Source: Siderastrea siderea
Lineage: Eukaryota; Cnidaria; Anthozoa; Scleractinia; Rhizangiidae
Length of the DNA stretch: 64,000 bases
Assembly (NCBI GenBank): GCA_964030785.1
Contig: OZ034968.1
Location: 52,547,730 to 52,611,729 of the forward strand
Reading direction: 5' to 3'
Position 1 is the stretch's first letter. Every line of letters starts with the position of its first letter. Below the pieces are notes generated by a model. That model made no database searches and was not told the origin of the DNA. It worked only from the letters and a program-made list of their open reading frames with translations. The position numbers and the translations under genes are program-made. Positions 1-64,000 of this stretch are shown piece after piece.

Positions 1-1252
1 ATTGCTCGTGCGTTTAATCGTGTGGCAGGAAATATTGTGCATTTTAAGTATTGTTAAATAGAAATTTTCATAATAACGATAATAATAAATGCGTTGAGCG
101 CTCGCTTGTTGTTTCTGTACCTTTCTTTTTATTCTTTATCTGTTAGTTGAAACGTTAGTTGCAACTTTTTAGAATTTTTCCAGCAAAACGAAACGAAAAC
201 AAAATACTGTTTCTATCTCTATCTCGAATGTTTATCAATATGACCAATTTTGTGTCCAATATTTATCAACATCTGGGTCTTTCGTGAGTGGAACTCCGTG
301 AAGTTTTTTCTGTGTATATATACACTGCTCCATAGACCGGAAAATAATAAAAGAGTTCGATTTCGTTGTTCTTTTTGGTTTTAGTGTTTAATTCTACGTT
401 TAAGCTGAAAAAATCCGCTTTGAAACTTTCGATAGTAAAATTCTCTTTCTATTTTGTGTGCGTATAAATATTAATTGGTTCAGCACCAATGCTTTTTTCT
501 TTCGTTTATTTTCGACGGAAAACACACGATATTTTTAGATTGCATGCAACCTATTGTTTGTTTCTGGAGTGTTAACAATAGCTTCTTAATTTTTATATCC
601 ATAATTTACATAATAAAATATTCTTGGCTTAAAAACTCGTGTTTCTTCGATAAGCCTTCGGAAGCCCTAAAACCACCAATTTTGTGTCCAAGAATGCAGC
701 GCGGATATAAAATTTCCTGAACTGACACAGCAGACAGGTAAAATAGGTGTGTTGTAGGTTGTCACAACAGAAACACTTTTTTAAAACCGGCTTTTTAACA
801 GAAGTTTTAAGTCTTCAAATTTAAACAAGGACGATTTTACTGATTTAAAGGCTTATAACTTTCAGTGGAACTTGAAATCACAAAATCGGCTTCTGTTGTG
901 ACACAATAAAGGTTTTAACTGATCAATTAGTGGCAAAATCAAGAAGCTTTGTCTTCTCCACGAGGAGAAAACTTGGACGCGGAGTCGCGCTTAACCAAAT
1001 CTTAACTTTGGAAGCTCAAAGCATCGCAAAGAAACGTAATTTATCAAAGGAAAAACAACCTTGTTGCACTTCCAACATTCCTCAAACCCTCTATTAGGTT
1101 TCAACGAAATCAGCTCCCAAACGATCAAGATCTAAAGTTTTATAACGTTAGACCTCCACCAAAGTTTTGCCTTATAAATTTATTCATGAGCAGCTTCTCA
1201 CCCGCGGCCTTAAAAGCAAGCGCTTTCAATTTGTTTAATTTTAAGCCTGATT
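1..1252. other. AT-rich stretch without a recognised gene
   Basis: Six-frame reading gives only short frames with no domain I recognise. I see no tRNA-like fold, no long repeat and no matching copy elsewhere in the window. Confidence 0.5.
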
Positions 1253-1535
1253 ATTACCCGGCCGTCGCCATGGCGACCGCCGGTTTATAAAATGAACACG
1301 GTTTTTCGTGAAAGCAAGTTGGTTTAACATACGAAGAAAGTGCTGTAAAGCTTGTGGTACGGGTACTCAAGAGCGGTACTGTCTTATATAAGACGCATGC
1401 GCATATTAGTCTTCTGAATGTTACCTTCCTATGTTTTTGTCTTTTAATTTACAGTATTTAAGATATGAACGGCGAAGGGTTGTTAAGTTTGGGGTTTTTT
1501 GTATTTGTCTTGTATAACGCATGCGCAATTGAATA
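1253..1535 (+). repeat. Dispersed repeat, copy 1 (partner at 49.17-49.44 kb)
   Basis: It begins with a self-complementary GC-rich core, GGCGGTCGCCATGGCGACCG-like, at about 1258-1284. Blocks shared with 49168-49445 follow in the same order and orientation, including GCTGTAAAGCTTGTGGTACG and GATATGAACGGCGAAGGGTT. The two copies differ by small indels, and the partner lacks about 20 bases near 1410-1430. Dispersed same-orientation copies with a terminal hairpin suggest a short non-autonomous mobile element. I found no coding capacity, and the class (SINE or MITE) is unresolved. Confidence 0.7.
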
Positions 1536-2937
1536 AAGGAGCTAATAGGATTGAATGCGAAATTGGCTGTGTTGTCTGATCTAGTTAGTGGTTATGGTGA
1601 AAATTGTTTTTAGCGCAGGAGTTTTTTATTGGAATTGACATTTTGAGGGGTGTAAAAATGTGGGAGTCAGAAGGATTTGTGAATGTCGGGAGCATATCAC
1701 GCTTCTGTGAATGTGATTTGCTTTGAGAGTTGCGTTTTGCATAGGAGTGGTGTAATATTGTGCTGCGTGAGAGGCGGTTTCCCTTGGCGTTTTATGGGGG
1801 GGGGGGGGGGGGGTTTGCGAAGTGGATTGTAAGGTTTCTGATTGGCTAACTTGTATTTCGCAGCGGACAAAAAGGACAGTTGCGTTTTGCCGGCGTGGGC
1901 TAGGAAGAGAAGGAATTGGTACTAGTATGATGATGCAATATTAGTTTATTGCACCATCAGTACATGATAGTTCTTGTGAACGGAGAGAGATAAGTGTTTA
2001 TTTGAGGCGAGAAGTTGATACGAAGGAATCGTCATTAATAAGGAGATCAATTAATAAGGCAGGTGTTACGAGTCTTTTTGCATTGAAAGAACGAAAATAT
2101 CTGAATATTATCGACGCATTTGTGTAGTTTGCGTGTGGTGTTCGCTAAAGGCTACGAGCAGTCTCTCTTTCCGTTCAGAGATAGTGAAGGAAAAGAAAAA
2201 CAAGCGAGTGAGCGCGAAATCGATTGCGGCTCGACAGGCGCTTTAGCTTTCAAAGACGTGGGCGACTTTCGTCCCCGCTCGCTTGTTTACTTTTGCAAGG
2301 GGATTCCCGGGTTAGCAAACCGGATTTAAACATCACGTCATGAGATATGCCTTGACGTGCCCCATACTCTGACGATCTGCTCGAGCTCGTGTTTATCGAG
2401 CGTTATATTTTGATTCTACTGCTATGTTCACTGTTTGTATTTAAGGTCTAGGCACAACAGTAAATACTTCGTCGTCCCGGTGTGAGCATTCTCAGTTGTG
2501 GACGAATTTATATCGACATTCAACGTTTGAGTGAATTTGCGTTTTTCAGCACAAATGAAAGCGATAAGAAACATAAGCTGAGTCATCAGAGTTTAAACAT
2601 AACGTCATCCAGTAACGTTATAGTCAAAATATTGTGTCACACAATCACACTTTTCGCCACGCCGGTTCGTATAAATAGAGGATCGCGCTAACATTTGCGA
2701 AACCTAGGGGTGGGGAGGGTCTCAGAATGGCCGGTTAAAATGCCCAATGGGCTTTCTTGTTGCGTAATAAATTAAGCAAAATCGTTTTTCCGAATTTCTC
2801 GAAAACAATAGAATTCCGGAAGGTTTAAGTAATATTTTTGAAGGTAGCTCCCCAAAAGTGTTCTTCTGGCAAGTTATCAGGATTTGCGATTTTCTGAGTT
2901 TGTCCGCCGATTCTCGATATTTACAGTCAGAGCCTCT
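1536..2937. other. Intergenic stretch with poly-G tract and a TATA-like box
   Basis: It holds a run of about 19 G at 1796-1814 and a GTATAAATAG sequence at 2669-2678, followed by GC-richer sequence. The TATA match is good in itself, but no downstream exon or initiator supports a promoter. The short frames at 2120-2329 and 2482-2691 have no recognisable domain. Confidence 0.35.
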
Positions 2938-5131
2938 TAATAACCAAAATGAGCTACAATTTGTCGGGGGCATGAATATGTAATGCAGACATTTTGTTAC
3001 CTATTACATACAGAAACGGTGACACTATACAGGGACATAGATCTCGACATTTGACCTTATCCTCACCGATTTATGACAACGGTTGCAACGGTTGAATACA
3101 AGTGCCTTGTCTCTTCTCTCAGTTTCAAAACACGTATTTACAATCATGGAATTATCAAGAAGCCGTGCAGAATGACCAATGTTTTAAATATTCTCCACAG
3201 AAAAATATGGCTTTGTAAACGTCGCCGTTCTTTACGAAATTTTCTTACAGTTTCATTGCTGGATACACATACAATACTTACTTAACGTGTATGCATCACC
3301 CCTATATCGACAACTGACAGCTGTGGTACTTTTTCCATGAAAGCAAACAGAACCAGATAGAATTGTTTCAAATTCTTGCTCTTATCAGCTTGGCTGCGTT
3401 GGTGCTGGACGAATGTTTGTGGCGTGACAACAGTCACGTAGATGTACATCCTCAGGGGTCATGTAAAGAGATATTATTGGAGAAAGGAAGGCAGCCGGCG
3501 AGAAGTATGGGTGCTATGATAGAACGTCTCCCTCGACACCCCCCCAAACGAAGTGAAGGAAAACGAGAGAACCACTAGCTGTACACTGCACCTCCCAGCT
3601 GCGTTTTTGTACTTATTCCTCCTCTCCGTCCCCACTGACTGCTTCAACAACACTTGTCCCAAGGCAGGTCCAGGATACAGGTGCAACTTTTTACTGCATC
3701 TTCAAGCAAGGAAATGTAAGGTGGTTTCCTTCTTGTAACAGCTTCGACTGGCAATTCTAATACGAGTGCTTCACAAATTTCTTGAAGAGCGTTGACTTAA
3801 GGCTTTTTTAGCTTATCCTCTTATACTAAAGATCAAATATTATAGATATCGTAGACTAAACGATGTTGTAAGTCAAGGAAGCAAAGCGCTGATTCTCTTA
3901 CACTGTAAAATGCTGTCCAGATGTCTTGCTGTGACGCTAACTGATGATGCCCTTTGGCAGCAAGGTGGGAAAAATTCAGAACTCCAAAATTTTTTTCACT
4001 ATTGCCGCTGAAAGACGCGAACAGATCTTTCTTGTTAGCAGGATTTGCACAGACTCCTCTTCATCATCTTTTTCTTCTTGCGTAGTTACGGCTGCGCATT
4101 CAGAGTTCACCCTCTGCTTCACCCCTTGAGAGTTGCCCTAAGAAAAAGCTAGGGAGCTTTCAGAAATTCAACAGTCCAAGAGAATCAGATCCGTGTTTCC
4201 TTGACTTACAACGTCCTACTCCTAGAGTCTACGATACCTACAACGTTTGCACTTTGGTAAAGAGAATAAGCTCAAAAAGCTATGAGTCAACATTCTTCAA
4301 GAAATTTTGTAGCACTCGATTTAGAACTGCCAGTCGAAGCCGATGGAGCAAAAAAAATGCACCTGCATCCTGGTCCTCCCTTGTGACAAGTTTTGATGAG
4401 GCAGTTAGTTGGAGATGGGGAGGGGGAATAAGTACGTAGCTGAAAGGGTGATTTAAACAGCTGATCCAATTATTGTTTCTCACTGTGCGTTTTTGTTTAG
4501 CAAGGTGTCAAGGGAGGGATTCGATTTATAGCACCCCAGCCTCTTTGTCGTTGGCTTTTGTTTTCGAAGAATATCCCCTCGCCACACCCCTTGGGGATGT
4601 ATCTGTACTGTCACGTCACAAAAATTCGTTTAAAGCCAACTCCGTCAAGTTACGGAAAGTTAGCAAGATTTTGAGGTAATTCCCTCCGATTCTGATTGCT
4701 TTCATCGAAAAAGTGCCATTTCTGTCAACTGCCTGTGCTTGGCTCTCGTGACATTTGGGCTGATGCATATACATACTTTAAGTTGTTTGTGTACACGTTA
4801 CATGTGTTTTGACATGAAACAGTAGGAGAATTTCGCAAAGAAAGGTGACGTTTAACAAGCTTTATATTTCTTTAAGGCAATATTAACATGTATCGGTCAT
4901 TCTTGTTAATTGATTCCTCAGTTATACGTATTTTAAAACGAAAAGAAAAAACAAGGAACTTGCCTTTAACCGTTGCAATACATCGACACGGTAAGGTTAA
5001 GTGTCGAGATTTATGTCCCTGTAGAGTTTCATCTTTTCATCGGTGCCGTCTCTATATGAGTAGATAAGTAACTAATTTTCTGCATCACACAGTTTTACCC
5101 TCAACAAATTGTAGCTCATTTTGGTTAATTG
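2938..5131. repeat. 2.2-kb imperfect palindrome (inverted duplication)
   Basis: The left arm, about 2938-3905, pairs with the right arm, about 4165-5131, around a loop of about 260 bases. Matches run through the arms in mirror order: ACCAAAATGAGCTACAATTT (2944 region against 5110 region), GGGACAT..ATCTCGACA (3030 against 5005), the GATGAAAGCAA-type block (3340 against 4700) and TGTAAGTCAAGGAA (3868 against 4205). Divergence and indels place the event well in the past. No transposase is visible inside, so this is either a foldback transposon or an inverted segmental duplication. Confidence 0.8.
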
Positions 5132-5344
5132 CACGAATCGAATAGTTTTCAACGTGACGCGCGTGGTGTGTCAACACAGCGTATACAATCTCTGCAAAAG
5201 GCAAAGTGGGCGCCCTAAAGTGCAAACTTAATGAACCCTTTTTCGATAGAGAGTTGGTTTGGCAGCAATAATATAAATAAAAGACACAACAAAAGAGTAA
5301 TGGGGAAAACTTTGGGTGGTAGGGAAGCGCACTACTCTAGGGGT

Positions 5345-5545
5345 TGGGGGACCAGGAGAGGAGCTCTCCTGGGGGGAGACAAGATCGGGTGGTACCGGGG
5401 GTAGCGACCCTGGACAGAGGTCCTGATCAGTCTCCAGTAGGGTGAGGCCCATATCCCCTAGTCACTGGGAACTAAGGGGAACCAGGAGGGGGGCCCTCCT
5501 GGGTGGAGTACAGATCAGGTGGGACCGGGGGTCCACACCCTGGAA
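5345..5545 (+). repeat. Two GC-rich tandem units
   Basis: A block of about 64 bp at 5350-5413 recurs at 5480-5543. Both contain ACCAGGAG, a CTCCTGGG hairpin arm, GATC.GGTGG and ACCGGGGGT, and both end in ACCCTGG. Each unit has its own GGAG/CTCC foldback. A shorter duplication of GAGCCACTCAGAT follows at 5670-5710. No protein-coding signal accompanies them. Confidence 0.65.
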
Positions 5546-5619
5546 TGGATATTTTTCCGGACCTGTCTCCAAGGGCTAAGCCTTATTGTGGGGTAAAGTG
5601 CAGCCAAGGGTTGCACTTC

Positions 5620-6601
5620 CCTGCCACCATTGTTTATTTGAAGCTAGGACAGGAAAACTATGTTACAGAGCCACTCAGATTCTCTCTTCTATCTGAGCCA
5701 CTCAGATAAATAAGAGTACAAAGTCTTTTTCACTGTGAACCTATGTATATATGAATTGTTTTTCATGTGTACCTTTGGAACTTTTATATGTAGCAATTAT
5801 AACTGTCAGCAGCTTATTAAAGGTTGTCGCTGTTTTTTTTCGTTTTTTTTTGTTTTTGTTTTTTACTAAACCAAACATATAGAGTTGTTACATTTAAAGC
5901 TCCTTCTCTAGTAGCCATAGAGGGCCATACCGATGGTATTGTACACTGTTAGGTGTCACCCTCTGAAATAATGAATCTCCTTTTTATTTATAACCGAGCA
6001 AGACAAAGGTTCCAAACATAAAAGGGGGGGGGGGGTGGGAGGGAAAAACAGTTGTGACAGAACCAAAGCCCTGAAGGAAAAGGCTGAGAAAGGCAGTGGG
6101 TATCGTTTTCAGGGGAGCGCATGTGCATGGTGAACATGTGATAGCGTAAATGGAACCTTTGTAGAACCTAGTAAATGCAAGGTAAATTACTGTGGACTTT
6201 GCCTAGGAATAAGGCTGCCTTGTACTACAAACAGGTAGCAATTGATGCTGCTATTCTTGCACTTTGGACTGGATGTCTACAGTTACTTAACAATACAGGG
6301 GCTCATTGAAACGATTGACATTGTTTAACATAGAATAAAGGTAATTTGTAATGAGTACTGTAGCACTTCTGTGTACAGATTGGGCATAGTAGATCTCAAG
6401 GTTCATTAACCTCAGTTTATATGGTAATAAACTTGAACTGAACGTTCATGTCTTCTTTTGTAAATAGACTAATTTTGAAATATAACGTAGTAAAGAATGG
6501 TTACGTTTAATATAGTCCTTTAAAGATTAGTTTATTAATATTTTTATGATGTCTAATTGGTAACATAAGACATGTAGCTTTATCTTCTGAGAAATAAAGA
6601 C

Positions 6602-6634
<33 letters not shown>

Positions 6635-7439
6635 CATTATTATTATTATCATTATTATTATTATTATTGTTTACATTAAAAAAGTCGTGATAATTTATTG
6701 CTCAGTATAAGCGCTGGGTAGTACAAATGTAGGTTATTTTCTTACATTCGATGATTATAGGGTTAGAAATGTTTTTTTTCAAACCTGAAATAGCATGTTC
6801 CAAGGTTTATTTCAGCTTCTACTTAAGTTTTTCTTTCCAAAAAGCAGCGTAATTTTAAAGAGCTTCAAACATAAAATCTAACACTAAGTGTCTGTCACGC
6901 TAAACTAGCCTTTACAGTTAAATTTCCCAAAAGGCCGTTTTTGCGTGCCACCAGAACAAAATTCAGAATAACTAAAAGAAAGGTTCAGCTTTCGTGAGGA
7001 CTTGGTTTTATGCCGGAAATTTTTATACCAGAATACGACATTTGACCAAGTCGAAGTTTGCTCGTATTTTCTATCTCTTTTATTTGGTCGAAATAGGGAT
7101 GTTGTGGAAAACCAGATCTTTTGTAAGACGAAACATTTTGAACAAAATTTTACCTTAAAAAAACGTTAAAAGTTGTTTAACAAGCTGTGTAAATGGCATC
7201 TTTAGACAAGCAACATTGCGTCTACACGACTATGTTGAAAATGCCCTAAATTCAATAGGTCTCGAACGCTTCCTCGGACTAAAAATGATATTTTTCAACT
7301 TTTCTAATTTATAAGATAAGTAAAGCAAAATCGGACCTCTTAATGTTATTTTCGAAAATAGGTCACGAAATGGGTTCTTTTGGTAAAATAGAAAGAAGAG
7401 TAGCTGCAATCAGAGAAGAACGATTTTCAACACATTTTT
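5620..7439. other. Non-coding stretch ending in an AATAAAGA-(ATT)n tail
   Basis: No coding exon is recognised. A possible 3' end lies at 6440-6669: AATAAACTTGAACTG at about 6427, then GAAATAAAGACC directly followed by (ATT)n at 6603-6669. AATAAA followed by an ATT tract is typical of LINE or retrogene 3' tails, but no reverse transcriptase frame lies upstream. A G-run sits at 6025-6035. Confidence 0.45.
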
Positions 7440-9171
7440 TCTGACAGGCAAATGAACTTTCATTTATCAAAGTGCGGGTTATTATGTGAAGTCCTCAGTT
7501 TGTACTGGCGTCATCTTCAGTTCTGCTCACATGTATTTTCGTAGGCATGGAAGAACCAGCTTCAGGTTTTAACCAACTAAAAGTTCTGAGGCAAGAGTTT
7601 CTTTGCTTGAAGGTACAAGTCTAAACGTACACAGCACAAAAAAGATTTTACGTTGATATTTCCAATAATTGTCTGACGGGCAGTGTTAAAGAAAACATTA
7701 CCGCTCAACTCGACTTGAAACGTGGGGAAGTTAATGACCTAAGAAAAGAGCGAAACAGTGGCCTCCTAGACTCTGAGATGGGCGGTAGAGGGGCAGGCCA
7801 TTCATTTGAACTAACAGACCCAGCTAAATTTTCCTGGCTGGCAGCCCGTTCAGCCAGGGCTCGCGCCCTTTGCCTAGTACCACAAACCAAGTTTCCCAAA
7901 ACAAAATTCATGAAGGCAAGAAACCGCGAAAACACTAACAATCAATCCAATTTTGAAATTGACTCATTGTCGTAATGTCTAAAGAAAACCTAATGAGAAT
8001 GAACAACTATCGACAACAAGCTATGCTTACAAATGCTCCATTGAATGGCTAGAAAAATACACTGACGAACTAGGCTAGCTTGCAACAGAAAGGCATGCGA
8101 AAAAGAACAAAGTTCCACTTACAGTTGAAGTAGCTTCAAAATTCTTCACCAAAATATGTAGAGGAACGACTCGTTTGACAACACGTAAAGGTACCAAGAC
8201 TCTGGGATAGCTCTTTTAACTTTATTCCATTGCAGTTGACATTTTTAGTCTCACTCACTACGCTCCTATTGTTAACTGACCAGTGTCAATTTCAACTGAC
8301 AGCTACTACTTCTACCAATACTACTTCCACTTCTTCACTACAACCCCTAATGCAACCAATTATATACTGTCACCGTAGACATGTTTGGGTTCCTAACCTC
8401 AAGAACTTGGCCATCTCAATGAGCACTTGATCAGAACACCAAAATATACCAACAGACAAACGGAAACTAACGACATCTAGACATAATTGAAAACACTGGA
8501 TAATTTTAGGATAAAGTACTAGCCATAACCTAGAACTGGGGAACAAATCAGCAAGATCCAGAATTCGACCCAACGTTAACCATTCATGGTGGTCTTTGGC
8601 CAAGGTCAGGGAAATTTCCCAAACGTGAACACAGCTAAAAATTACCGCTAACTCTAGGACTCACAGCTAAGTAGGAAATGACACTAGACGGCAACAAAAA
8701 TCCTTCGTGTGAGATGACCTTTTAAAGTTATTAATTAGGTCATAGCACGGTTATAAACTAAGCGTCACGAACTGAGATTAGCAAAATTTATATAACCACA
8801 ATACATAGTAGATATTCAATTTTCAGCTTCCTAACATTATGGATGTTATTTATTGTTATTTATTGTTTATTCACTAGTATGTCCGGTATTTGAGAGATTG
8901 GATTTCAAACCTGATAAAATCTATCTATTTACGTCATTATAACAGCAAGGCCATTGTTCAAAGGCTGTGCGACCCCAAGAGGACTAAGTGAACTGACGGA
9001 CGGCGAAGATGACAAACAAAAAACGTCCATTTTACTAGTTGGCGCGACGTGCGTATACGCACGACGGCCGCCTAAAAAGTACTAAGATATATCCTTCACA
9101 TGGGCTTCATATTTTTCCCTTAATTTAAACTTTACCTTTTTTTAGTAATTGTTTTGTTTTTGCTTTTTTAG

Positions 9172-9331
9172 TTCTTCTTCGTGAATGTGACCATCTTTTA
9201 GTCATGACCTTGTTCGCGGATTCTGAATCAGCCCAGGTTGCCATAGTAACGTTGTTTTCTATACTCGTCTTCATGGACATTATTGGAAACTCCCTTGTTT
9301 GTGTTGTCATAGCAAGGAATCAAGATATGAG
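9172..9331 (+). CDS. GPCR exon 1 (TM1)
   Basis: It follows a pyrimidine-rich TTTTTTAG acceptor and ends at GATATGAG before the donor GTATGC. The first ATG at 9204 encodes about eight residues before TM1. The frame is open back to the acceptor, so the ATG may be internal to a longer first coding region. Phase 2 donor: AG joins the G of exon 2 to give Arg. Confidence 0.85.
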
Positions 9332-10686
9332 GTATGCAAAGGCTATAATGTTCCAAGACTTTCAGGAGAAGTAACTGATGACCTTCAGAAATAATCCCAT
9401 ATTTCTATAAGGGCTTTAGGTCCTCAGATTTAAATAGCTCTCAATATGATCTAAACAGCTAGTGCCCTCTTGGCAGCGATGGAACCCGTGACAGCTCCCG
9501 CTCCGCCTTCTGACGTCCTATTGACTGAGATAAGCAACAAAATATGATAAAAGCTTTCATTTCTATAGAAATGTGTGTTCATTTGGTAGTTGAGTAAACT
9601 TCAATTTCCAAACAGGTGTTGCGTCGTGTGCGCACATTGACGAGTACCAGATTGTTAGACGTACCTACATTTCTAGCTAGATAGTTATCTATGGCTTCGT
9701 TTTCTGGCGTTTTAATGGATGTTGTAAGAACTTCTTCCTGTTTCTGGATCGTCTTGAAAAAAAGAATCAAAGCTCTTGGAAATTACTTTTAACAAAAATA
9801 TGAAGAAGCAAACTCACACATTTTACTTTGCCTCAAATTATCTGCAGTCATCACACATACTTTGCTTTATAGATTGTTGATTTTTCCTAGAAACAAGTCA
9901 GATGAAGTTATCATCTAAGCCTCCCCAGCCCCCCTTCCGTGAGAGAATCCAACTTTTGCTAGTAATTTGATTTAGTCAAGAATTTCTACGTGGGGAGTGA
10001 TTAGGTATATCGTCATTGAAGAAGCTATTACCTAAGCCTCGATGTTTTTCTTAGATACGAGGGGTGTAAAGGGTAGGGTTGAGGCTTCTTCATTTTAAAT
10101 AGGTAGGAGCTAAGAGGGGCTTATTTCAGAACGAATACAGTCTCTTTTAAGAAATACGAAGATAAAGAAGGCAATGATAATCCACATTGGTATTTTTTGA
10201 AACTCCTTTTGAGTTTGCTGGACATAAAGACAATCAAGAACACAAGTTTGGTTGTCAAATTACAGATATTGTATTTTCTCGATTAAACGCTAGGCCTCGA
10301 ATAAAAGCCGGGTTCAAATAAACGCAGGGCCAACACGGCCGAATTTTAAACAAATGCTCCCTGGCGTTTATTCAAGGTACCGGCGTTTATTTGAAACTGA
10401 TCATGAACATTTGTATTACGGATTCCCATCTAAAATTAAAAGAGGTTATTGAAGTACTACAGTACTTCAGCTCAATTTAAGTCTACACTCTACTGAGCAC
10501 CCGATTTTCCCGCTTTGTTTTGAATTTATTTGGACTACAGTCAAATCGGGGACATTTAATTCCTGTTTCACTTAAAATCTGATATACTTTGCGCTAATGT
10601 TAGTGATCTTAAAGTATTTTTTTATACTTTATAATTTCCAGCGCCCCACTGAAAAACACCTTGGTGATGTGGGCATCCTGGATAAA

Positions 10687-10753
<67 letters not shown>

Positions 10754-13050
10754 GTTATTAAGACCAGAAAACCAAGCGTATCAAAATTGGTGAAAATAAC
10801 GCCGCGCCCCGAATAAAGGCCGGATTCAAATAAACGCCGAGGCCTAGTTTTAAATAAACGCCCCCGGCTTTAAATCGAGAAATACGGTACATCAATCAAT
10901 CTATGGCATAGGCTGGCCATTTAAGTCTCAAGAAAGTGCGAATATGGCTCGAGCTCATTGCTCAAAGCTTCGTGGCCATTGTAGTATTAGTATCCAAATG
11001 TTATGGTTTTCCATGACTTCGATTGTGGATTATAATGCCTCGAACAGCCTGCAGATATACACATATGACCACATATGTTGTGAGTCTGTAAGTCTTCATC
11101 TTCGTCACTCTTTCTTGACCGTAGTTGTTGCATTTCAATCCATTAAGAAACACGTAGTTTGGTTGGTTGTTTGATAACTGCGTGGTTATCTTCACTTACT
11201 AAGATTTACGTTATTTCTGCAGGACCCCGATCAATTATCTCCTTGTAAACCTAGCAGTGGCGGATCTGATGGTAGCCGTATTTTTTGCTCCATTACACAT
11301 TTTTATTCACACATTCACTCATCCAGACGGGGTGGCTGGAGACGTGTTATGCAAAATACTGACAGGTGGAACCTTGGGATGGCTTGGAGGTTCCTCCTCT
11401 GCTTTCACATTGGTTGCTGTAGCCGTGGAACGTTTCTACGCGGTGAATTATCCCCATGGCAACAAAGGAAAACTTACTCATGGTAAACTTAAGGTGGGTT
11501 GGGCTATGATGACTATAGCGACTTTTTTTTTACATGACAATCATGCTGATAAAATTACTCTAAAATCGATCGTATTTTCCACTAGAAAAAGCGTAGAGTG
11601 TGATTTTGTGACTAACTCTTCGGTGGGACTTATCTAAAATAGTTACCTCGGCTTGTTTCCCTTTTGATTCGTTTTAACTAAGAATTACCATTTCAGATAA
11701 TTATACCTTGCTGCTGGATCTTTTCGATGATCATGACTATCCCAGCTTTTCTGGCCAGAAAGTTTGATAGAAACCTATCGTCCTGCATTGAGAAGTTTCC
11801 ACAAATGTGGATAGGGAAGGCCTTCAGCATGATGTGGCTTTTAGTCTATGGTATTCTTCCCTTACTCATAATGGTGGCACTGTACTCCTCTGTCGTGTAC
11901 AGTCTGTGGTTCAGACGTCAAACTGCCAACGAACTCTCTGCTCAAAAGAAGGTAAATTATAAGGACGATTTTTCCAGTAAATTGCTCAGTAACTTGTCTT
12001 TGAATGTCTCTTAATGTCAAAAACCTTAAAGGCTTTCCTAAATAGGAGGAAATACCTTCAAAGAAAATATTCATTCTGGCAATTTATCCAGTACTAGTAG
12101 ATAACCTCTGGAAATAAAAACTAAGTTTGTCGGCATCTGCTGATCAAGCTTCCGAGGTAATCCCACACAAAAGGGCAGATTTATGTTTTACTGCATCTAA
12201 GACGCTAATTAAAGAAACGGAATCTTTAACCTCTTTGGAATCCGCTGTCATCCTAACCCCACTATTTGCCCTAGAAGAGCTATTGAGCACTACGCTACAA
12301 TCTCTAAAGTCACCACTAGTGTAGACTTGAGACACCATCTGGGATAACTATAAATGTCTTTCCTCCTCTTTTGTCCGGTGATATTTTAAGGCTTACACTT
12401 TAAGGCTTGGATGTATAGCATAGATATTTCTTTGTCTCAGTATTAATGGCTAAGATTTGAACAGACAACTGGTGCTATCAGTGACTCAGCTGGTGTACAC
12501 GGTAATTGAGAAGCGGTAGTCTCGATTCCGCCTGTCTCTCGAGGTTTACCTGGTTTGGTGGGAGCTGACAGAATGACATAAATTATTCGTAGTTCAAAAG
12601 CGTGCATGTTGTTGAGAAGAGTAGGCATATTTTGAGTCTGTGCTTGCACATCTTAAACGGTTTAAAAAAGCTCATGCGCACATTGTTTGTATGCAGGGTG
12701 TGATAAGAGTACGGAAACGAGTCACCTTGATGGTGGTTATCGTCAGTTGCATCTTTGCAATCTGCTGGCTGGCCGATGGAATCATCTATGTGATGAGCTA
12801 CTACAGCACCACGAACAAACCAAACGATGTCACGTATGCTATCGCTTATGCGATGATCCTATTCAACTCTGCTGTCAATCCGTTTGTATATGCTTTGGTC
12901 AATGAGAGATTCCGGGAGAGGATCAGAGCAATGATGTGCTGCAGATGTCGGGCAACAGACGCGGTACATCCTACCAGCGAATCGGACGGTGACCAAAATA
13001 CAAACAGCACCACCCGGCCGGCCGACAAGGCAGAAACAAGGGAGCTGTGA
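9204..13050 (+). CDS. Class A (rhodopsin-like) GPCR, peptide-receptor-like, four coding exons
   Basis: A seven-helix plasma-membrane receptor assembled from four exons, 9204-9331, 11223-11493, 11697-11951 and 12697-13050. All junctions use GT-AG and phase is preserved, giving 335 codons plus stop. TM1 carries GNSLV, TM2 NLAVADL, extracellular loop 1/TM3 the conserved Cys in DVLCK, the DRY box reads ERF, TM6 has CWLA in place of CWxP, and TM7 ends in NPFVY followed by a basic helix 8 with CCRC, a likely palmitoylation site. These are class A hallmarks; the look is that of a neuropeptide-type receptor, and the ligand is unknown. The N-terminus before TM1 is very short, and TTTTTTAG at 9165-9171 looks like a splice acceptor, so an upstream exon may exist. 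A degenerate paralogue lies 14-21 kb downstream. Confidence 0.9.
10268..10893. mobile_element. MITE-like element in GPCR intron 1 (copy 1)
   Basis: The termini are TATTTTCTCGATTAAACGC at the left and, reversed, ATCGAGAAATACGGTA at the right. Internal AATAAACGC/GCGTTTATT motifs repeat on both strands. The same element is at 24340-25037 in copy 2, so it was present before the duplication. In this copy a (GAT)n tract at 10687-10753 sits inside it. No ORF. Confidence 0.7.
10687..10753 (+). repeat. (GAT)n microsatellite
   Basis: About 22 near-perfect GAT units. Absent from the matching place in copy 2, so it expanded after duplication or was lost there. Confidence 0.95.
11223..11493 (+). CDS. GPCR exon 2 (TM2, TM3, DRY-box)
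   Basis: The acceptor is TTTCTGCAG, and the exon ends CTTAAG before GTGGGT. It encodes NLAVADL, the disulfide Cys (DVLCK), a Gly-rich segment and VAVERFYAV, where ERF replaces the canonical DRY. The copy at 33232-33502 has the same length of 271 bases. Confidence 0.9.
11697..11951 (+). CDS. GPCR exon 3 (TM4, TM5)
   Basis: The acceptor is CATTTCAG and the donor follows CAAAAGAAG before GTAAAT; 255 bases, phase 0 on both sides. It encodes the TM4 Trp (CCWIFSM), the second extracellular loop with a Cys (LSSCIEKF) that can pair with the TM3 Cys, and TM5 with a Pro (GILPLLIM). Confidence 0.9.
12697..13050 (+). CDS. GPCR exon 4 (TM6, TM7, C-tail)
   Basis: The acceptor is TGTATGCAG and the exon ends at TGA 13048-13050. 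It opens with the basic VIRVRKRVT before TM6, then FAICWLADG, TM7 with NSAVNPFVYAL, and a hydrophilic Ser/Thr/Asp-rich tail of about 35 residues. The region equivalent to this exon is absent from copy 2. Confidence 0.9.
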   Translation, partial: GVIRVRKRVTLMVVIVSCIFAICWLADGIIYVMSYYSTTNKPNDVTYAIAYAMILFNSAVNPFVYALVNERFRERIRAMMCCRCRATDAVHPTSESDGDQNTNSTTRPADKAETREL

Positions 13051-13144
13051 TAAGTCTTACCCACTCACTAGCCGGCGTGGGAAGCACTGAAAGGCGAAGG
13101 AAAGAGGGACAAGTCTTAGTTGACCTTCAAGCTTGAGTAGAAGT

Positions 13145-13310
13145 GTGTTTAGTCCATGGCCTATTACCCAGGCCTTCACCTCCTGCTCACTCGACTCGAC
13201 TTGGTGCGAAATGTCGCGACGTCACCGAATGAGGCCCTATGCCATTCGGTGACGTCACGAAATTTCGCGCCAAGTTGTGTGAGCGAGAAGATAACCCCTG
13301 GGTCCTAGGC
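13145..13310. mobile_element. Foldback MITE downstream of the GPCR gene
   Basis: The arms are near-complementary: ACTTGG.GCGAAAT..CG and GACGTCACCGAATG at 13199-13235 mirror CATTCGGTGACGTCACGA and ATTTCGCGCCAAGT at 13242-13276, with a loop of about 11 bases. Weaker outer complementarity runs through ACCCAGG and CCTGGGT. A related solo arm, TTTGGTGACGTCACGAAGTT, is at about 35780-35810. Confidence 0.7.
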
Positions 13311-13403
13311 TGATGAGTCCATATTTTGGTTAACAATTTTGGTAAAACTTTTTAACAAGTTAAAAAGGCTAAACGTTTTCCAACATAACAGATTATCAAC
13401 ATA

Positions 13404-13497
13404 GTGTCAAACTGCTTAAAGAACAGAATCCAGAATCAAATTACTTCTAATTTTAAGCCTATGATATATAACCTCCGTTCTTTAAGCAGTTTGGCAC
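13404..13497. repeat. Hairpin with 21-base arms
   Basis: GTGTCAAACTGCTTAAAGAA (13404 onward) is complementary to TTCTTTAAGCAGTTTGGCAC (to 13497), with about 52 bases between the arms and one mismatch. It lies about 350 bases past the GPCR stop. It may be a MITE end pair or a transcript-level structure. Confidence 0.65.
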
Positions 13498-14060
13498 TCT
13501 GATGATGACCTTTTAAGATCGAACACGTTGAGCATTTGTATTCTGCGAATATGTCTAATATTTTCGACATTTCTGTTTTCTTAGTTAATATGTTTAATTT
13601 TATTTCTCCCCTAAACTACGATCAGTTTATTCTGTTGAAAATTATCACATTCCAATAAACTCCGCATTCACCTTGGTGTCCTAGTAAAACAAAAATAGAA
13701 AGCATGATTGAAAATTATTCAAAATCGCACTTGGTTTTATTGAACTTAGACCTGGATTCCATCTCCATTAACTGCATTGCTACATCAAATGTCTGGTGTA
13801 TGATACTAAAGCCCGGTGCACCGGTTTTTATGTGGCAAAGAAAACTTGCACCTAACCGCAACTTTGCAGGGACCGTGCGAACCCAGTATCTCTTTCTACC
13901 CCGTATTTCGTAATTATACTTGCGTTACTTGAAAAATGAGCCATTTTATTTGTACAGTTAATTGTTACGGACAAGAGCCGAGGTCCCACGGAATAAGAAT
14001 TATTAAAATAACTCCCACTGCTACGGACTTTCTCTTTTACGGAAACCAAATCCTTGTCCC

Positions 14061-15570
14061 GGTAGTGTTCGTTAGAGAGAGATGACTGTAGATGTAATTA
14101 TTCACTTTGTGCAACCTTTCGGCTTTCATTCTATGAGTGCTTACTGCTCCACTGTGCAAAAATGACTGCCGGTGCACATTCCAGGACAGTTGTCCTAAAA
14201 AAGTTTCTCACCCGTGTAAACGGTCAAACCATTTGTCAACATGAAGAAAATTTCCTCTTTTGGACCCGGCTTAATAATACTTAGGCGTTAAGGGGAAAAA
14301 TCATAAAAATCTTGCACCTTTCTTGTGGGTAAAAGAGGAAAATTTGATGACTGTGTAAATTCTAAATGCGTTGGCGGCAGATATATTTCTGGGTGAGATT
14401 GTAACATCACGATTAACAAGAACTGAAAATCATGTAACTGTTTATTATAGCTGTAGAAGCTATAGAAAATGTTGCAAAGGAAATGATGGAAGCAATAAGG
14501 CTAATTGTTGTTTATTTCTCCACACCGTGCAGAGTTGTTGACAGGCTCTCAGTACCAGAGGTTATTATTGCAGTCCGTGAGGTGGAACAGGAGGCCATTA
14601 TCTTTCCTTAATTCATCCTTTCATTGTTTTAAATGGGTTATTATTTTCAATAATCCACCTTAATACTCAATGAAATGAAACCAGAGGTTAATTATTGTGA
14701 TCACTAAGGTGACCACAGTAACCTCTTATTTCAACCCACTGATCTTCGGACATGCGTGCTGTTTAAAACAACGAAAGCGTGCATTAAGTGAAAAATTATG
14801 ACTTCCTGCTCCACGTCACTGATCGCAACAATAACCTCTTGTTCCATTTACCTGCTCAAAACAACGAAAGGGTGTTTAAATGGGGATTTCATTAAATGAT
14901 CGACGGATTCTTAATTTTGAAAAGCGAAAAGCCATTCTTAGGCAAATTCTGGTGTCGACATAGGTGTTTTGCAAGAAACTTATGGTTCTCGAGAGGTGAA
15001 AATATCTGGGGGAATCAACGGAAAGATGATATGTTCTTCTCGCATGGTAGCTGTCACAACAGGGTGTTCTTGTACTCAGTAAGAGACAATGTTAGATGTA
15101 ATCTATCAAGGTAGACTCTTAAGGGCGCTACATTTTCAGGATTCACCGAAAGTCTGATCTTTTTTAAAGATATATGAAATTGCAATAACAGTGATTGATC
15201 CTCTCCCGAATACTTTAGCTATTCTGATACGTGTAAATGATAATTTAGTTCCAACATATCTCCCGACTATTCCTGTAGAAAAACAAAGCACGCCTACTGC
15301 TAAAGAGAAGCTATCTGCGAGGTATCAGAACATAGTTATTGACTGGAAAAGTATATATTTGTTATCTTTTCGCACAACATTAGCTACAATTGAGACTTAG
15401 AGAATTCCAGTTTAAAGTTTTAATCGTATTGTCCTAACAAATGAAAAACCGTTTTCGTTTTGGCATTGTTGAATTACCAATCTGTGCTTTCTGCCAAACT
15501 GCAGGGTATCTTCTGAATTTCGGAAACACGTCTCGTCCTGGCTGCGAGGTAATAATATCTGTGAATAACA
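14061..15570. other. Stretch with a small inverted repeat, no gene seen
   Basis: AGAGGTTATTATTGCA at 14555 mirrors GCAACAATAACCTCT at about 14825, marking a foldback of about 300 bases with related CCAGAGGTTAATTATTG and CAGTAACCTC motifs inside. Frames such as 14896-15114 and 15191-15400 show no domain. Confidence 0.45.

Positions 15571-15634
<64 letters not shown>
15571..15634 (+). repeat. (AAT)n microsatellite
   Basis: About 21 AAT units. The polyleucine and polyasparagine frames that run through it are artefacts. Confidence 0.95.
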
Positions 15635-15635
<1 letters not shown>

Positions 15636-16140
15636 CAATATAATTTCTGTGTTAAAAACTTAAAGAAGTAGATCTCATTTTTGGTAAATTTGACGTTAGG
15701 GAAAATTTTATCTTGATCAATCACATTTTGCTCCTAGGTAAGCTTTATATTTATTCTCGGAAATGTCAGAATGGTATGCCTTTCCTTCAGGGGTGGTTGC
15801 CAAGACAAGGCGTATTTGCAATATTGAACTCCATATTGCCAGGAAAAGGGACAAACTAAACAATCATTTTAAAAAGTGGGAAAAGTTAATCAGTGCCAGT
15901 GTGTTTCCTTGTGTTCACCAGTTTCTAGAAACTGATATTGTAAGATTCAATTGTGATAAAATGTTAAAATATTGTATTGCCATTTAGATATTATTAGATA
16001 TTGTATTGCTGTAATAGCTGTAAGTGCGTTTACTGCTACTGTAGGTTTAGATGTGCATGTAAGCGTGACTGTGTTTGCTTTTAAAAATGGACCTGTAACC
16101 AGGTTGATTTATAGTAACAAGTAAAAATTTACTGGTTAAA

Positions 16141-16215
16141 GATTGACTATCAAATATATAAAATATAAATGTTAAAAATCCCGACGTTTCGGCTAAAACT
16201 TCAGCTTTCACCAGG
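16141..16215 (-). mobile_element. Penelope-like element end motif (fragment)
   Basis: Read on the minus strand, a CTGGTGAAAGCTGAAG core is followed by TTTTAGCCGAAACGTCGGG. The shape CTGRNGA, short stem, GAAAC resembles the 3'/pseudo-LTR ends of Penelope-like retroelements, some of which carry hammerhead ribozymes. The core reads CTGGTGA rather than CTGANGA, so catalysis is doubtful. Family assignment is inference from the motif alone. Confidence 0.4.
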
Positions 16216-17934
16216 GGAAAGTGATAAGAAATTTGACAAAAAGAGGGCGTTGTATACAAAGAAAAAATGCAAATTTTGGGCTAATTGCTTTACTTTACGT
16301 TTACTTTACGTTTCCTTTACTTTATCATAGCTCCTTTTTTCTTCCTTTTCCTTTATTTCTGACTCTTATTTTGTATGTGTATTCACCCATAATCAAAAAC
16401 TAATAAAACATAATTTTTTCTACATATTCTCGAGTTTCCTTCGGTAGAATTCCAGAGAGTGTAGAGTTTATTTGCTCTACTGAGGTTTGTTTATCGAAAA
16501 AGTTCATATGACAAATTTTTATTCCAGAAGAGAACTGCAAAAACCAAAGAACTTGCCTTTGTGACCCCTCCTTTATTCGGCTTTAGAAGTTTCTCCTTGC
16601 CAAATTAGATGTACTGTGAAAATCTGGGAAATTTCACCGAAGGAGAATGAAGCAAATCGAAAACAAAGCCTTAAGCAAACTGACAAACGCCTGAGATTGG
16701 GTACATCCGATTTAACCCTTAAAGCCGATATTTCAACAGAGATGGTTGCAGGACATTTTTCTCTTCTTTTGTATTACATTTTCGTAGTTTTGAGAGAACC
16801 AACGGAACAAAATCACGAGAAAACTAGCTTTTGTTGGTGGTATTGGCGCGCACCACGCCATCAATAATAACCCTATGGAGCCAACTTAAGATGTGTGGTA
16901 TGTATATATCTAGGAGCTTATATACCTGAAATGATGTTTTATTTTTAAACTGACTTAATAAGTGGGAAAACTTGATGTTGAAGGATTTATTTTTAGGTTC
17001 ACTTCCATCCGTCAAATTGGTAACTATTCGTAGGCAGGTGCAGTCACTACAATTTGGCGACATGAAATGTTTCCGCTCTAGAATATTAAATTTTGAAATC
17101 AATTGCACAAACATGTTGAAACTGGGCTTTTCGGTACATATGGGTGAATAAAGGGTTAATCGAAGAGACAGTCACTTGGCAAGACGTTACGGGGAAAACT
17201 TGTCTTTATTTGCTGTAGTCTTGGAAAGCTAAACTGGAGGCAGCGATTTTTAATTCATACTGTTTCATTTTTTGTCTCACATGAATGCTATTTTTCTGTT
17301 ATTCTCATATTTATAGGCTACACATTAACGTAGACAACCCGATTAATAAAGACTTTGGGTTAATTGTTCATTCCACGCACGAATCATACGTAAGCCAACT
17401 TGGACACTTCAGACTGAACAAAACAAACTGAGAAGATTAAGGCTCTAAAAGTAAACGGTTTTTTTTTTTGTTATCTTCTGCTCAATTGTTTACATTCTCA
17501 ACTTAGCTGCAAATTAGAATTTGCATACGTAGACACATTTTTGCAAAAACGAACCGTGACCACACAGAACCGCCCATACTTTGTTTCGGATGCGTCGGCA
17601 GCGACTGTCAGCGCGATTGCCTCAGTTGAAGTTTCACGTCGTTTTGGTGAAATTTGTGAAATTTCACGAGTACTAGTTTTCTTTGTATTTGTGAAGTTTG
17701 ACTTAATAAGCCTGAATTTTTTAGTGTCATATAAACACCGGGGAATTCTTGTTCATCTCCGCAAGGTACGAACAAAAGAGCTTTTAAGGGGTTACTTTTT
17801 ACCTGTAATGACTAGTAAATAATCTTCCTAATCTTCCAACCACAAATGTTCACGTAATGAATGTGAAGAATTCTTTTACTGGGAGGTTGAGTCCTGCTCT
17901 ATTGGTTTCATCCGTTGAGTATCGTCGATTACGT
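16216..17934. other. AT-rich stretch, nothing recognised
   Basis: Short frames only. No domain, tRNA fold or long repeat was identified. Confidence 0.4.
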
Positions 17935-18020
17935 CATAGCGGAGCCTGCGGGCAAAGCCCGCCAGCGGAGCTCCATTGCTAAGCAAATTTGGTAACCTAT
18001 CGATCCGGACAGAGCTGAAT
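17935..18020 (-). repeat. Terminal fragment of the tRNA-headed element family
   Basis: GCGGAGCTCCATTGCTAAGC and AAATTTGGTAACCTAT match the GC-rich end of the elements at 42.9, 45.1 and 56.6 kb. The adjoining ATCGATC..GACAGAGCTGAA block reappears inverted at 19158-19207, linking the two fragments. Confidence 0.6.
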
Positions 18021-18068
18021 AACGCACTGCGTATGTTCGTTACGTCACTGCTCTCCTCCTCTCTCGTC

Positions 18069-18116
18069 CCCAGAGCTGCGATCCTTACGGTCAGCGCCAC
18101 GGATCGCAGCTCTGGG
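18069..18116. repeat. Perfect 16-bp inverted repeat
   Basis: CCCAGAGCTGCGATCC (18069-18084) and GGATCGCAGCTCTGGG (18101-18116) form a perfect stem with a 16-base loop. No poly-T terminator or gene is adjacent. Function unknown. Confidence 0.85.
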
Positions 18117-18681
18117 TTGTGGAATGTGAATGAGTTACTGAATGAGTCAGTTTCTTGTTCGAAAAGGACAATAAATTGTGGAATATTTTGTTCTTAATGC
18201 CTATTTAGTACTGGGAAATGTTACAAGAAGAATTCGGTGTCTTTGGCGATATCATTAAGATAAGTAAAGTTTTCGTTCAATATAAATTGTGGTTGAAAAG
18301 CTTTTTATTTTTAAAACCTGTATTGCGGCAAGTCGAAGCGTCGTAAAGCGGCTGTGTCACTGTTCATAAACATATCTTATTCTCTTACAACAAACTTTTA
18401 AAATTTTATAATTGGAAATTTTTAAACTTGTAATGAAGCAAGTTGAAAGTTACACTAAAGCAGACATGTACTTAATTTTAATTCAATTAACACCGACCAT
18501 GGTTTTTGTTCAATGGCGGTGTTTCTATTGAACGAAAGCTTTACTTACCTCAGTGATAATAATGTCATTGGAATTTTTGACAGTTTACTCTTGTCTGAAG
18601 CGGTGCCATGCTTTTGCTAGGAAAACCTGTTGTCTTTCTCGAGTTGTTTTCTGTGGCGTTGACAAGCGAGCGATTCAGCGT

Positions 18682-18936
18682 TCACTTGACCAACACGACA
18701 AAGTTTAGCCTGAGTATCAGGCTTTCTGGGAGAAAGTCGTTATAAATCGCCTTGGAATTCACTTGCCCGTAGACTTCCACATTTAAAGCAATTTTCTTGG
18801 GCCGACTCGAAAACAGAGGAAAAAATAAAAGTCCCACAACCAATAAAACACCACTTGCAACTTTCGCAATAAAATAAAGCGACTGGGACATGTAAGCACA
18901 ATTCGTAAAATCTCGTTTTAGCCAAAATTTCACCAT
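18682..18936 (-). CDS. Possible type II membrane protein first exon (uncertain)
   Basis: An 84-codon frame whose first methionine precedes a short basic stretch, then one hydrophobic helix (VASGVLLVVGLLFFPLF) followed by SSRPKK and a polar segment. This is the layout of a signal-anchor, as in Golgi glycosyltransferases. The frame may leave through a donor at GGGCAA|GTGAAT. No downstream exon on the minus strand was recognised. It could equally be a chance frame; I assign no function. Confidence 0.25.
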   Translation of the reverse strand: MVKFWLKRDFTNCAYMSQSLYFIAKVASGVLLVVGLLFFPLFSSRPKKIALNVEVYGQVNSKAIYNDFLPESLILRLNFVVLVK

Positions 18937-19035
18937 TTTACCGATGAAAGCAAAATTTTTTCAAACTGAAATAAGATACAATATGGTATTGGCTGTCCAA
19001 AAACACACAGACTTTTCTTAACCACACAACACTGT

Positions 19036-19625
19036 GCTTAACCAACGGGGTTGTTTACCGTACGGGAAAATCCCACAAATACCGGCCATTTTAAATAGCC
19101 CGCCAGGCCTGCCCAGTCACCCAGTCGGGTTCGCCCGCGGTCGCCCGCGTTTTGCACCGCTGACCGTTCAGCGTTATTCAGCTCTGTCATCGATCCGAGA
19201 AATTTGGTTGTGATGTAATCGTCACGTGACCGTCCGTACGTACGTCCGTTCGTCCGTCCGCACAGACTCTGAGGGAGGGGGAGGGGAGTCCCAAGACAAC
19301 CCGACGGGGGGATAGAGAATGTCATCTTTTCTTGGCGGGAAATCGCGGAGTGCTTTTGGGCAACCGGTGTTTTTCTTGGCGGGAAATCGCATGACCATCG
19401 TCGCATTTTCTTTAGCAAAACGATTGTACGAGAGTACTGAAGTACTTGACAAAAAAAAGCATCTAATATCTATAAATGGAAAGGAAAAGTTCAAAAGAAT
19501 ACTGGTAGAAGGCGAAAAGTTCAAGTTACAAGAGCTGCCTTCAAAGGACTTCATCGCTTTGTTTTCTTCACGGCGGAGAGCTAGCCCCGTTCTGAAACAT
19601 AACCGAGTAAGTGAAGTTTTTTAAA
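19036..19625 (+). mobile_element. Diverged relative of the tRNA-headed element family
   Basis: It shares with the 42.9, 45.1 and 56.6 kb elements, in the same order, a GTCACGTGAC block next to a CGGA/CGTA-type tetranucleotide run (19222-19262), the GCGGGAAATCGCATGA block, and a short coding-like block. That block here reads NGKEKFKRILVEGEKF, against NGKKKFKRTL in the other copies. The frame 19319-19624 is open for 101 codons. The tRNA-like head is not visible here. Two GGCGGGAAATCGC repeats occur at 19336 and 19379. Confidence 0.6.
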
Positions 19626-20082
19626 CAGTCTAAGGCACATGATTTTGAGTATGACGGTCAAAGAAATTACGTTTCGAAATGGGAATTTAATTTATGTCAT
19701 TAGAAATGTGTCATTTACTTTTGACTTTAAAAAATTATTAGAAAACGCGCTAAGATTTGTGACAGATGTAGTCTTAAATATTTTGCCATGCTCAGCCGAT
19801 TTCACTGGCGTGTGGACCGATCCACGATTTTGGAAGTGTAACGCGAATTGCATTTAAGTATGAACTTACGGGTTTTCGAATAAACTTTTTTCAAAAATGA
19901 TTTCTCTGTCCATTATTTTGTGTTTGTTTTTCATAACAGTAGGTCTAAGCACAGTCAACTAGCTGCACAAGCATCACTTCAGTGGGATTACGACGAATAA
20001 TTGCTTTCAATTTTGACTTTCGGGTACATCTCTTTGTGCAATTGTCGATTTTCTTGTCCTAGAAGTTTTCAATAGTAATAAC

Positions 20083-20580
20083 CTTTTAAGCGAAGCAGTT
20101 GTCGGTTTAAAGCTATTTTATCCCAAAAGCTTCCGAAAACAGTTTATGCGTTCCTCAAAGCGGGTAACTTTATATAGGCTTACTTCGCATCCGCAAAACT
20201 TATGCCGGCATAATTTAAAGCGAGTTTGGTGTTTGTTTGTTTTGAATCTTGATGGTCTCTACTGAGTTAGAGAACGAAATATAACAGTTATTTAAAAAAC
20301 TATAAGCGAAGCAGTTGTCGACTTAAACCTATTATATCCGAAAAGCTTTCAAAAACAATTCTGTGCATTTTTAAAAGCGCTCAAATTTCAAACAATTTGC
20401 AGCCGCAAAACTTATGCCATAGAGTTAAGCATGTTTGGTGTTTGTTTGTTTTCAATCTCGATGGTCTCAAGTTAGAGAACGAAATATAAGGGTTACTTAA
20501 GTAACTATAAGCGAAGCAGTTTTGAGTTTAAAGCTATTTTATCCGGTAAGTAATGAGTGTTCTTCAAAGGGCTTGAATTT
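20083..20580 (+). repeat. Tandem repeat, about 210-bp unit, 2.4 copies
   Basis: Each unit starts with AGCGAAGCAGTT (about 20091, 20307, 20513) and contains AAAGCTATTTTATCC-like, CGCAAAACTTATGCC, TTTGGTGTTTGTTTGTTTT and TTAGAGAACGAAATATAA. No coding frame continues through the units. Confidence 0.85.
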
Positions 20581-21167
20581 TTTCTCGACTGCTATAAAAG
20601 CCTAGGCGACATTTCTTCGATAAGTTTATTGCAAGTGCTTCGAAGCTCCCAAAATCCTTTCTTTCGGATAATCCCTGTAAAATGCCTGTGAAATGCCTGT
20701 ATAAATTTTTGACCAGACTAATAGTGGCAGTTCATGTTATTTGTTAACATCCGAACGCGATGAAGATAACCCATTTAAATTTTGTTGTTGTTGTAAATGA
20801 GCGCCGTTTGAAGTTCATTCAAGCGAACAGCCAATAATCCAAGGAGATTTGACAAGCCTTGACAGCTAACTGACAGGATATGGAAACATTGCAAAAACCA
20901 AATGAAGACGGCTCGTGAGTAAAATATGTGTTCAGTTTGATGTCCGAAAAAAAAAATCTTAGCTGTGCTCAGCCTCTAGAATGACCTTTCCAGCTTGGTT
21001 TTACGGAACAGTTCCCCAAAGTATTGAAGGACAATTCGAAACACTTTCGGGCTTTTTGAGAAACACTTTTCGGAAGCGAACGAGCCAAAAAAAAAAGCCC
21101 CGAAATATGTTTCAGACCGAAAAGTTTCGGACTATTTTTGAGAAACGAACACCAATTTATTCCTTGG

Positions 21168-21203
21168 CGGCTCCGCTTTTAGGCTTGGCTAAATCTATGT
21201 ATT
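21168..21203 (-). repeat. AT-rich end fragment of the tRNA-headed element family
   Basis: GGCTCCGCTTTTAGGCTTGG and CTAAATCTATGTATT match the terminus at 57475-57510 (and, reversed, at 42929 and 45104). Only this end is present. Confidence 0.65.
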
Positions 21204-21409
21204 AAAGTAATCAATATCACAAGAACAACAACAACGTTTACATGATACACGTTACCGCAATGCTGATGGGGTCGTATATAAGATGCACCGTAAAAAGAGG
21301 CTTTCAGCGACGTAATTGTTGGTAATAATGTAAGACAATGGAACAGTTCAACTTGCAAGGATCGCGTATTTGAATTTGCCTGTCGTGGAAAGATTAAGGC
21401 CCAGTAATA

Positions 21410-22000
21410 CTGTCAACATTTTCGTGCAACTTCAGTTGTCGGGGAACAATGTTTTGTTGCAAGTTAAGATGGAATCCATCAGGAAATTGAGTAATCAATG
21501 GACAAAAATCTTGTACCAGAATAATTTAAAGTATATCGCATTCTTTTTTATACTTTTTAAGAGCTATAGACGTAATTAGTTATCTGTAATAACACCAAAG
21601 ACAGTTTCTTATGGGAGCCCGTGAAATTAAACTTTAAATTTCACAGGAATTGTGTAAACACAGGTAAAATAGATAAATTTTTATGCGTAAGATTTCATTT
21701 TGTGAAATTTGAAATTTATTTTCTCGGGCTTCCATAAGAAGTTGTCTTTGGGGTTATTACAGATAACAAATTACATCCATAGCTCTCAAAAAATGTAAAA
21801 AAGAATGCGATATGCTTTAAATTATTCTGGTACAAGATTTTTGTCCACTGAAACTTAAAATTACTCAGTTTCCTAATGGATCCGTCTTAATATTGTTTGT
21901 TGCAAGTATTACTGCCTCCGCATGCAACAAATTTTCACGTCGCAAAAAGTAAAAGCGACGTCCACTTTTTGCAACATGAAAATTTGTAGCACGAGAAGGT
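21410..22000. mobile_element. Foldback element with a nested hairpin
   Basis: The arms, about 21440-21640 and 21705-21895, are complementary: GACAAAAATCTTGTACCAGA mirrors TCTGGTACAAGATTTTTGTC, and ATCTGTAATAACACCAAAGA mirrors TCTTTGGGGTTATTACAGAT with one extra base. Just outside, 21924-21950 and 21963-21990 form a second hairpin (GCAACAAATTTTCACGTCGC against its near-complement). No transposase; a MITE or foldback family is likely. Confidence 0.75.
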
Positions 22001-22502
22001 GGTAATATGCAGAACAATCAACCTCAACTTGCAAAGCAACATCGTTGGCCGATATGTTGCACGAAATTTTGCCCGTTTTACTGGGTTTTTGCTTGCATTC
22101 ATCAAATTGATTATCATTTGTGAGTAGCTGCAGTCAGGGAAGAACCGTTTTCCAATTTTATTACATTTTTTTTGACAGGCCTTGGGTAAACACAAAAAGC
22201 AAATAAACTTTCATTTATCAAAGTGCGGGTCATTATGTGAAGTCCTCAGTTTGTACTGGCGTCTTCTTCAGTTCTGCTCACGTGTACTTTCGTAAGCATG
22301 GAAGAGCCAGCTACAGGTTTTAACCACCTAAACGCTGTGAGGCGGGAATTTCTTTGCTTGAAGGGCACAAGTGTAAAAGTACACAGTACAAAAAAAGTTT
22401 TTTGTCGTTGATAATTTTAATAATTGTCTGACTGGCAGTGTTTAAGAAAACATTGCCGCTCAACTCGACATGGAACGTGTGTGTATTCAAATGTTAGAGT
22501 CC

Positions 22503-22931
22503 TTAAGCAACCACTTGAAAACATTGAAATAAGCTGGAAGTAGTGCAAGTAACGTGAATTTTGTTTGTGTTGTTCTCGTTGTTTTCATTTTTGATTAACG
22601 ATTTAGTTGGCGTTGTTGCCGTGGCTGCTTGAGCTGCTTGGTATGATGTCCGCCGCGGAGAAAAACTAAATGTGATTGACTCATTTTTGATTGACGATTT
22701 AGTTGGCGTTGTTGCCGTGGCTGCTTGAGCTGCTTGAGCTGCTTGTTGTGATGTCCGCCGCGGAGAAAAACTTACTGTGATGCAGCCATTTTCGAATCTG
22801 GTTCGAATCTGTTTTGATCGATTGGTTGTAATTATCAGCACACTGCTAATGTGTTCCATATGAATATGAGGGCTTAAAATTGGGCTTTCCAAATCAAATG
22901 TACTCCCTGTTACAACAAATGTTATGCACAA
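22503..22931 (-). other. 142-codon frame over a 96/105-bp tandem duplication
   Basis: GATTTAGTTGGCGTTGTTGC and GATGTCCGCCGCGGAG each occur twice (22600-22670 and 22690-22765). Both unit lengths are multiples of three, so the minus-strand frame stays open and yields repeats of FSPRRTS.QAAQA..TTPTKS. Low-complexity Ala/Gln/Thr composition and no splice context argue against a real protein. The segment is specific to copy 2. Confidence 0.35.
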
Positions 22932-23286
22932 AAATTCATTTTCGAGCCGGATAAGTTATGTGGAGTTTCGAGTAACGGGCTCAGGACAGTCTTTCGTTAA
23001 CAAATGACTCAAACATTCCGTCTAAGACGGTAAAAGACGCATACTCGCTATCCAATTGTATTGATATTTTCAACATTAATGTAATGTTTAATGTTTAAAA
23101 GCAAGTTAGTACGCCAAAAAAATGTTTTCCCTTAATGCGTTTTGGTACATAAAGGGTGATCATTTACCACGTGAGTAGGTGTCAGCTGATAATTAAAAAG
23201 TAAGATAAATCCTTCGCATGGGTTTTATGTTTTTTTTTCCGTAATTTAAACTTTTTTTAGTAATTGTTTTGTTTTCGCGTTTTCAG

Positions 23287-23446
23287 TTCTTTTTCGTGAA
23301 TGTGACCAACTTTTAGTCATGACCTTATTCGCGGATTCTGAATCAGCCCAGGCTGTCATCGTAACGTTGTTTTCTATACTCGTCTTCATGGACATTATTG
23401 GAAACTCCCTTGTTTGTGTTGTCATAGCAAGGAATCGAGATGTGAG
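23287..23446 (+). pseudogene. GPCR pseudogene exon 1
   Basis: A stronger acceptor (CGCGTTTTCAG) and donor (GAG|GTAAGC) than in copy 1. The coding part from ATG 23319 is open and matches copy 1 except for a few substitutions, including Gln to Arg near the end. Confidence 0.85.
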
Positions 23447-23650
23447 GTAAGCCAAGGCTATTATGTTCCAAGACATTCAGGAGAAATAACTGATGACCTT
23501 CACAAATAATCCCATATTTTTAAAAGGTCTATAAGGGCTTTAGGTCCTCAGATTTAAATAGCTGTCAATGTGATCTAAACAGCTAGTGCCCTCTTGGCAG
23601 GAATTGTAATGTTAGTAGAGGGCCTCTAGTTTATTAGCGCCTGCTCTTGC

Positions 23651-23712
23651 TTACTTACTCACTCACTCACTCACTCACTCACTCACTCACTCACTCACTC
23701 ACTTACTTACTT
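23651..23712 (+). repeat. (ACTC)n microsatellite
   Basis: About 14 ACTC/ACTT units in copy 2 only, within an extra segment (about 23600-23715) lacking from copy 1. Confidence 0.95.
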
Positions 23713-24339
23713 AATCGAACCCGTGACAGCCCCGTTCCCGCGCAGCCGGGGTCTGACGTCCTATTGACTGAGATAAGCAACAAAATATGAATGTATTGTT
23801 CAGGTGTTGCGTCGTGTGCGCATATTGACGTGTACAGATTGTTAGAACTAGCTACACTTCTAGCTAAATAGAGAAGAAGCAAATTTACACATTTTCCTTT
23901 GCCTCAAATTATCTGCAGCCATCGCACATATTTAGTTTGAAGTTATCACCTAAGCCTCCCCACACCCCTCCCGTAAGAGAATCCAACTTTTGCTAGTAAT
24001 TTGATTTAGTGAAGAATTTCTACGTGCGGTGAAATTAAGTACGTGGTCATTGAAACAGCTATTACCTAAGCCCCGATATTTTTCTTAGATGCGAGGGATG
24101 TAAAGGGACGGGGTGAGGCTTTTTCATTTCAAATAGGCAGGAGCAAAGAGAGGCTTATTTCAGAACGAATACGGTCTTTCGTAGAAAAAATGAAAATAAA
24201 AAGGGCAAGGGATATCAACAATACACGCCCTTGACCTACATCAATGATAATCCACGTTGGTATTTTTTTGAAGCTCCTTTTGAGTTTGCTGGACATAAAA
24301 ACAATCACGAACACAGTTTTAGTTGTCAAATTACAGATA

Positions 24340-25037
24340 CTGTATCTTCTCGATTAAACGCCAGGCCTCTAATCAACGCCGGTTTTAAAAAACACAGGGT
24401 CAATACCGTCAAATTTTAAACAAACGTCCCCCCCCCCCCCCCCCCCACGGCGTTTATTCAAGGTACCGGCGATTATTTGAAACTGAACTTTTATATTACG
24501 GATTCTCATCGAAAATCAGTTATAGCAATTTAAAAGAGGGTTATTGGACTATTACAGTACTTCAGCTCAATTTATGTCGCTCACTCCAAACTAAAGAAAG
24601 TTGCCATGATGTACTCTACGCTCTACTGAGCACCCGATTTTCCTGCCTTGTTTTGATTTTTTTGGACTACAGTCAAATCGGTGACATTTTATTCCTGTTT
24701 TACTTATAGTGTTGTGCTATACTTTGTGATAATTTTAGTGATCCTAAAGTATTTTAATACTTTAAGACCAGGGGCAGCATTCACAAAGCTGTCCGAAGTC
24801 CGGATGAATCCTAAGTATTGTCTCTTAACAGGCTTTTGTTTCCAACAAATACATAGGACACATCTTATCTTGGAGGGCTTCATGAATCCAGCCCCAGAAC
24901 ACCAAACGTATCAAAAACGATGAAAAAATACCCCTTTTAATAAAAGCTGCGCCCCGAGTAAACGCTGGGTTCAAATAAAGGCCGAGGTCTAGTTTTAAAT
25001 AAATGCCCCTGGCTTTTAATCGAGAAAATACGGTACA
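24340..25037. mobile_element. MITE-like element in GPCR intron 1 (copy 2)
   Basis: Counterpart of 10268-10893: TATCTTCTCGATTAAACGCC at the left and TTTAATCGAGAAAATACGG at the right. A poly-C run (24427-24447) and a different core replace the (GAT)n region. Confidence 0.65.
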
Positions 25038-25476
25038 TCAATATTATTTCATGACAACCACTTGTCTTATCGATCATCCATGGCATAGGCTGGCCATTTG
25101 AGTCTAAAGAAAGTGCAAATATACGCTCGAAAAAAGCTTCGTGCCCATTGTACTTTTATTATTCAAATGTTATGGTTTTCCATGATTTCGATTGTGGATT
25201 ATAATGCTCCAAACAACCTAGAGATGTACAGAGATGTTGTGAGTGTGTTCAGTAAGTGTTCATCTTCGTGACTTTTTTGTTGGCCGTAGTTCTTGCATTT
25301 CAAGCCATTACAGAACACGTAGTTTGATAGTAGAAGAATTTTCATTGTTATGCTGCACCTCTATGGCACACGCGGAGATACTAAGATATGGGGCGAAAAT
25401 AATTTCCGCGCATGCGAAGAAATGCAGCATGCTGGAGGCTTCCGTCGCTGAGGGGAGGAGGGAGGGGCAAAAAAGT

Positions 25477-25665
25477 AGCCTAAACCGAACTCTCGGGGCA
25501 TGAACGCATATGAGAAAGCCCTGAAGTCGTAAGGGTGTATAAATACTATGCTCAATACCCAAGGGTATTACGGGACTCTCCAAGGGCAAAAGGTGCTAAT
25601 TTATGTAGCGCGCGAGGCCATTTCGGTGCGAACATACCAATGAAATTAGAATCAGCATTTGCGCC
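25477..25665 (+). repeat. Direct repeat, left copy
   Basis: About 175-190 bases, almost identical to 33003-33176: AGTAGCCTAAACCGAACTCT, GGGTGTATAAATACTATGCT, CCCAAGGGTATTACGGGACT and GAGGCCATTTCGGTGCGAAC. It carries a TATAAATA box. It lies inside the TA-flanked element while the right copy abuts the GPCR sequence. It looks like an LTR pair, but there are no TG..CA ends and no primer-binding site. Confidence 0.85.
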
Positions 25666-26399
25666 TTACATAAATTTATGTATTTCGTAATTTGAATACG
25701 GCTAAAGCAGTACACAAAACCATCGTTTCTCTCTGATCTTTATGTACTTCCGAGTCATAAGCGGCATTCATTGGCCTGACTATCTTCTCTGCGGGATTGT
25801 TGCTTCTGTTGTTAAATATAACTTGTACTCTTTTCCTAAGGAAAATGGTTTCTTGCCTAATTAGCTTTTGCAGAAGATTCAACCTTTTTGCGAGTAATTG
25901 AAACCTTGGAATCATCACATCATTAGTTTCCCCGCTCGTGGTATAGATGTATTTATTTAAATATCCTCATATGGCTAACTCAATCATAGTTAACAACACC
26001 TACAATTTTCAAATCTGACCAGCTTTTCTTGATGCGGATATCTTTCCAGGAAAAAAAAAAAAGTAGTAGTTTCTCCTCCCCACATTCCCTCAGAGCAGGA
26101 CTTTCTCTTAAGCCCTCTGTCTGGGTAAACTGTTCAGCTGACACTTCGATCCACCTACCACCAACCTTGTGACTTCCTCCGAGTGTATCCAAAACAAGTC
26201 AAATCTGAAGGGCACTTTTTGGCCTTGCTTACGTCCGTCCCGCCATGAATTTCTCTAGTTTTGTCAAGTTGGCCGACTTCATGAAGACAAGTTGTCAAGT
26301 CAGTATTGTGTTCTGGGTTACTTTTTGGCCACGTATTTAAACATTTTTATGGATTCTACCATGGTTAACCTCTTGCGCCGTTATCTCGCGACCCTAAAT

Positions 26400-26404
26400 A
26401 TACA

Positions 26405-26425
<21 letters not shown>
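26400..26425 (+). repeat. (AT)n run followed by poly-T
   Basis: Simple AT dinucleotide repeat, then about 16 T. Confidence 0.9.
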
Positions 26426-26435
<10 letters not shown>

Positions 26436-26767
26436 TTTTTCCAAGGAGAACCTGTACACAGCTTTTGAAAAAGTGTTCATTGCTCAGACCAGTTTTAAAG
26501 GGGCTGGCCCCCGAATTTCCTTGTCCCACATTTTTTGCCGCCACTCGCCTTTGGGATGATAACGATTTTGTCATTTTTATGGCCATAAGTAATACAAGCC
26601 AATAAATGACTCCTTTCGAAGTTGATCTTCTGAGATTGGGAGGAATATGGGCGAAATGTGGGATTTTACCAGTTTGTGCTTGGGAAAGAAATTATTTTTG
26701 CCCCATATCTTAGTATCTCCGCGTGTGCCATAGAGGTGCAGCATAACAATGAAAATTCTTCTACTAT

Positions 26768-29407
26768 TTTACTTCATATAGTATTTTTGTAATCCGCTAA
26801 AATTGAAAGTATTTACATCGCGCATTGTATTGATATATTCATGAAATACGCACAGATTCGACTCACCGTTATTATAGAAACTACAAAATGCAAAACATCT
26901 ATACTTGTATCAACAGAGGACTGAGTTCGCGGGTTTTATTTCCCTTCAGACAGCTTCTTCTTTCGTTGTTTTGTTTTTGTTTTGTTTTTTTTTGGTTAAT
27001 AGTTAAAAGGAATTTATATCTCACGCAAAGTCAAATCAGTGAGTTCAACTTTAATATACGGGGCAAACGGTAGCAAAAGCGCTTGTAGTTAACGCCTCGC
27101 CTCCCACAAGAGAAGCCGTGTGCACTTTAAATTGAAAAACTTCTCTAAATTCAGTTAAAGTAAATGTATTCAAAATCAAAGACTTTAAAAAGGAGGAATT
27201 TCTATTAGTGCAAAACAAAAACAATGGGTAAAACTCACAAAAACTGTTTACTGATCTATCATTATGCGCCTCTTGCCATGTTAAAAATAGTTCTTGGCGC
27301 TGCAGATGCGTTATCGACAGGGTAATAGTTTTTTTAATTCTAAAGCAATGGTCATAGACACATAGACGAATCGAAAAAGTCATACAACCGGTATGATATA
27401 AATGATCTGAAGCCTGCACTGTGAGCGGCTTTGGAAACTGACATACTTTGTTCTAGCGCCTGCAATTCGGAATACTTTCTTAACTGTTAAACACAGTGCA
27501 CCTTCGTAAGACCTCCGGGATTTGCGACGGAAAATATTTTAACAGTTTACATCCTAACGCGATGAATTTGCTTTAACACTAAAAGGGGAAACAATCCTAA
27601 CAGTGTTGTTTACACTTACATGATACTGACGTGACTATAGGACGCCTAGCGATGGTGCATCAACCCTTTGTAAGATGGCAATAATGGCATAGCGGCACAC
27701 GAAAGATTGCGATCCCCGCTTAACGAGAATTACGTCAAAATTTAAGGGTCACCTCTACTGCGAGAGTCAAAATTAGCAGAGAAATAAAAGTAAATGGAGA
27801 ATTTTAAGGACGTTGTTGATAATTGCAATCCAAGAATGATCCTTCTTTCAGCAAGTTTAAGGGTGCACTAACGAAAGCCGAATAAACCTTAGCGTCTAAA
27901 ATTGAGAAATTGAACGGGTCACCTGAACAAAAATAGAAAAGGGCCGATGCGTCCTTCACAATCAGCGATAGGCAGATAGCGGGCCACCATTTGAGGAAAC
28001 GCCAACGTTCAAATTAAGTCTGGCCACCCGAAGATATATTCCTGGCGGCAGAAATGACAAGTGTAAATGAGTTTATCTTGTAGCCACATTTCTGTAGGGA
28101 CTATATAGAAATCTTCTCTTTGTTTTACGCAAACCGGCCAGGGTCCAATGACCACCCAGAAAAGGTTTGAATAACTTTACTGTTAGGAAGATGAGCACAA
28201 GTAGGTTGTAGGACTGTTCAGACTTGACTTTTCAATGTACCTTCAAACGTAACGAAAGAATTCCTTTACATCCGCATAAAACGCTAGGTAACTGAGAAAT
28301 GCTGAATGGTGAGGATAAGCATGAAGACTCGATAGCCACAAAGTGAGGCTACAGTGGATGAAACTCGGGTAAAAGACAGGGAGTCGCAAGCGTAGACCTT
28401 TCCTGAGGTTACCATCTGGATAGACGGGAGTGGATCGACCCAGTCGGCGGGCTCCCCTTTCCAGTTACACCAAATGGGTGTTGGCCGATAAGATTCTTAA
28501 GCACATTGCGACTTAAGGCAAAACGGACTTTATAACGCCCTGAAGTAGAAATAAACAGGGAGGGAAAAACAAATAAACACAAGGACAAGTAACAAGGAAA
28601 AGGGAGCCACCAACCAGGCCGATCTAGGGACCCCGTCATAGACAGAGTATCGGGTATTATTTAGAAAACCCGTCCCAGATCGACCAAATTGATAGCGAAA
28701 GTCCCCCTGGCGAGAAAACCTGATTGTCTTCAAAGGAACACCTCTATACATACCTAGAGCAAAATAAAAATACACAGTACACTAAATGAAGCGAAAGTAG
28801 GTAAACATTTAATTGACAAATGGCAATATGGCCTCACCGGCAACAGCTGAAACAATTAAAGCTGTAGGTTTTGACAAAGGGGAAAAATTCCTACCTAACG
28901 AAGTAGACGGATGTAAGGGCTTCTGGATAGTTCTTGTCACAGCAACACTCCCTCTACCCGCAACTTTAAGATGTTGCTTTAGAACTCTAGATTGCCCGAG
29001 AAGAAGGCAACGTTCACGGAGAACAGTCATGCAACGCTTGATTAGGGCATCCGCCTTGTCGCGAGCCAAATCTGCCAACGACTCCAGGACTGGGCTTGGC
29101 GAGTTTCTGTTGCAGGACCCAGCAAGAGCGTGAGAGGCAGGAGTCATTTCGAATTTCAAACGCTGATTTTTTAAAGCTTTACAATGGTGATCTCAGCCTG
29201 ACGAGAATATCAAATTATACTAAAGCTGGCGAGAGAACAACACGAGACACATTTTGGCACATTTTGGCAAGGCACATAGGCACATAGGTATAAGGCACAT
29301 AGCAAAAGTGCGGCCAATACGCAAAACCGAGCAACTCGTAATGCAATTCATAAAACTACAAAGAAGTCGCACTCATGTAAAAGGCCCGCTCTGCACGTGC
29401 AGCATAT
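26768..29407. other. Insert interior without a recognised gene
   Basis: Part of the 7.8-kb insertion in the GPCR pseudogene. Two overlapping frames at 28809-29159 (minus) and 28813-29133 (plus) exceed 100 codons but show no domain. I see no reverse transcriptase, integrase or transposase motif here. Confidence 0.4.
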
Positions 29408-31380
29408 AGAGCGTTTACATTCACGTGACCAGAATCTATGCAAATTTATTGAAACAAGAAGAAGCGTTTACATAAGAAAGGACTTCAAATCCCACAGAAT
29501 TGGCATGGGACACCAACATGGCCGCCATTTCATTGTTTTGGGACACCAACATGACCGCCGTGACGTCATGTGAAAACCACAGGACACCCAAGCATAATAT
29601 TTGAATATTATTAAAAATGGCGTTTCAAAATATAAGACTTTGTATGGGATTTCGAAGCGAACATTTTGAGCAATACAAAACAGCAAACTAACTGAATAAA
29701 GTTCATGAAACATTACATGGTGTTGTTTGCTATCCTTACAACGCATTTTGAGCAATTTTAGGTCCATTTACTTTACTGTGTTAGTACGTGTATAATACAT
29801 TGACAAGGAAGGAGTCATTTGGCCCGATTTAGCCACTATCACCGCTCGACACGTTTCGGAATTCGCTCGAATTTACCCACAAATATAGTTCAGGCTCCCA
29901 TTCTGACTTAGCGACTTGACAAAAGGAAGACATACAAGTGATTTTTTCAAAATCAATTGCACATACCTCGTGTCCCAAAAGAATTATCCACTGCACAAAA
30001 TCATAATAGCATCTCAAAATAGGCCGCCAGGGATGTGTGAGGATCACGATAGCCCCGTTCGACCGCGGTCGGCACTGGACACCAGTCAAATCATGCCCTT
30101 ATGGGGAGGGCCACGCTCGTTTTGAGTCGTGTTACAATTTTGTAGTAACTATGACCAGGTGCGGACATAAGATTGTCGCTCCGACGCAGTCTGGTTCGCG
30201 TGAGAAAATCGCTGCGTGTTACAAGCGGATAGCAAAAATAAATCCTTCCCATTTCTGAATTTATATCCCTTTTTAGGGTGTATATTTTCTTGTTTTTTTA
30301 ATAAGTAGGTTACCTGACCGGCTTCATACAAATATAGAAATAGATATAGTATATACAATAACAATTTTAAAATAAAACATTTTCACGCGCGTGAGGATAT
30401 GAATTTAAATGAATTTGCCGACTTCAGTTCGAAAAAAAATATCTGATATATAAAACTTATCGACGATTGAAATTGAACACATTTAATTCACGCAGAGTAC
30501 GTATTTAAAATTTACGCAGTAGACTGACCTGTATTACAAACGTTTTGTACATGAACGCAAATATGTTCAATTTACCACGCATGAATAGAAACATTGGAGG
30601 AAGGAGAAACACGGTTCACTTTCTTTTTTTCTTGACTCGTTTTCATTTTCTAACGGCCAAGACCGTCTTAATTTCTTTCGATGACTTAATTCTCTCCACA
30701 AGGTCACGGAGTCCCGCGCAGCGATTCCACCTTTCTCGCGCGAACCAGACTACGTTGGAGCGACAATTTGTGTCCGCACCGGGCCATAGTTACTACAAAA
30801 TTGTAACACGACCAAAACGAGCGTGGCCCTCCTCATAAGGGCATAATTTGACTGGTGTCCAGTGCCGACCGCTGTCAAATGGGGCTATCGGGATCCTCAC
30901 GCATCCATGGCGGCCTATTTTGAGATGCTATTATGATTTTGTGCAGTGGATAATTCTTTTGGGACACGAGGTATGTGCAATTGGTTTTGAGAAAATCACT
31001 TGTATGTCTTCCTTTTGTCAAGTCGCTAAGTCAGAATGGGAGCCTGAACTATATTTGTGGGTAAATTCGAGCGAATTCCGAAACGTGTCGAGCGGTAATA
31101 GTGGCTAAATCGGGCCAAATGACTCCTTCCTTGTCAATGTATTATACACGTACTAACACAGTTAAGTAAATGGACCTAAAATTGCTCAAAATGCTTTGTA
31201 AGGATAGCAAACAACACCATGTAATGTTTCATAAACTTGATTCAGATAGTTCGTTGTTATGTATTGCTCAAAATGTTCGCTTCGAAATCCCATACAAAGT
31301 CTCATATTTTGAAACGCCATTTTTAATGATATTCAAATATTATGCTTGGGCTTCCTATGGTGAAAACGCTCCACAGAAAT
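29408..31380. mobile_element. Palindromic element, about 650-bp arms
   Basis: The left arm, about 29563-30215, and the right arm, about 30715-31370, are close reverse complements around a spacer of about 500 bases. For example, CACTTGTATGTCTTCCTTTTG is present in opposite orientations at 29930 and 31000. The outer ends both carry AGAGCGTTT/AAACGCTC (29409; 31366-31374), resembling a MITE family with an ACATGGCCGCC..GTGACGTCATGTG interior (29516-29574). The arms are more alike than those of the 2.9-kb palindrome, so it is probably younger. Confidence 0.8.
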
Positions 31381-31959
31381 TTCCTTGACACATTTTGGCA
31401 CATTTTGACACATTTTGATAACAAAGCTTTACATTAAAGCTATCATTGTACTTTTTCTGAGAATAACAACATTTGCATTTTACAGAGGCAAGGCTTTGAA
31501 AATGAACCGTTGTACTTTCCTGAGAATAAAAGCACTTGGTTTTTTCAAGTGGCAAAGGTTCATGAGTTGCTAAAAAATTTAGACTAAAAGACGGACAAGA
31601 CTGCTGGGAATTTTCTAAGAAATCAAAGCCCCGTGTACGGCGATAATTATGAATTAACTCCACAGAGCGACTGTGACAGCTTGTAGCGAAAAAGTCGAAC
31701 AAAGATGACTTGATAATTTACGGACCCATTAATTATGACGTCAATAGTGTTAAATGCTAAGAAATTTTAAAACTGAAAAGAGAATAAACAAGTGTTCTTC
31801 AATACAAAACAAAGATTGAAAACGAACTACGAGATCTCTTATACCTTTTCTAAGACATTCCGAGAAATAAAATACAAACGAATACAAACACCAAGGGCAG
31901 CAGATTCGCAGAACCTAACTAGAACCACACAAGGCCGGGCACGCCAGCGGCGGAACAGG

Positions 31960-32700
31960 TTATAAAAACTAACATGAGGAGCGTTACACGCCATGGTTAT
32001 GTCAGGACAACAACCTGGTTAGGTGAAACACACCATAATATAAACTGGCAAGGCGACAGACGCCACGGGAACTAAGTAGAAAACCACATTCGCAGTGAAA
32101 AGTACCGGAAAGTATCTTGAAGGTGAAACACGCCATAAAAATCAACTGGTATGGCGGCACATTCCATGAAAAGTAAAACTAAGGCAACACGCTCTCACAA
32201 TTAACTGGTTAAAGGCGACACACGCCATGACTAACTTGCTTGGAGGCGACTTACGCCTTAAAACAAACTTGAAAGTGACACACGTCACGAAAACTAATTA
32301 GAAGGCAACCCTAATAGAAACAATAATAAAGAGAACTGACTTGAAGGCGACACACGCCGTAAAAACTAACTTGAAGGCGACACACGCCATAAAAACTAAC
32401 TTGAAGGCGACACACGCCATAAAAACTAACTTGAAGGCGACACACGCCATAAAGGCTAACTTGAAGGCGACAGACGCCATGAAAACAAGCTTACGGCGAC
32501 ACACGCCGTAAAAAGAAACTTGAAGGCGACACACGCCGTAAAAACAAATTTGAAGGCGACAAACGCCATGAAAACAAACTTCAAGGCGACACACGCCATA
32601 AAAACTAACTTGAAGGAGACACACGCCATGAAAACAAACTGATAAAACGACAGAGGCCATAATAGTTAGTAGCATAAGCGACACACGCTGTGAAAGCTAA
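31960..32700 (+). repeat. 30-bp minisatellite with a self-complementary core
   Basis: The unit AACTTGAAGGCGACACACGC+CATAAAAACT is near-perfect from 32338 to 32640 and degenerates outward to about 31960 and 32760. Every unit contains GGCGACACACGCC, in which GGCG pairs with CGCC. The frame of MA.VAFK.VF repeats it creates is an artefact. Confidence 0.9.
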
Positions 32701-33002
32701 TTAACGTGCAAGGAGAACAGGTAGACTAAGGGCAGCTACACGCCAAACGAACCTTGCCTGAAACGTGGTAAAACAACAAAACGAGCACCAAACAACAATG
32801 ACTACAAAAATAACGAAAGAAACTAACTTACCTCCTTCCTAGCGGGCGGAGCGGGATTAACGCAAGCAAAGTGAAAAGCGGCCGCCACGTTCCGGCTAAA
32901 CCAAACAAGCGGCTAGAAAACTTTAGGCGAGTTACCGATACGGTCGTAAGTCACGAAGAAAGGAAGGTGCTAGCGACGGAAACGAGGAAGGCAGAACAAC
33001 AA

Positions 33003-33176
33003 AGTAGCCTAAACCGAACTCTCGGGGCATGAACGCATATGGGAAAGCCCTGAAGTGGAAAGGGTGTATAAATACTATGCTCAATACCCAAGGGTATTAC
33101 GGGACTCTCCAAGGGCAAAAGGTGCTAATTTATGTAGCGCGCGAGGCCATTTCGGTGCGAACATATCAATGAAAAT
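33003..33176 (+). repeat. Direct repeat, right copy
   Basis: Partner of 25477-25665. It ends at ATATCAATGAAAATAG and is followed at once by the GPCR intron sequence TTCGATAACTGCGTGG, so it marks the right edge of the intron-1 insertion. Confidence 0.85.
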
Positions 33177-33231
33177 AGTTCGATAACTGCGTGGTTATCT
33201 TCTCTTACTAAGATTTACGTTACTTTTACAG

Positions 33232-33502
33232 GACCCTGATCAATTATCTTCTTGTAAACCTTGCAGTGGCGGATCTGATGGTAGCCGTATTTTTCTCTCC
33301 ACTGCACATTTTCATTCACACATTCACTCATCCAGACGGGGTCGCTGGAGACGTGTTATGCAAAACACTGACAGGCAGAAACTTGGGATGGCTCGGAGGT
33401 TCCTCCTCTGCTTTCACATTGGTTGCTGTAGCTATTTAACGTTACTACGCAGTGAATTATCCCCATAGCAACAAAGGAAAACTTACTCATGGTAAACTAA
33501 AG
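33232..33502 (+). pseudogene. GPCR pseudogene exon 2 with in-frame stop
   Basis: The acceptor TTTTACAG and donor AAG|GTGGGT are intact. The frame runs through NLAVADL and the TM3 Cys, then TAA at 33437-33439 replaces the GAA of the ERF box. Confidence 0.9.
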
Positions 33503-33640
33503 GTGGGTAGGGGTTGTGATGATGATAGCGACTTTTTTCATGACAATCATACTGATAAAACTAGTCTAAAATTGATTGTATTTTCAACTAGAAAAAGCGT
33601 ACGGTGTATTTCTGTGACTAACTCTTCAGTGGGGCTTATC

Positions 33641-34012
33641 TATACCGTCGAAGCTCTCCACAACGGCCACCTTGAGGACAGAGGCGAGTGGCCGTTGTAG
33701 GGTGGCCATTATGAGGAGGTAGGGACGTAACATTACACCACTTTTGGAGGGAACGGATAGAACACTTTTATTTTTAAACATGCTTAATATAGTATATTAA
33801 ATACATAAAATGATCAAAACTATATCAGAAACAACTATTTAAAACAAAAACATCAACGAAACAAAGCGAGTATTGTACAGTGAGTCCGTCAGTTTGTAAA
33901 TTGTTCGTTTTGGAGAGATCATTTGGGCAGCTGGGATGCACTTGAGTGGCTGTTGCTGTTATGGAGAAGTCGCCGTTGTAGAGAGGTGGCCGTTAGTGGA
34001 GGTTCGTCTGTA
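33641..34012. mobile_element. MITE in GPCR pseudogene intron 2
   Basis: Copy 1 reads CTTATCTAAAATAGTTACC with no insert. Here 372 bases intervene, starting TATACCGTCGAAGCTC and ending GAGGTTCGTCTGTAATA. The ends are imperfect inverted repeats of about 31 bases sharing CGGCCACC. A TA target is likely. Confidence 0.8.
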
Positions 34013-34078
34013 ATAGTTGCCTCAGCTTTTTTTCCCTTTGATTAGTTTTAACTAATAATTTCCAATTTTCCATTTCAG

Positions 34079-34333
34079 ATAATTATACCTTGCTGCTGGA
34101 TCTTTTCGATGATTATAAATATCCCAACTTTTCTGGCCAAAACGTTTGATAGGAACTTATCGTCCTGCGTTGAGAAGTTTCCACAGATGTGGATGGGGAA
34201 GGCCTTCAGTATGATGTGGCTTTTAGTCTATGGTGTTCTTCCCTTGCTCATAATGGTTTCACTGTACTCCTCTGTCGTGTACAGTCTGTGGTTCAGACGT
34301 CGAACTGCCAACGAACTATCTGCTCAACAGAAT
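34079..34333 (+). pseudogene. GPCR pseudogene exon 3
   Basis: Acceptor CATTTCAG, donor GTAAAT; 255 bases, open in the expected frame. Encodes TM4 and TM5 with changes such as TINIPTF-type residues in TM4. No exon 4 follows. Confidence 0.85.
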
Positions 34334-35337
34334 GTAAATTATACGACGATTTTTGCAGTAAATTGCTCAATAACATGCGTTTTAATGCCTCTTAATGTCA
34401 AAAACCTTGAAGGCTTTCCTAAATAGGGGGAAATACCTTCAAGGAAAATATTAATTCTGGCAATTTGTCCAGTATTCGTAATCTCTGGGAATAAAAACTA
34501 AATTTGTCGGCTTTTGCTGCTCAAGCTTCCGAGGTAATCCCGCTCAAAAAGGCGGATTTATGTTTTACTGCATCTAAGATGCTTATTGAAGAAACGGAAT
34601 CTCCAGCTTCTTTGGAATCTGCCGTCATCCAAACCCATCTATTTGGCCGAGAAGGGCTACTGAGCACTACGCTGTAACCTTTTAAGTCGTCAGAGTAGAC
34701 TTGAGGCGGGTTACCTGTTTTGCCCTACTAACCGTAATGTATGCCAAACAAGTATTTCTGACCATGTGGGATATTTCTGACCATGTGGAAATGTCTTTAC
34801 TCCTCTTTTGTCCGGTGATATATTGGCTTACATTTTAAGGCTTGGATGTATAGCATAGATATTTGTGTGTCTCAGTATTAATGGCTACGTTTGAACAGAC
34901 AACTGGTGCTATAAGTGACTAAGTCCTACTTGCTTTTATTGAACTTAGATCTGCAATCCACGTCCATTAGCTGCAAGCTACATCAAATGTCTTGTGCATG
35001 ATACCAAAGCCTGGCGCGCCGGTTTTTATGTGGCAAAGAAAATTTGTCATATTATGTTAATTTGCTCCTGTAGGTGACTTGTCAAAGAACATTTGAGAAG
35101 GATTTTTGGAAATTAGTTCCCAGAACCTCTGTTCGCGCCTTTTTGTAGTGTATTTGCCGCCCAACCGGGTCACTTAGTCGTTCCAGGTAGTTTCTATCGG
35201 CTCAGAACACTACAAGCGGCAACTTTGCAGGGACCATGCGAACCCAGTATCTCTTTTTGCTCCGTATTTGGTAATTAAACTTCCCTTGACTTGAAAAATG
35301 AGCCATTTTATTTGGAAAGTCAATTGTTACGGACCAG

Positions 35338-35580
35338 GGGTGCGTTTCTCGAAAGTCCCAGTAGCTTTCTGAGCCCGGAGCTATAATTTAAAATCAAAAT
35401 CTATAGAATGATATGGTGTAGCCTTTTACCCGCAAATCAGCTCGTCTTGTTTCCTGAACTTACAATTTCACTGATTAGCTTTTAAAAAATAGCAAAATTT
35501 AAATCTTTAAGGTAAACCTCGTTCTCTTAAACTAGCTTTTCGGGCTCGAGAAGTTATCGGGACTTTCGAGAAACAGGCCC
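35338..35580. mobile_element. 243-bp MITE with 22-bp inverted repeats
   Basis: The left end GGGTGCGTTTCTCGAAAGTC mirrors GACTTTCGAGAAACAGGCCC at the right end. CAG flanks both sides as a possible 3-bp target duplication. The empty site in copy 1 is at about 13971. Confidence 0.85.
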
Positions 35581-35700
35581 CAGAGCCGAAGTCCCACGGA
35601 ATAAGAATTCAAGACTAAAATAACTCCCACTGTTTCGGACTTTCTCTTTAACGGAAACCAAATCTTGGTCCCGACGGTGTTCGTTAAGGGGAAAAATCAT

Positions 35701-37479
35701 AAATATTTATTCGAGTTTAATCTCTTTCATTTCATGTTTTTGTGATATTCGTAGCGAAAAACCAGAGGCGGTACGCCATTTGGTGACGTCACGAAGTTTC
35801 GCGCCTGGCTACGCCCAGCTACTAAGCTAGCGAAAAACCATACCTTCAAAAAGAGACAGTAGTTATTTTCCACAGTGTTACTGCTCTAGACAATAGCTTA
35901 AGTGAATTGCGTTCTGTAATGAGCATTTCTTATGGCTAGCACTGACTTACTGACGCACTGCGTTTCTGGTACAGTAGAACGCCGTCAATCCAGAGGCAGT
36001 TATAATTATTTCCGTGGGGACTTTGTTGTAGCTAGGAGCAACATGGAACCACCAGCTAATACAATACTGTACGTAGTGTATATATCGTTAAATTATTGCT
36101 AGTAATAGTTTATAACTAAGATACACAACTCCATAAGCCTTACGATTTAAACTACAATCGTGTTTAGATAAAGGTTATCTAACCATTTATCCATCCATCC
36201 AATAACTTACGGTTTTTTAGTCAATCCATAGTAAATCTTGCTCAGAGAAGTTTTGTTGTAATTATAGCTAACTGCAGACAAACAAACGATCAGCAGGCAG
36301 ATAATAGACTCGTGTGCGACTCAATTATAAGTAACTCGTGTACAAATCTGTTCATTACTTCAGCACTACTTTAGTGGTTACAAACTTGAGGAATAAGGCG
36401 TTGTTAGACTGAAGTTTACTTATCCATGCTTGCCAGAAACTCAAATTAACAAGGTCTTGTGAACTTTTCAAGATCAAGACGACGAAAGGTAACGGGTTCT
36501 GATGAGAAATCAGAATCATATCGATAAATTGTGACTTACACCGAACTTCATCATATTCCGCACTGTTGGGTGGTGGTGGGCGGCCATCTAAAGCACTCCA
36601 AACCGGTCTCCTCGAAATCTCTAAAACTGAAACACAATTCTAACTAAAAATAAATGTTGTAGCTAGAGCCCTAAAAGTAGTCTGTCTACATGCCGGAGCT
36701 GAGACAAAATAGTCTGGCGATGTAGCAAGGGACCCTTAAACATGTCGCATTTCTGATCTAAATGTTCACTTGTAAACAGTCATCGAATTGGTAATTATTC
36801 GTAGGCAGGTTCGTTAAAGGCTGTTTGCTGGATAGCATAAGAAGTTTGTTAACTCTTCCAAATTTTTTTGAGTCTGGGACCTTTGAGACATACTGGGTAA
36901 ATAAAGGATTAATCAAGTTGTCATTTACTTTAATAACAAAACGCTATGGGGAAAATTTGTTTTTATTTCATGTAGTCAACTGGACAAAGAAACGCACAGC
37001 TCCCAAATTTGAGCTGGTCATTACCAATTCAAACTGTTTACGATTTTTTTTTTATTTGAAGCATTCCGGAAGCATTCATCAAACGCTCGTAAGGTGATCT
37101 GTAAACGTTTTCAGAAGAAGTCAGAAATCTTTGTTGATCTTCGGAGGTCTTCGGGTTAGTGCGACCACTGACCTTTATTTTTAATGTTCCGGGGATGTTC
37201 CTAGATGTTTCGAAGGTGTTCCAGGGGTGTTCCGAGGGAATTCCAGGTTTTACATTAACTTCGTGCGTGTATTCATTATTGTGGTCTTTCATGCATGCAA
37301 ATGGCTGCTGTGCTTTTCTATAATACAAACAACTCTTTATCACTGTTCAGGACCTCTCTGATCACCGTTTAAATGACTTCCTCGAGAGTACTGTATTGTC
37401 TCAGATGATCTCCGATGATCATCGCGGCATAACCGTAATAGTCCAGCCATATGGTGTAAAAAAATTGTCCAATTGCGCA
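35701..37479. other. Intergenic stretch
   Basis: A solo fragment of the 13.2-kb foldback MITE lies at about 35750-35830. The rest has only short frames (for example 36825-37097) with no domain. The duplicated GPCR segment ends near 35700. Confidence 0.4.
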
Positions 37480-38269
37480 CTTTGGGGTAAAAGCACCAAA
37501 CTCGGCACAATTATAGTACTAGATAGACTGATCATTTTAGCTATGGACCCCATCCAAATACATACCGGGGGAGGCACAATGTGCCCTCGGGGGGAGGGGT
37601 TTGGCCGTTTTGTTCTCAAGTCCATCTATATGGTGAAAGAATGTGCACTTAGGGATAAAAGCACCAAATTTGGCATGGTAATAGTACTTACGTTACTAAA
37701 CAAAATTGGCTATGGACCCAGGCAGATTTTCTGTTAGGGGGAAGAATTTTGCACTGAGGGGTGTGGGGTAGTTTCAATTTTCAAAGAAATTGCTGCAATT
37801 TAAGAGAAAGCTGTAATGTTAACCCGAATTTGCCATATTAGTAGGGCGTGATGTCCTAAGGAAGTTCATCTATGTCTCTACCTATATTTTTTAATTAAAA
37901 GGGGGAGACAACTTAGGGGGGATGGGTGGTAGTATTTATTTTTGTATTTTCATATTAGCTTCTCCTGTGAAGGAAAAAACAATTATTTGTCTTTAAAACC
38001 GGGAGAATAATAATTCACTTAGAGAACAACGTTAATGTTATTTAATCTCATCTTAACCGTTAACCATGTACAGAAATTAACCTCTTTAGGGGATGCATCT
38101 GCAATACTGCGAAATGCTACAAGTGTTAGTTTAAATGCAATGATGTAGACAACCATATAAGGTTAGGAGGGTTGTCCAATACACCCGCACCATAACGGAT
38201 CGTGAGCCTAAGGTTTCGGTGCGTATAGATCGTTCGCTCCGTAAACCTCACACACGGTCCGTTTTGAAG

Positions 38270-38640
38270 AGTTGACTTTCTCTTTCGTGTACCTTGATCC
38301 CTTTGTCTTGCCTTGGTTACAGTCCGCTAATAGAATGCTGTTATCACTTTGCGCAACTCTCATAGAACGAGTAATAGACATGTTTCTCTTTCGTGTATCT
38401 CATCGCCTTGTCTTGCCTTGAACAGTCCGCTAATACAACCCTGTTATCAGTTGGACAACGCTTATAGAACGAGTAATCGACATATTACCGTTTTCTCTTT
38501 GGTGCATGTCGATCACTTTGTTTGTCTCTTGGCGAGTTTTCTTTTAGAACCCTGTAATCACTTTACACAATGCTTATAGAACGAGTAAAACAATATTTCT
38601 GTCTTCCCTATCTTGTATATCGATCGCTTCGTAAATGCGC
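38270..38640 (+). repeat. About 112-bp tandem repeat, three units
   Basis: Each unit contains TTTCTCTTTCGTGTA-like, TTGTCTTGCCTTG, TATCACTTTGC and CTTATAGAACGAGTAA. The units diverge toward the right. No coding role. Confidence 0.75.
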
Positions 38641-38689
38641 TTAGATAAGGAGGTGTAATCATACTTTTATTATTGATGTGTACCTCTAC

Positions 38690-38995
38690 ATACGGACTGT
38701 GAGCCGCAAATAACGGACCGAAATCAAGGATGACGGTCCGTGCGAAACGTACGGACCGTCAATCACAAACAATGATCCTAAGCAAGAATGAAGGACCGTA
38801 CGAAACCTACGGACCGTCAACAGGTGGCCCTGGTGTGATAATGAGATGCACGATCTGTATTCGGACCGTAACCAAGAAAGACGGCTCGTGCGAAACGTAT
38901 GGTCTGTCAACAGCAAATAACGGTCCGTAGGCAAGGATGACGGTCTGTGCGAAACGTATGGACTGTCAATCGCAAATAACGGTCCATCTGGTAAA
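38690..38995 (+). repeat. About 60-bp tandem repeat with a hairpin in each unit
   Basis: About five units built on ACGGTCCGTGCGAAACGTA followed by CGGACCGTCAA. ACGGTCCGT and ACGGACCGT within each unit are complementary, so every unit can fold. Part of the left arm of the 37.5-43.8 kb palindrome only. Confidence 0.85.
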
Positions 38996-39297
38996 GTCGT
39001 TGAGCTTAATCCTCTCCCTCGCATTTGCAAGGCTAGCGTAATACAAGACATTCCAGCTTTTGCACACACAGCTCTGCACACAGAGCTCTGCACACACAGT
39101 TTCCATTTCTGAAGCTCCTGGCATACTTTTGATGCTTCAAGTAGGGTAGTCCACCGAGACTACCATGCATCTGACTTGGATTTTGTCCATCCCCATTCAC
39201 TAGGGGAAGGTAGTTCAGGATTAGAAACCAAACACTGTCCCCATCAATGTTCAGCTTGGTATGCCACTCTCTTTGTGTGCTGTAATAATGCTGCATC
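38990..39297 (-). pseudogene. Cys-rich repeat-family coding block, inverted copy
   Basis: The minus strand retains EWHTKL, then in another frame SEWGWTKS-like, RWTT, EASKVCQEL and CAKAGMSC, ending in a Gly/Arg tail. It is the mirror copy of 39338-39745 and is broken by frameshifts. See that entry for the family. Confidence 0.55.
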
Positions 39298-39337
39298 AGC
39301 AGTGGGGGAAGTTTTTCCCTTCTTACATTAGCCTACT

Positions 39338-39745
39338 ATGCAGGATGTCCTAGATGCTATGCCTGTGCTTGAAAGATTTGTAGTTCTGATGTATGACCGG
39401 ACAAGCCAGTCCCAAAGAGTCAATGACGCCAGAAAAGTTCTACTTGCACAGAAGGAAAGAACCCTTGAGAACATTAATATTTCTCTACTGCTGATGCATT
39501 ATTACAGCACAACGAGAGAGTGGCATACCAAGTTGAACGTTGTTGGAGGCAGTGCTTGGTTTTTATCCTGAGCTACTTTCTCCTAGTGAATGGGGATGGA
39601 CAAAATCCGAGTCAGATGCATGACAGCCTCGGTGGACCACCCTACCTGAAGCATCAAAAGTGTGCCAGGAGCTTGCGAAATGTGGGTGCAGAGCTGAGAG
39701 GCTGCAAAGGACGATACAAATGTGCAAAAGCTGGAATGACAGTGC
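39338..39745 (+). pseudogene. Cys-rich repeat-family coding block (broken)
   Basis: The first frame reads VLERFVVLMYDRTS, VNDARK and LLAQKERTLENI. A shifted frame gives EWGWTKSESDA, a TGA where Trp is expected, RWTTLPEASKVCQEL and CGCRAE, and a third frame gives GCKGRYKCAKAGM. The closing KCGGECEGED is at 40878-40912, beyond a LINE insertion. From memory, this order of motifs recurs in uncharacterised cnidarian and fish proteins; I know of no function. Spaced Cys pairs suggest metal binding. It is carried on both arms of the 37.5-43.8 kb palindrome. Confidence 0.55.
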
Positions 39746-39749
39746 AATT

Positions 39750-40860
39750 GACAGTGTTGCATTAAAAACAAGTAGAATCAGTGGAGTCATCGCTCGTCTC
39801 AGGCACTTCGTTCCTCCTATTACTCTTTTAAGTATCTATCGTTCTTTGATATTGCCTTACTCGTCCTCTGGTTTGGCTGCTTGGGGTCAAGCTGCTAAAA
39901 GCCAAATACAAAAAATCCTTGTGATACAGAAAATTGCCCTTTGTTTTATGTATTTTTCTAAACCCAGAGCTCATGCCGTGCCTTTGTTTATTTCCTCAAA
40001 AATTCCTCCCTTAAATACTGTATGTTATATGTCGAAACAGTATCATCTATTATGTTTAACGTCTCCCATATGACTGTGCCGCCTAACATCAGTGATCTCT
40101 TCACCAAAGCTGAAGGAAAGCATATATGCATATGCAAGTTCTCTTCCTCTGGTAACTTTTACATCACAACCTCAAGATTGAGTCAAACTCAAGGGTCTTT
40201 TGCCAGGTTTGGAGCTAAGCTTTGGAACTCCCTCCACGACAAATTTCGTCAACTCCCCAAGAGTGCTTTTAAAAAGGATGTTCAAAATATGCTGCTTTCG
40301 ATACTGGAGGCTGAGGATGACTATGTTAAAGCGCAGAAATTTGCAAAGTATGTGGTATAGCTGAGATCAATTTTCCTATTTTTTGTATCCTTACTTCCTC
40401 TCCTCTATTACTTCTGTTTTCTGTAATTCGTGTAATTTTTGAATGCAAATTCCTAAAAGTTGCCATGGCCAATTAATGTATGTAGTTATTTAGTATTTAG
40501 TATGCTTATTTAGGGTGGAGTCATTTGTAGCATATACGTGTAGCTGTCGCTTTAGCGCGTGGGAATTTTCTTTTGTTTTTTTTCGAAAAAACAATAGAAA
40601 ATTCGCACGAACCAAAGCGACAACCATACGCGTATGTGCCGCAAATGAATCCACCCTTTTAAAATTGTAATTGTATTTGTGATTATTTAGTTATCCTTAT
40701 GTAATTGTGACTGCTGTACCTTTATAACTCCGCCCGCCTCGATTGGCTTCCGCTATTTGCGGGTGGAACTATATCTTAGTACTTTATGATTTTTGTATTT
40801 AATAATTTATGTATTTTTGTGAATTTTGTGTGAATAAACTTGTGTGTGAATGAATTTGTC
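39750..40860 (+). mobile_element. Non-LTR retrotransposon fragment (reverse transcriptase C-terminus and 3' UTR)
   Basis: The frame to 40073 carries RISGVIARLRHFVPP, LLSIYRSLILPYSSSG and LAAWGQ, the thumb-side end of a LINE reverse transcriptase. The following frame 40022-40360 continues with NFYITTSRLSQTQGSFARFG, AKLWNSL, LPKSAFKK and EAEDDY. A frameshift separates them near 40050. An AT-rich 3' region ends AATAAACTTGTGTGTGAATG. The element is 5'-truncated, as usual, and sits inside the Cys-rich block. Jockey/RTE-type clade by look only. Confidence 0.8.
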
Positions 40861-41434
40861 TTGCACTGCGCTTTACAAATGCGGTGGGGAATGCGAGGGA
40901 GAGGATTAAGCTCAACGACTTTGCAAGATGAAGATCACTGACCTTACATGGTTGTATACATCATTGCACTTAATCTAACTCTTGTAGCATTTGAAATATT
41001 CGAATATGACTCAAAATGCTGCTAAGATCCTTGACAGTGTTGTAGATGCATCCCCTAATTAAGTTTTTTACATGATTTAACGGTTAACATGAGATTAAAT
41101 AACATAAACGTTCTATAATTATTTAGTTTTATTTCATAAAATTGTTAATTATCAGATATTATACAAAACGTGATTGTGCATTCTATGCCGAGGTGCACAG
41201 CCCCCCCCCCCCCCACCCCCCAACTCCACCATGGAGGATGCTCTCGCATGAGGCCACAGGAGAAACAATTCGCTAAATGAATTATAATTCTGTTAGTTTT
41301 CAAGGCAGATTATTGTTTTTCTTTCACAAGGAAACTAAAACGAAGATACAAAGAAACATGCTACCATCCCTCCCCCCTAAGTTCTGTTCCCCCCCTTTTA
41401 ACAAAAAAACTAGGTTAACACGCCCTACTAATAT

Positions 41435-42607
41435 CAGACGTACTCTGATGCCTTCGCACTGCCTCATGGGGTACCTCTAGGCTCTTGTCAAGGCCCTCTA
41501 TTATTCACGATGTACGCAAGTAAACTCTTCGAGGTTGTCAAGAGTCATCTTCCAGAAGTCCATGCTTATGCAGACGACACCCAGATATATCTATCGTTCC
41601 TGCCGGATTCCGCGGCAGGGGAGCAGGATGCTATCGCTGCTCTTCAAGATTGCATCACAGATATTAGGAGTTGGATGACTGCAGATAAGCTAAAACTGAA
41701 CGATGATAAGACGGAATTTATGATTATAGGCACGCGCGCTCAGCTAGATAAGGTTAATGTATCTGAAACTTTGGTCGGCCATACAAAAGTACCTACTGTA
41801 ACGACTGTTAGGAACCTCGGGGCGTGGTTAGATGCGAATCTTACCATGTCTGCGCATCATAGAAATAAAACGTGCCAATCTGTTATCTATCATCTGCATA
41901 ATATTGGACGTATTAGAAAGTATTTGAGTTACGATGACAGGAAATCCATAGTTTAAGCAGTTATAATGTCACGGATAGATTACTGCAACAGCCTCTTGGT
42001 TGGTGTTCCAGCCGTCCAGCTAAGTAAGCTACAACGTTTACAAAATGCAGCAGCTCGCCTTGTTAGCAATGTTGCAAAGTATGATCACATTACTCCTACA
42101 CTTGTTAAGCCTCATTGGCTCCCAGTACGGTTTAGGGTCATTTTCAAGATAGCAATGCTTGCTCATAACTGTATCTATGGCAATGCGCCTGAGTACCTTA
42201 GGGGACTAGTCAAAGTTAAGAGGACATCCAGATATCATCTTAGATCGGACGGGGGTATGTTACTAGAGGACTACAGTGCACGATCAAAGAAGACACTATG
42301 AGACAGGGCTTTTAAAACAGCAGCACCCAAAATCTGGAACATTTTACCGGAGGACATTAGAATGCAGGACAATTAAAATATTTTTAAGGGACAGTTGAAG
42401 ACTCACTATTTTAGACTTGCATATAATTTTTAACTCTATATAGGTGCACGTAATTTTTACTCTCTTTTAATTAGTTTTAATGACAGAAACATACACATTT
42501 CCTTTTCGTTATATTGGTAATGCGCATTTGATCATGTATGTATGTTAATTTGCGCAATATAAAGTAATAAATATTATTATTATTATTATTATATTATTAT
42601 TATTATT
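41435..42607 (+). mobile_element. LINE fragment with YADD motif, 5'-truncated
   Basis: One reading frame runs from HGVPLGSCQGPLLFTMYA (about 41460) through AYADDTQIYLSF (catalytic YADD), LNDDKTEFM and SRIDYCNSLL to AAPKIWNILPEDIR. It has stops at 41954-41956 and 42299-42301 and near 42375. A 3' UTR leads to a (TTA)n tail at 42570-42607. AATAT at 41430-41434 and 42608-42612 is the target-site duplication, and the mirror arm gives the empty site. CR1/L2-like by look. Dead copy. Confidence 0.9.
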
Positions 42608-42928
42608 AATATGGCAAATTCGGGTTAACGTTACAGCTTTCTCTTAAATTGCAGCAATTTCTTTAAAAATTGTAACTACCCCACCCCCCTAAGTGCAACA
42701 TTCTCTCTCCTAGCAGAAAATCCGCCTGGTTCCATAGCCAATTTTTTTTTACTATTACCATGCCAAATTTGGTGCTTTTACCCTAAAGTGCACAATTTTT
42801 TTCACTATATAGATGGACTATAGAACAAAACGGCCAAACCCCTCCCCCCCAAAGGGACACTGTTCCTCCCCCGGTGTGTATTTGGATGGGGTCCATAGCT
42901 AAAAATGATCAGTCCATCTAGTGCTAAT

Positions 42929-43747
42929 ATATAGATTTAGCCAAGCCTAAAAGCTGAGCCCCCCTTTTTGTTTTGTCTGTTTTTGTTTTTTTTGTTTTTT
43001 TTGTTTTGTTTTTGCTGGCAGTTATTAATTTGTGAAAATACTCTCATTCAAGTCGTTAAATTAAAAAAAAAAAAACAAAGAAAAAAAAGAAAAAAAGTAC
43101 CTGCTCCCGCTGAGTGTTGAACCCGGCTCGTTGGCGTGAGATGCCAACGGTCCACTTGGCCACAGTGAAAATGCTGGTGTTTTTCCTGGCAAAATGTGGT
43201 CGAAACGCCGTAAAAACCATGGTTGTGGACAGAAAAAACCAAAAAGCACTAGCTCTGCTATATTTGGCGTCGAAACCGCTGCGAACAGCTGCGAACTCAA
43301 GCGGTGTGCCGACCGAGTTTGAACAGAACCGACGAGGCAAATTTGAACTTTTTGCCTGACAAGTTTATCGTCTAATTTCTTTCGCCTAAATTGAACTTTT
43401 CCCCTTCCACCAAAAAGACAACTAAGTGTTCTTTTGAACTTTTTTTTTCCATTAACAAATTCGTTTTTGACTTTTGTTGTCTTTACTTGTTTTGCTACAA
43501 CGCGGGTCAACATGCGATTTCGCGCCAAGAACACACGGGATTCAGCACAGGGTTATATCCAGTGTATGAAGTGTATTGGTAGCCCTCTGGTGCGGACGGA
43601 CGGACGTACGGATGTACCGATGTAGGGAAGTACGGACGGATGGTCACGTGACTATTACGTCACTACCAAAATTTTTTGGCTTGATAGGTTACCAAATTTC
43701 CTTAGCAATGGAGCTCCGCTGACGCGCTAGCGCGCTGGCTCCGCTAT
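42929..43747 (-). mobile_element. tRNA-headed element A
   Basis: One end is ATAGATTTAGCCAAGCCTAA, the other GCTAGCGCGCTGGCTCCGCT. Between them lie T- and A-rich tracts, a tRNA-like segment (43101-43163), a coding-like block (to about 43534 on the minus strand), a tetranucleotide CGGA/CGTA run and GTCACGTGACTATTACGTCA. It interrupts the right arm of the big palindrome, so the other arm gives the insertion point. Closely similar to 45104-46001 and 56641-57510. Confidence 0.8.
43101..43163 (-). other. tRNA-like segment in element A
   Basis: On the minus strand an A-box-like TGGCCAAGTGG, an anticodon-arm-like GGCATCTCACGCC and a B-box-like GGTTCAACAC. The better preserved copies have GGTTCGACAC. 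Degenerate; not a functional tRNA gene. Confidence 0.65.
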
Positions 43748-43839
43748 CACTGTGCCGAGTTTGATGCTTTTATAAGATGTGACTACAATCAAGATCCTGC
43801 TATTTGTAAAGTTACTAAAATAAACTATAATGAAAAAAC

Positions 43840-44476
43840 AGTAAAGAAAAAACGACGAGCGAGTTGGTTTTCCCGATATTTCGGACAGTCAAGCCGTCCT
43901 TCTTCGGGGGATTTAATGAAAATACGGATAGTCGTTATAATATGTAGTAAAACGGTTACAGTAGATATATGATACGATTGTTTGGAATTTAAAATTATAA
44001 CAAGCCAGTGAGGACGACATAAAATTACCATGAATAAACAAAGAGAGGTGTAAAAAAAAAATAAAAAATAAAAAATAGTAATAGTAAAGAAGAAAAAGGG
44101 ATTAATAGTCATCTTCTCTGTTTATATGATGTGGTTGCATAGTTTTGGCCTTATCTATATAAAATGATTCGCGAGCTCTACGTATGGATTCTCTTTTAGA
44201 AGTAATGAGTTCGAGTGGAATGAGTTCGATGTCCGTGAGTTTGTGTCCTTTTTTATTAAAGTGCTGCAGTACTGCATCGGTGGTCTTGTTTTGTATGGCT
44301 CTACGATGCTCTCCAAATCTGTCACGTAGTGCGCGTTTTGTTTGTCCGATGTGTTCTGCTGGAGCATTTGGAGTGTTTTTACATTTTCGACATTGGATCA
44401 TGTAGATGAGGTTTTTGGATGCACAAGTGATTGTTTGCTTGATATGATGTACTTGGCCTAAGTTTTGAAAGTACAT
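43840..44476 (-). mobile_element. Penelope-like element 3' part: GIY-YIG endonuclease and end motif
   Basis: Minus-strand frame 44102-44476 encodes a GIY-YIG nuclease domain. NLIYMIQCRKCK is the GIY strand, HIGQTKRALRDRFGEHRR holds the YIG-like strand (HIG) and the catalytic Arg, and HFNKKGH and SIRRARESFYIDKAKT follow. This is the C-terminal domain typical of Penelope-like retroelements. Downstream, GAAGAAGGACGGCTTGACTG then TCCGAAATATCGGG forms the usual short stem of such elements. The reverse transcriptase is missing here; a separate fragment lies at 48.2-48.6 kb on the same strand. Confidence 0.85.
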
Positions 44477-44483
44477 GATGATA

Positions 44484-44540
44484 GCCTCCCACGCAGTCGT
44501 TTTTAGGCGACTCGTATTTCACTCCCCTCCTCAAACGCCT
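44484..44540. repeat. Inverted repeat partner of 46239-46296
   Basis: GCAGTCGTTTTTAGGCGACT and CGTATTTCACTCCCCTCCTC mirror the sequence around 46240-46290 with a few changes and a length difference in the G/C run. The pair brackets 1.7 kb holding element B. Confidence 0.7.
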
Positions 44541-44667
44541 GCTTACCCGAGATCAACATTCCTTTCCGCCGCTTAGCCAATCACATTGAACCTACTCACG
44601 TCCGGTAGGTTGACCTTGACCGTAGGACGCTTTTCGCGGGAATGGAGATGAACAAGATAAAACAGCA

Positions 44668-44747
44668 TGGCGGAGACAAATGATCTAGATAGTAGAACAA
44701 TATCAGTAAAGGACCGCAAACGAAAATGCTGCACGTGTACGTAGGAT
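44668..44747 (+). CDS. Possible short first exon
   Basis: ATG at 44668 opens 26 codons rich in Asp, Arg, Lys and Cys (MAETNDLDSRTISVKDRKR, then KCCTCT), and a GTAGGA donor is possible. A 22-base part, from GTAGAACAATATCAGTAAAG, is repeated at 46086 just before the helicase fragment. Weak evidence. Confidence 0.2.
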
Positions 44748-45103
44748 CTGGTAAACCAGACCTAATCAGCCAAAGAAATACTCAAATGACAAACATAACA
44801 GCAAGGCTGATCTGACTACGTAGAAAGATTTGACTTTGCAAGACATCAACACGACACTAATAGAACTTCAACAGAGCAGGGTTGCAGCCGTAGACAGCTG
44901 CTTCGCTCTTCTTAGAGCTCATCAGTAGGGCATAGCAAGATGGCGAAAATGCCGTAAAAATACCCGTGCACTCTGTTGAAAGCCCTGAACGAGGACGCAC
45001 GCCCACCAATCACGCCATCACGTGTCTTGGAAAGGTCGAGAGTCCAAGTGTCGTGTTGATGTCTCGCAGAGCCAAAGATAGGATGGACAAAACCAACCTA
45101 AAT

Positions 45104-46001
45104 ATATAGATTTAGCCAAGCCTAAAAGCGGAGCCCCCCCCCCCCTTATTGTTTTGTCTGTTTTTTGTTTTGTTTTTTTTTCGTTTTTGTTTTTGCTGGC
45201 AGTTATTAATTTGTGAAAATACTCTCATTCAAGTTGTTAAATTAAAAAAAAAAACACAAAGAAAAAAAAAAGAAAAAAACTACCTGCTCCCGCTGGGTGT
45301 CGAACCCGGCTCGTCAGGGTGAGATGCCGGTGACTAGTCCACTAGGCCATGGGCGTTTAACGTTACATCCTAAGCTAATTTTAATACTTAATTTTTTCTT
45401 CGTAACAAGCTGCCTATCAGCATGAAAATGCTGGTGTTTTTCCTGGCAAAATGTGGTCGAAACGCCGTAAAAACATGGTTGTGGACAGAAAAAACCAAAA
45501 ACCAGTAGCTCTGCTATATTTGGCGCCGAAACCGCTGCGAAAAGCTGCAAACTCAAGCGGTGTGCCGACCGAGTTTGAACAGAACCGACGAGGCAAATTT
45601 GAACTTTTTGCCTGAACTTTATCGCCTAATTTTTTTCGCCTAAATTGAACTTTTCCCCTTCCACCAAAAAGACAACTGAGTGTTCTTTTGAACCTTTTTT
45701 TTCCATTAACAAATTCGTTTTTGACTTTTGTTGTCTTTGCTTGTTTTGCTACAACGCGGGTCAACATGCGATTTTACGCCAAAAAGACACAGGACTCAGC
45801 ACAGGGTCATATCCAGTTTAGGAAGTGTACTGGTAACCCTGTGGTGCGGACAGACGGACGTACGGATGTACGGACGTACGGACGGACGGACGGACGGTCA
45901 CGTGACTATTACGTCACTACCAAAATTTTTTGGCTTGATAGGTTACCAAATTTCCTTAGCAATGGAGCTCCGCTGACGCGCTAGCGCGCTGGCTCCGCTA
46001 T
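45104..46001 (-). mobile_element. tRNA-headed element B
   Basis: Full-length relative of elements A and C, with the tRNA-like part at 45293-45355, the coding-like block 45417-45767 and a long CGGA/CGTA run at about 45845-45897. It ends GCTAGCGCGCTGGCTCCGCT. An imperfect 22-base direct repeat lies 1.4 kb apart outside it (44691 and 46085). Confidence 0.8.
45293..45355 (-). other. tRNA-like segment in element B
   Basis: The best-preserved A-box (TGGCCTAGTGGACTAG) and B-box (GGTTCGACACC). The anticodon-loop-like ATCTCAC would give CTC, a Glu anticodon. The acceptor stem does not close well. Confidence 0.7.
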
Positions 46002-46102
46002 AAAGAAACAGGGATAAAACCATGCTATAAAGAACAGCGTATCGGATCTATAAAAAAGACCTACGGTCCAGAAAACATACATACAGTAGAACAATATCAG
46101 TA

Positions 46103-46237
46103 AAGGGCTGTTAGCACCGTTTGCTCAAAGTTCAAGATTTCTCGGTTAAATGCATTCCAGATGAATGTAATCTCCGAATTTGTGAAGGGAAAAAGCGATA
46201 TCTTCGTAAGTTTACCGACTGGCTATGGCAAATCGCT
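46103..46237 (+). pseudogene. RecQ-like helicase fragment (motif 0/I)
   Basis: The frame reads TVCSKFKISRLNAFQMN, then VISEFVKGKSDIFVSL and PTGYGKSLV. The FQ.N motif followed 20-odd residues later by the Walker A PTGYGKS is the start of a RecQ-family DNA helicase core. After SLVC the sequence runs into a G-tract and the inverted repeat at 46239, with no DEAH motif. It is a truncated exon or retrocopy. TAA lies just upstream in frame. Confidence 0.7.
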
Positions 46238-46238
46238 T

Positions 46239-48187
46239 GTTTGTGAGGGGGGGGGGGTGAAATACGAGTCGCCTGAAAACGACTGCTTGTGAGGCTAACA
46301 TGATGACAGACCGTCTTGAATGAAGCTAAGGAGCAGGTTTTGCATCTCTTTGAGTTACCAGTCCAGAGCATTTCCTCTTTTGGAAATGTTTTGATCGGCG
46401 GACCAAAACAAACAATTATCCAATCAGAGCGCGACTTTGGAGTCACCTGATGCGAGGCCTGTTTTCATGAGATTTCATAATAGTTGATGAAGTTATCAGA
46501 TTTGAATGGAACAATTCAGTCAATATCTACGTTTATTACTACCTGGGATTGGCTGCTTGCAGAAACATGGTTTAAACATCTTTTAGCCAGGAATAAGTTG
46601 CGATGAGCGCTTGTCAAGCGCTTGTATGAAGCTTGTTTTTCTTCTGGTTGCGCAGCGGGCTGCGGTTTGTAACAGATCGGGTCGTCTGTTTTCGATGAAT
46701 AAAAAGAAACTATGCGAAGGCAAATCTATTTACGTTTATTTCTGGCCTGGATAAGTTGCGTGCAAAAAGAGAACCTTGGATTCGATATTCTTTAGCCAGG
46801 AATGAATTGCGAATAGCGCTTGAATTTCGCTTCAGTGGTCGAGCAATAGTACAAATATTAGGACACATTTGCCGCCATGTGAAATGATTAACACAAGTAA
46901 AACAGAGTAGGCTTATCTTTTTATTAACTCATGAACAGCTTTACAGATCCATATTTCGCAGCTCACTTCTCTGTCTTAAACAGTTTCATCGATTTGCCCT
47001 CAACCGATGGTAGATATAAACACAAAATAAAGCATAACACTGAAGGTCATATCAAGGTCATTAATCTGATCTTTTTCTGGAGTCCTGCGGCTTTGGTGTG
47101 ATTGTTCCGATTGTGTCTGCTGAGCGACTCAAAGTATTTTTTTTTTATGCCGTTCATGGCATATTAGGTAAATTAGGACCTTGTTAGGTTTTTCAGCTTG
47201 TCGTGAACGAATTTCCGACGATAAAGGATAAAAATATTATCTGCACCGCTAGATTATTGTTTGAAACGCCGGGCCCAGCTTGTCGTGTTACTGCTGCAAG
47301 ATGGTGTGTTTCGCGTCACGGAGTTTGATCCATACAACCCTTTAGTCAAGAAATTGAAATTGTAGCTTCTTTACAGCTATGCAACCTGCCACACAAAGGG
47401 CTGAACGCTGCTTTAGTCAAACATGTATTAGTAAGCCTCTCTAGAAGATTCATATGTTTGCTTCTGTCGTTAGCAAGTCTTAGCAAATCTATAGACTGGC
47501 TGAATTTCGGCTGAACCTTTTCCGATATCGAAGTTCCATACAGCCTTGGACTCTGACTCAAACAAAGAAACCTCACGTGTTCTCTTATCAATATATACTA
47601 GTCCAGCACATATCCTGCAACGATCTCTGATATGCATCCTGAAACGAAGGAAGAGACTCGGCGCCCAAATAGACTAGTTCAGAGCAATGGCATTTGGTCG
47701 CACAAATTTATTCACAAAACAAAGCGCGGCCGGCCCACCAAAAGCGCGGCCCATCGCCAGGTTTCGCACTAAACAACTAGAATACCTATAGAATGTCTCT
47801 GAATTTTTTTCAAAGCCTAAAAAAATTTTTCACGAGAGATATAGTAAATTGAAGATGAACAAGCGCTCGAGAAAACAAGCAAAATTGACGTGTGTATCGA
47901 AAGTAAAAGCTCACCTAAGCACATATTTCGCCACCATTTACCACAATATCCTGCACAACACTTCTTCAATGCTGTCTTGGTCGTTGTGTTACTAATAGAC
48001 GGGCAAAGCAGGCTGGGAAGGCTCGAAAAAATGCAAATTAAAACTTTCAGTTGAATCTACTCGGTGATATTTCAAAGCCGCCATGTTGTGACGTCACACT
48101 ATTGTTTCGCACATTTCCAAAAGTGGAAATGCTCTGGACTGGTTACATTTCTTGATTCTTGGCGGGCTTGTTTGTGTCTGTGTACTG
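46239..48187. other. Repeat-rich stretch without an intact gene
   Basis: Holds the inverted partner of 44484-44540, a short inverted pair (CCAGTCCAGAGCATTTCC at about 46350 against GGAAATGCTCTGGACTGG at 48124) and two TTTAGCCAGGAAT..TTGCGA repeats (46580 and 46790). ORF 47346-47591 shows no domain. Confidence 0.45.
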
Positions 48188-48600
48188 CTTACTTTTGCTT
48201 TTACCAGGAAATCGCGGAGGTTGCGTGGGCGTCTGTAGGCGATGAACAGTTTTCAGAAAATACTTCTTTGCAACGGTTTGAAGACTGAGGTATGGGAAAG
48301 TGTTTAGAAATGAACTTGTTAAGGATTTGAGAAGCTGGATTGTAGGTGACTACGAACGGGATGCCTTGGTTGCATTTGTTTTTTTGGGACGCTTGGTTTT
48401 AGGGCTTGATCTCGCAGGACTTGTTTAGCTTTGTTGATCTCACGTAGGATTAGTTTTTCCTTGTCACCTCTTTTCTTTAAGTGTTCGGCGAGTTCATCAC
48501 AGCGTTTGTTAAATGCGGTGTTATTTGAACAAATGCGGCGGAGGCGTAATCCAAGACTGATTGATGCTTGTACCCCGAAGTGCACAATTTTTTCACCATA
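48188..48600 (-). mobile_element. Penelope-like element reverse transcriptase fragment
   Basis: The minus strand reads LRLRRICSNNTAFNKRCDEL, AEHLKKRGDKEKLI and then, in the next frame, IPFVVTYNPASQIL. Another shift gives NRCKEVFSEN and then AYRRPRNLRDFLVKAK. This is the order seen between the reverse transcriptase core and the GIY-YIG domain of Penelope-like elements. At least two frameshifts make it dead. Its outer edge abuts a scrap of the 37.5-kb palindrome arm. Confidence 0.75.
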
Positions 48601-49167
48601 TGGTTGGACTATAAGTCGACAAGCAAGAAAGCTAGATTATGAGCGTTTATTAGTTCTCACATGTGTATGAAAGAAAAATTCGGTCATTTATAATTCCTAA
48701 ACAGCTGACAAAGCCAGTCATCGGAATGGCAATTTTTTTCCCGCCACATTCGCAAAAGCGTGATAACGTGACAGAACAACAAAGCCAATAAATCGCCAGG
48801 GACCTGGTCACGTGACCTACGTATCTCGAGTGCCTTGGAGCGAGGTTGCAAAGTGCAAAACCAGCTGAGTTGTGTTGTGTTTTGTTTCGAGTTTTCAGTT
48901 TTGTGGTTTCGTTCACAAGGTTTATAAATAAGCATGCGGTACATCCCCTGTCTAACGGAAGGAAGATGTTTTGTTCCAGCTCAATGCTGTGTACAATACA
49001 AGACCAGCTGTCCGCGGCTCTTTCAACTGGGTACAGCTTTTCGTGCGGCGGTTCGAAGTTGCTCGTTTCCTCGAAGCCCTTCAAGATACAACCTTGAAGA
49101 CTTACATGTGGACCACAAATCACTAAAAATCTGCAGGTAAGATTCTGTTCCTTGATAATTGGTCATA
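48601..49167. other. Stretch with overlapping frames, no supported gene
   Basis: Minus frame 48650-49123 (157 codons) and plus frame 48846-49097 overlap. Neither shows a domain or convincing codon pattern. Confidence 0.35.
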
Positions 49168-49445
49168 TTTTCAACCGGCCGTCGCTATATGGCGACCGCC
49201 GGTTCATAAAAGGGACACTTTTCTGTTTTTTTCTGTTTTTTTTTTTTGCGTCAGTTGGCTTAACATACGAACAAAGTGCTGTAAAGCTTGTGGTACGGGT
49301 ACTCAAGAGCGGTACTGTCTCATACAAGATGCATGCGCATGTTAGGCTTGTCTTTTAATTTACAGTATTTAAGATATGAACGGCGAAGGGTTGTTAAGTT
49401 TGGGGTTTCTGTATTTGTCTTGTATAATGCATGCACAACTGAGTA
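49168..49445 (+). repeat. Dispersed repeat, copy 2
   Basis: Partner of 1253-1535: the same hairpin (CCGTCGCTATATGGCGACCG), the same shared blocks in order, with a T-rich insertion at about 49224-49248. Confidence 0.75.
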
Positions 49446-49459
49446 ATGCACCTATCAAT

Positions 49460-49903
49460 TTAAAGCCGGCGGGGGGGGGGGAGGCAGGGCATGGGGGGGG
49501 ATTTGATTGTTATTGTTGGCCCTGGGGTGGGGCTTTTGACTGATCTTGCCTTTCCGGGGGAGGGAATATTTGAATTTGTCTTCGCCCAACGTGGATCTGT
49601 TTGAACGTCAACTTGAACGAAAGAAACTGGGACCGAAAATACTTTTCCCATGTCACGCATTCGCTCTACGTCCTTGAAATCATAATTGATGTCCACGAGA
49701 TCGAGAATCAGATAATCAAAGAATTTTGACCGTTTTATCTCCATATTTTCGATTAATTTAGAGTTTGTTGTTGTTGTTGATTTGAACCTTTTTAGACATT
49801 GCAGTATCGAAGTAAACAGGGATAAAGAGAAACCAAGTCGAGTTTTTGGCCAATGCAAATGATCAGTGTACGGGCCAGTCGCTGCAATGACTGCTCTTTT
49901 CAA
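49460..49903 (-). CDS. Unrecognised 147-codon frame
   Basis: The middle part (NMEIKRSKFFDYLILDLVDI, then NYDFKDVERMRDMGKVFSV) looks protein-like, with mixed amphipathic composition. The last 25 residues are Pro-rich and overlap a G/C tract. No domain or splice partner is recognised. It may be an exon of the 50.3-53.3 kb gene or a chance frame. Confidence 0.3.
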   Translation of the reverse strand: MKRAVIAATGPYTDHLHWPKTRLGFSLSLFTSILQCLKRFKSTTTTNSKLIENMEIKRSKFFDYLILDLVDINYDFKDVERMRDMGKVFSVPVSFVQVDVQTDPRWAKTNSNIPSPGKARSVKSPTPGPTITIKSPPMPCLPPPRRL

Positions 49904-50336
49904 ATGTTATGCTTTCTGCAGCCTTTGCAGAAAACACGAACTGTTTCAGACTCTGTTGATTTTGTAATTCGATATGCACAGTGTATTAAACGCAGATTGA
50001 ATTTTTATTGAATAGTACCTTTGGAGACGTAGTAATGTTGAGAAGTGAAAATTATAGAGTTTTCCTGTTTTCCTTGAGTCTTTTTTGCATCCAGCCTGGG
50101 AATGATTGACAGCAATATGCCACCAGGGGTGGGGAAATTTTTGTGCATTCGACTGGAGTGGTTTGCCCGTGGGCAGGGAATTTGACGGCAAATTTTTGAA
50201 AAATGTCAAATCCCCTGTAATATATACAGTATCTAGGTGACTTAAATTAACAGAAACAATTAATGTCAACAGGTTGGAAGACACAGTGTACATTTGAAGT
50301 CCACAACAGTTTAAAAAGCAATTCCTTAGACTACAG

Positions 50337-50741
50337 CTATATATCTTCCTTATTCTTCCCTTCCCCTTTCAGCCTGCAATACTCATTGCGTACCACCTTT
50401 TTAGCTATTACGTCCATTAACCCTGTGGGCTTTAAACCAGTTATCATCTTTTGCTGCACAGCAAACTTTGTTTTAAGGGTGTGAATAATATCATCTCTCT
50501 TTAAAACTTTACCAAACACACCCTTTACAATAGCTTCGTTCATCACCAGGTTTGATTGCCAAGTTTGTTCTTCTGGACTCACAACATTAAATTTTGATTC
50601 AGGTTGAGTGGAAGGGGGTGATTCATGATCACTACTTGCACTGCAATCATCTTCATCAACAGTTTCAGTATCACCGCCCTCAACAGAGCTGTCTTCTGCA
50701 GATGAACTTGCACTACTTGGAGTCAATTCTCCACTGACAGA
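50337..50741 (-). CDS. Terminal exon of the unknown minus-strand gene
   Basis: The acceptor TATTTTCCAG gives SVSGELTPSS. An acidic Ser/Asp/Glu tract follows, then EEQTWQSNLVMNEAIVKGVF and a basic end (KKVVRNEYCRLKGEGKNKED). Stop at 50337-50339. Confidence 0.6.
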   Translation of the reverse strand, partial: SVSGELTPSSASSSAEDSSVEGGDTETVDEDDCSASSDHESPPSTQPESKFNVVSPEEQTWQSNLVMNEAIVKGVFGKVLKRDDIIHTLKTKFAVQQKMITGLKPTGLMDVIAKKVVRNEYCRLKGEGKNKEDI

Positions 50742-53276
50742 CTGGAAAATAAAATACAGTTTACTTAATCTCCATTAACAAACAGTGAATTATATGCCAC
50801 TGTAACTAATGTAACTGAAGTGACCAGCCTAGGTTCTGCCAATTTCCATGAATGAAATTAAATTATTGCAGTCTATAATACTTACAACATTGAACAATTG
50901 GCTTCTTTGGATAGTTCAAAATTAAGCTGGGGATTTAACTTAATTTGACTAGATAAACTTAACACTGTACCATTTTTTGCATGCTTATAGGACTAAACAG
51001 TTAAAAGAGAATTAACACTGAGCAGGACCACTTACTATTTCACTTGCCTAGGGCAATTTTTCAATATCATCCAATTTTATGACAAAAAAATTCCGAAAGG
51101 TGCCTCACACAATAGCAAGGTCAAGAGCTTCATTTGCCTCTCTTAACTGCAGATGACACTCTTGTCAAGCCTAGTTGAAATCTTAAACAACTAGTTATAC
51201 ACAGGAAAGGCAAAGGTTGGAGTTCCCAGTCACATTTATTTAAGTGGTATAGCCAGCACAGATTAACTTATAATAATTTTTTATTATATTTAAAATCAAG
51301 AAATAGCATAAGAGAGACATACTTGTTCCACTTTTTGCTTCTTTCTCTTCTTTTTTTTCACCACCAACTCAGATTCACACTGAAAATATTTCAAATGAAA
51401 ATTTGACAAAAATGTCCAAAAGGTGCCTTACATAATAGCAAGATAAAAAACTTTATTTGCCCCTGACAACTGCAGATCTTGTCAAACCCAGTTGAAACCT
51501 AATTAAAAAAATTATACAGAGGAAGAAAAGAGGTTGGAGTTCCCAGTCACATTTATTTAAGTGGCTATGGCTAGTGGAGGTAATCACATGCCTAATTATA
51601 TAATATTTACAATCAAGGGATAACATAGAGATACATACATCATCCACTTTCTGCTTCTTCCTTTTTTTCTCCTGCGACTCAATTTCACTCTGAAAATGTG
51701 TACAGAAATTAAAAGCAAATGTGGAATATTTGTATCTTCACCACCTAAAAACAGAGTCTTAAACACATTGGTGTTTGATGCATTTTAGTTGTGTTGTTAT
51801 TGCAGTATACTGTTGTGGCCCAGCTAGCTAACCACAGTTAGTATAAAAAAAAATCCCATTCACGAAAGCCAATGGATGTCAACAATGGTCCTAGACAAGG
51901 AAAAAGGGGTAGGCTGAAGGGTGGGTTTTAAACCCAAAACCTTAAGATGTAACCAAGTCGGTGTCTTTTATTAGGATTGCTTTCCATTGCTTTTAACAGC
52001 ACTTTAGTTTTCAGATATATTAAATTAACAGACAGCATTAACAGATTAGTTTATCTGCATCTGTGAAAATAAAATAATGTAACAAACCTTGCAGGGTGTT
52101 TTTTTACCCTTTTGGTAACGGCGCTGTTCACTGAAGTAAGTCTGGATATGTTTTGCAATGCCATCTTCACCAAAATTAATTTCAGGAATTCCGCATTCAG
52201 GAGTGATTTCTGCAGCAAATTCGGTCAACTGTTGTTTTGGTTTTGGAGTGTTAAATTTCGGCAAGCTGTCTGGACCCCATTGTTGTGTTGCTAGAATCCC
52301 AATCCTCTTTCTTCTGTATGAAATTGTAAATAAAATGTGATCTAAATATGCAGTTTAGATAAATGAGAATGTATCGAATTGCATGAACCAGGAATAAAAC
52401 TGTGAAATAATAATCAGGAACAAAACTTGGAATAAACCAAGCTGTGCTGTTGCCATGGAATGACTATGACATGCACGCAGACTATTAGCTTAAATTTTTA
52501 ACAGTACCACTTTAAAAGCTAACATAGGACTTTGCATTGATTTAAAACCAAAAATAATGTCGTAGCTTTCTTAATAACGGCTTTTGTTGTCATCTGGTGC
52601 TACAGTTGGCAAGGATGCAAATGGAGCAAACTTGGTCATAAAAACTGCGAGTTCAATGGAGGAGGAAAACGTAGATTCAAGAAATAAGCTCAAGCTGATA
52701 TGTAATTGTTACTTGCTGACTATGATCACGAAAACAACCTAGTTTTTGTAGAACGTACTCGATCAAATAAAGTTGTTTCATCTCTGGCGACATAGATGAC
52801 ATGTCCGCCATAGTTGGCTTGTAAGCGGGCACTGCTGGGGAAGATGGCCGTAGGCGGGAATGTCTGCCATGTGCTGCTTGAAATTCCTTTTTAAAACGCA
52901 CAGCTTTACCGTAGGTAAAGCCTAACTTTGCAAAGATAGGAGCATCCGCTTCTCTTTCCACCAAGTTGGTAATTAATTGCAACTCATTGATTTCCTCTTC
53001 TGTAACAGTGAATAAGAAACGACAGAATCACACCATAACACGAACTAATAAGCTTATGTGAAGCAAAGCTTAAAACTTGGCTTTCATACACAGCTGCAAT
53101 AGGGAGCGAATTTTAGCAACAGCCTTTTCATAGTCATCGGTGGAACTACTTTGACAACTTAAGCTTATATTTCCATCACCATCTTCCTTCGCACCCACCT
53201 TGTCGCTCACCATTGCTGTTCCAAGAAAGAGGAAGAGTCGATGTGTTTGGTGTGTAAAATACTGAACTGCTGTCAT
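50337..53276 (-). CDS. Putative multi-exon gene of unknown function
   Basis: Exons in transcript order: about 53090-53276, 52759-52999, 52088-52313, 51639-51689, 51323-51379, 50337-50741 (stop). From exon 2 onward the junctions are GT-AG with matching phases. The protein starts with a polar region (DDYEKAVAKIRSLLQLC), then a Lys/Arg-rich segment (GFTYGKAVRFKKEFQA), a middle part (GPDSLPKFNTPKPKQQL), two Lys-rich nuclear-signal-like exons (KKRKKQKV), an acidic Ser/Glu run and a C-terminal region with TLKTKFAVQQKMITGLKPTG. It is probably nuclear; I recognise no family. The exon 1-2 junction does not resolve in phase, so an exon may be missing. It could be host or mobile. Confidence 0.55.
51323..51379 (-). 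CDS. Exon 5: duplicated lysine-rich 19-residue exon
   Basis: Acceptor ATATTTTCAG, donor GTATGT, phase 0. Reads CESELVVKKKKRKKQKVEQ, the same pattern as exon 4. Since both are phase 0 and a multiple of three, either can be skipped without shifting the frame. Confidence 0.6.
51639..51689 (-). CDS. Exon 4: lysine-rich 17-residue exon
   Basis: Acceptor CATTTTCAG, donor GTATGT, phase 0 on both sides. Reads SEIESQEKKRKKQKVDD. Sister of the 51323-51379 exon. Confidence 0.6.
52088..52313 (-). CDS. Exon 3 of the unknown minus-strand gene
   Basis: Acceptor TTTCATACAG, donor CTGCAAG|GTTTGT; 226 bases. Encodes RKRIGILATQQWGPDSLPKF and EDGIAKHIQTYFSEQRRYQK. Confidence 0.6.
52759..52999 (-). CDS. Exon 2 of the unknown minus-strand gene
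   Basis: The acceptor is TGTTACAG and the chosen donor is ATCGA|GTACGT. The donor at CAA|GTAACA 31 bases further on would break the phase with exon 3. Encodes EEINELQLITNLVEREAD and MADMSSMSPEMKQLYLIE. Confidence 0.55.
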
Positions 53277-53417
53277 CTTTCGAGTGTTTTAATTGGCCAC
53301 TGTTTCCCGCCTTTGTCGCTTCATTGTTCTAGCGTTTCCTATTGGTCCAAGTTTTTGTAATACCGCTGATAAACAAGTCAAAAAAATCGTGGAGCTCTGG
53401 GAACGAGAACGAGTTAA

Positions 53418-53750
53418 GAAAAAAATGGTGGCGAAGTTTATGGAAGCCTGGATTCTGAACCCGTTCACCCAGTCCACGCCTGGACTAGAGATGAAGTTTC
53501 CTCTTGTGATTGTTCTGAGAAGTCTCATGGACATGTAAACTGCCGATGCCTGCATTGCAAAGCTGTAAATATCGATCGGGAAAGACATGAAGTTGACATA
53601 GTCTTCTTTGTAAAGAAGCGCCACCATCCTGGTAGATTTGAACGAGAGACACTTGGAAGAACAGCTGTTAACAAAGTTTCTTTGGATACCGTTACTGGAG
53701 TTGCACGGGGTCAGTGGACCAATACAAACTGTTGGCAGAAGACTATCTGA
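53418..53750 (+). CDS. Cys/His-rich open frame, head-to-head with the unknown gene
   Basis: 110 codons open without an ATG: GGEVYGSLDSEPVHPVHAW, TRDEVSSCDCSEKSHGHVN, CRCLHCKAVNIDRERHEVD, then GRFERETLGRTAVNKVSLD and a TGA at 53748. The CDC..H.H..CRC..C cluster looks like a zinc-binding site. Just upstream another frame (53293-53425, KQVKKIVELWERERVKKK) is coding-like too, and the two meet at a run of seven A (53419-53425), implying a frameshift, an intron or a sequencing slip. Function unknown. Its start lies about 140 bases from the first exon of the minus-strand gene. Confidence 0.45.
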   Translation, partial: EKNGGEVYGSLDSEPVHPVHAWTRDEVSSCDCSEKSHGHVNCRCLHCKAVNIDRERHEVDIVFFVKKRHHPGRFERETLGRTAVNKVSLDTVTGVARGQWTNTNCWQKTI

Positions 53751-53850
53751 TCTTGTCTTAAAACATTCAGAAATGCAGAGACACTGTACTAAAAGGGTCT
53801 GAGAATAATCTTGTGCATGTGCAGGTACATGTACAGTGTATGTGACTTAA

Positions 53851-55422
53851 AGGGACACTATCCCGATAATGCGCACACGTGAACGTCAGCTGTTATCTTT
53901 CAAAAAAACAATAGAACTGTCACATTGAGGCGACAAGATTACCCCGCGGCCCACGCGGTGATCCACTGTTTACATCCCTAATTTAATATTTTGCTTGCGT
54001 TTTGTGGTTCCAAGGAAGCTACAACTTAAATTTCTGGACGAAAAGGGTCTATAGATCGCAATCCGTGATGCGAAACACAAAATATAAATCACCGGAGATT
54101 TTCGGATTTAATTGCAGTGAAAGCGAGAGATTTCTTTGGCGAAACATCCCGTCGTACTTTGGTAACAAGAGGACTTATTAGTTCCTATTGTTTTTGGAGG
54201 GACAACTATGTCGTTTAGAGTGCAAAATAAGGTCAGCTAGCATTTTCGGCGAGCCATCAGCAGCTCGGAAATTCGCGGATAGGATTCTGTTTCCTAAAAT
54301 TTTTCTGCGGCCTAAATATTCAGCTAAAAAATCCGAACAGATCAATCCGTATTAGCTTTCACAAATATGCCTTTGTAAACCTCTGAAGCAATCTTAGAAA
54401 GCAGGGAATAATATTTTAAGTATTTTGCTAAAATTTTCTTGTTGGGTGCCCCTGATTATACACAAAGATTTTAGAGCGTGATGCGAAACACAAAATCCTG
54501 CAACAGAATTAAAAACAATAAGCCGAGCCCGGCGTTACAAACATCAGCAGGGAAACTCGTCACGCTGTAGTAGTGAATATTTCAGGTCCTTTATTGTCGA
54601 AAATATAAACATGAGAGGCGGAAAACCCCATAAATTTCCTAAATGAGCCAAATTCAACATACCTATTGTGCAAGAGCGGCATTAAAACCACATTAAGTCG
54701 CTTAACAAACGATCAGAAGTCAAACCAACTGAGAATAACAAACGACGAAAGCCACAAGAATCCACCAGTTATGACCTCGATATGACCTCGATATGACCTC
54801 GAGAATGCGATGCGTAAGTTGTAACGGCTCAATTCAGTCAACATTTAAAAATCCTCCGTTCCACTAAACCCGCTACAAAAAAAACAAGAAGCAAAATGGG
54901 TCAAAAGACCAAGATAAGGCGCGGCGTACAAGAACAAGTAGAAGTCGTGCAGCGTGCAGGCCTTCCAACCCATCAGTTTATGGCTGTGTCGGTCGAATAC
55001 AGACACCACTGATCCCTTCAGTCGTTTCCATGTCTCATGGATTGCTTTCTTGATATATATTCTGGTATGAGGCTGGTTCCATTTCTTCTTATTCCTTTCA
55101 CGATTTTCTGAGCTTTTATGGAGGCTGCCGGGAGAAAGAAGCCTTCGACCGGCGCCATAGCGTTTCCCTCCTCTTGGTCCTCCGTACAATGGCATTGAAA
55201 ACAACGCCAAAAAATCCCGATCTCACACAAATTGGAACTTGACGAAAACTATAGATAATTGATCCATAACTGGGAGAAGCTTCAGGGTAATATTGAACTA
55301 AACTGAGCACGATGCAAACGGATTTTTGAAGGTTCTATATCACTTCTCGCATCTTTTGAATTCGCGACATCCTGTCAGGAAATCAAAGTTTGGAGCATGC
55401 GCCGTAACGGGATATTGGTCCT
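53851..55422. mobile_element. TTAA-flanked DNA element, 1572 bp
   Basis: TTAA at 53847-53850 and 55423-55426 brackets AGGGACACTATCCCGATAAT and, at the other end, GTAACGGGATATTGGTCCT, which are imperfect inverted repeats of about 24 bases. TTAA targets occur in the Kolobok and piggyBac superfamilies. Inside, GTGATGCGAAACACAAAAT occurs twice (54067 and 54479). A minus-strand frame carries part of a possible DNA-binding protein (next entry). No transposase core is seen. Confidence 0.75.
55019..55198 (-). CDS. Coding-like block inside the TTAA element
   Basis: The frame 54845-55210 starts MPLYGGPRGGKRYGAGRR, then SLHKSSENRERNKKKWNQP and HTRIYIKKAIHETWKRLKG, after which it loses character, suggesting an exon end or frameshift. 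The basic, Trp-containing segment could bind DNA. Unrecognised family; perhaps a remnant of the element's own gene or captured host sequence. Confidence 0.35.
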
Positions 55423-55426
55423 TTAA

Positions 55427-55808
55427 GGACAGGGCCTCCTAATATAGATGTATTTTTGCAAAGGTTGTGACTATGGGGAAAAAGTAGATCTTAGCAAGGG
55501 TTATTGGAATCCAAAAAGAAAAATTTGGGTAACCAGGCATTTTTCAGAGATAATTAAGCAACCATAATTCCAAAAAAGGGCTAAAATACAAGGAATGTAT
55601 GGCAATTTCTTTCCAAATTTAAGCTCAATTATCTCTTACCCCTAATTTTCTTTTGGATTCTTATAGCCCTTGCTAAGATCTACTTTTTCCACATAGCCAT
55701 AAGCCACACAAAAATATTGTTGTATTAGTGGGCAAATTCTTTAAGAAACTTGAATATCCCGAGATGCGCAGAACGTATGCGCAGTGACAAAAGCAGGCAC
55801 TGTCGTCC
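55427..55808. mobile_element. TTAA-flanked foldback MITE, 382 bp
   Basis: It shares the TTAA at 55423-55426 with its left neighbour and ends at TTAA 55809-55812. The ends GGACAGGGCCTCC and GGCACTGTCGTCC are inverted repeats, and long inner arms mirror each other (AAAAAGTAGATCTTAGCAAG at 55482 against CTTGCTAAGATCTACTTTTT at 55669). ATGCGCAGAACGTATGCGCA lies near the right end. Confidence 0.8.
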
Positions 55809-55812
55809 TTAA

Positions 55813-56640
55813 TTAATTAGCATGTGTACTGATGCATATATCTAGAAAAACATTTTCCTCAATGATCTTGATAACTTGTTCAATGCATTCAGTCCCAAGC
55901 TAATCCTAATGATTGTCCCATATTCTTTTACTTGAGAATTTTAGAGTTCATCAAAGCAGTGCCCTAGTCTGGCTGGTTATTATTGTCTTCTATGAACTTG
56001 AAATTGATTTACCTGTTAGGAGAAATCTGATATGTCTTGGGCTTGGTTCATGCGATCAATAATGCCTGGCTTTCTGAAGTTATTTCTACAGGGTAAATTA
56101 AACCAGATACCGATTTCTTTTGGATTGTAGACTGTATTGTTCTTAAATTGCTATCTTGGATTATTGTTTGTTTGCCCAGGCTTTCAAACAATTGAAATGA
56201 TATGAGGTAGAGAATCACTGAAGAATCTGTTGTAGAGTTTCAACCAAGTACTGTAAAGTGAGTCTTAAATTTGGGGTCATATTGACCTGAGGTTTCCAGA
56301 GTTTTAGAGTTCAAAACAGAAATGTACATTACTTTTTTCTCCTTTGGATAATAAATAATAGTGTTACTACAGGAGCTATGCCACATGACTCAACCTAAAA
56401 AACAATAAATTAGCCTGGTAATTTTTTCACCTTGATCATTTTTAAATTATTATTTGTCCCAATCTTCTCTTGTCCTAACCTTCCATGTTGCTTTTCTATC
56501 CATCTTATGTACACTAGTTATATCAGCTGTACATATAACAATAACATGAGATTTACTGCATGGGGAAGTGTTCACACGTAGGGAAATATTCCCATTTTAT
56601 TCCCAACTTTCAGAACAATTGGGAATAGTAAATCCCATTT
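55813..56640. other. Stretch without a gene
   Basis: AT-rich with short frames. From about 56570 it holds GGGAATA..TCCCATTT units that resume at 57520 after the inserted element C. Confidence 0.4.
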
Positions 56641-57510
56641 TAGCGGAGCCAGCGCGCTAGCGCGTCAGCGGAGCTCCATTGCTAAGGAAATTTGGTAACC
56701 TATGAAGCCCAAAAATTTTGGTAGTGACGTAATAGTCACGTGACCGTCCGTCCGTCCACACCAGAGGGCTACCAATACACTTCATACACTGGATAGAACC
56801 CTGTGCTGAATCCCGTGTGTTTTTGGCGCGAAATCGCATGTTGACCCGCGTTGTGGCAAAACAAGCAAAGACAACAAAAGTCAAAAACAAATTTGTTAAT
56901 GGAAAAAAAAAGTTCAAAAGAACGCTTAGTTGTCTTTTTGGTGGAAGGGGAAAAGTTCAATTTAGGCAAAAGAAATTAGGCGATAAAGTTCAGGCAAAAA
57001 GTTCAAATTTGCCTCGTCGGTTCTGTTCAAACTCGGTCGGCACACCGCTTGAGTTCGCAGCTTCTCGCAGCGGTTTCGACGCCAAATATAGCAGAGCTAG
57101 TGCTTTTTGGTTTTTTTCTGTCCACAACCATGGTTTTTACGGCGTTTCAAACCATTTTGCCAGGAAAAACACCAGCATTTTCATGCTGATAGGCAGCTTG
57201 TCACGAAGAAAGAAATAAGTATTAAAATTAACTTCTTCAATAACGACAAATGCCCATGGCCTAGTGGACTAGTCACCGGCATCTCACGCCGATGAGCCGG
57301 GTTCGACACTCAGCGGGAGCAGGTACTTTTTTTCTTTGTTTTTTTTTTTAATTTAACGACTTGAATGAGAGTGTTTTCACAAATTAATAACTGCCAGCAA
57401 AAACAAAACAAAAAAAACAAAAAAAAAAACAACAACAAACAAACAAAAAAACAGTGTCAGACAAAACCAAAAGGGGGGCTCCACTTTTAGGCTTGGCTAA
57501 ATCTATATAT
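56641..57510 (+). mobile_element. tRNA-headed element C
   Basis: Opposite orientation to A and B: AGCGGAGCCAGCGCGCTAGC at the left and CTTGGCTAAATCTATATATT at the right. It contains the GTCACGTGACC block, a short CGTCCGTCCG run, the coding-like block 56817-57218 and the tRNA-like segment 57252-57322. It is inserted in a tandem array of GAGAATATTCCCATTTTAT-like units that lies on both sides. Confidence 0.8.
57252..57322 (+). other. tRNA-like segment in element C
   Basis: A-box TGGCCTAGTGGACTAG, anticodon-arm-like CGGCATCTCACGCCG (CTC, Glu-like) and B-box GGTTCGACAC with the usual spacing. Not a functional tRNA: the acceptor stem is poor. Confidence 0.7.
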
Positions 57511-57513
57511 TAT

Positions 57514-57690
57514 TCCTTTGAGAAAAACGCGGTTTATATCCCTTTTTATTCTCAACTTTGAGAATAACGGGAGAATATTCCCATTTTATAACCAAATGGA
57601 AACAACAGGAGAAAGTATTCTCATGCCATTCACAATGTTGAGAACAACAGACGGGGTATTTCCATATTATACACAACACTGACAATGGCT
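57514..57690 (+). repeat. Degenerate minisatellite, about 60-bp unit
   Basis: Three units with ATTCCCATTTTATA-like, GAGAATA/GAGAACAACAG and CACAATGTTGAGA motifs. Related units precede element C at 56575-56640. Confidence 0.65.
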
Positions 57691-57919
57691 GCGGTCACAT
57701 CTACGACGTAACTAAAGTTTAACTTAAGTTAGTCTCAAGTTACGTGATGTCATACCTAACTTTAGTTAGTGCTTTCGGTCGACTTTGCGGTCACACCACG
57801 CAGTTAACTACAGTTAGTTCTAATTAGCCTATGGATGACGTCAGAATTAAATTAAAAGAGGTTCGTGAACGGCCCTTATTGTTGATCCGCGAAATGTCAA
57901 CATGGTTGACTGACATAAA

Positions 57920-59182
57920 GTGTGTCTAGTTTTTCTTATTTATTTTTTTCAAGCGGCAAACCATTGGAGAAAAATGAGAAATAAGCTGAGAATTTTAACG
58001 GATGCTCGACGCCGAAGAAGGCAAGTCTTACTGGTGCTGACATTGGTTATATCCGCGGTACATTTTGGCACTGATGTTCGTCCATGTCGAGCCTGGTCTC
58101 TTCCACGACCTCAAGGGTGGTTTAATCTAATGTTAAACACGCCCATTTACAACTACGATCCTTGCTGGCGCCAGCACTTCAGAATGTCTCGACGAACATT
58201 TCAGTTCATAGTAAACCTGGTCAGAAATTCAATGGAAAAATGAGATACTCGATTCAGGGAAGCAGTTAGCATAGAGAAACGAGTTGCAGTGGCATTGTGG
58301 CGTCTTGCCAGCGGGAATGCGTACAGAACTGTTGCCTCCACGTTTGGAATTGGAAAGTCTACTGCTGTCGAGATCACAAACAGTTTTATTGACGCCTTAA
58401 ATGAACTTTATCAAGATTGGATGACATTTCCTGCATGACAGTGCAAGAGACCGGTGAAGCCATTCAGTGATTCTCTGATAACAATCTGTTCAACATACCG
58501 CAGATTTTGGGTGCAATTGATGGATCGCACATCCCTATAAAGGCTCCTAAGCACAATAAGGAGAGCTATTTCAACCAGAAGCATTTTTACTCTATGAATC
58601 TCCAAGCAGTTGTGGGCTTTGATGGTCGGTTTTTAGATATATCAGCAGGTATTCCAGGTAGCATTCACGACGCCAGGGTACTGTGAATAAGTGGACTTTA
58701 TGGTAGAGTACTAAGGAACGAAATTCTCCAAGGGCCTTACATAAATTTAAACGGTGTTTCTGTTGGCCCTTTTATTGTTGGTGATTGCGCCTACCCAGTT
58801 TTCCCTTGGCTTTTGAAACCTTACCGGAATCTGCGTAATTTAGACCAACAAAAGTTCAATTTAACACTGTCCTGAGCAAGATTCGTTGATTGTGGAGTGC
58901 GCACTTGGTGTGTTGAAGGGAAGGTGGAGATGTTTGCGAAAAGAATTGGAAATCTTAACAGAAAATGTCCCAGGAACGATAGCTGCTTGTTGTATTCTTC
59001 ACAACATCTGCATTGAAAATGGGGAGCCAGATCCCGACGTTGATGACAGCGACGACGATGATGATAGCGATGATGATTTTGTTGATGGGGGAGCAAATGC
59101 CAATGCAGACGCAGTCAGGGATGTTTTTGTGAAGAAATCTTTTAAATTTGTAAACAAAAAATGCTTTTTTGAGTTCTGTTGA
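57920..59182 (+). pseudogene. PIF/Harbinger (HARBI1-like) transposase, decayed
   Basis: The DDE nuclease of a Harbinger DNA transposon. The N-terminal part has WRQHFRMSRRTFQFIVNL, then VALWRLASGNAYRTVASTFG and IGKSTAVEIT (helix-turn-helix-like). The catalytic Asp residues are in GAIDGSHIPIKAPKHN (58519) and VGDCAYPVFPWLLKPY (58783); the Glu is in IVECALGVLKGRWRCLR (58895). An acidic C-tail follows. TGA codons at 58241, 58436, 58468, 58684 and 58873 and frameshifts near 58440 and 58875 kill it. GGCTGCGGTCAC at about 57687 may be the left terminus. A convergent Myb-like gene lies at 59593-60234, the usual Harbinger pair. Confidence 0.9.
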
Positions 59183-59592
59183 TGTCAACTCTTTATGTGA
59201 CGGAGATAAACGCTTACATTTGGTGCGTGTAACATTTGTAATATTTACTTGAATAATGAAACTTTAACTTAACTGAAATGTCTTAAATAAAATCAAGGCG
59301 GAACCTTTCTCATCAAGTCTAATCAAGAGTTCGACAACCTGATCAATAGTTCGTTAATAATTGTCATTAAATGTTCACTTGAACATTGAACACAACATGT
59401 CACCAGTGATTGTAACACCGAATGGAATGAGTTTTATAGCAACTAAATAAACAACCTGACTTACAATTTGTTAATTATTGCCATTGAAATTTCCTTTTGC
59501 CTTTTCTTCAGACTTCTCTCCTAACTGTATCAATCTCTCCATCATTTTGTCATCTCTCTTTTGAGCTTCTTGCAGGAACTTTACCTGCTTGT

Positions 59593-60234
59593 CTAGAACA
59601 TTAATGAGCCCCTTTGAGCTGCCTTCCTCTTCTGGTTTCTTGCCATCTTACGTAACCTTTTACCGGGTGTTTGCTCCAAATTGCTTGACTTGCGGTCGCG
59701 ATCGGCCTTGCATTTTCGCGCTCCTTTTGATTTAGAAAGTGTGAACATTTCATCTCCATCACCAAGTTGATCTACGTGACCCTCGTCTTCCTCTCGATCT
59801 GTGGCCTTTCTTTTATTTTCGTATCCACCTTTACTGGAATAAAAAAGAAACGGTGGCTCGATTTCATCCCTGGAACCAAAAACACGATCGACCATGCCAA
59901 ACCAGAAAGGTTTGGCTTGGGTTTCCTGGCCTGTTTGTGATTCTTTATCTTTAATCTTCTTGTGATCTGACTTTAGGTTATTTATCTTCTCCTTCACTTG
60001 TTGCAGGGTTCTGGGGGCCATGTTTCTGCTTGCTAATTCCCGATTGAAATCCTTCTCAAGGTTTTCCCATCTGCCTGAATTGGCTTTTGTTGTTTTACTA
60101 GGTAAGCTTTCCCAGGGAATAAGCAGTTTTGTAGAGTTCCCACAAAAGAGAGGTTTCTGTATCCGTCCAATCTCTTCTCTGTCTTGGACACTTTGAAGAA
60201 GCAACAGTTTGCGGCGAGTTTGGCCCGCCTTCAA
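59593..60234 (-). CDS. Harbinger-associated Myb/SANT-like DNA-binding protein
   Basis: 213 codons, open. The SANT-like part has SGRWENLEKDFNRELASRNM, PRTLQQVKEKINNLKSDHKK and IKDKESQTGQET, the trihelix pattern with the spaced Trp and the basic third helix. AKPFWFGMVDRVFGSRDEI and a long basic tail with KRLRKMARNQKRKAAQR (nuclear signal) follow. Harbinger elements encode such a protein, which brings the transposase to the nucleus and the transposon ends. The transposase here is dead but this frame is intact. The first residues before SLPSKTTKANSG may be partly non-native. Confidence 0.75.
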   Translation of the reverse strand: MKAGQTRRKLLLLQSVQDREEIGRIQKPLFCGNSTKLLIPWESLPSKTTKANSGRWENLEKDFNRELASRNMAPRTLQQVKEKINNLKSDHKKIKDKESQTGQETQAKPFWFGMVDRVFGSRDEIEPPFLFYSSKGGYENKRKATDREEDEGHVDQLGDGDEMFTLSKSKGARKCKADRDRKSSNLEQTPGKRLRKMARNQKRKAAQRGSLMF

Positions 60235-60498
60235 TGCCAGGTACAGCCTGATATAATATGTTTTGTAGAACTGAAGATATGACTTTTTATATTTGGGGTA
60301 ACTGAGGGTTCAAAACTTTGACTGAATGATTTTGCCTTATTAAAGAGACAGTATTTTACAATCAGGTTTCCGTTCAAGGAGTATATTGATTGGTAATATC
60401 GGGACTCTTTTATATTGGGGATTTGGGTCACCACGTTTTGGTCATTAACTTTTATTAAAATTAGTGGCTCCTAAAAGAGCCGTTTTGGTTTTTGGGAA

Positions 60499-60762
60499 CT
60501 ACTTCCCAGAAGCTTTTCCCTGACTAGCGACAACAATGGGAAGGACACTTTGTAAGTGACCAATATACGTGGCACACTTGTCTGCATTCACACTTTCATT
60601 CCAGAATCTTGAGATGCCGTCCACAAGCTGTTCTTTGGTGTGCGGTTTGACAACGGTTCTGATGAGGTGCTTCAGCTCATGCTACAGTAGCTCTACCGGG
60701 TTGAGGTCGGGTGATTCTGGAGGGGTCTTTCACCAGTTGATGTTCTTCTCCTCCACGAAGCG
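60499..60762 (-). pseudogene. Tc1/mariner transposase C-terminal fragment
   Basis: The minus strand reads RFVEEKNINW, stop (60730-60732), KTPPESPDLNPVELL, stop (60682-60684), HELKHLIRTVVKPHTKEQL, VDGISRFWNE and IGHLQSVLPIVVA, ending at the natural stop 60499. SPDLNPVE holds the third acidic residue of the DD34E triad. The upstream two thirds of the transposase are replaced by hAT sequence from about 60768. Two in-frame stops show decay. Confidence 0.85.
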
Positions 60763-60767
60763 TGCTG

Positions 60768-61560
60768 TACACAGTGGACGGATACTAAGGACTGGATTCT
60801 TGTATCAGCCTTTAATCTGGTGGCCAGTCCAGACCTTTCTCCCAACATAGCACTTGCACCATCTGATGCAAAGCTCTTAAACCATTCAAAATTGAGACAG
60901 CGCTTTTTGATGACTTTCAGAAGGACACTTACAATCGTTTTAGAATCTGCCTTGTCTGAGTTGGCAAGAACATTTTCCAAACAGAGAAAATTCACCTGAA
61001 CCTTTTCACTACTCTTGCTGTAATGTTGAATGAAGCCAATCATTTGCTGTAAATTTTCAATGTCAGTCAGATCGTCAACCAATATGCCAAATGGCCCAGT
61101 TATATCTGAAAGGAGATCATTCTGAATCGTTTCACCTAACAGGAGCAGTATGTTTCGAAGGGAACCCGCTGACATGTGGTTGAAGCCACTTATGTCACAA
61201 CCCAGGTTCTCAACCAACTTCAACAGACTCTTCACCTTTACATTTGATATCCACTCCTTTGCCAACCAATATAGTCAGTGAAAAAACCTCAGCATTGTGG
61301 TCAAGCTCTTTTTGAAAACAAGACAACCAATTCATTAAAATGGCAGTTATTGCATCCTTGTGCACTTTGTTACTAAGTGTTCTTCCAGACAATCCTTCTT
61401 TAATCTAGTACTTGGCTCAGCAGAAAAAAAAAACCTTCTTTTGTGGACTTTTCGCAACAAACATCTTGCAGATAAGACAGTATTGGCCTTCTCCTTCAAT
61501 GTACACCAGCCACCACATCTGTACTTAGGGGTTATAAGCCAAACTCTTGTCAAAGATGAG
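60768..61560 (-). pseudogene. hAT-like transposase, frameshifted
   Basis: Three frames together give the order of a TTF-finger hAT protein. STRLKKDCLEEHLVTKC (zinc-finger end) is followed by HKDAITAILMNWLSCFQKEL, then EWISNVKVKSLLKLVENLG and ILLLLGETIQNDLL. GILVDDLTDIENLQQMIGF carries the first catalytic Asp region and FEWFKSFASDGASAMLGERS the second. Shifts occur near 61375 and 61260. After SLVSVHC the C.H helix-dimerisation part is replaced by the Tc1 fragment. It resembles the ZNF862/ZMYM6-type group. Confidence 0.8.
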
Positions 61561-61852
61561 GCTGTGGTTAAACATCTGCTTCTTCTTTGTGGTTTTAATA
61601 CACTCCCTTTTTTCTTTAGATACACCCTAGCAGTCACGCTTCTTGCACAAAACGTAGTGGTGAATCTTCTTCTTTTGCTGCTCCACAGAAAAACTATCCA
61701 TGACATCACTCTCGGACTGTACACGTGCAACATCTGCATAAAGAGAGTGTTTACGATTGTTTGAACCTTTGTCATCATAGGGTGGAAGTGATTCAAAACA
61801 TCAGAGTAGCCTAGTCAAGAGGGTGGGAAAACGAACAAGAAACGTCTCACAC

Positions 61853-62000
61853 CTGCAGCAGCCTGTCCCTTGGAAGCCGTTTCAGTGACTTCTTCCTGGG
61901 CCTCGTAGCTTGACACGCTGGTGGGCAATTTTTGACTTAGAGTTCCCTCGCTGTCTTCAGATCTTGGAGATAAACTCGAAGTAGAAGACCTGGTGCATCT
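61853..62000 (-). CDS. Possible upstream exon of the hAT-like gene
   Basis: An acceptor TTTTCATTAG and a donor CTGCAG|GTGTGA bound a frame rich in Ser, Glu and Thr (SSLSPRSEDSEGTLSQKL). Position and strand fit an N-terminal linker of the hAT protein; no domain. Confidence 0.35.
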
Positions 62001-63308
62001 AATGAAAACAGTGAGGAAATGTTGAACGATTCGGAGCAAATACTTGCTATTGTTGCATCAGTGTGATTTTTCGCTACTCCCTACAACAAATTTTAGTGTA
62101 CTGAACATGAAAAGTGAACTTCTTCTGTTTCGTGTTAAATGAAAAGTGACAGAGTATGTGCTTCAAGTAACAATTTTTTCAATTTGTTATGAATTCGTGC
62201 TTTAGATAGACTTAAACCTATGTTGAATGAATTTTTGAGTCGCCTGACCAGTTCCCCATTAAAGTTTCAAAGTTTCGCTTTATTCCAGAAGAACTCGGAC
62301 TAACAAAACTGTTTTTGTTGTATTTCATTTGCAACTAAAAAGTCTAAAAAGGCAATTCACTTGTAAATTATAATTTAACATCTGACAGATTCATGAGAAA
62401 TGGTATTTGTTTTGCAACCAAGGGACTAATTCAATTAGCTTGTTCCTCATGTTCATTCACGAGACAGGTGGTTGCAAAATAAATTAACCTATGGTAACTT
62501 TAACACTTGGAATGTCTTGTAGTTTCTGAATAACGCTAAATACCGCTGGAACAACCAAAAAACAAAAACAACGCTGAATAATAGTCTATGATCAAATAAA
62601 AGATGTTGATTTATTTAATTATGACAATAAGAGTTAAAATCTGGGCAAAAATATCTTCCTCTATAATTAGCCACATCATTGGTGTGAAGTATTACTTTAG
62701 GGTACAATAAGTACCCGGGACCTCGGGCATTGGGTGCTTTTGAAAACCCTGATACAGACACCCCAACAATAGGTAATCTTCTATTCCGCTGTATTGTTAT
62801 TGCCATCTACAATAATGAACTACCAGTTGATCAACATACTGTAGCTTTTGTGGTTAATTGTTCAACGTACTGAGATTGAATCGTATTACTTGGTCAAAAC
62901 CTTAAGGGTTAAAAGAGTACCATTATTGTATTAAAAGTATTGTAATTTGCACTTAAATTACTCAAATCTCCCTGGATATAATGACAATAGGCAGTAGTTC
63001 TTTTAAAGGGTCTCACAAATTTAACTTAATTGACCATGTGACAGTCTATCAGCAAGTCTCATAGTTTTAATACTCTATGAACCTCAACAATTAAGAATGC
63101 TAATTCAAAGGGCATATCATGATCATATAATTTGAGGTTGCACACACAAGATATAAGAATGATGTATAAACCCAATGTTTGTTTTTTGAGATTTCCAGTC
63201 AGATAAAAGGAGCAGTGACATACCTCTCCTTGATGACTAAGTTTATTAGATATTCATCTAATGTGTTCCTTACCCTAATCTGTGCATCATTCTTTAACAT
63301 CGCTTTTT
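62001..63308. other. AT-rich stretch without a recognised gene
   Basis: Short frames only; no repeat shared with the rest of the window was found. Confidence 0.4.
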
Positions 63309-63441
63309 AACACTCAACAAAGGTCACTTTTAGGAGCTTGAGGACAGTTATAGTGTTCCACTTTCCCTTTGCAAGCTCTGCTTTGAGCTTGCTTATGTTT
63401 TGATCAGTGGTAACTGCATCATCCACTTCCATTTCAAGCCC
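63309..63441 (-). CDS. Possible terminal exon, unknown protein
   Basis: The acceptor CTTGCACTAG precedes GLEMEVDDAVTTDQNISKLK and AELAKGKWNTITVLKLLKVT, with a TAA at 63309. Amphipathic, coding-like composition; the preceding exon is not recognised. Confidence 0.3.
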
Positions 63442-64000
63442 TAGTGCAAGTGAAAAACATGATAGCATGGCGCCAGGATAATATAAATTCACTGGCACTA
63501 AATTTGTTTAACCCACTGACACCCGGCAAGCTTTGAAAAAATGGTACTTTCAAGCACCAAATGGCCTTTTTTAGCCCTGTTTGATCCAGTTTCATTCCAA
63601 TCCTCATTAAAGTGCTTTCTAGCATAAACCGTTGGCGTTTCGTTGGGTTTCAGGGCGTTTTCTAGCATTTTGAGTTCGGGCATGCGCACGGTTCAAAGCC
63701 TTAAAGCTCATTTGAAAAGGAAAGAGTTGGCCAAAAGTAGCAGTCGATGAGAAGGCCATGATTTTCTTGTGTTTTTGAGGTAAAAGTTCCTTGGTTTCCT
63801 GGCTGTTACTCGGGCTAACTTGATCCAATCATTGTTGTTCAGGCATCATGTACAAGATGTTTTTGCGTTCCATCGACTGACCACCAAAGCTTTTCAAGGT
63901 CACTTTAACTGATGACATCACAAGTGGAAGAAGGTGCCTGCTCTTTCATGGGTGCATACGGGTGCAACGGGCGTCAGTAGGTTTAGAAACTTCTGACTCA

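What the first reader, a model, noticed from the sequence alone, without database searches (positions are those of the whole stretch)
37480..43768. 6.3-kb palindrome carrying a Cys-rich gene block on both arms
About 1.8 kb per arm is mirrored, including a coding block of an uncharacterised Cys-rich family in opposite orientations near the centre. Later insertions (two LINEs, one tRNA-headed element) can be stripped by comparing arms. It could be a large foldback transposon that captured a gene, possibly an undescribed family.
Basis: partly seen in the sequence, partly recalled or inferred. Interest (0 to 1): 0.75.

Follow-up and report, generated by a model that had tools for sequence, protein, structure and literature searches.

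The report
Transposon folded around its own gene
This is an old, broken copy of a jumping DNA element, probably in a coral genome, that carries the tail end of its own transposition gene twice in mirror image; it is a new family of a known kind of element, not a captured host gene.

Summary
The palindrome is real. Its arms match at 867 of 1,001 aligned positions once four inserted or arm-specific pieces are left out. It starts at window 37439, not 37480, and its right end is truncated at 43772. Outer arms recur in the genome: 78 matches, 40 of 113 candidate places scored. Of 20 loci tabulated, window included, 13 have two inverted outer arms and 9 carry the gene piece in both orientations. Of 10 copies with both ends readable, 9 have an identical 3-bp target duplication. 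So it transposed as a unit.

The Cys-rich block is not a captured gene. It is the last ~150 codons of the 1,511-codon frame of an intact 6.05-kb transposon in the same genome, with a similar terminal sequence and 3-bp duplications. That frame models as a DDE-transposase-like core, an XPG/FEN-type nuclease and a Cys-rich tail. This fits the AcademX lineage as printed.

Best reading: a non-autonomous AcademX-type family whose founder copied its own 3' end, inverted, behind its 5' terminal repeat. Known in kind (Galileo, PMC4168063); new as a family.

The parts
37439..37843 (+). 5'-type terminal inverted repeat (C-type end), 5'-TAGTCCAGCCATATGGTG...
   Evidence: sharp shared end in copies; 5'-type indel shared with intact 6-kb element
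37844..38166 (+). inner left arm: inverted copy of the 3' subterminal region
   Evidence: mirror of 40938-41112 and 41269-41434
38167..38984 (+). internal filler with ACGGACCGT-type tandem repeats; part of the 5'-type arm in the family, with ~750 bp lost in this copy
38985..39303 (-). left-arm inverted copy of the gene 3' end (decayed; matches residues 1411-1501 of the intact frame)
39304..39737 (+). palindrome centre and right-arm copy of the gene 3' end (decayed; best matches to residues 1362-1409 and 1439-1483 of the intact frame)
39738..40856 (+). later insertion, LINE-like 3' fragment, interrupting the gene (boundaries +/-3 bp)
   Evidence: absent from the left arm; no Pfam match; LINE label recalled
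40857..41434 (+). gene end (stop TAA at 40907-40909) and 3' flank of the right arm
   Evidence: mirrors 38985-39025 and 37887-38166; frame by reading
41435..42603 (+). later insertion: 5'-truncated LINE with reverse transcriptase fragment, (TTA)n tail, AATAT duplication by reading
   Evidence: RVT_1 E 2.6e-11; sequence
42604..42926 (-). 3'-type terminal inverted repeat, inner part
   Evidence: mirror of 37514-37843, 86.8%
42927..43744 (.). later insertion: ~820-bp repeat, TA duplication; two further copies in the window
43745..43772 (-). remnant of the 3' terminal repeat; outermost 40-50 bp missing

Best explanation
It is one old copy of a non-autonomous DNA transposon family of the AcademX type. 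A full-length ancestor had terminal repeats and one long gene encoding a DDE-type core, an XPG/FEN-type nuclease and a Cys-rich tail. In the founder, most of the element was lost and the 3' end (last ~155 codons plus the 3' flank) was copied in inverted orientation behind the 5' terminal repeat. The result is a near-perfect palindrome that keeps one genuine 5' end and one genuine 3' end. The inferred route is gap repair after excision: a broken end carrying the 5' repeat invades the similar 3' repeat of the template, is copied inwards into the gene, and rejoins. With both termini intact the palindrome was mobilised in trans by a related transposase, spread with 3-bp target duplications, and then decayed. 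Shown: palindrome, family, termini, duplications, kinship of the gene block to the intact element. Inferred: the repair route, trans-mobilisation, the AcademX label.
Confidence: 0.85

Rival explanations
1. A foldback transposon captured an unrelated host gene.
For: The gene block lies inside long inverted arms at several loci, and its relatives are proteins mostly without names.
Against: The same block is the C-terminal end of a 1.5-thousand-codon frame that fills an intact transposon with similar termini. That frame has a transposase-like core and many relatives in the genome (1,262 candidates, 150 scored).
Confidence: 0.04
2. Two separate 3' ends, inserted or rearranged head to head by chance at this locus, or an assembly artefact.
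For: The right end is truncated in the window, so no duplication can be read here.
Against: The same mirrored order recurs at other loci with unrelated flanks and 3-bp duplications, and 9 of 10 two-ended copies have one 5'-type and one 3'-type terminus.
Confidence: 0.02
3. The element belongs to another superfamily with 3-bp duplications (EnSpm/CACTA, Harbinger or Zator; the lengths are recalled), and the nuclease is a coincidence.
For: Three-bp duplications are not unique to Academ (recalled). The core's best fold match is P-element transposase, which fits several helical-insertion DDE families.
Against: A nuclease together with 3- or 4-bp duplications is what is printed for AcademX. Termini are TAGTCC, not CAC.
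Confidence: 0.09

Closest known systems
AcademX lineage of Academ DNA transposons (PMC10045372, passages seen; original paper not held)
   Same: nuclease, 3-bp target duplications and, by fold, a DDE-like core in the intact relative; terminal inverted repeats
   Different: the window element has lost the core and nuclease and keeps only the tail end of the gene, in two mirrored copies
Galileo (P superfamily) in Drosophila willistoni (PMC4168063, passages seen)
   Same: long TIRs extended by recruiting internal sequence, including the end of the transposase ORF; the paper invokes faulty gap repair and template switching
   Different: P superfamily, 7-8 bp duplications, a 69-bp ORF piece; here ~450 bp of the ORF end plus 3' flank, in an amplified family
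Foldback elements such as Tetris (PMC4079207, search listing and start of abstract only)
   Same: long inverted arms, link to tandem repeats (partly recalled)
   Different: here an intact coding relative is identified, and the arms carry its gene end
Mu killer, an inverted duplication of part of maize MuDR (recalled, no call)
   Same: mirror duplication of part of a transposase element
   Different: Mu killer silences its parent through a hairpin RNA; no such effect is shown here
Coral MITEs (CMITE, PMC2872659, abstract and outline only)
   Same: non-autonomous inverted-repeat elements in corals
   Different: CMITEs are small and non-coding, with a piggyBac link, by their abstract

Membership tests
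AcademX (Academ superfamily) | 3- or 4-bp target-site duplication | tested here: met
   9 of 10 two-ended palindrome copies; both intact copies read; the definition is
AcademX (Academ superfamily) | encodes an XPG-type nuclease (printed as 'nuclease'; XPG is recalled) | tested here: met
AcademX (Academ superfamily) | DDE transposase | tested here: inconclusive
AcademX (Academ superfamily) | sequence homology to a reference Academ transposase | not testable with these tools
   no Repbase; AcademH paper not held
AcademX (Academ superfamily) | terminal inverted repeats | tested here: met
   404-column alignments at 95.8 and 96.3%; shared terminus in palindrome copies
P superfamily / Galileo | 7-8 bp target duplication | tested here: not met
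   3-bp duplications; Galileo value
MITE | short non-coding element of a few hundred bp (recalled) | tested here: not met
   of 9 two-ended copies measured, 7 are 3.1-14.2 kb, insertions included; L033 (1.3 kb) and L034 (0.45 kb) are shrunken exceptions without a gene piece

The most novel reading that the evidence does not exclude
The palindrome acted as a natural silencer. Read-through transcripts fold into a hairpin over the transposase's 3' end and feed small RNAs against the parent family, as Mu killer does in maize (recalled). That would fit the only closer relative found being a decayed relic (L075) while the palindrome family outlived its parent. It would hardly act on today's intact family: the longest exact match of 9 palindrome copies to the frame of one intact copy (L064) is 16 bases.
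Probability: 0.06. Interest if true: 0.7.

Novelty: new member of a known kind. Interest (0 to 1): 0.35.

Why it matters
It identifies a large group of mostly unnamed Cys-rich proteins as the C-terminal part of a transposase-nuclease: 1,715 of 1,919 candidate database proteins match the nuclease-plus-tail query, although Pfam gave no match above cut-off for the window fragment or for seven relatives. It also gives a clear case, outside Drosophila's P superfamily, in which a transposon's inverted repeats grew inwards over its own gene and the folded product still spread. An intact family with two copies 99% identical in the same genome makes transposition directly testable.

Tried and rejected
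Viral and prokaryote contigs: with one peptide pattern each, 2 and 64 stretches matched, none confirmed as a relative (the window's own genome may be left out there). A 16-base arm pattern hit 15 viral contigs, but nothing beyond 31 bases aligned in the 30 rows printed: chance. Sequence search of PDB with the nuclease alignment gave only E>=1; only the fold search was informative. The filler, taken from L026, matches the intact element over 18 bases only, and its ~750 bp missing from the window copy show no long frame by eye in L026; its origin is unexplained. Eight paper searches (listings), with passages and an abstract and outline, showed no report of a palindromic Academ family; I did not read the listed papers beyond that. 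One coral paper lists Academ-1 copies in three species (PMC12005156, one table passage). Subscription literature and Repbase were not searched. A conserved protein function for the Cys-rich fragment was considered and rejected: 12 of 13 palindrome-family rows in the listed part carry stops. The species is not known; coral is a weak inference from an Oculina protein among the relatives and from recall of coral repeats.

Full report
Observation. The window lies in an 831-Mb genome of 402 contigs, at G000:C3:52547730-52611729. In 36900-44400 I found 18 inverted pairs, 15 of them in mirror order around about 39,400 by my reading; a gapped self-comparison gives six arm blocks of 78-95% identity plus a 29-bp outer pair. 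With four pieces left out (38167-38984 and three right-arm insertions), the arms align at 867 of 1,001 positions. The best inverted match scores 400 bits against at most 41 in 100 Markov controls.

The gene block. The right-arm block reads + and the left-arm block -, both outwards. A composite reading found 119 relatives among 135 candidates, with the pattern LERFVVLMYDRTS...WTTLPEASK...CGCK..C.G.CKC.KA...CTALC. They include proteins of the coral Oculina patagonica and the crab Chionoecetes opilio. A longer relative matched 1,715 of 1,919 candidates; among the 120 listed are proteins of a mussel, a sea cucumber and a hagfish. Pfam gave nothing above cut-off for the fragment or for seven relatives.

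A repeat family. The left arm (37480-38170) gave 78 matches, with 40 of 113 candidate places scored. I fetched 20 stretches covering 19 of these loci, choosing places with paired inverted arms first, and tabulated them with the window. Thirteen of 20 have two inverted outer arms; nine of 20 have the gene piece in both orientations (the window, L025, L026, L028, L029/L030, L031, L032, L037, L039). Seven of 20 show only one outer arm in the stretch. Ends fall on 5'-TAGTCCAGCC or close variants, with L027 and L037 altered at their left ends, and the flanks differ, except L038 and L041, which share a flank and look like one copied locus. Of ten copies with both ends readable, nine have identical 3-bp duplications: L024 GAG, L025 AAA, L028 ATA, L029/30 TAT, L031 TAA, L033 TGT, L034 ATA, L037 TTC, L039 GGT; L026 mismatches (ACA/ATA). 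L074 keeps both gene arms, 346 of 410 columns alike, with a 17-bp spacer; the window and others have lost centre-near sequence from one copy.

The intact relative. A protein search gave 151 matches at 150 scored of 1,262 candidates, several in open frames above 1,400 codons. In 15 of 20 loci returned, the gene is followed by the palindrome family's terminal sequence, at 71-74% over about 113 bp; the other five (L059-L063) match only inner parts of the outer arm. Over the first 420 bp the two families' repeats average only 51-52%. Two full copies, L064 and L065, are 6,045 and 6,051 bp, with one stop-to-stop frame of 1,511 or 1,514 codons, TIRs of 404 alignment columns at 95.8 and 96.3%, 3-bp duplications ACA and TTT, and 99.2% identity to each other. 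The window's block corresponds to residues 1362-1501 of that frame, L074's to 1357-1509.

Two different ends. In the intact family the 5' end carries about 10 bp more than the 3' end directly behind TAGTCCAGCAATATGGTG. The palindrome family shows the same difference: the end the + gene points to is 3'-type, and the end beside the filler 38167-38984 is 5'-type in every copy where that end is present and readable (12 of the 13 tabulated loci with filler; L036 has no such end in the stretch). So the palindrome is not two 3' ends: it keeps one of each, and only the inner arm was copied. Otherwise the two arm types are equally diverged (C-C 90%, A-A 89%, C-A 89%; 6 and 7 sequences).

Filing. PMC10045372 states that AcademX makes 3- or 4-bp duplications and links this to its nuclease (passage). 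The intact element meets both points. Direct homology to a named Academ protein could not be tested. PMC4168063 reports Galileo copies whose TIRs took in the end of the transposase ORF and ascribes defective forms to faulty gap repair and template switching (passages). The present family seems to have formed in the same way but is no member of that superfamily, because the duplications differ in length.

Limits. The direct parent is missing: apart from the window itself, gene-DNA matches at 80% or more all start at gene position 16 or later. One relic, L075, is closer (71% in the gene, 78% in the 3' flank), is single-oriented in the 6 kb fetched, lacks an outer-arm match there, and its coding match starts at residue 1302, upstream of the palindrome's break. 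The repair route, mobilisation in trans and the AcademX label are inferences.

Noticed in passing
42927-43744; also 45101-46003 and 56638-57512; L025:4951-5804: An ~820-bp repeat with TA duplications in all four copies viewed; it sits at the same position of the outer arm in two palindrome copies, but on the 3'-type arm in the window and the 5'-type arm in L025, so either site preference or gene conversion.
   Followed up: partly
48561-48614: A ~52-bp fragment ending in GGTTGGACTA that looks like a stray end of the same or a related element.
   Followed up: partly
38167-38984: Filler with ACGGACCGT-type tandem repeats in one arm of the family; no relation to the intact element found, origin unknown.
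   Followed up: partly
11169-14074 and 33178-35686: Direct duplicate segments about 22 kb apart, 87-92% alike, with receptor-like (GPCR-like by eye) frames.
   Followed up: no
29576-30216 and 30717-31361: Another inverted pair, 94% over ~645 bp, about 500 bp apart.
   Followed up: no
40512-40657: A self-complementary stretch of ~146 bp inside the LINE1 insertion, 80%.
   Followed up: no
60443-60486: Histone 3' stem-loop match (Rfam RF00032, 34.6 bits against a cut-off of 34); no histone frame looked for.
   Followed up: no
44102-44518: Open frame on the - strand that resembles a GIY-YIG endonuclease of Penelope-like elements by eye (recalled); no Pfam match.
   Followed up: no
G000 C2, C3, C7, C9, C10, C14: Eight open frames of 1,144-1,523 codons with no stop in the matched part, from more than one family by identity, and 99.2% identity between two full copies of one family: recent activity.
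   Followed up: partly
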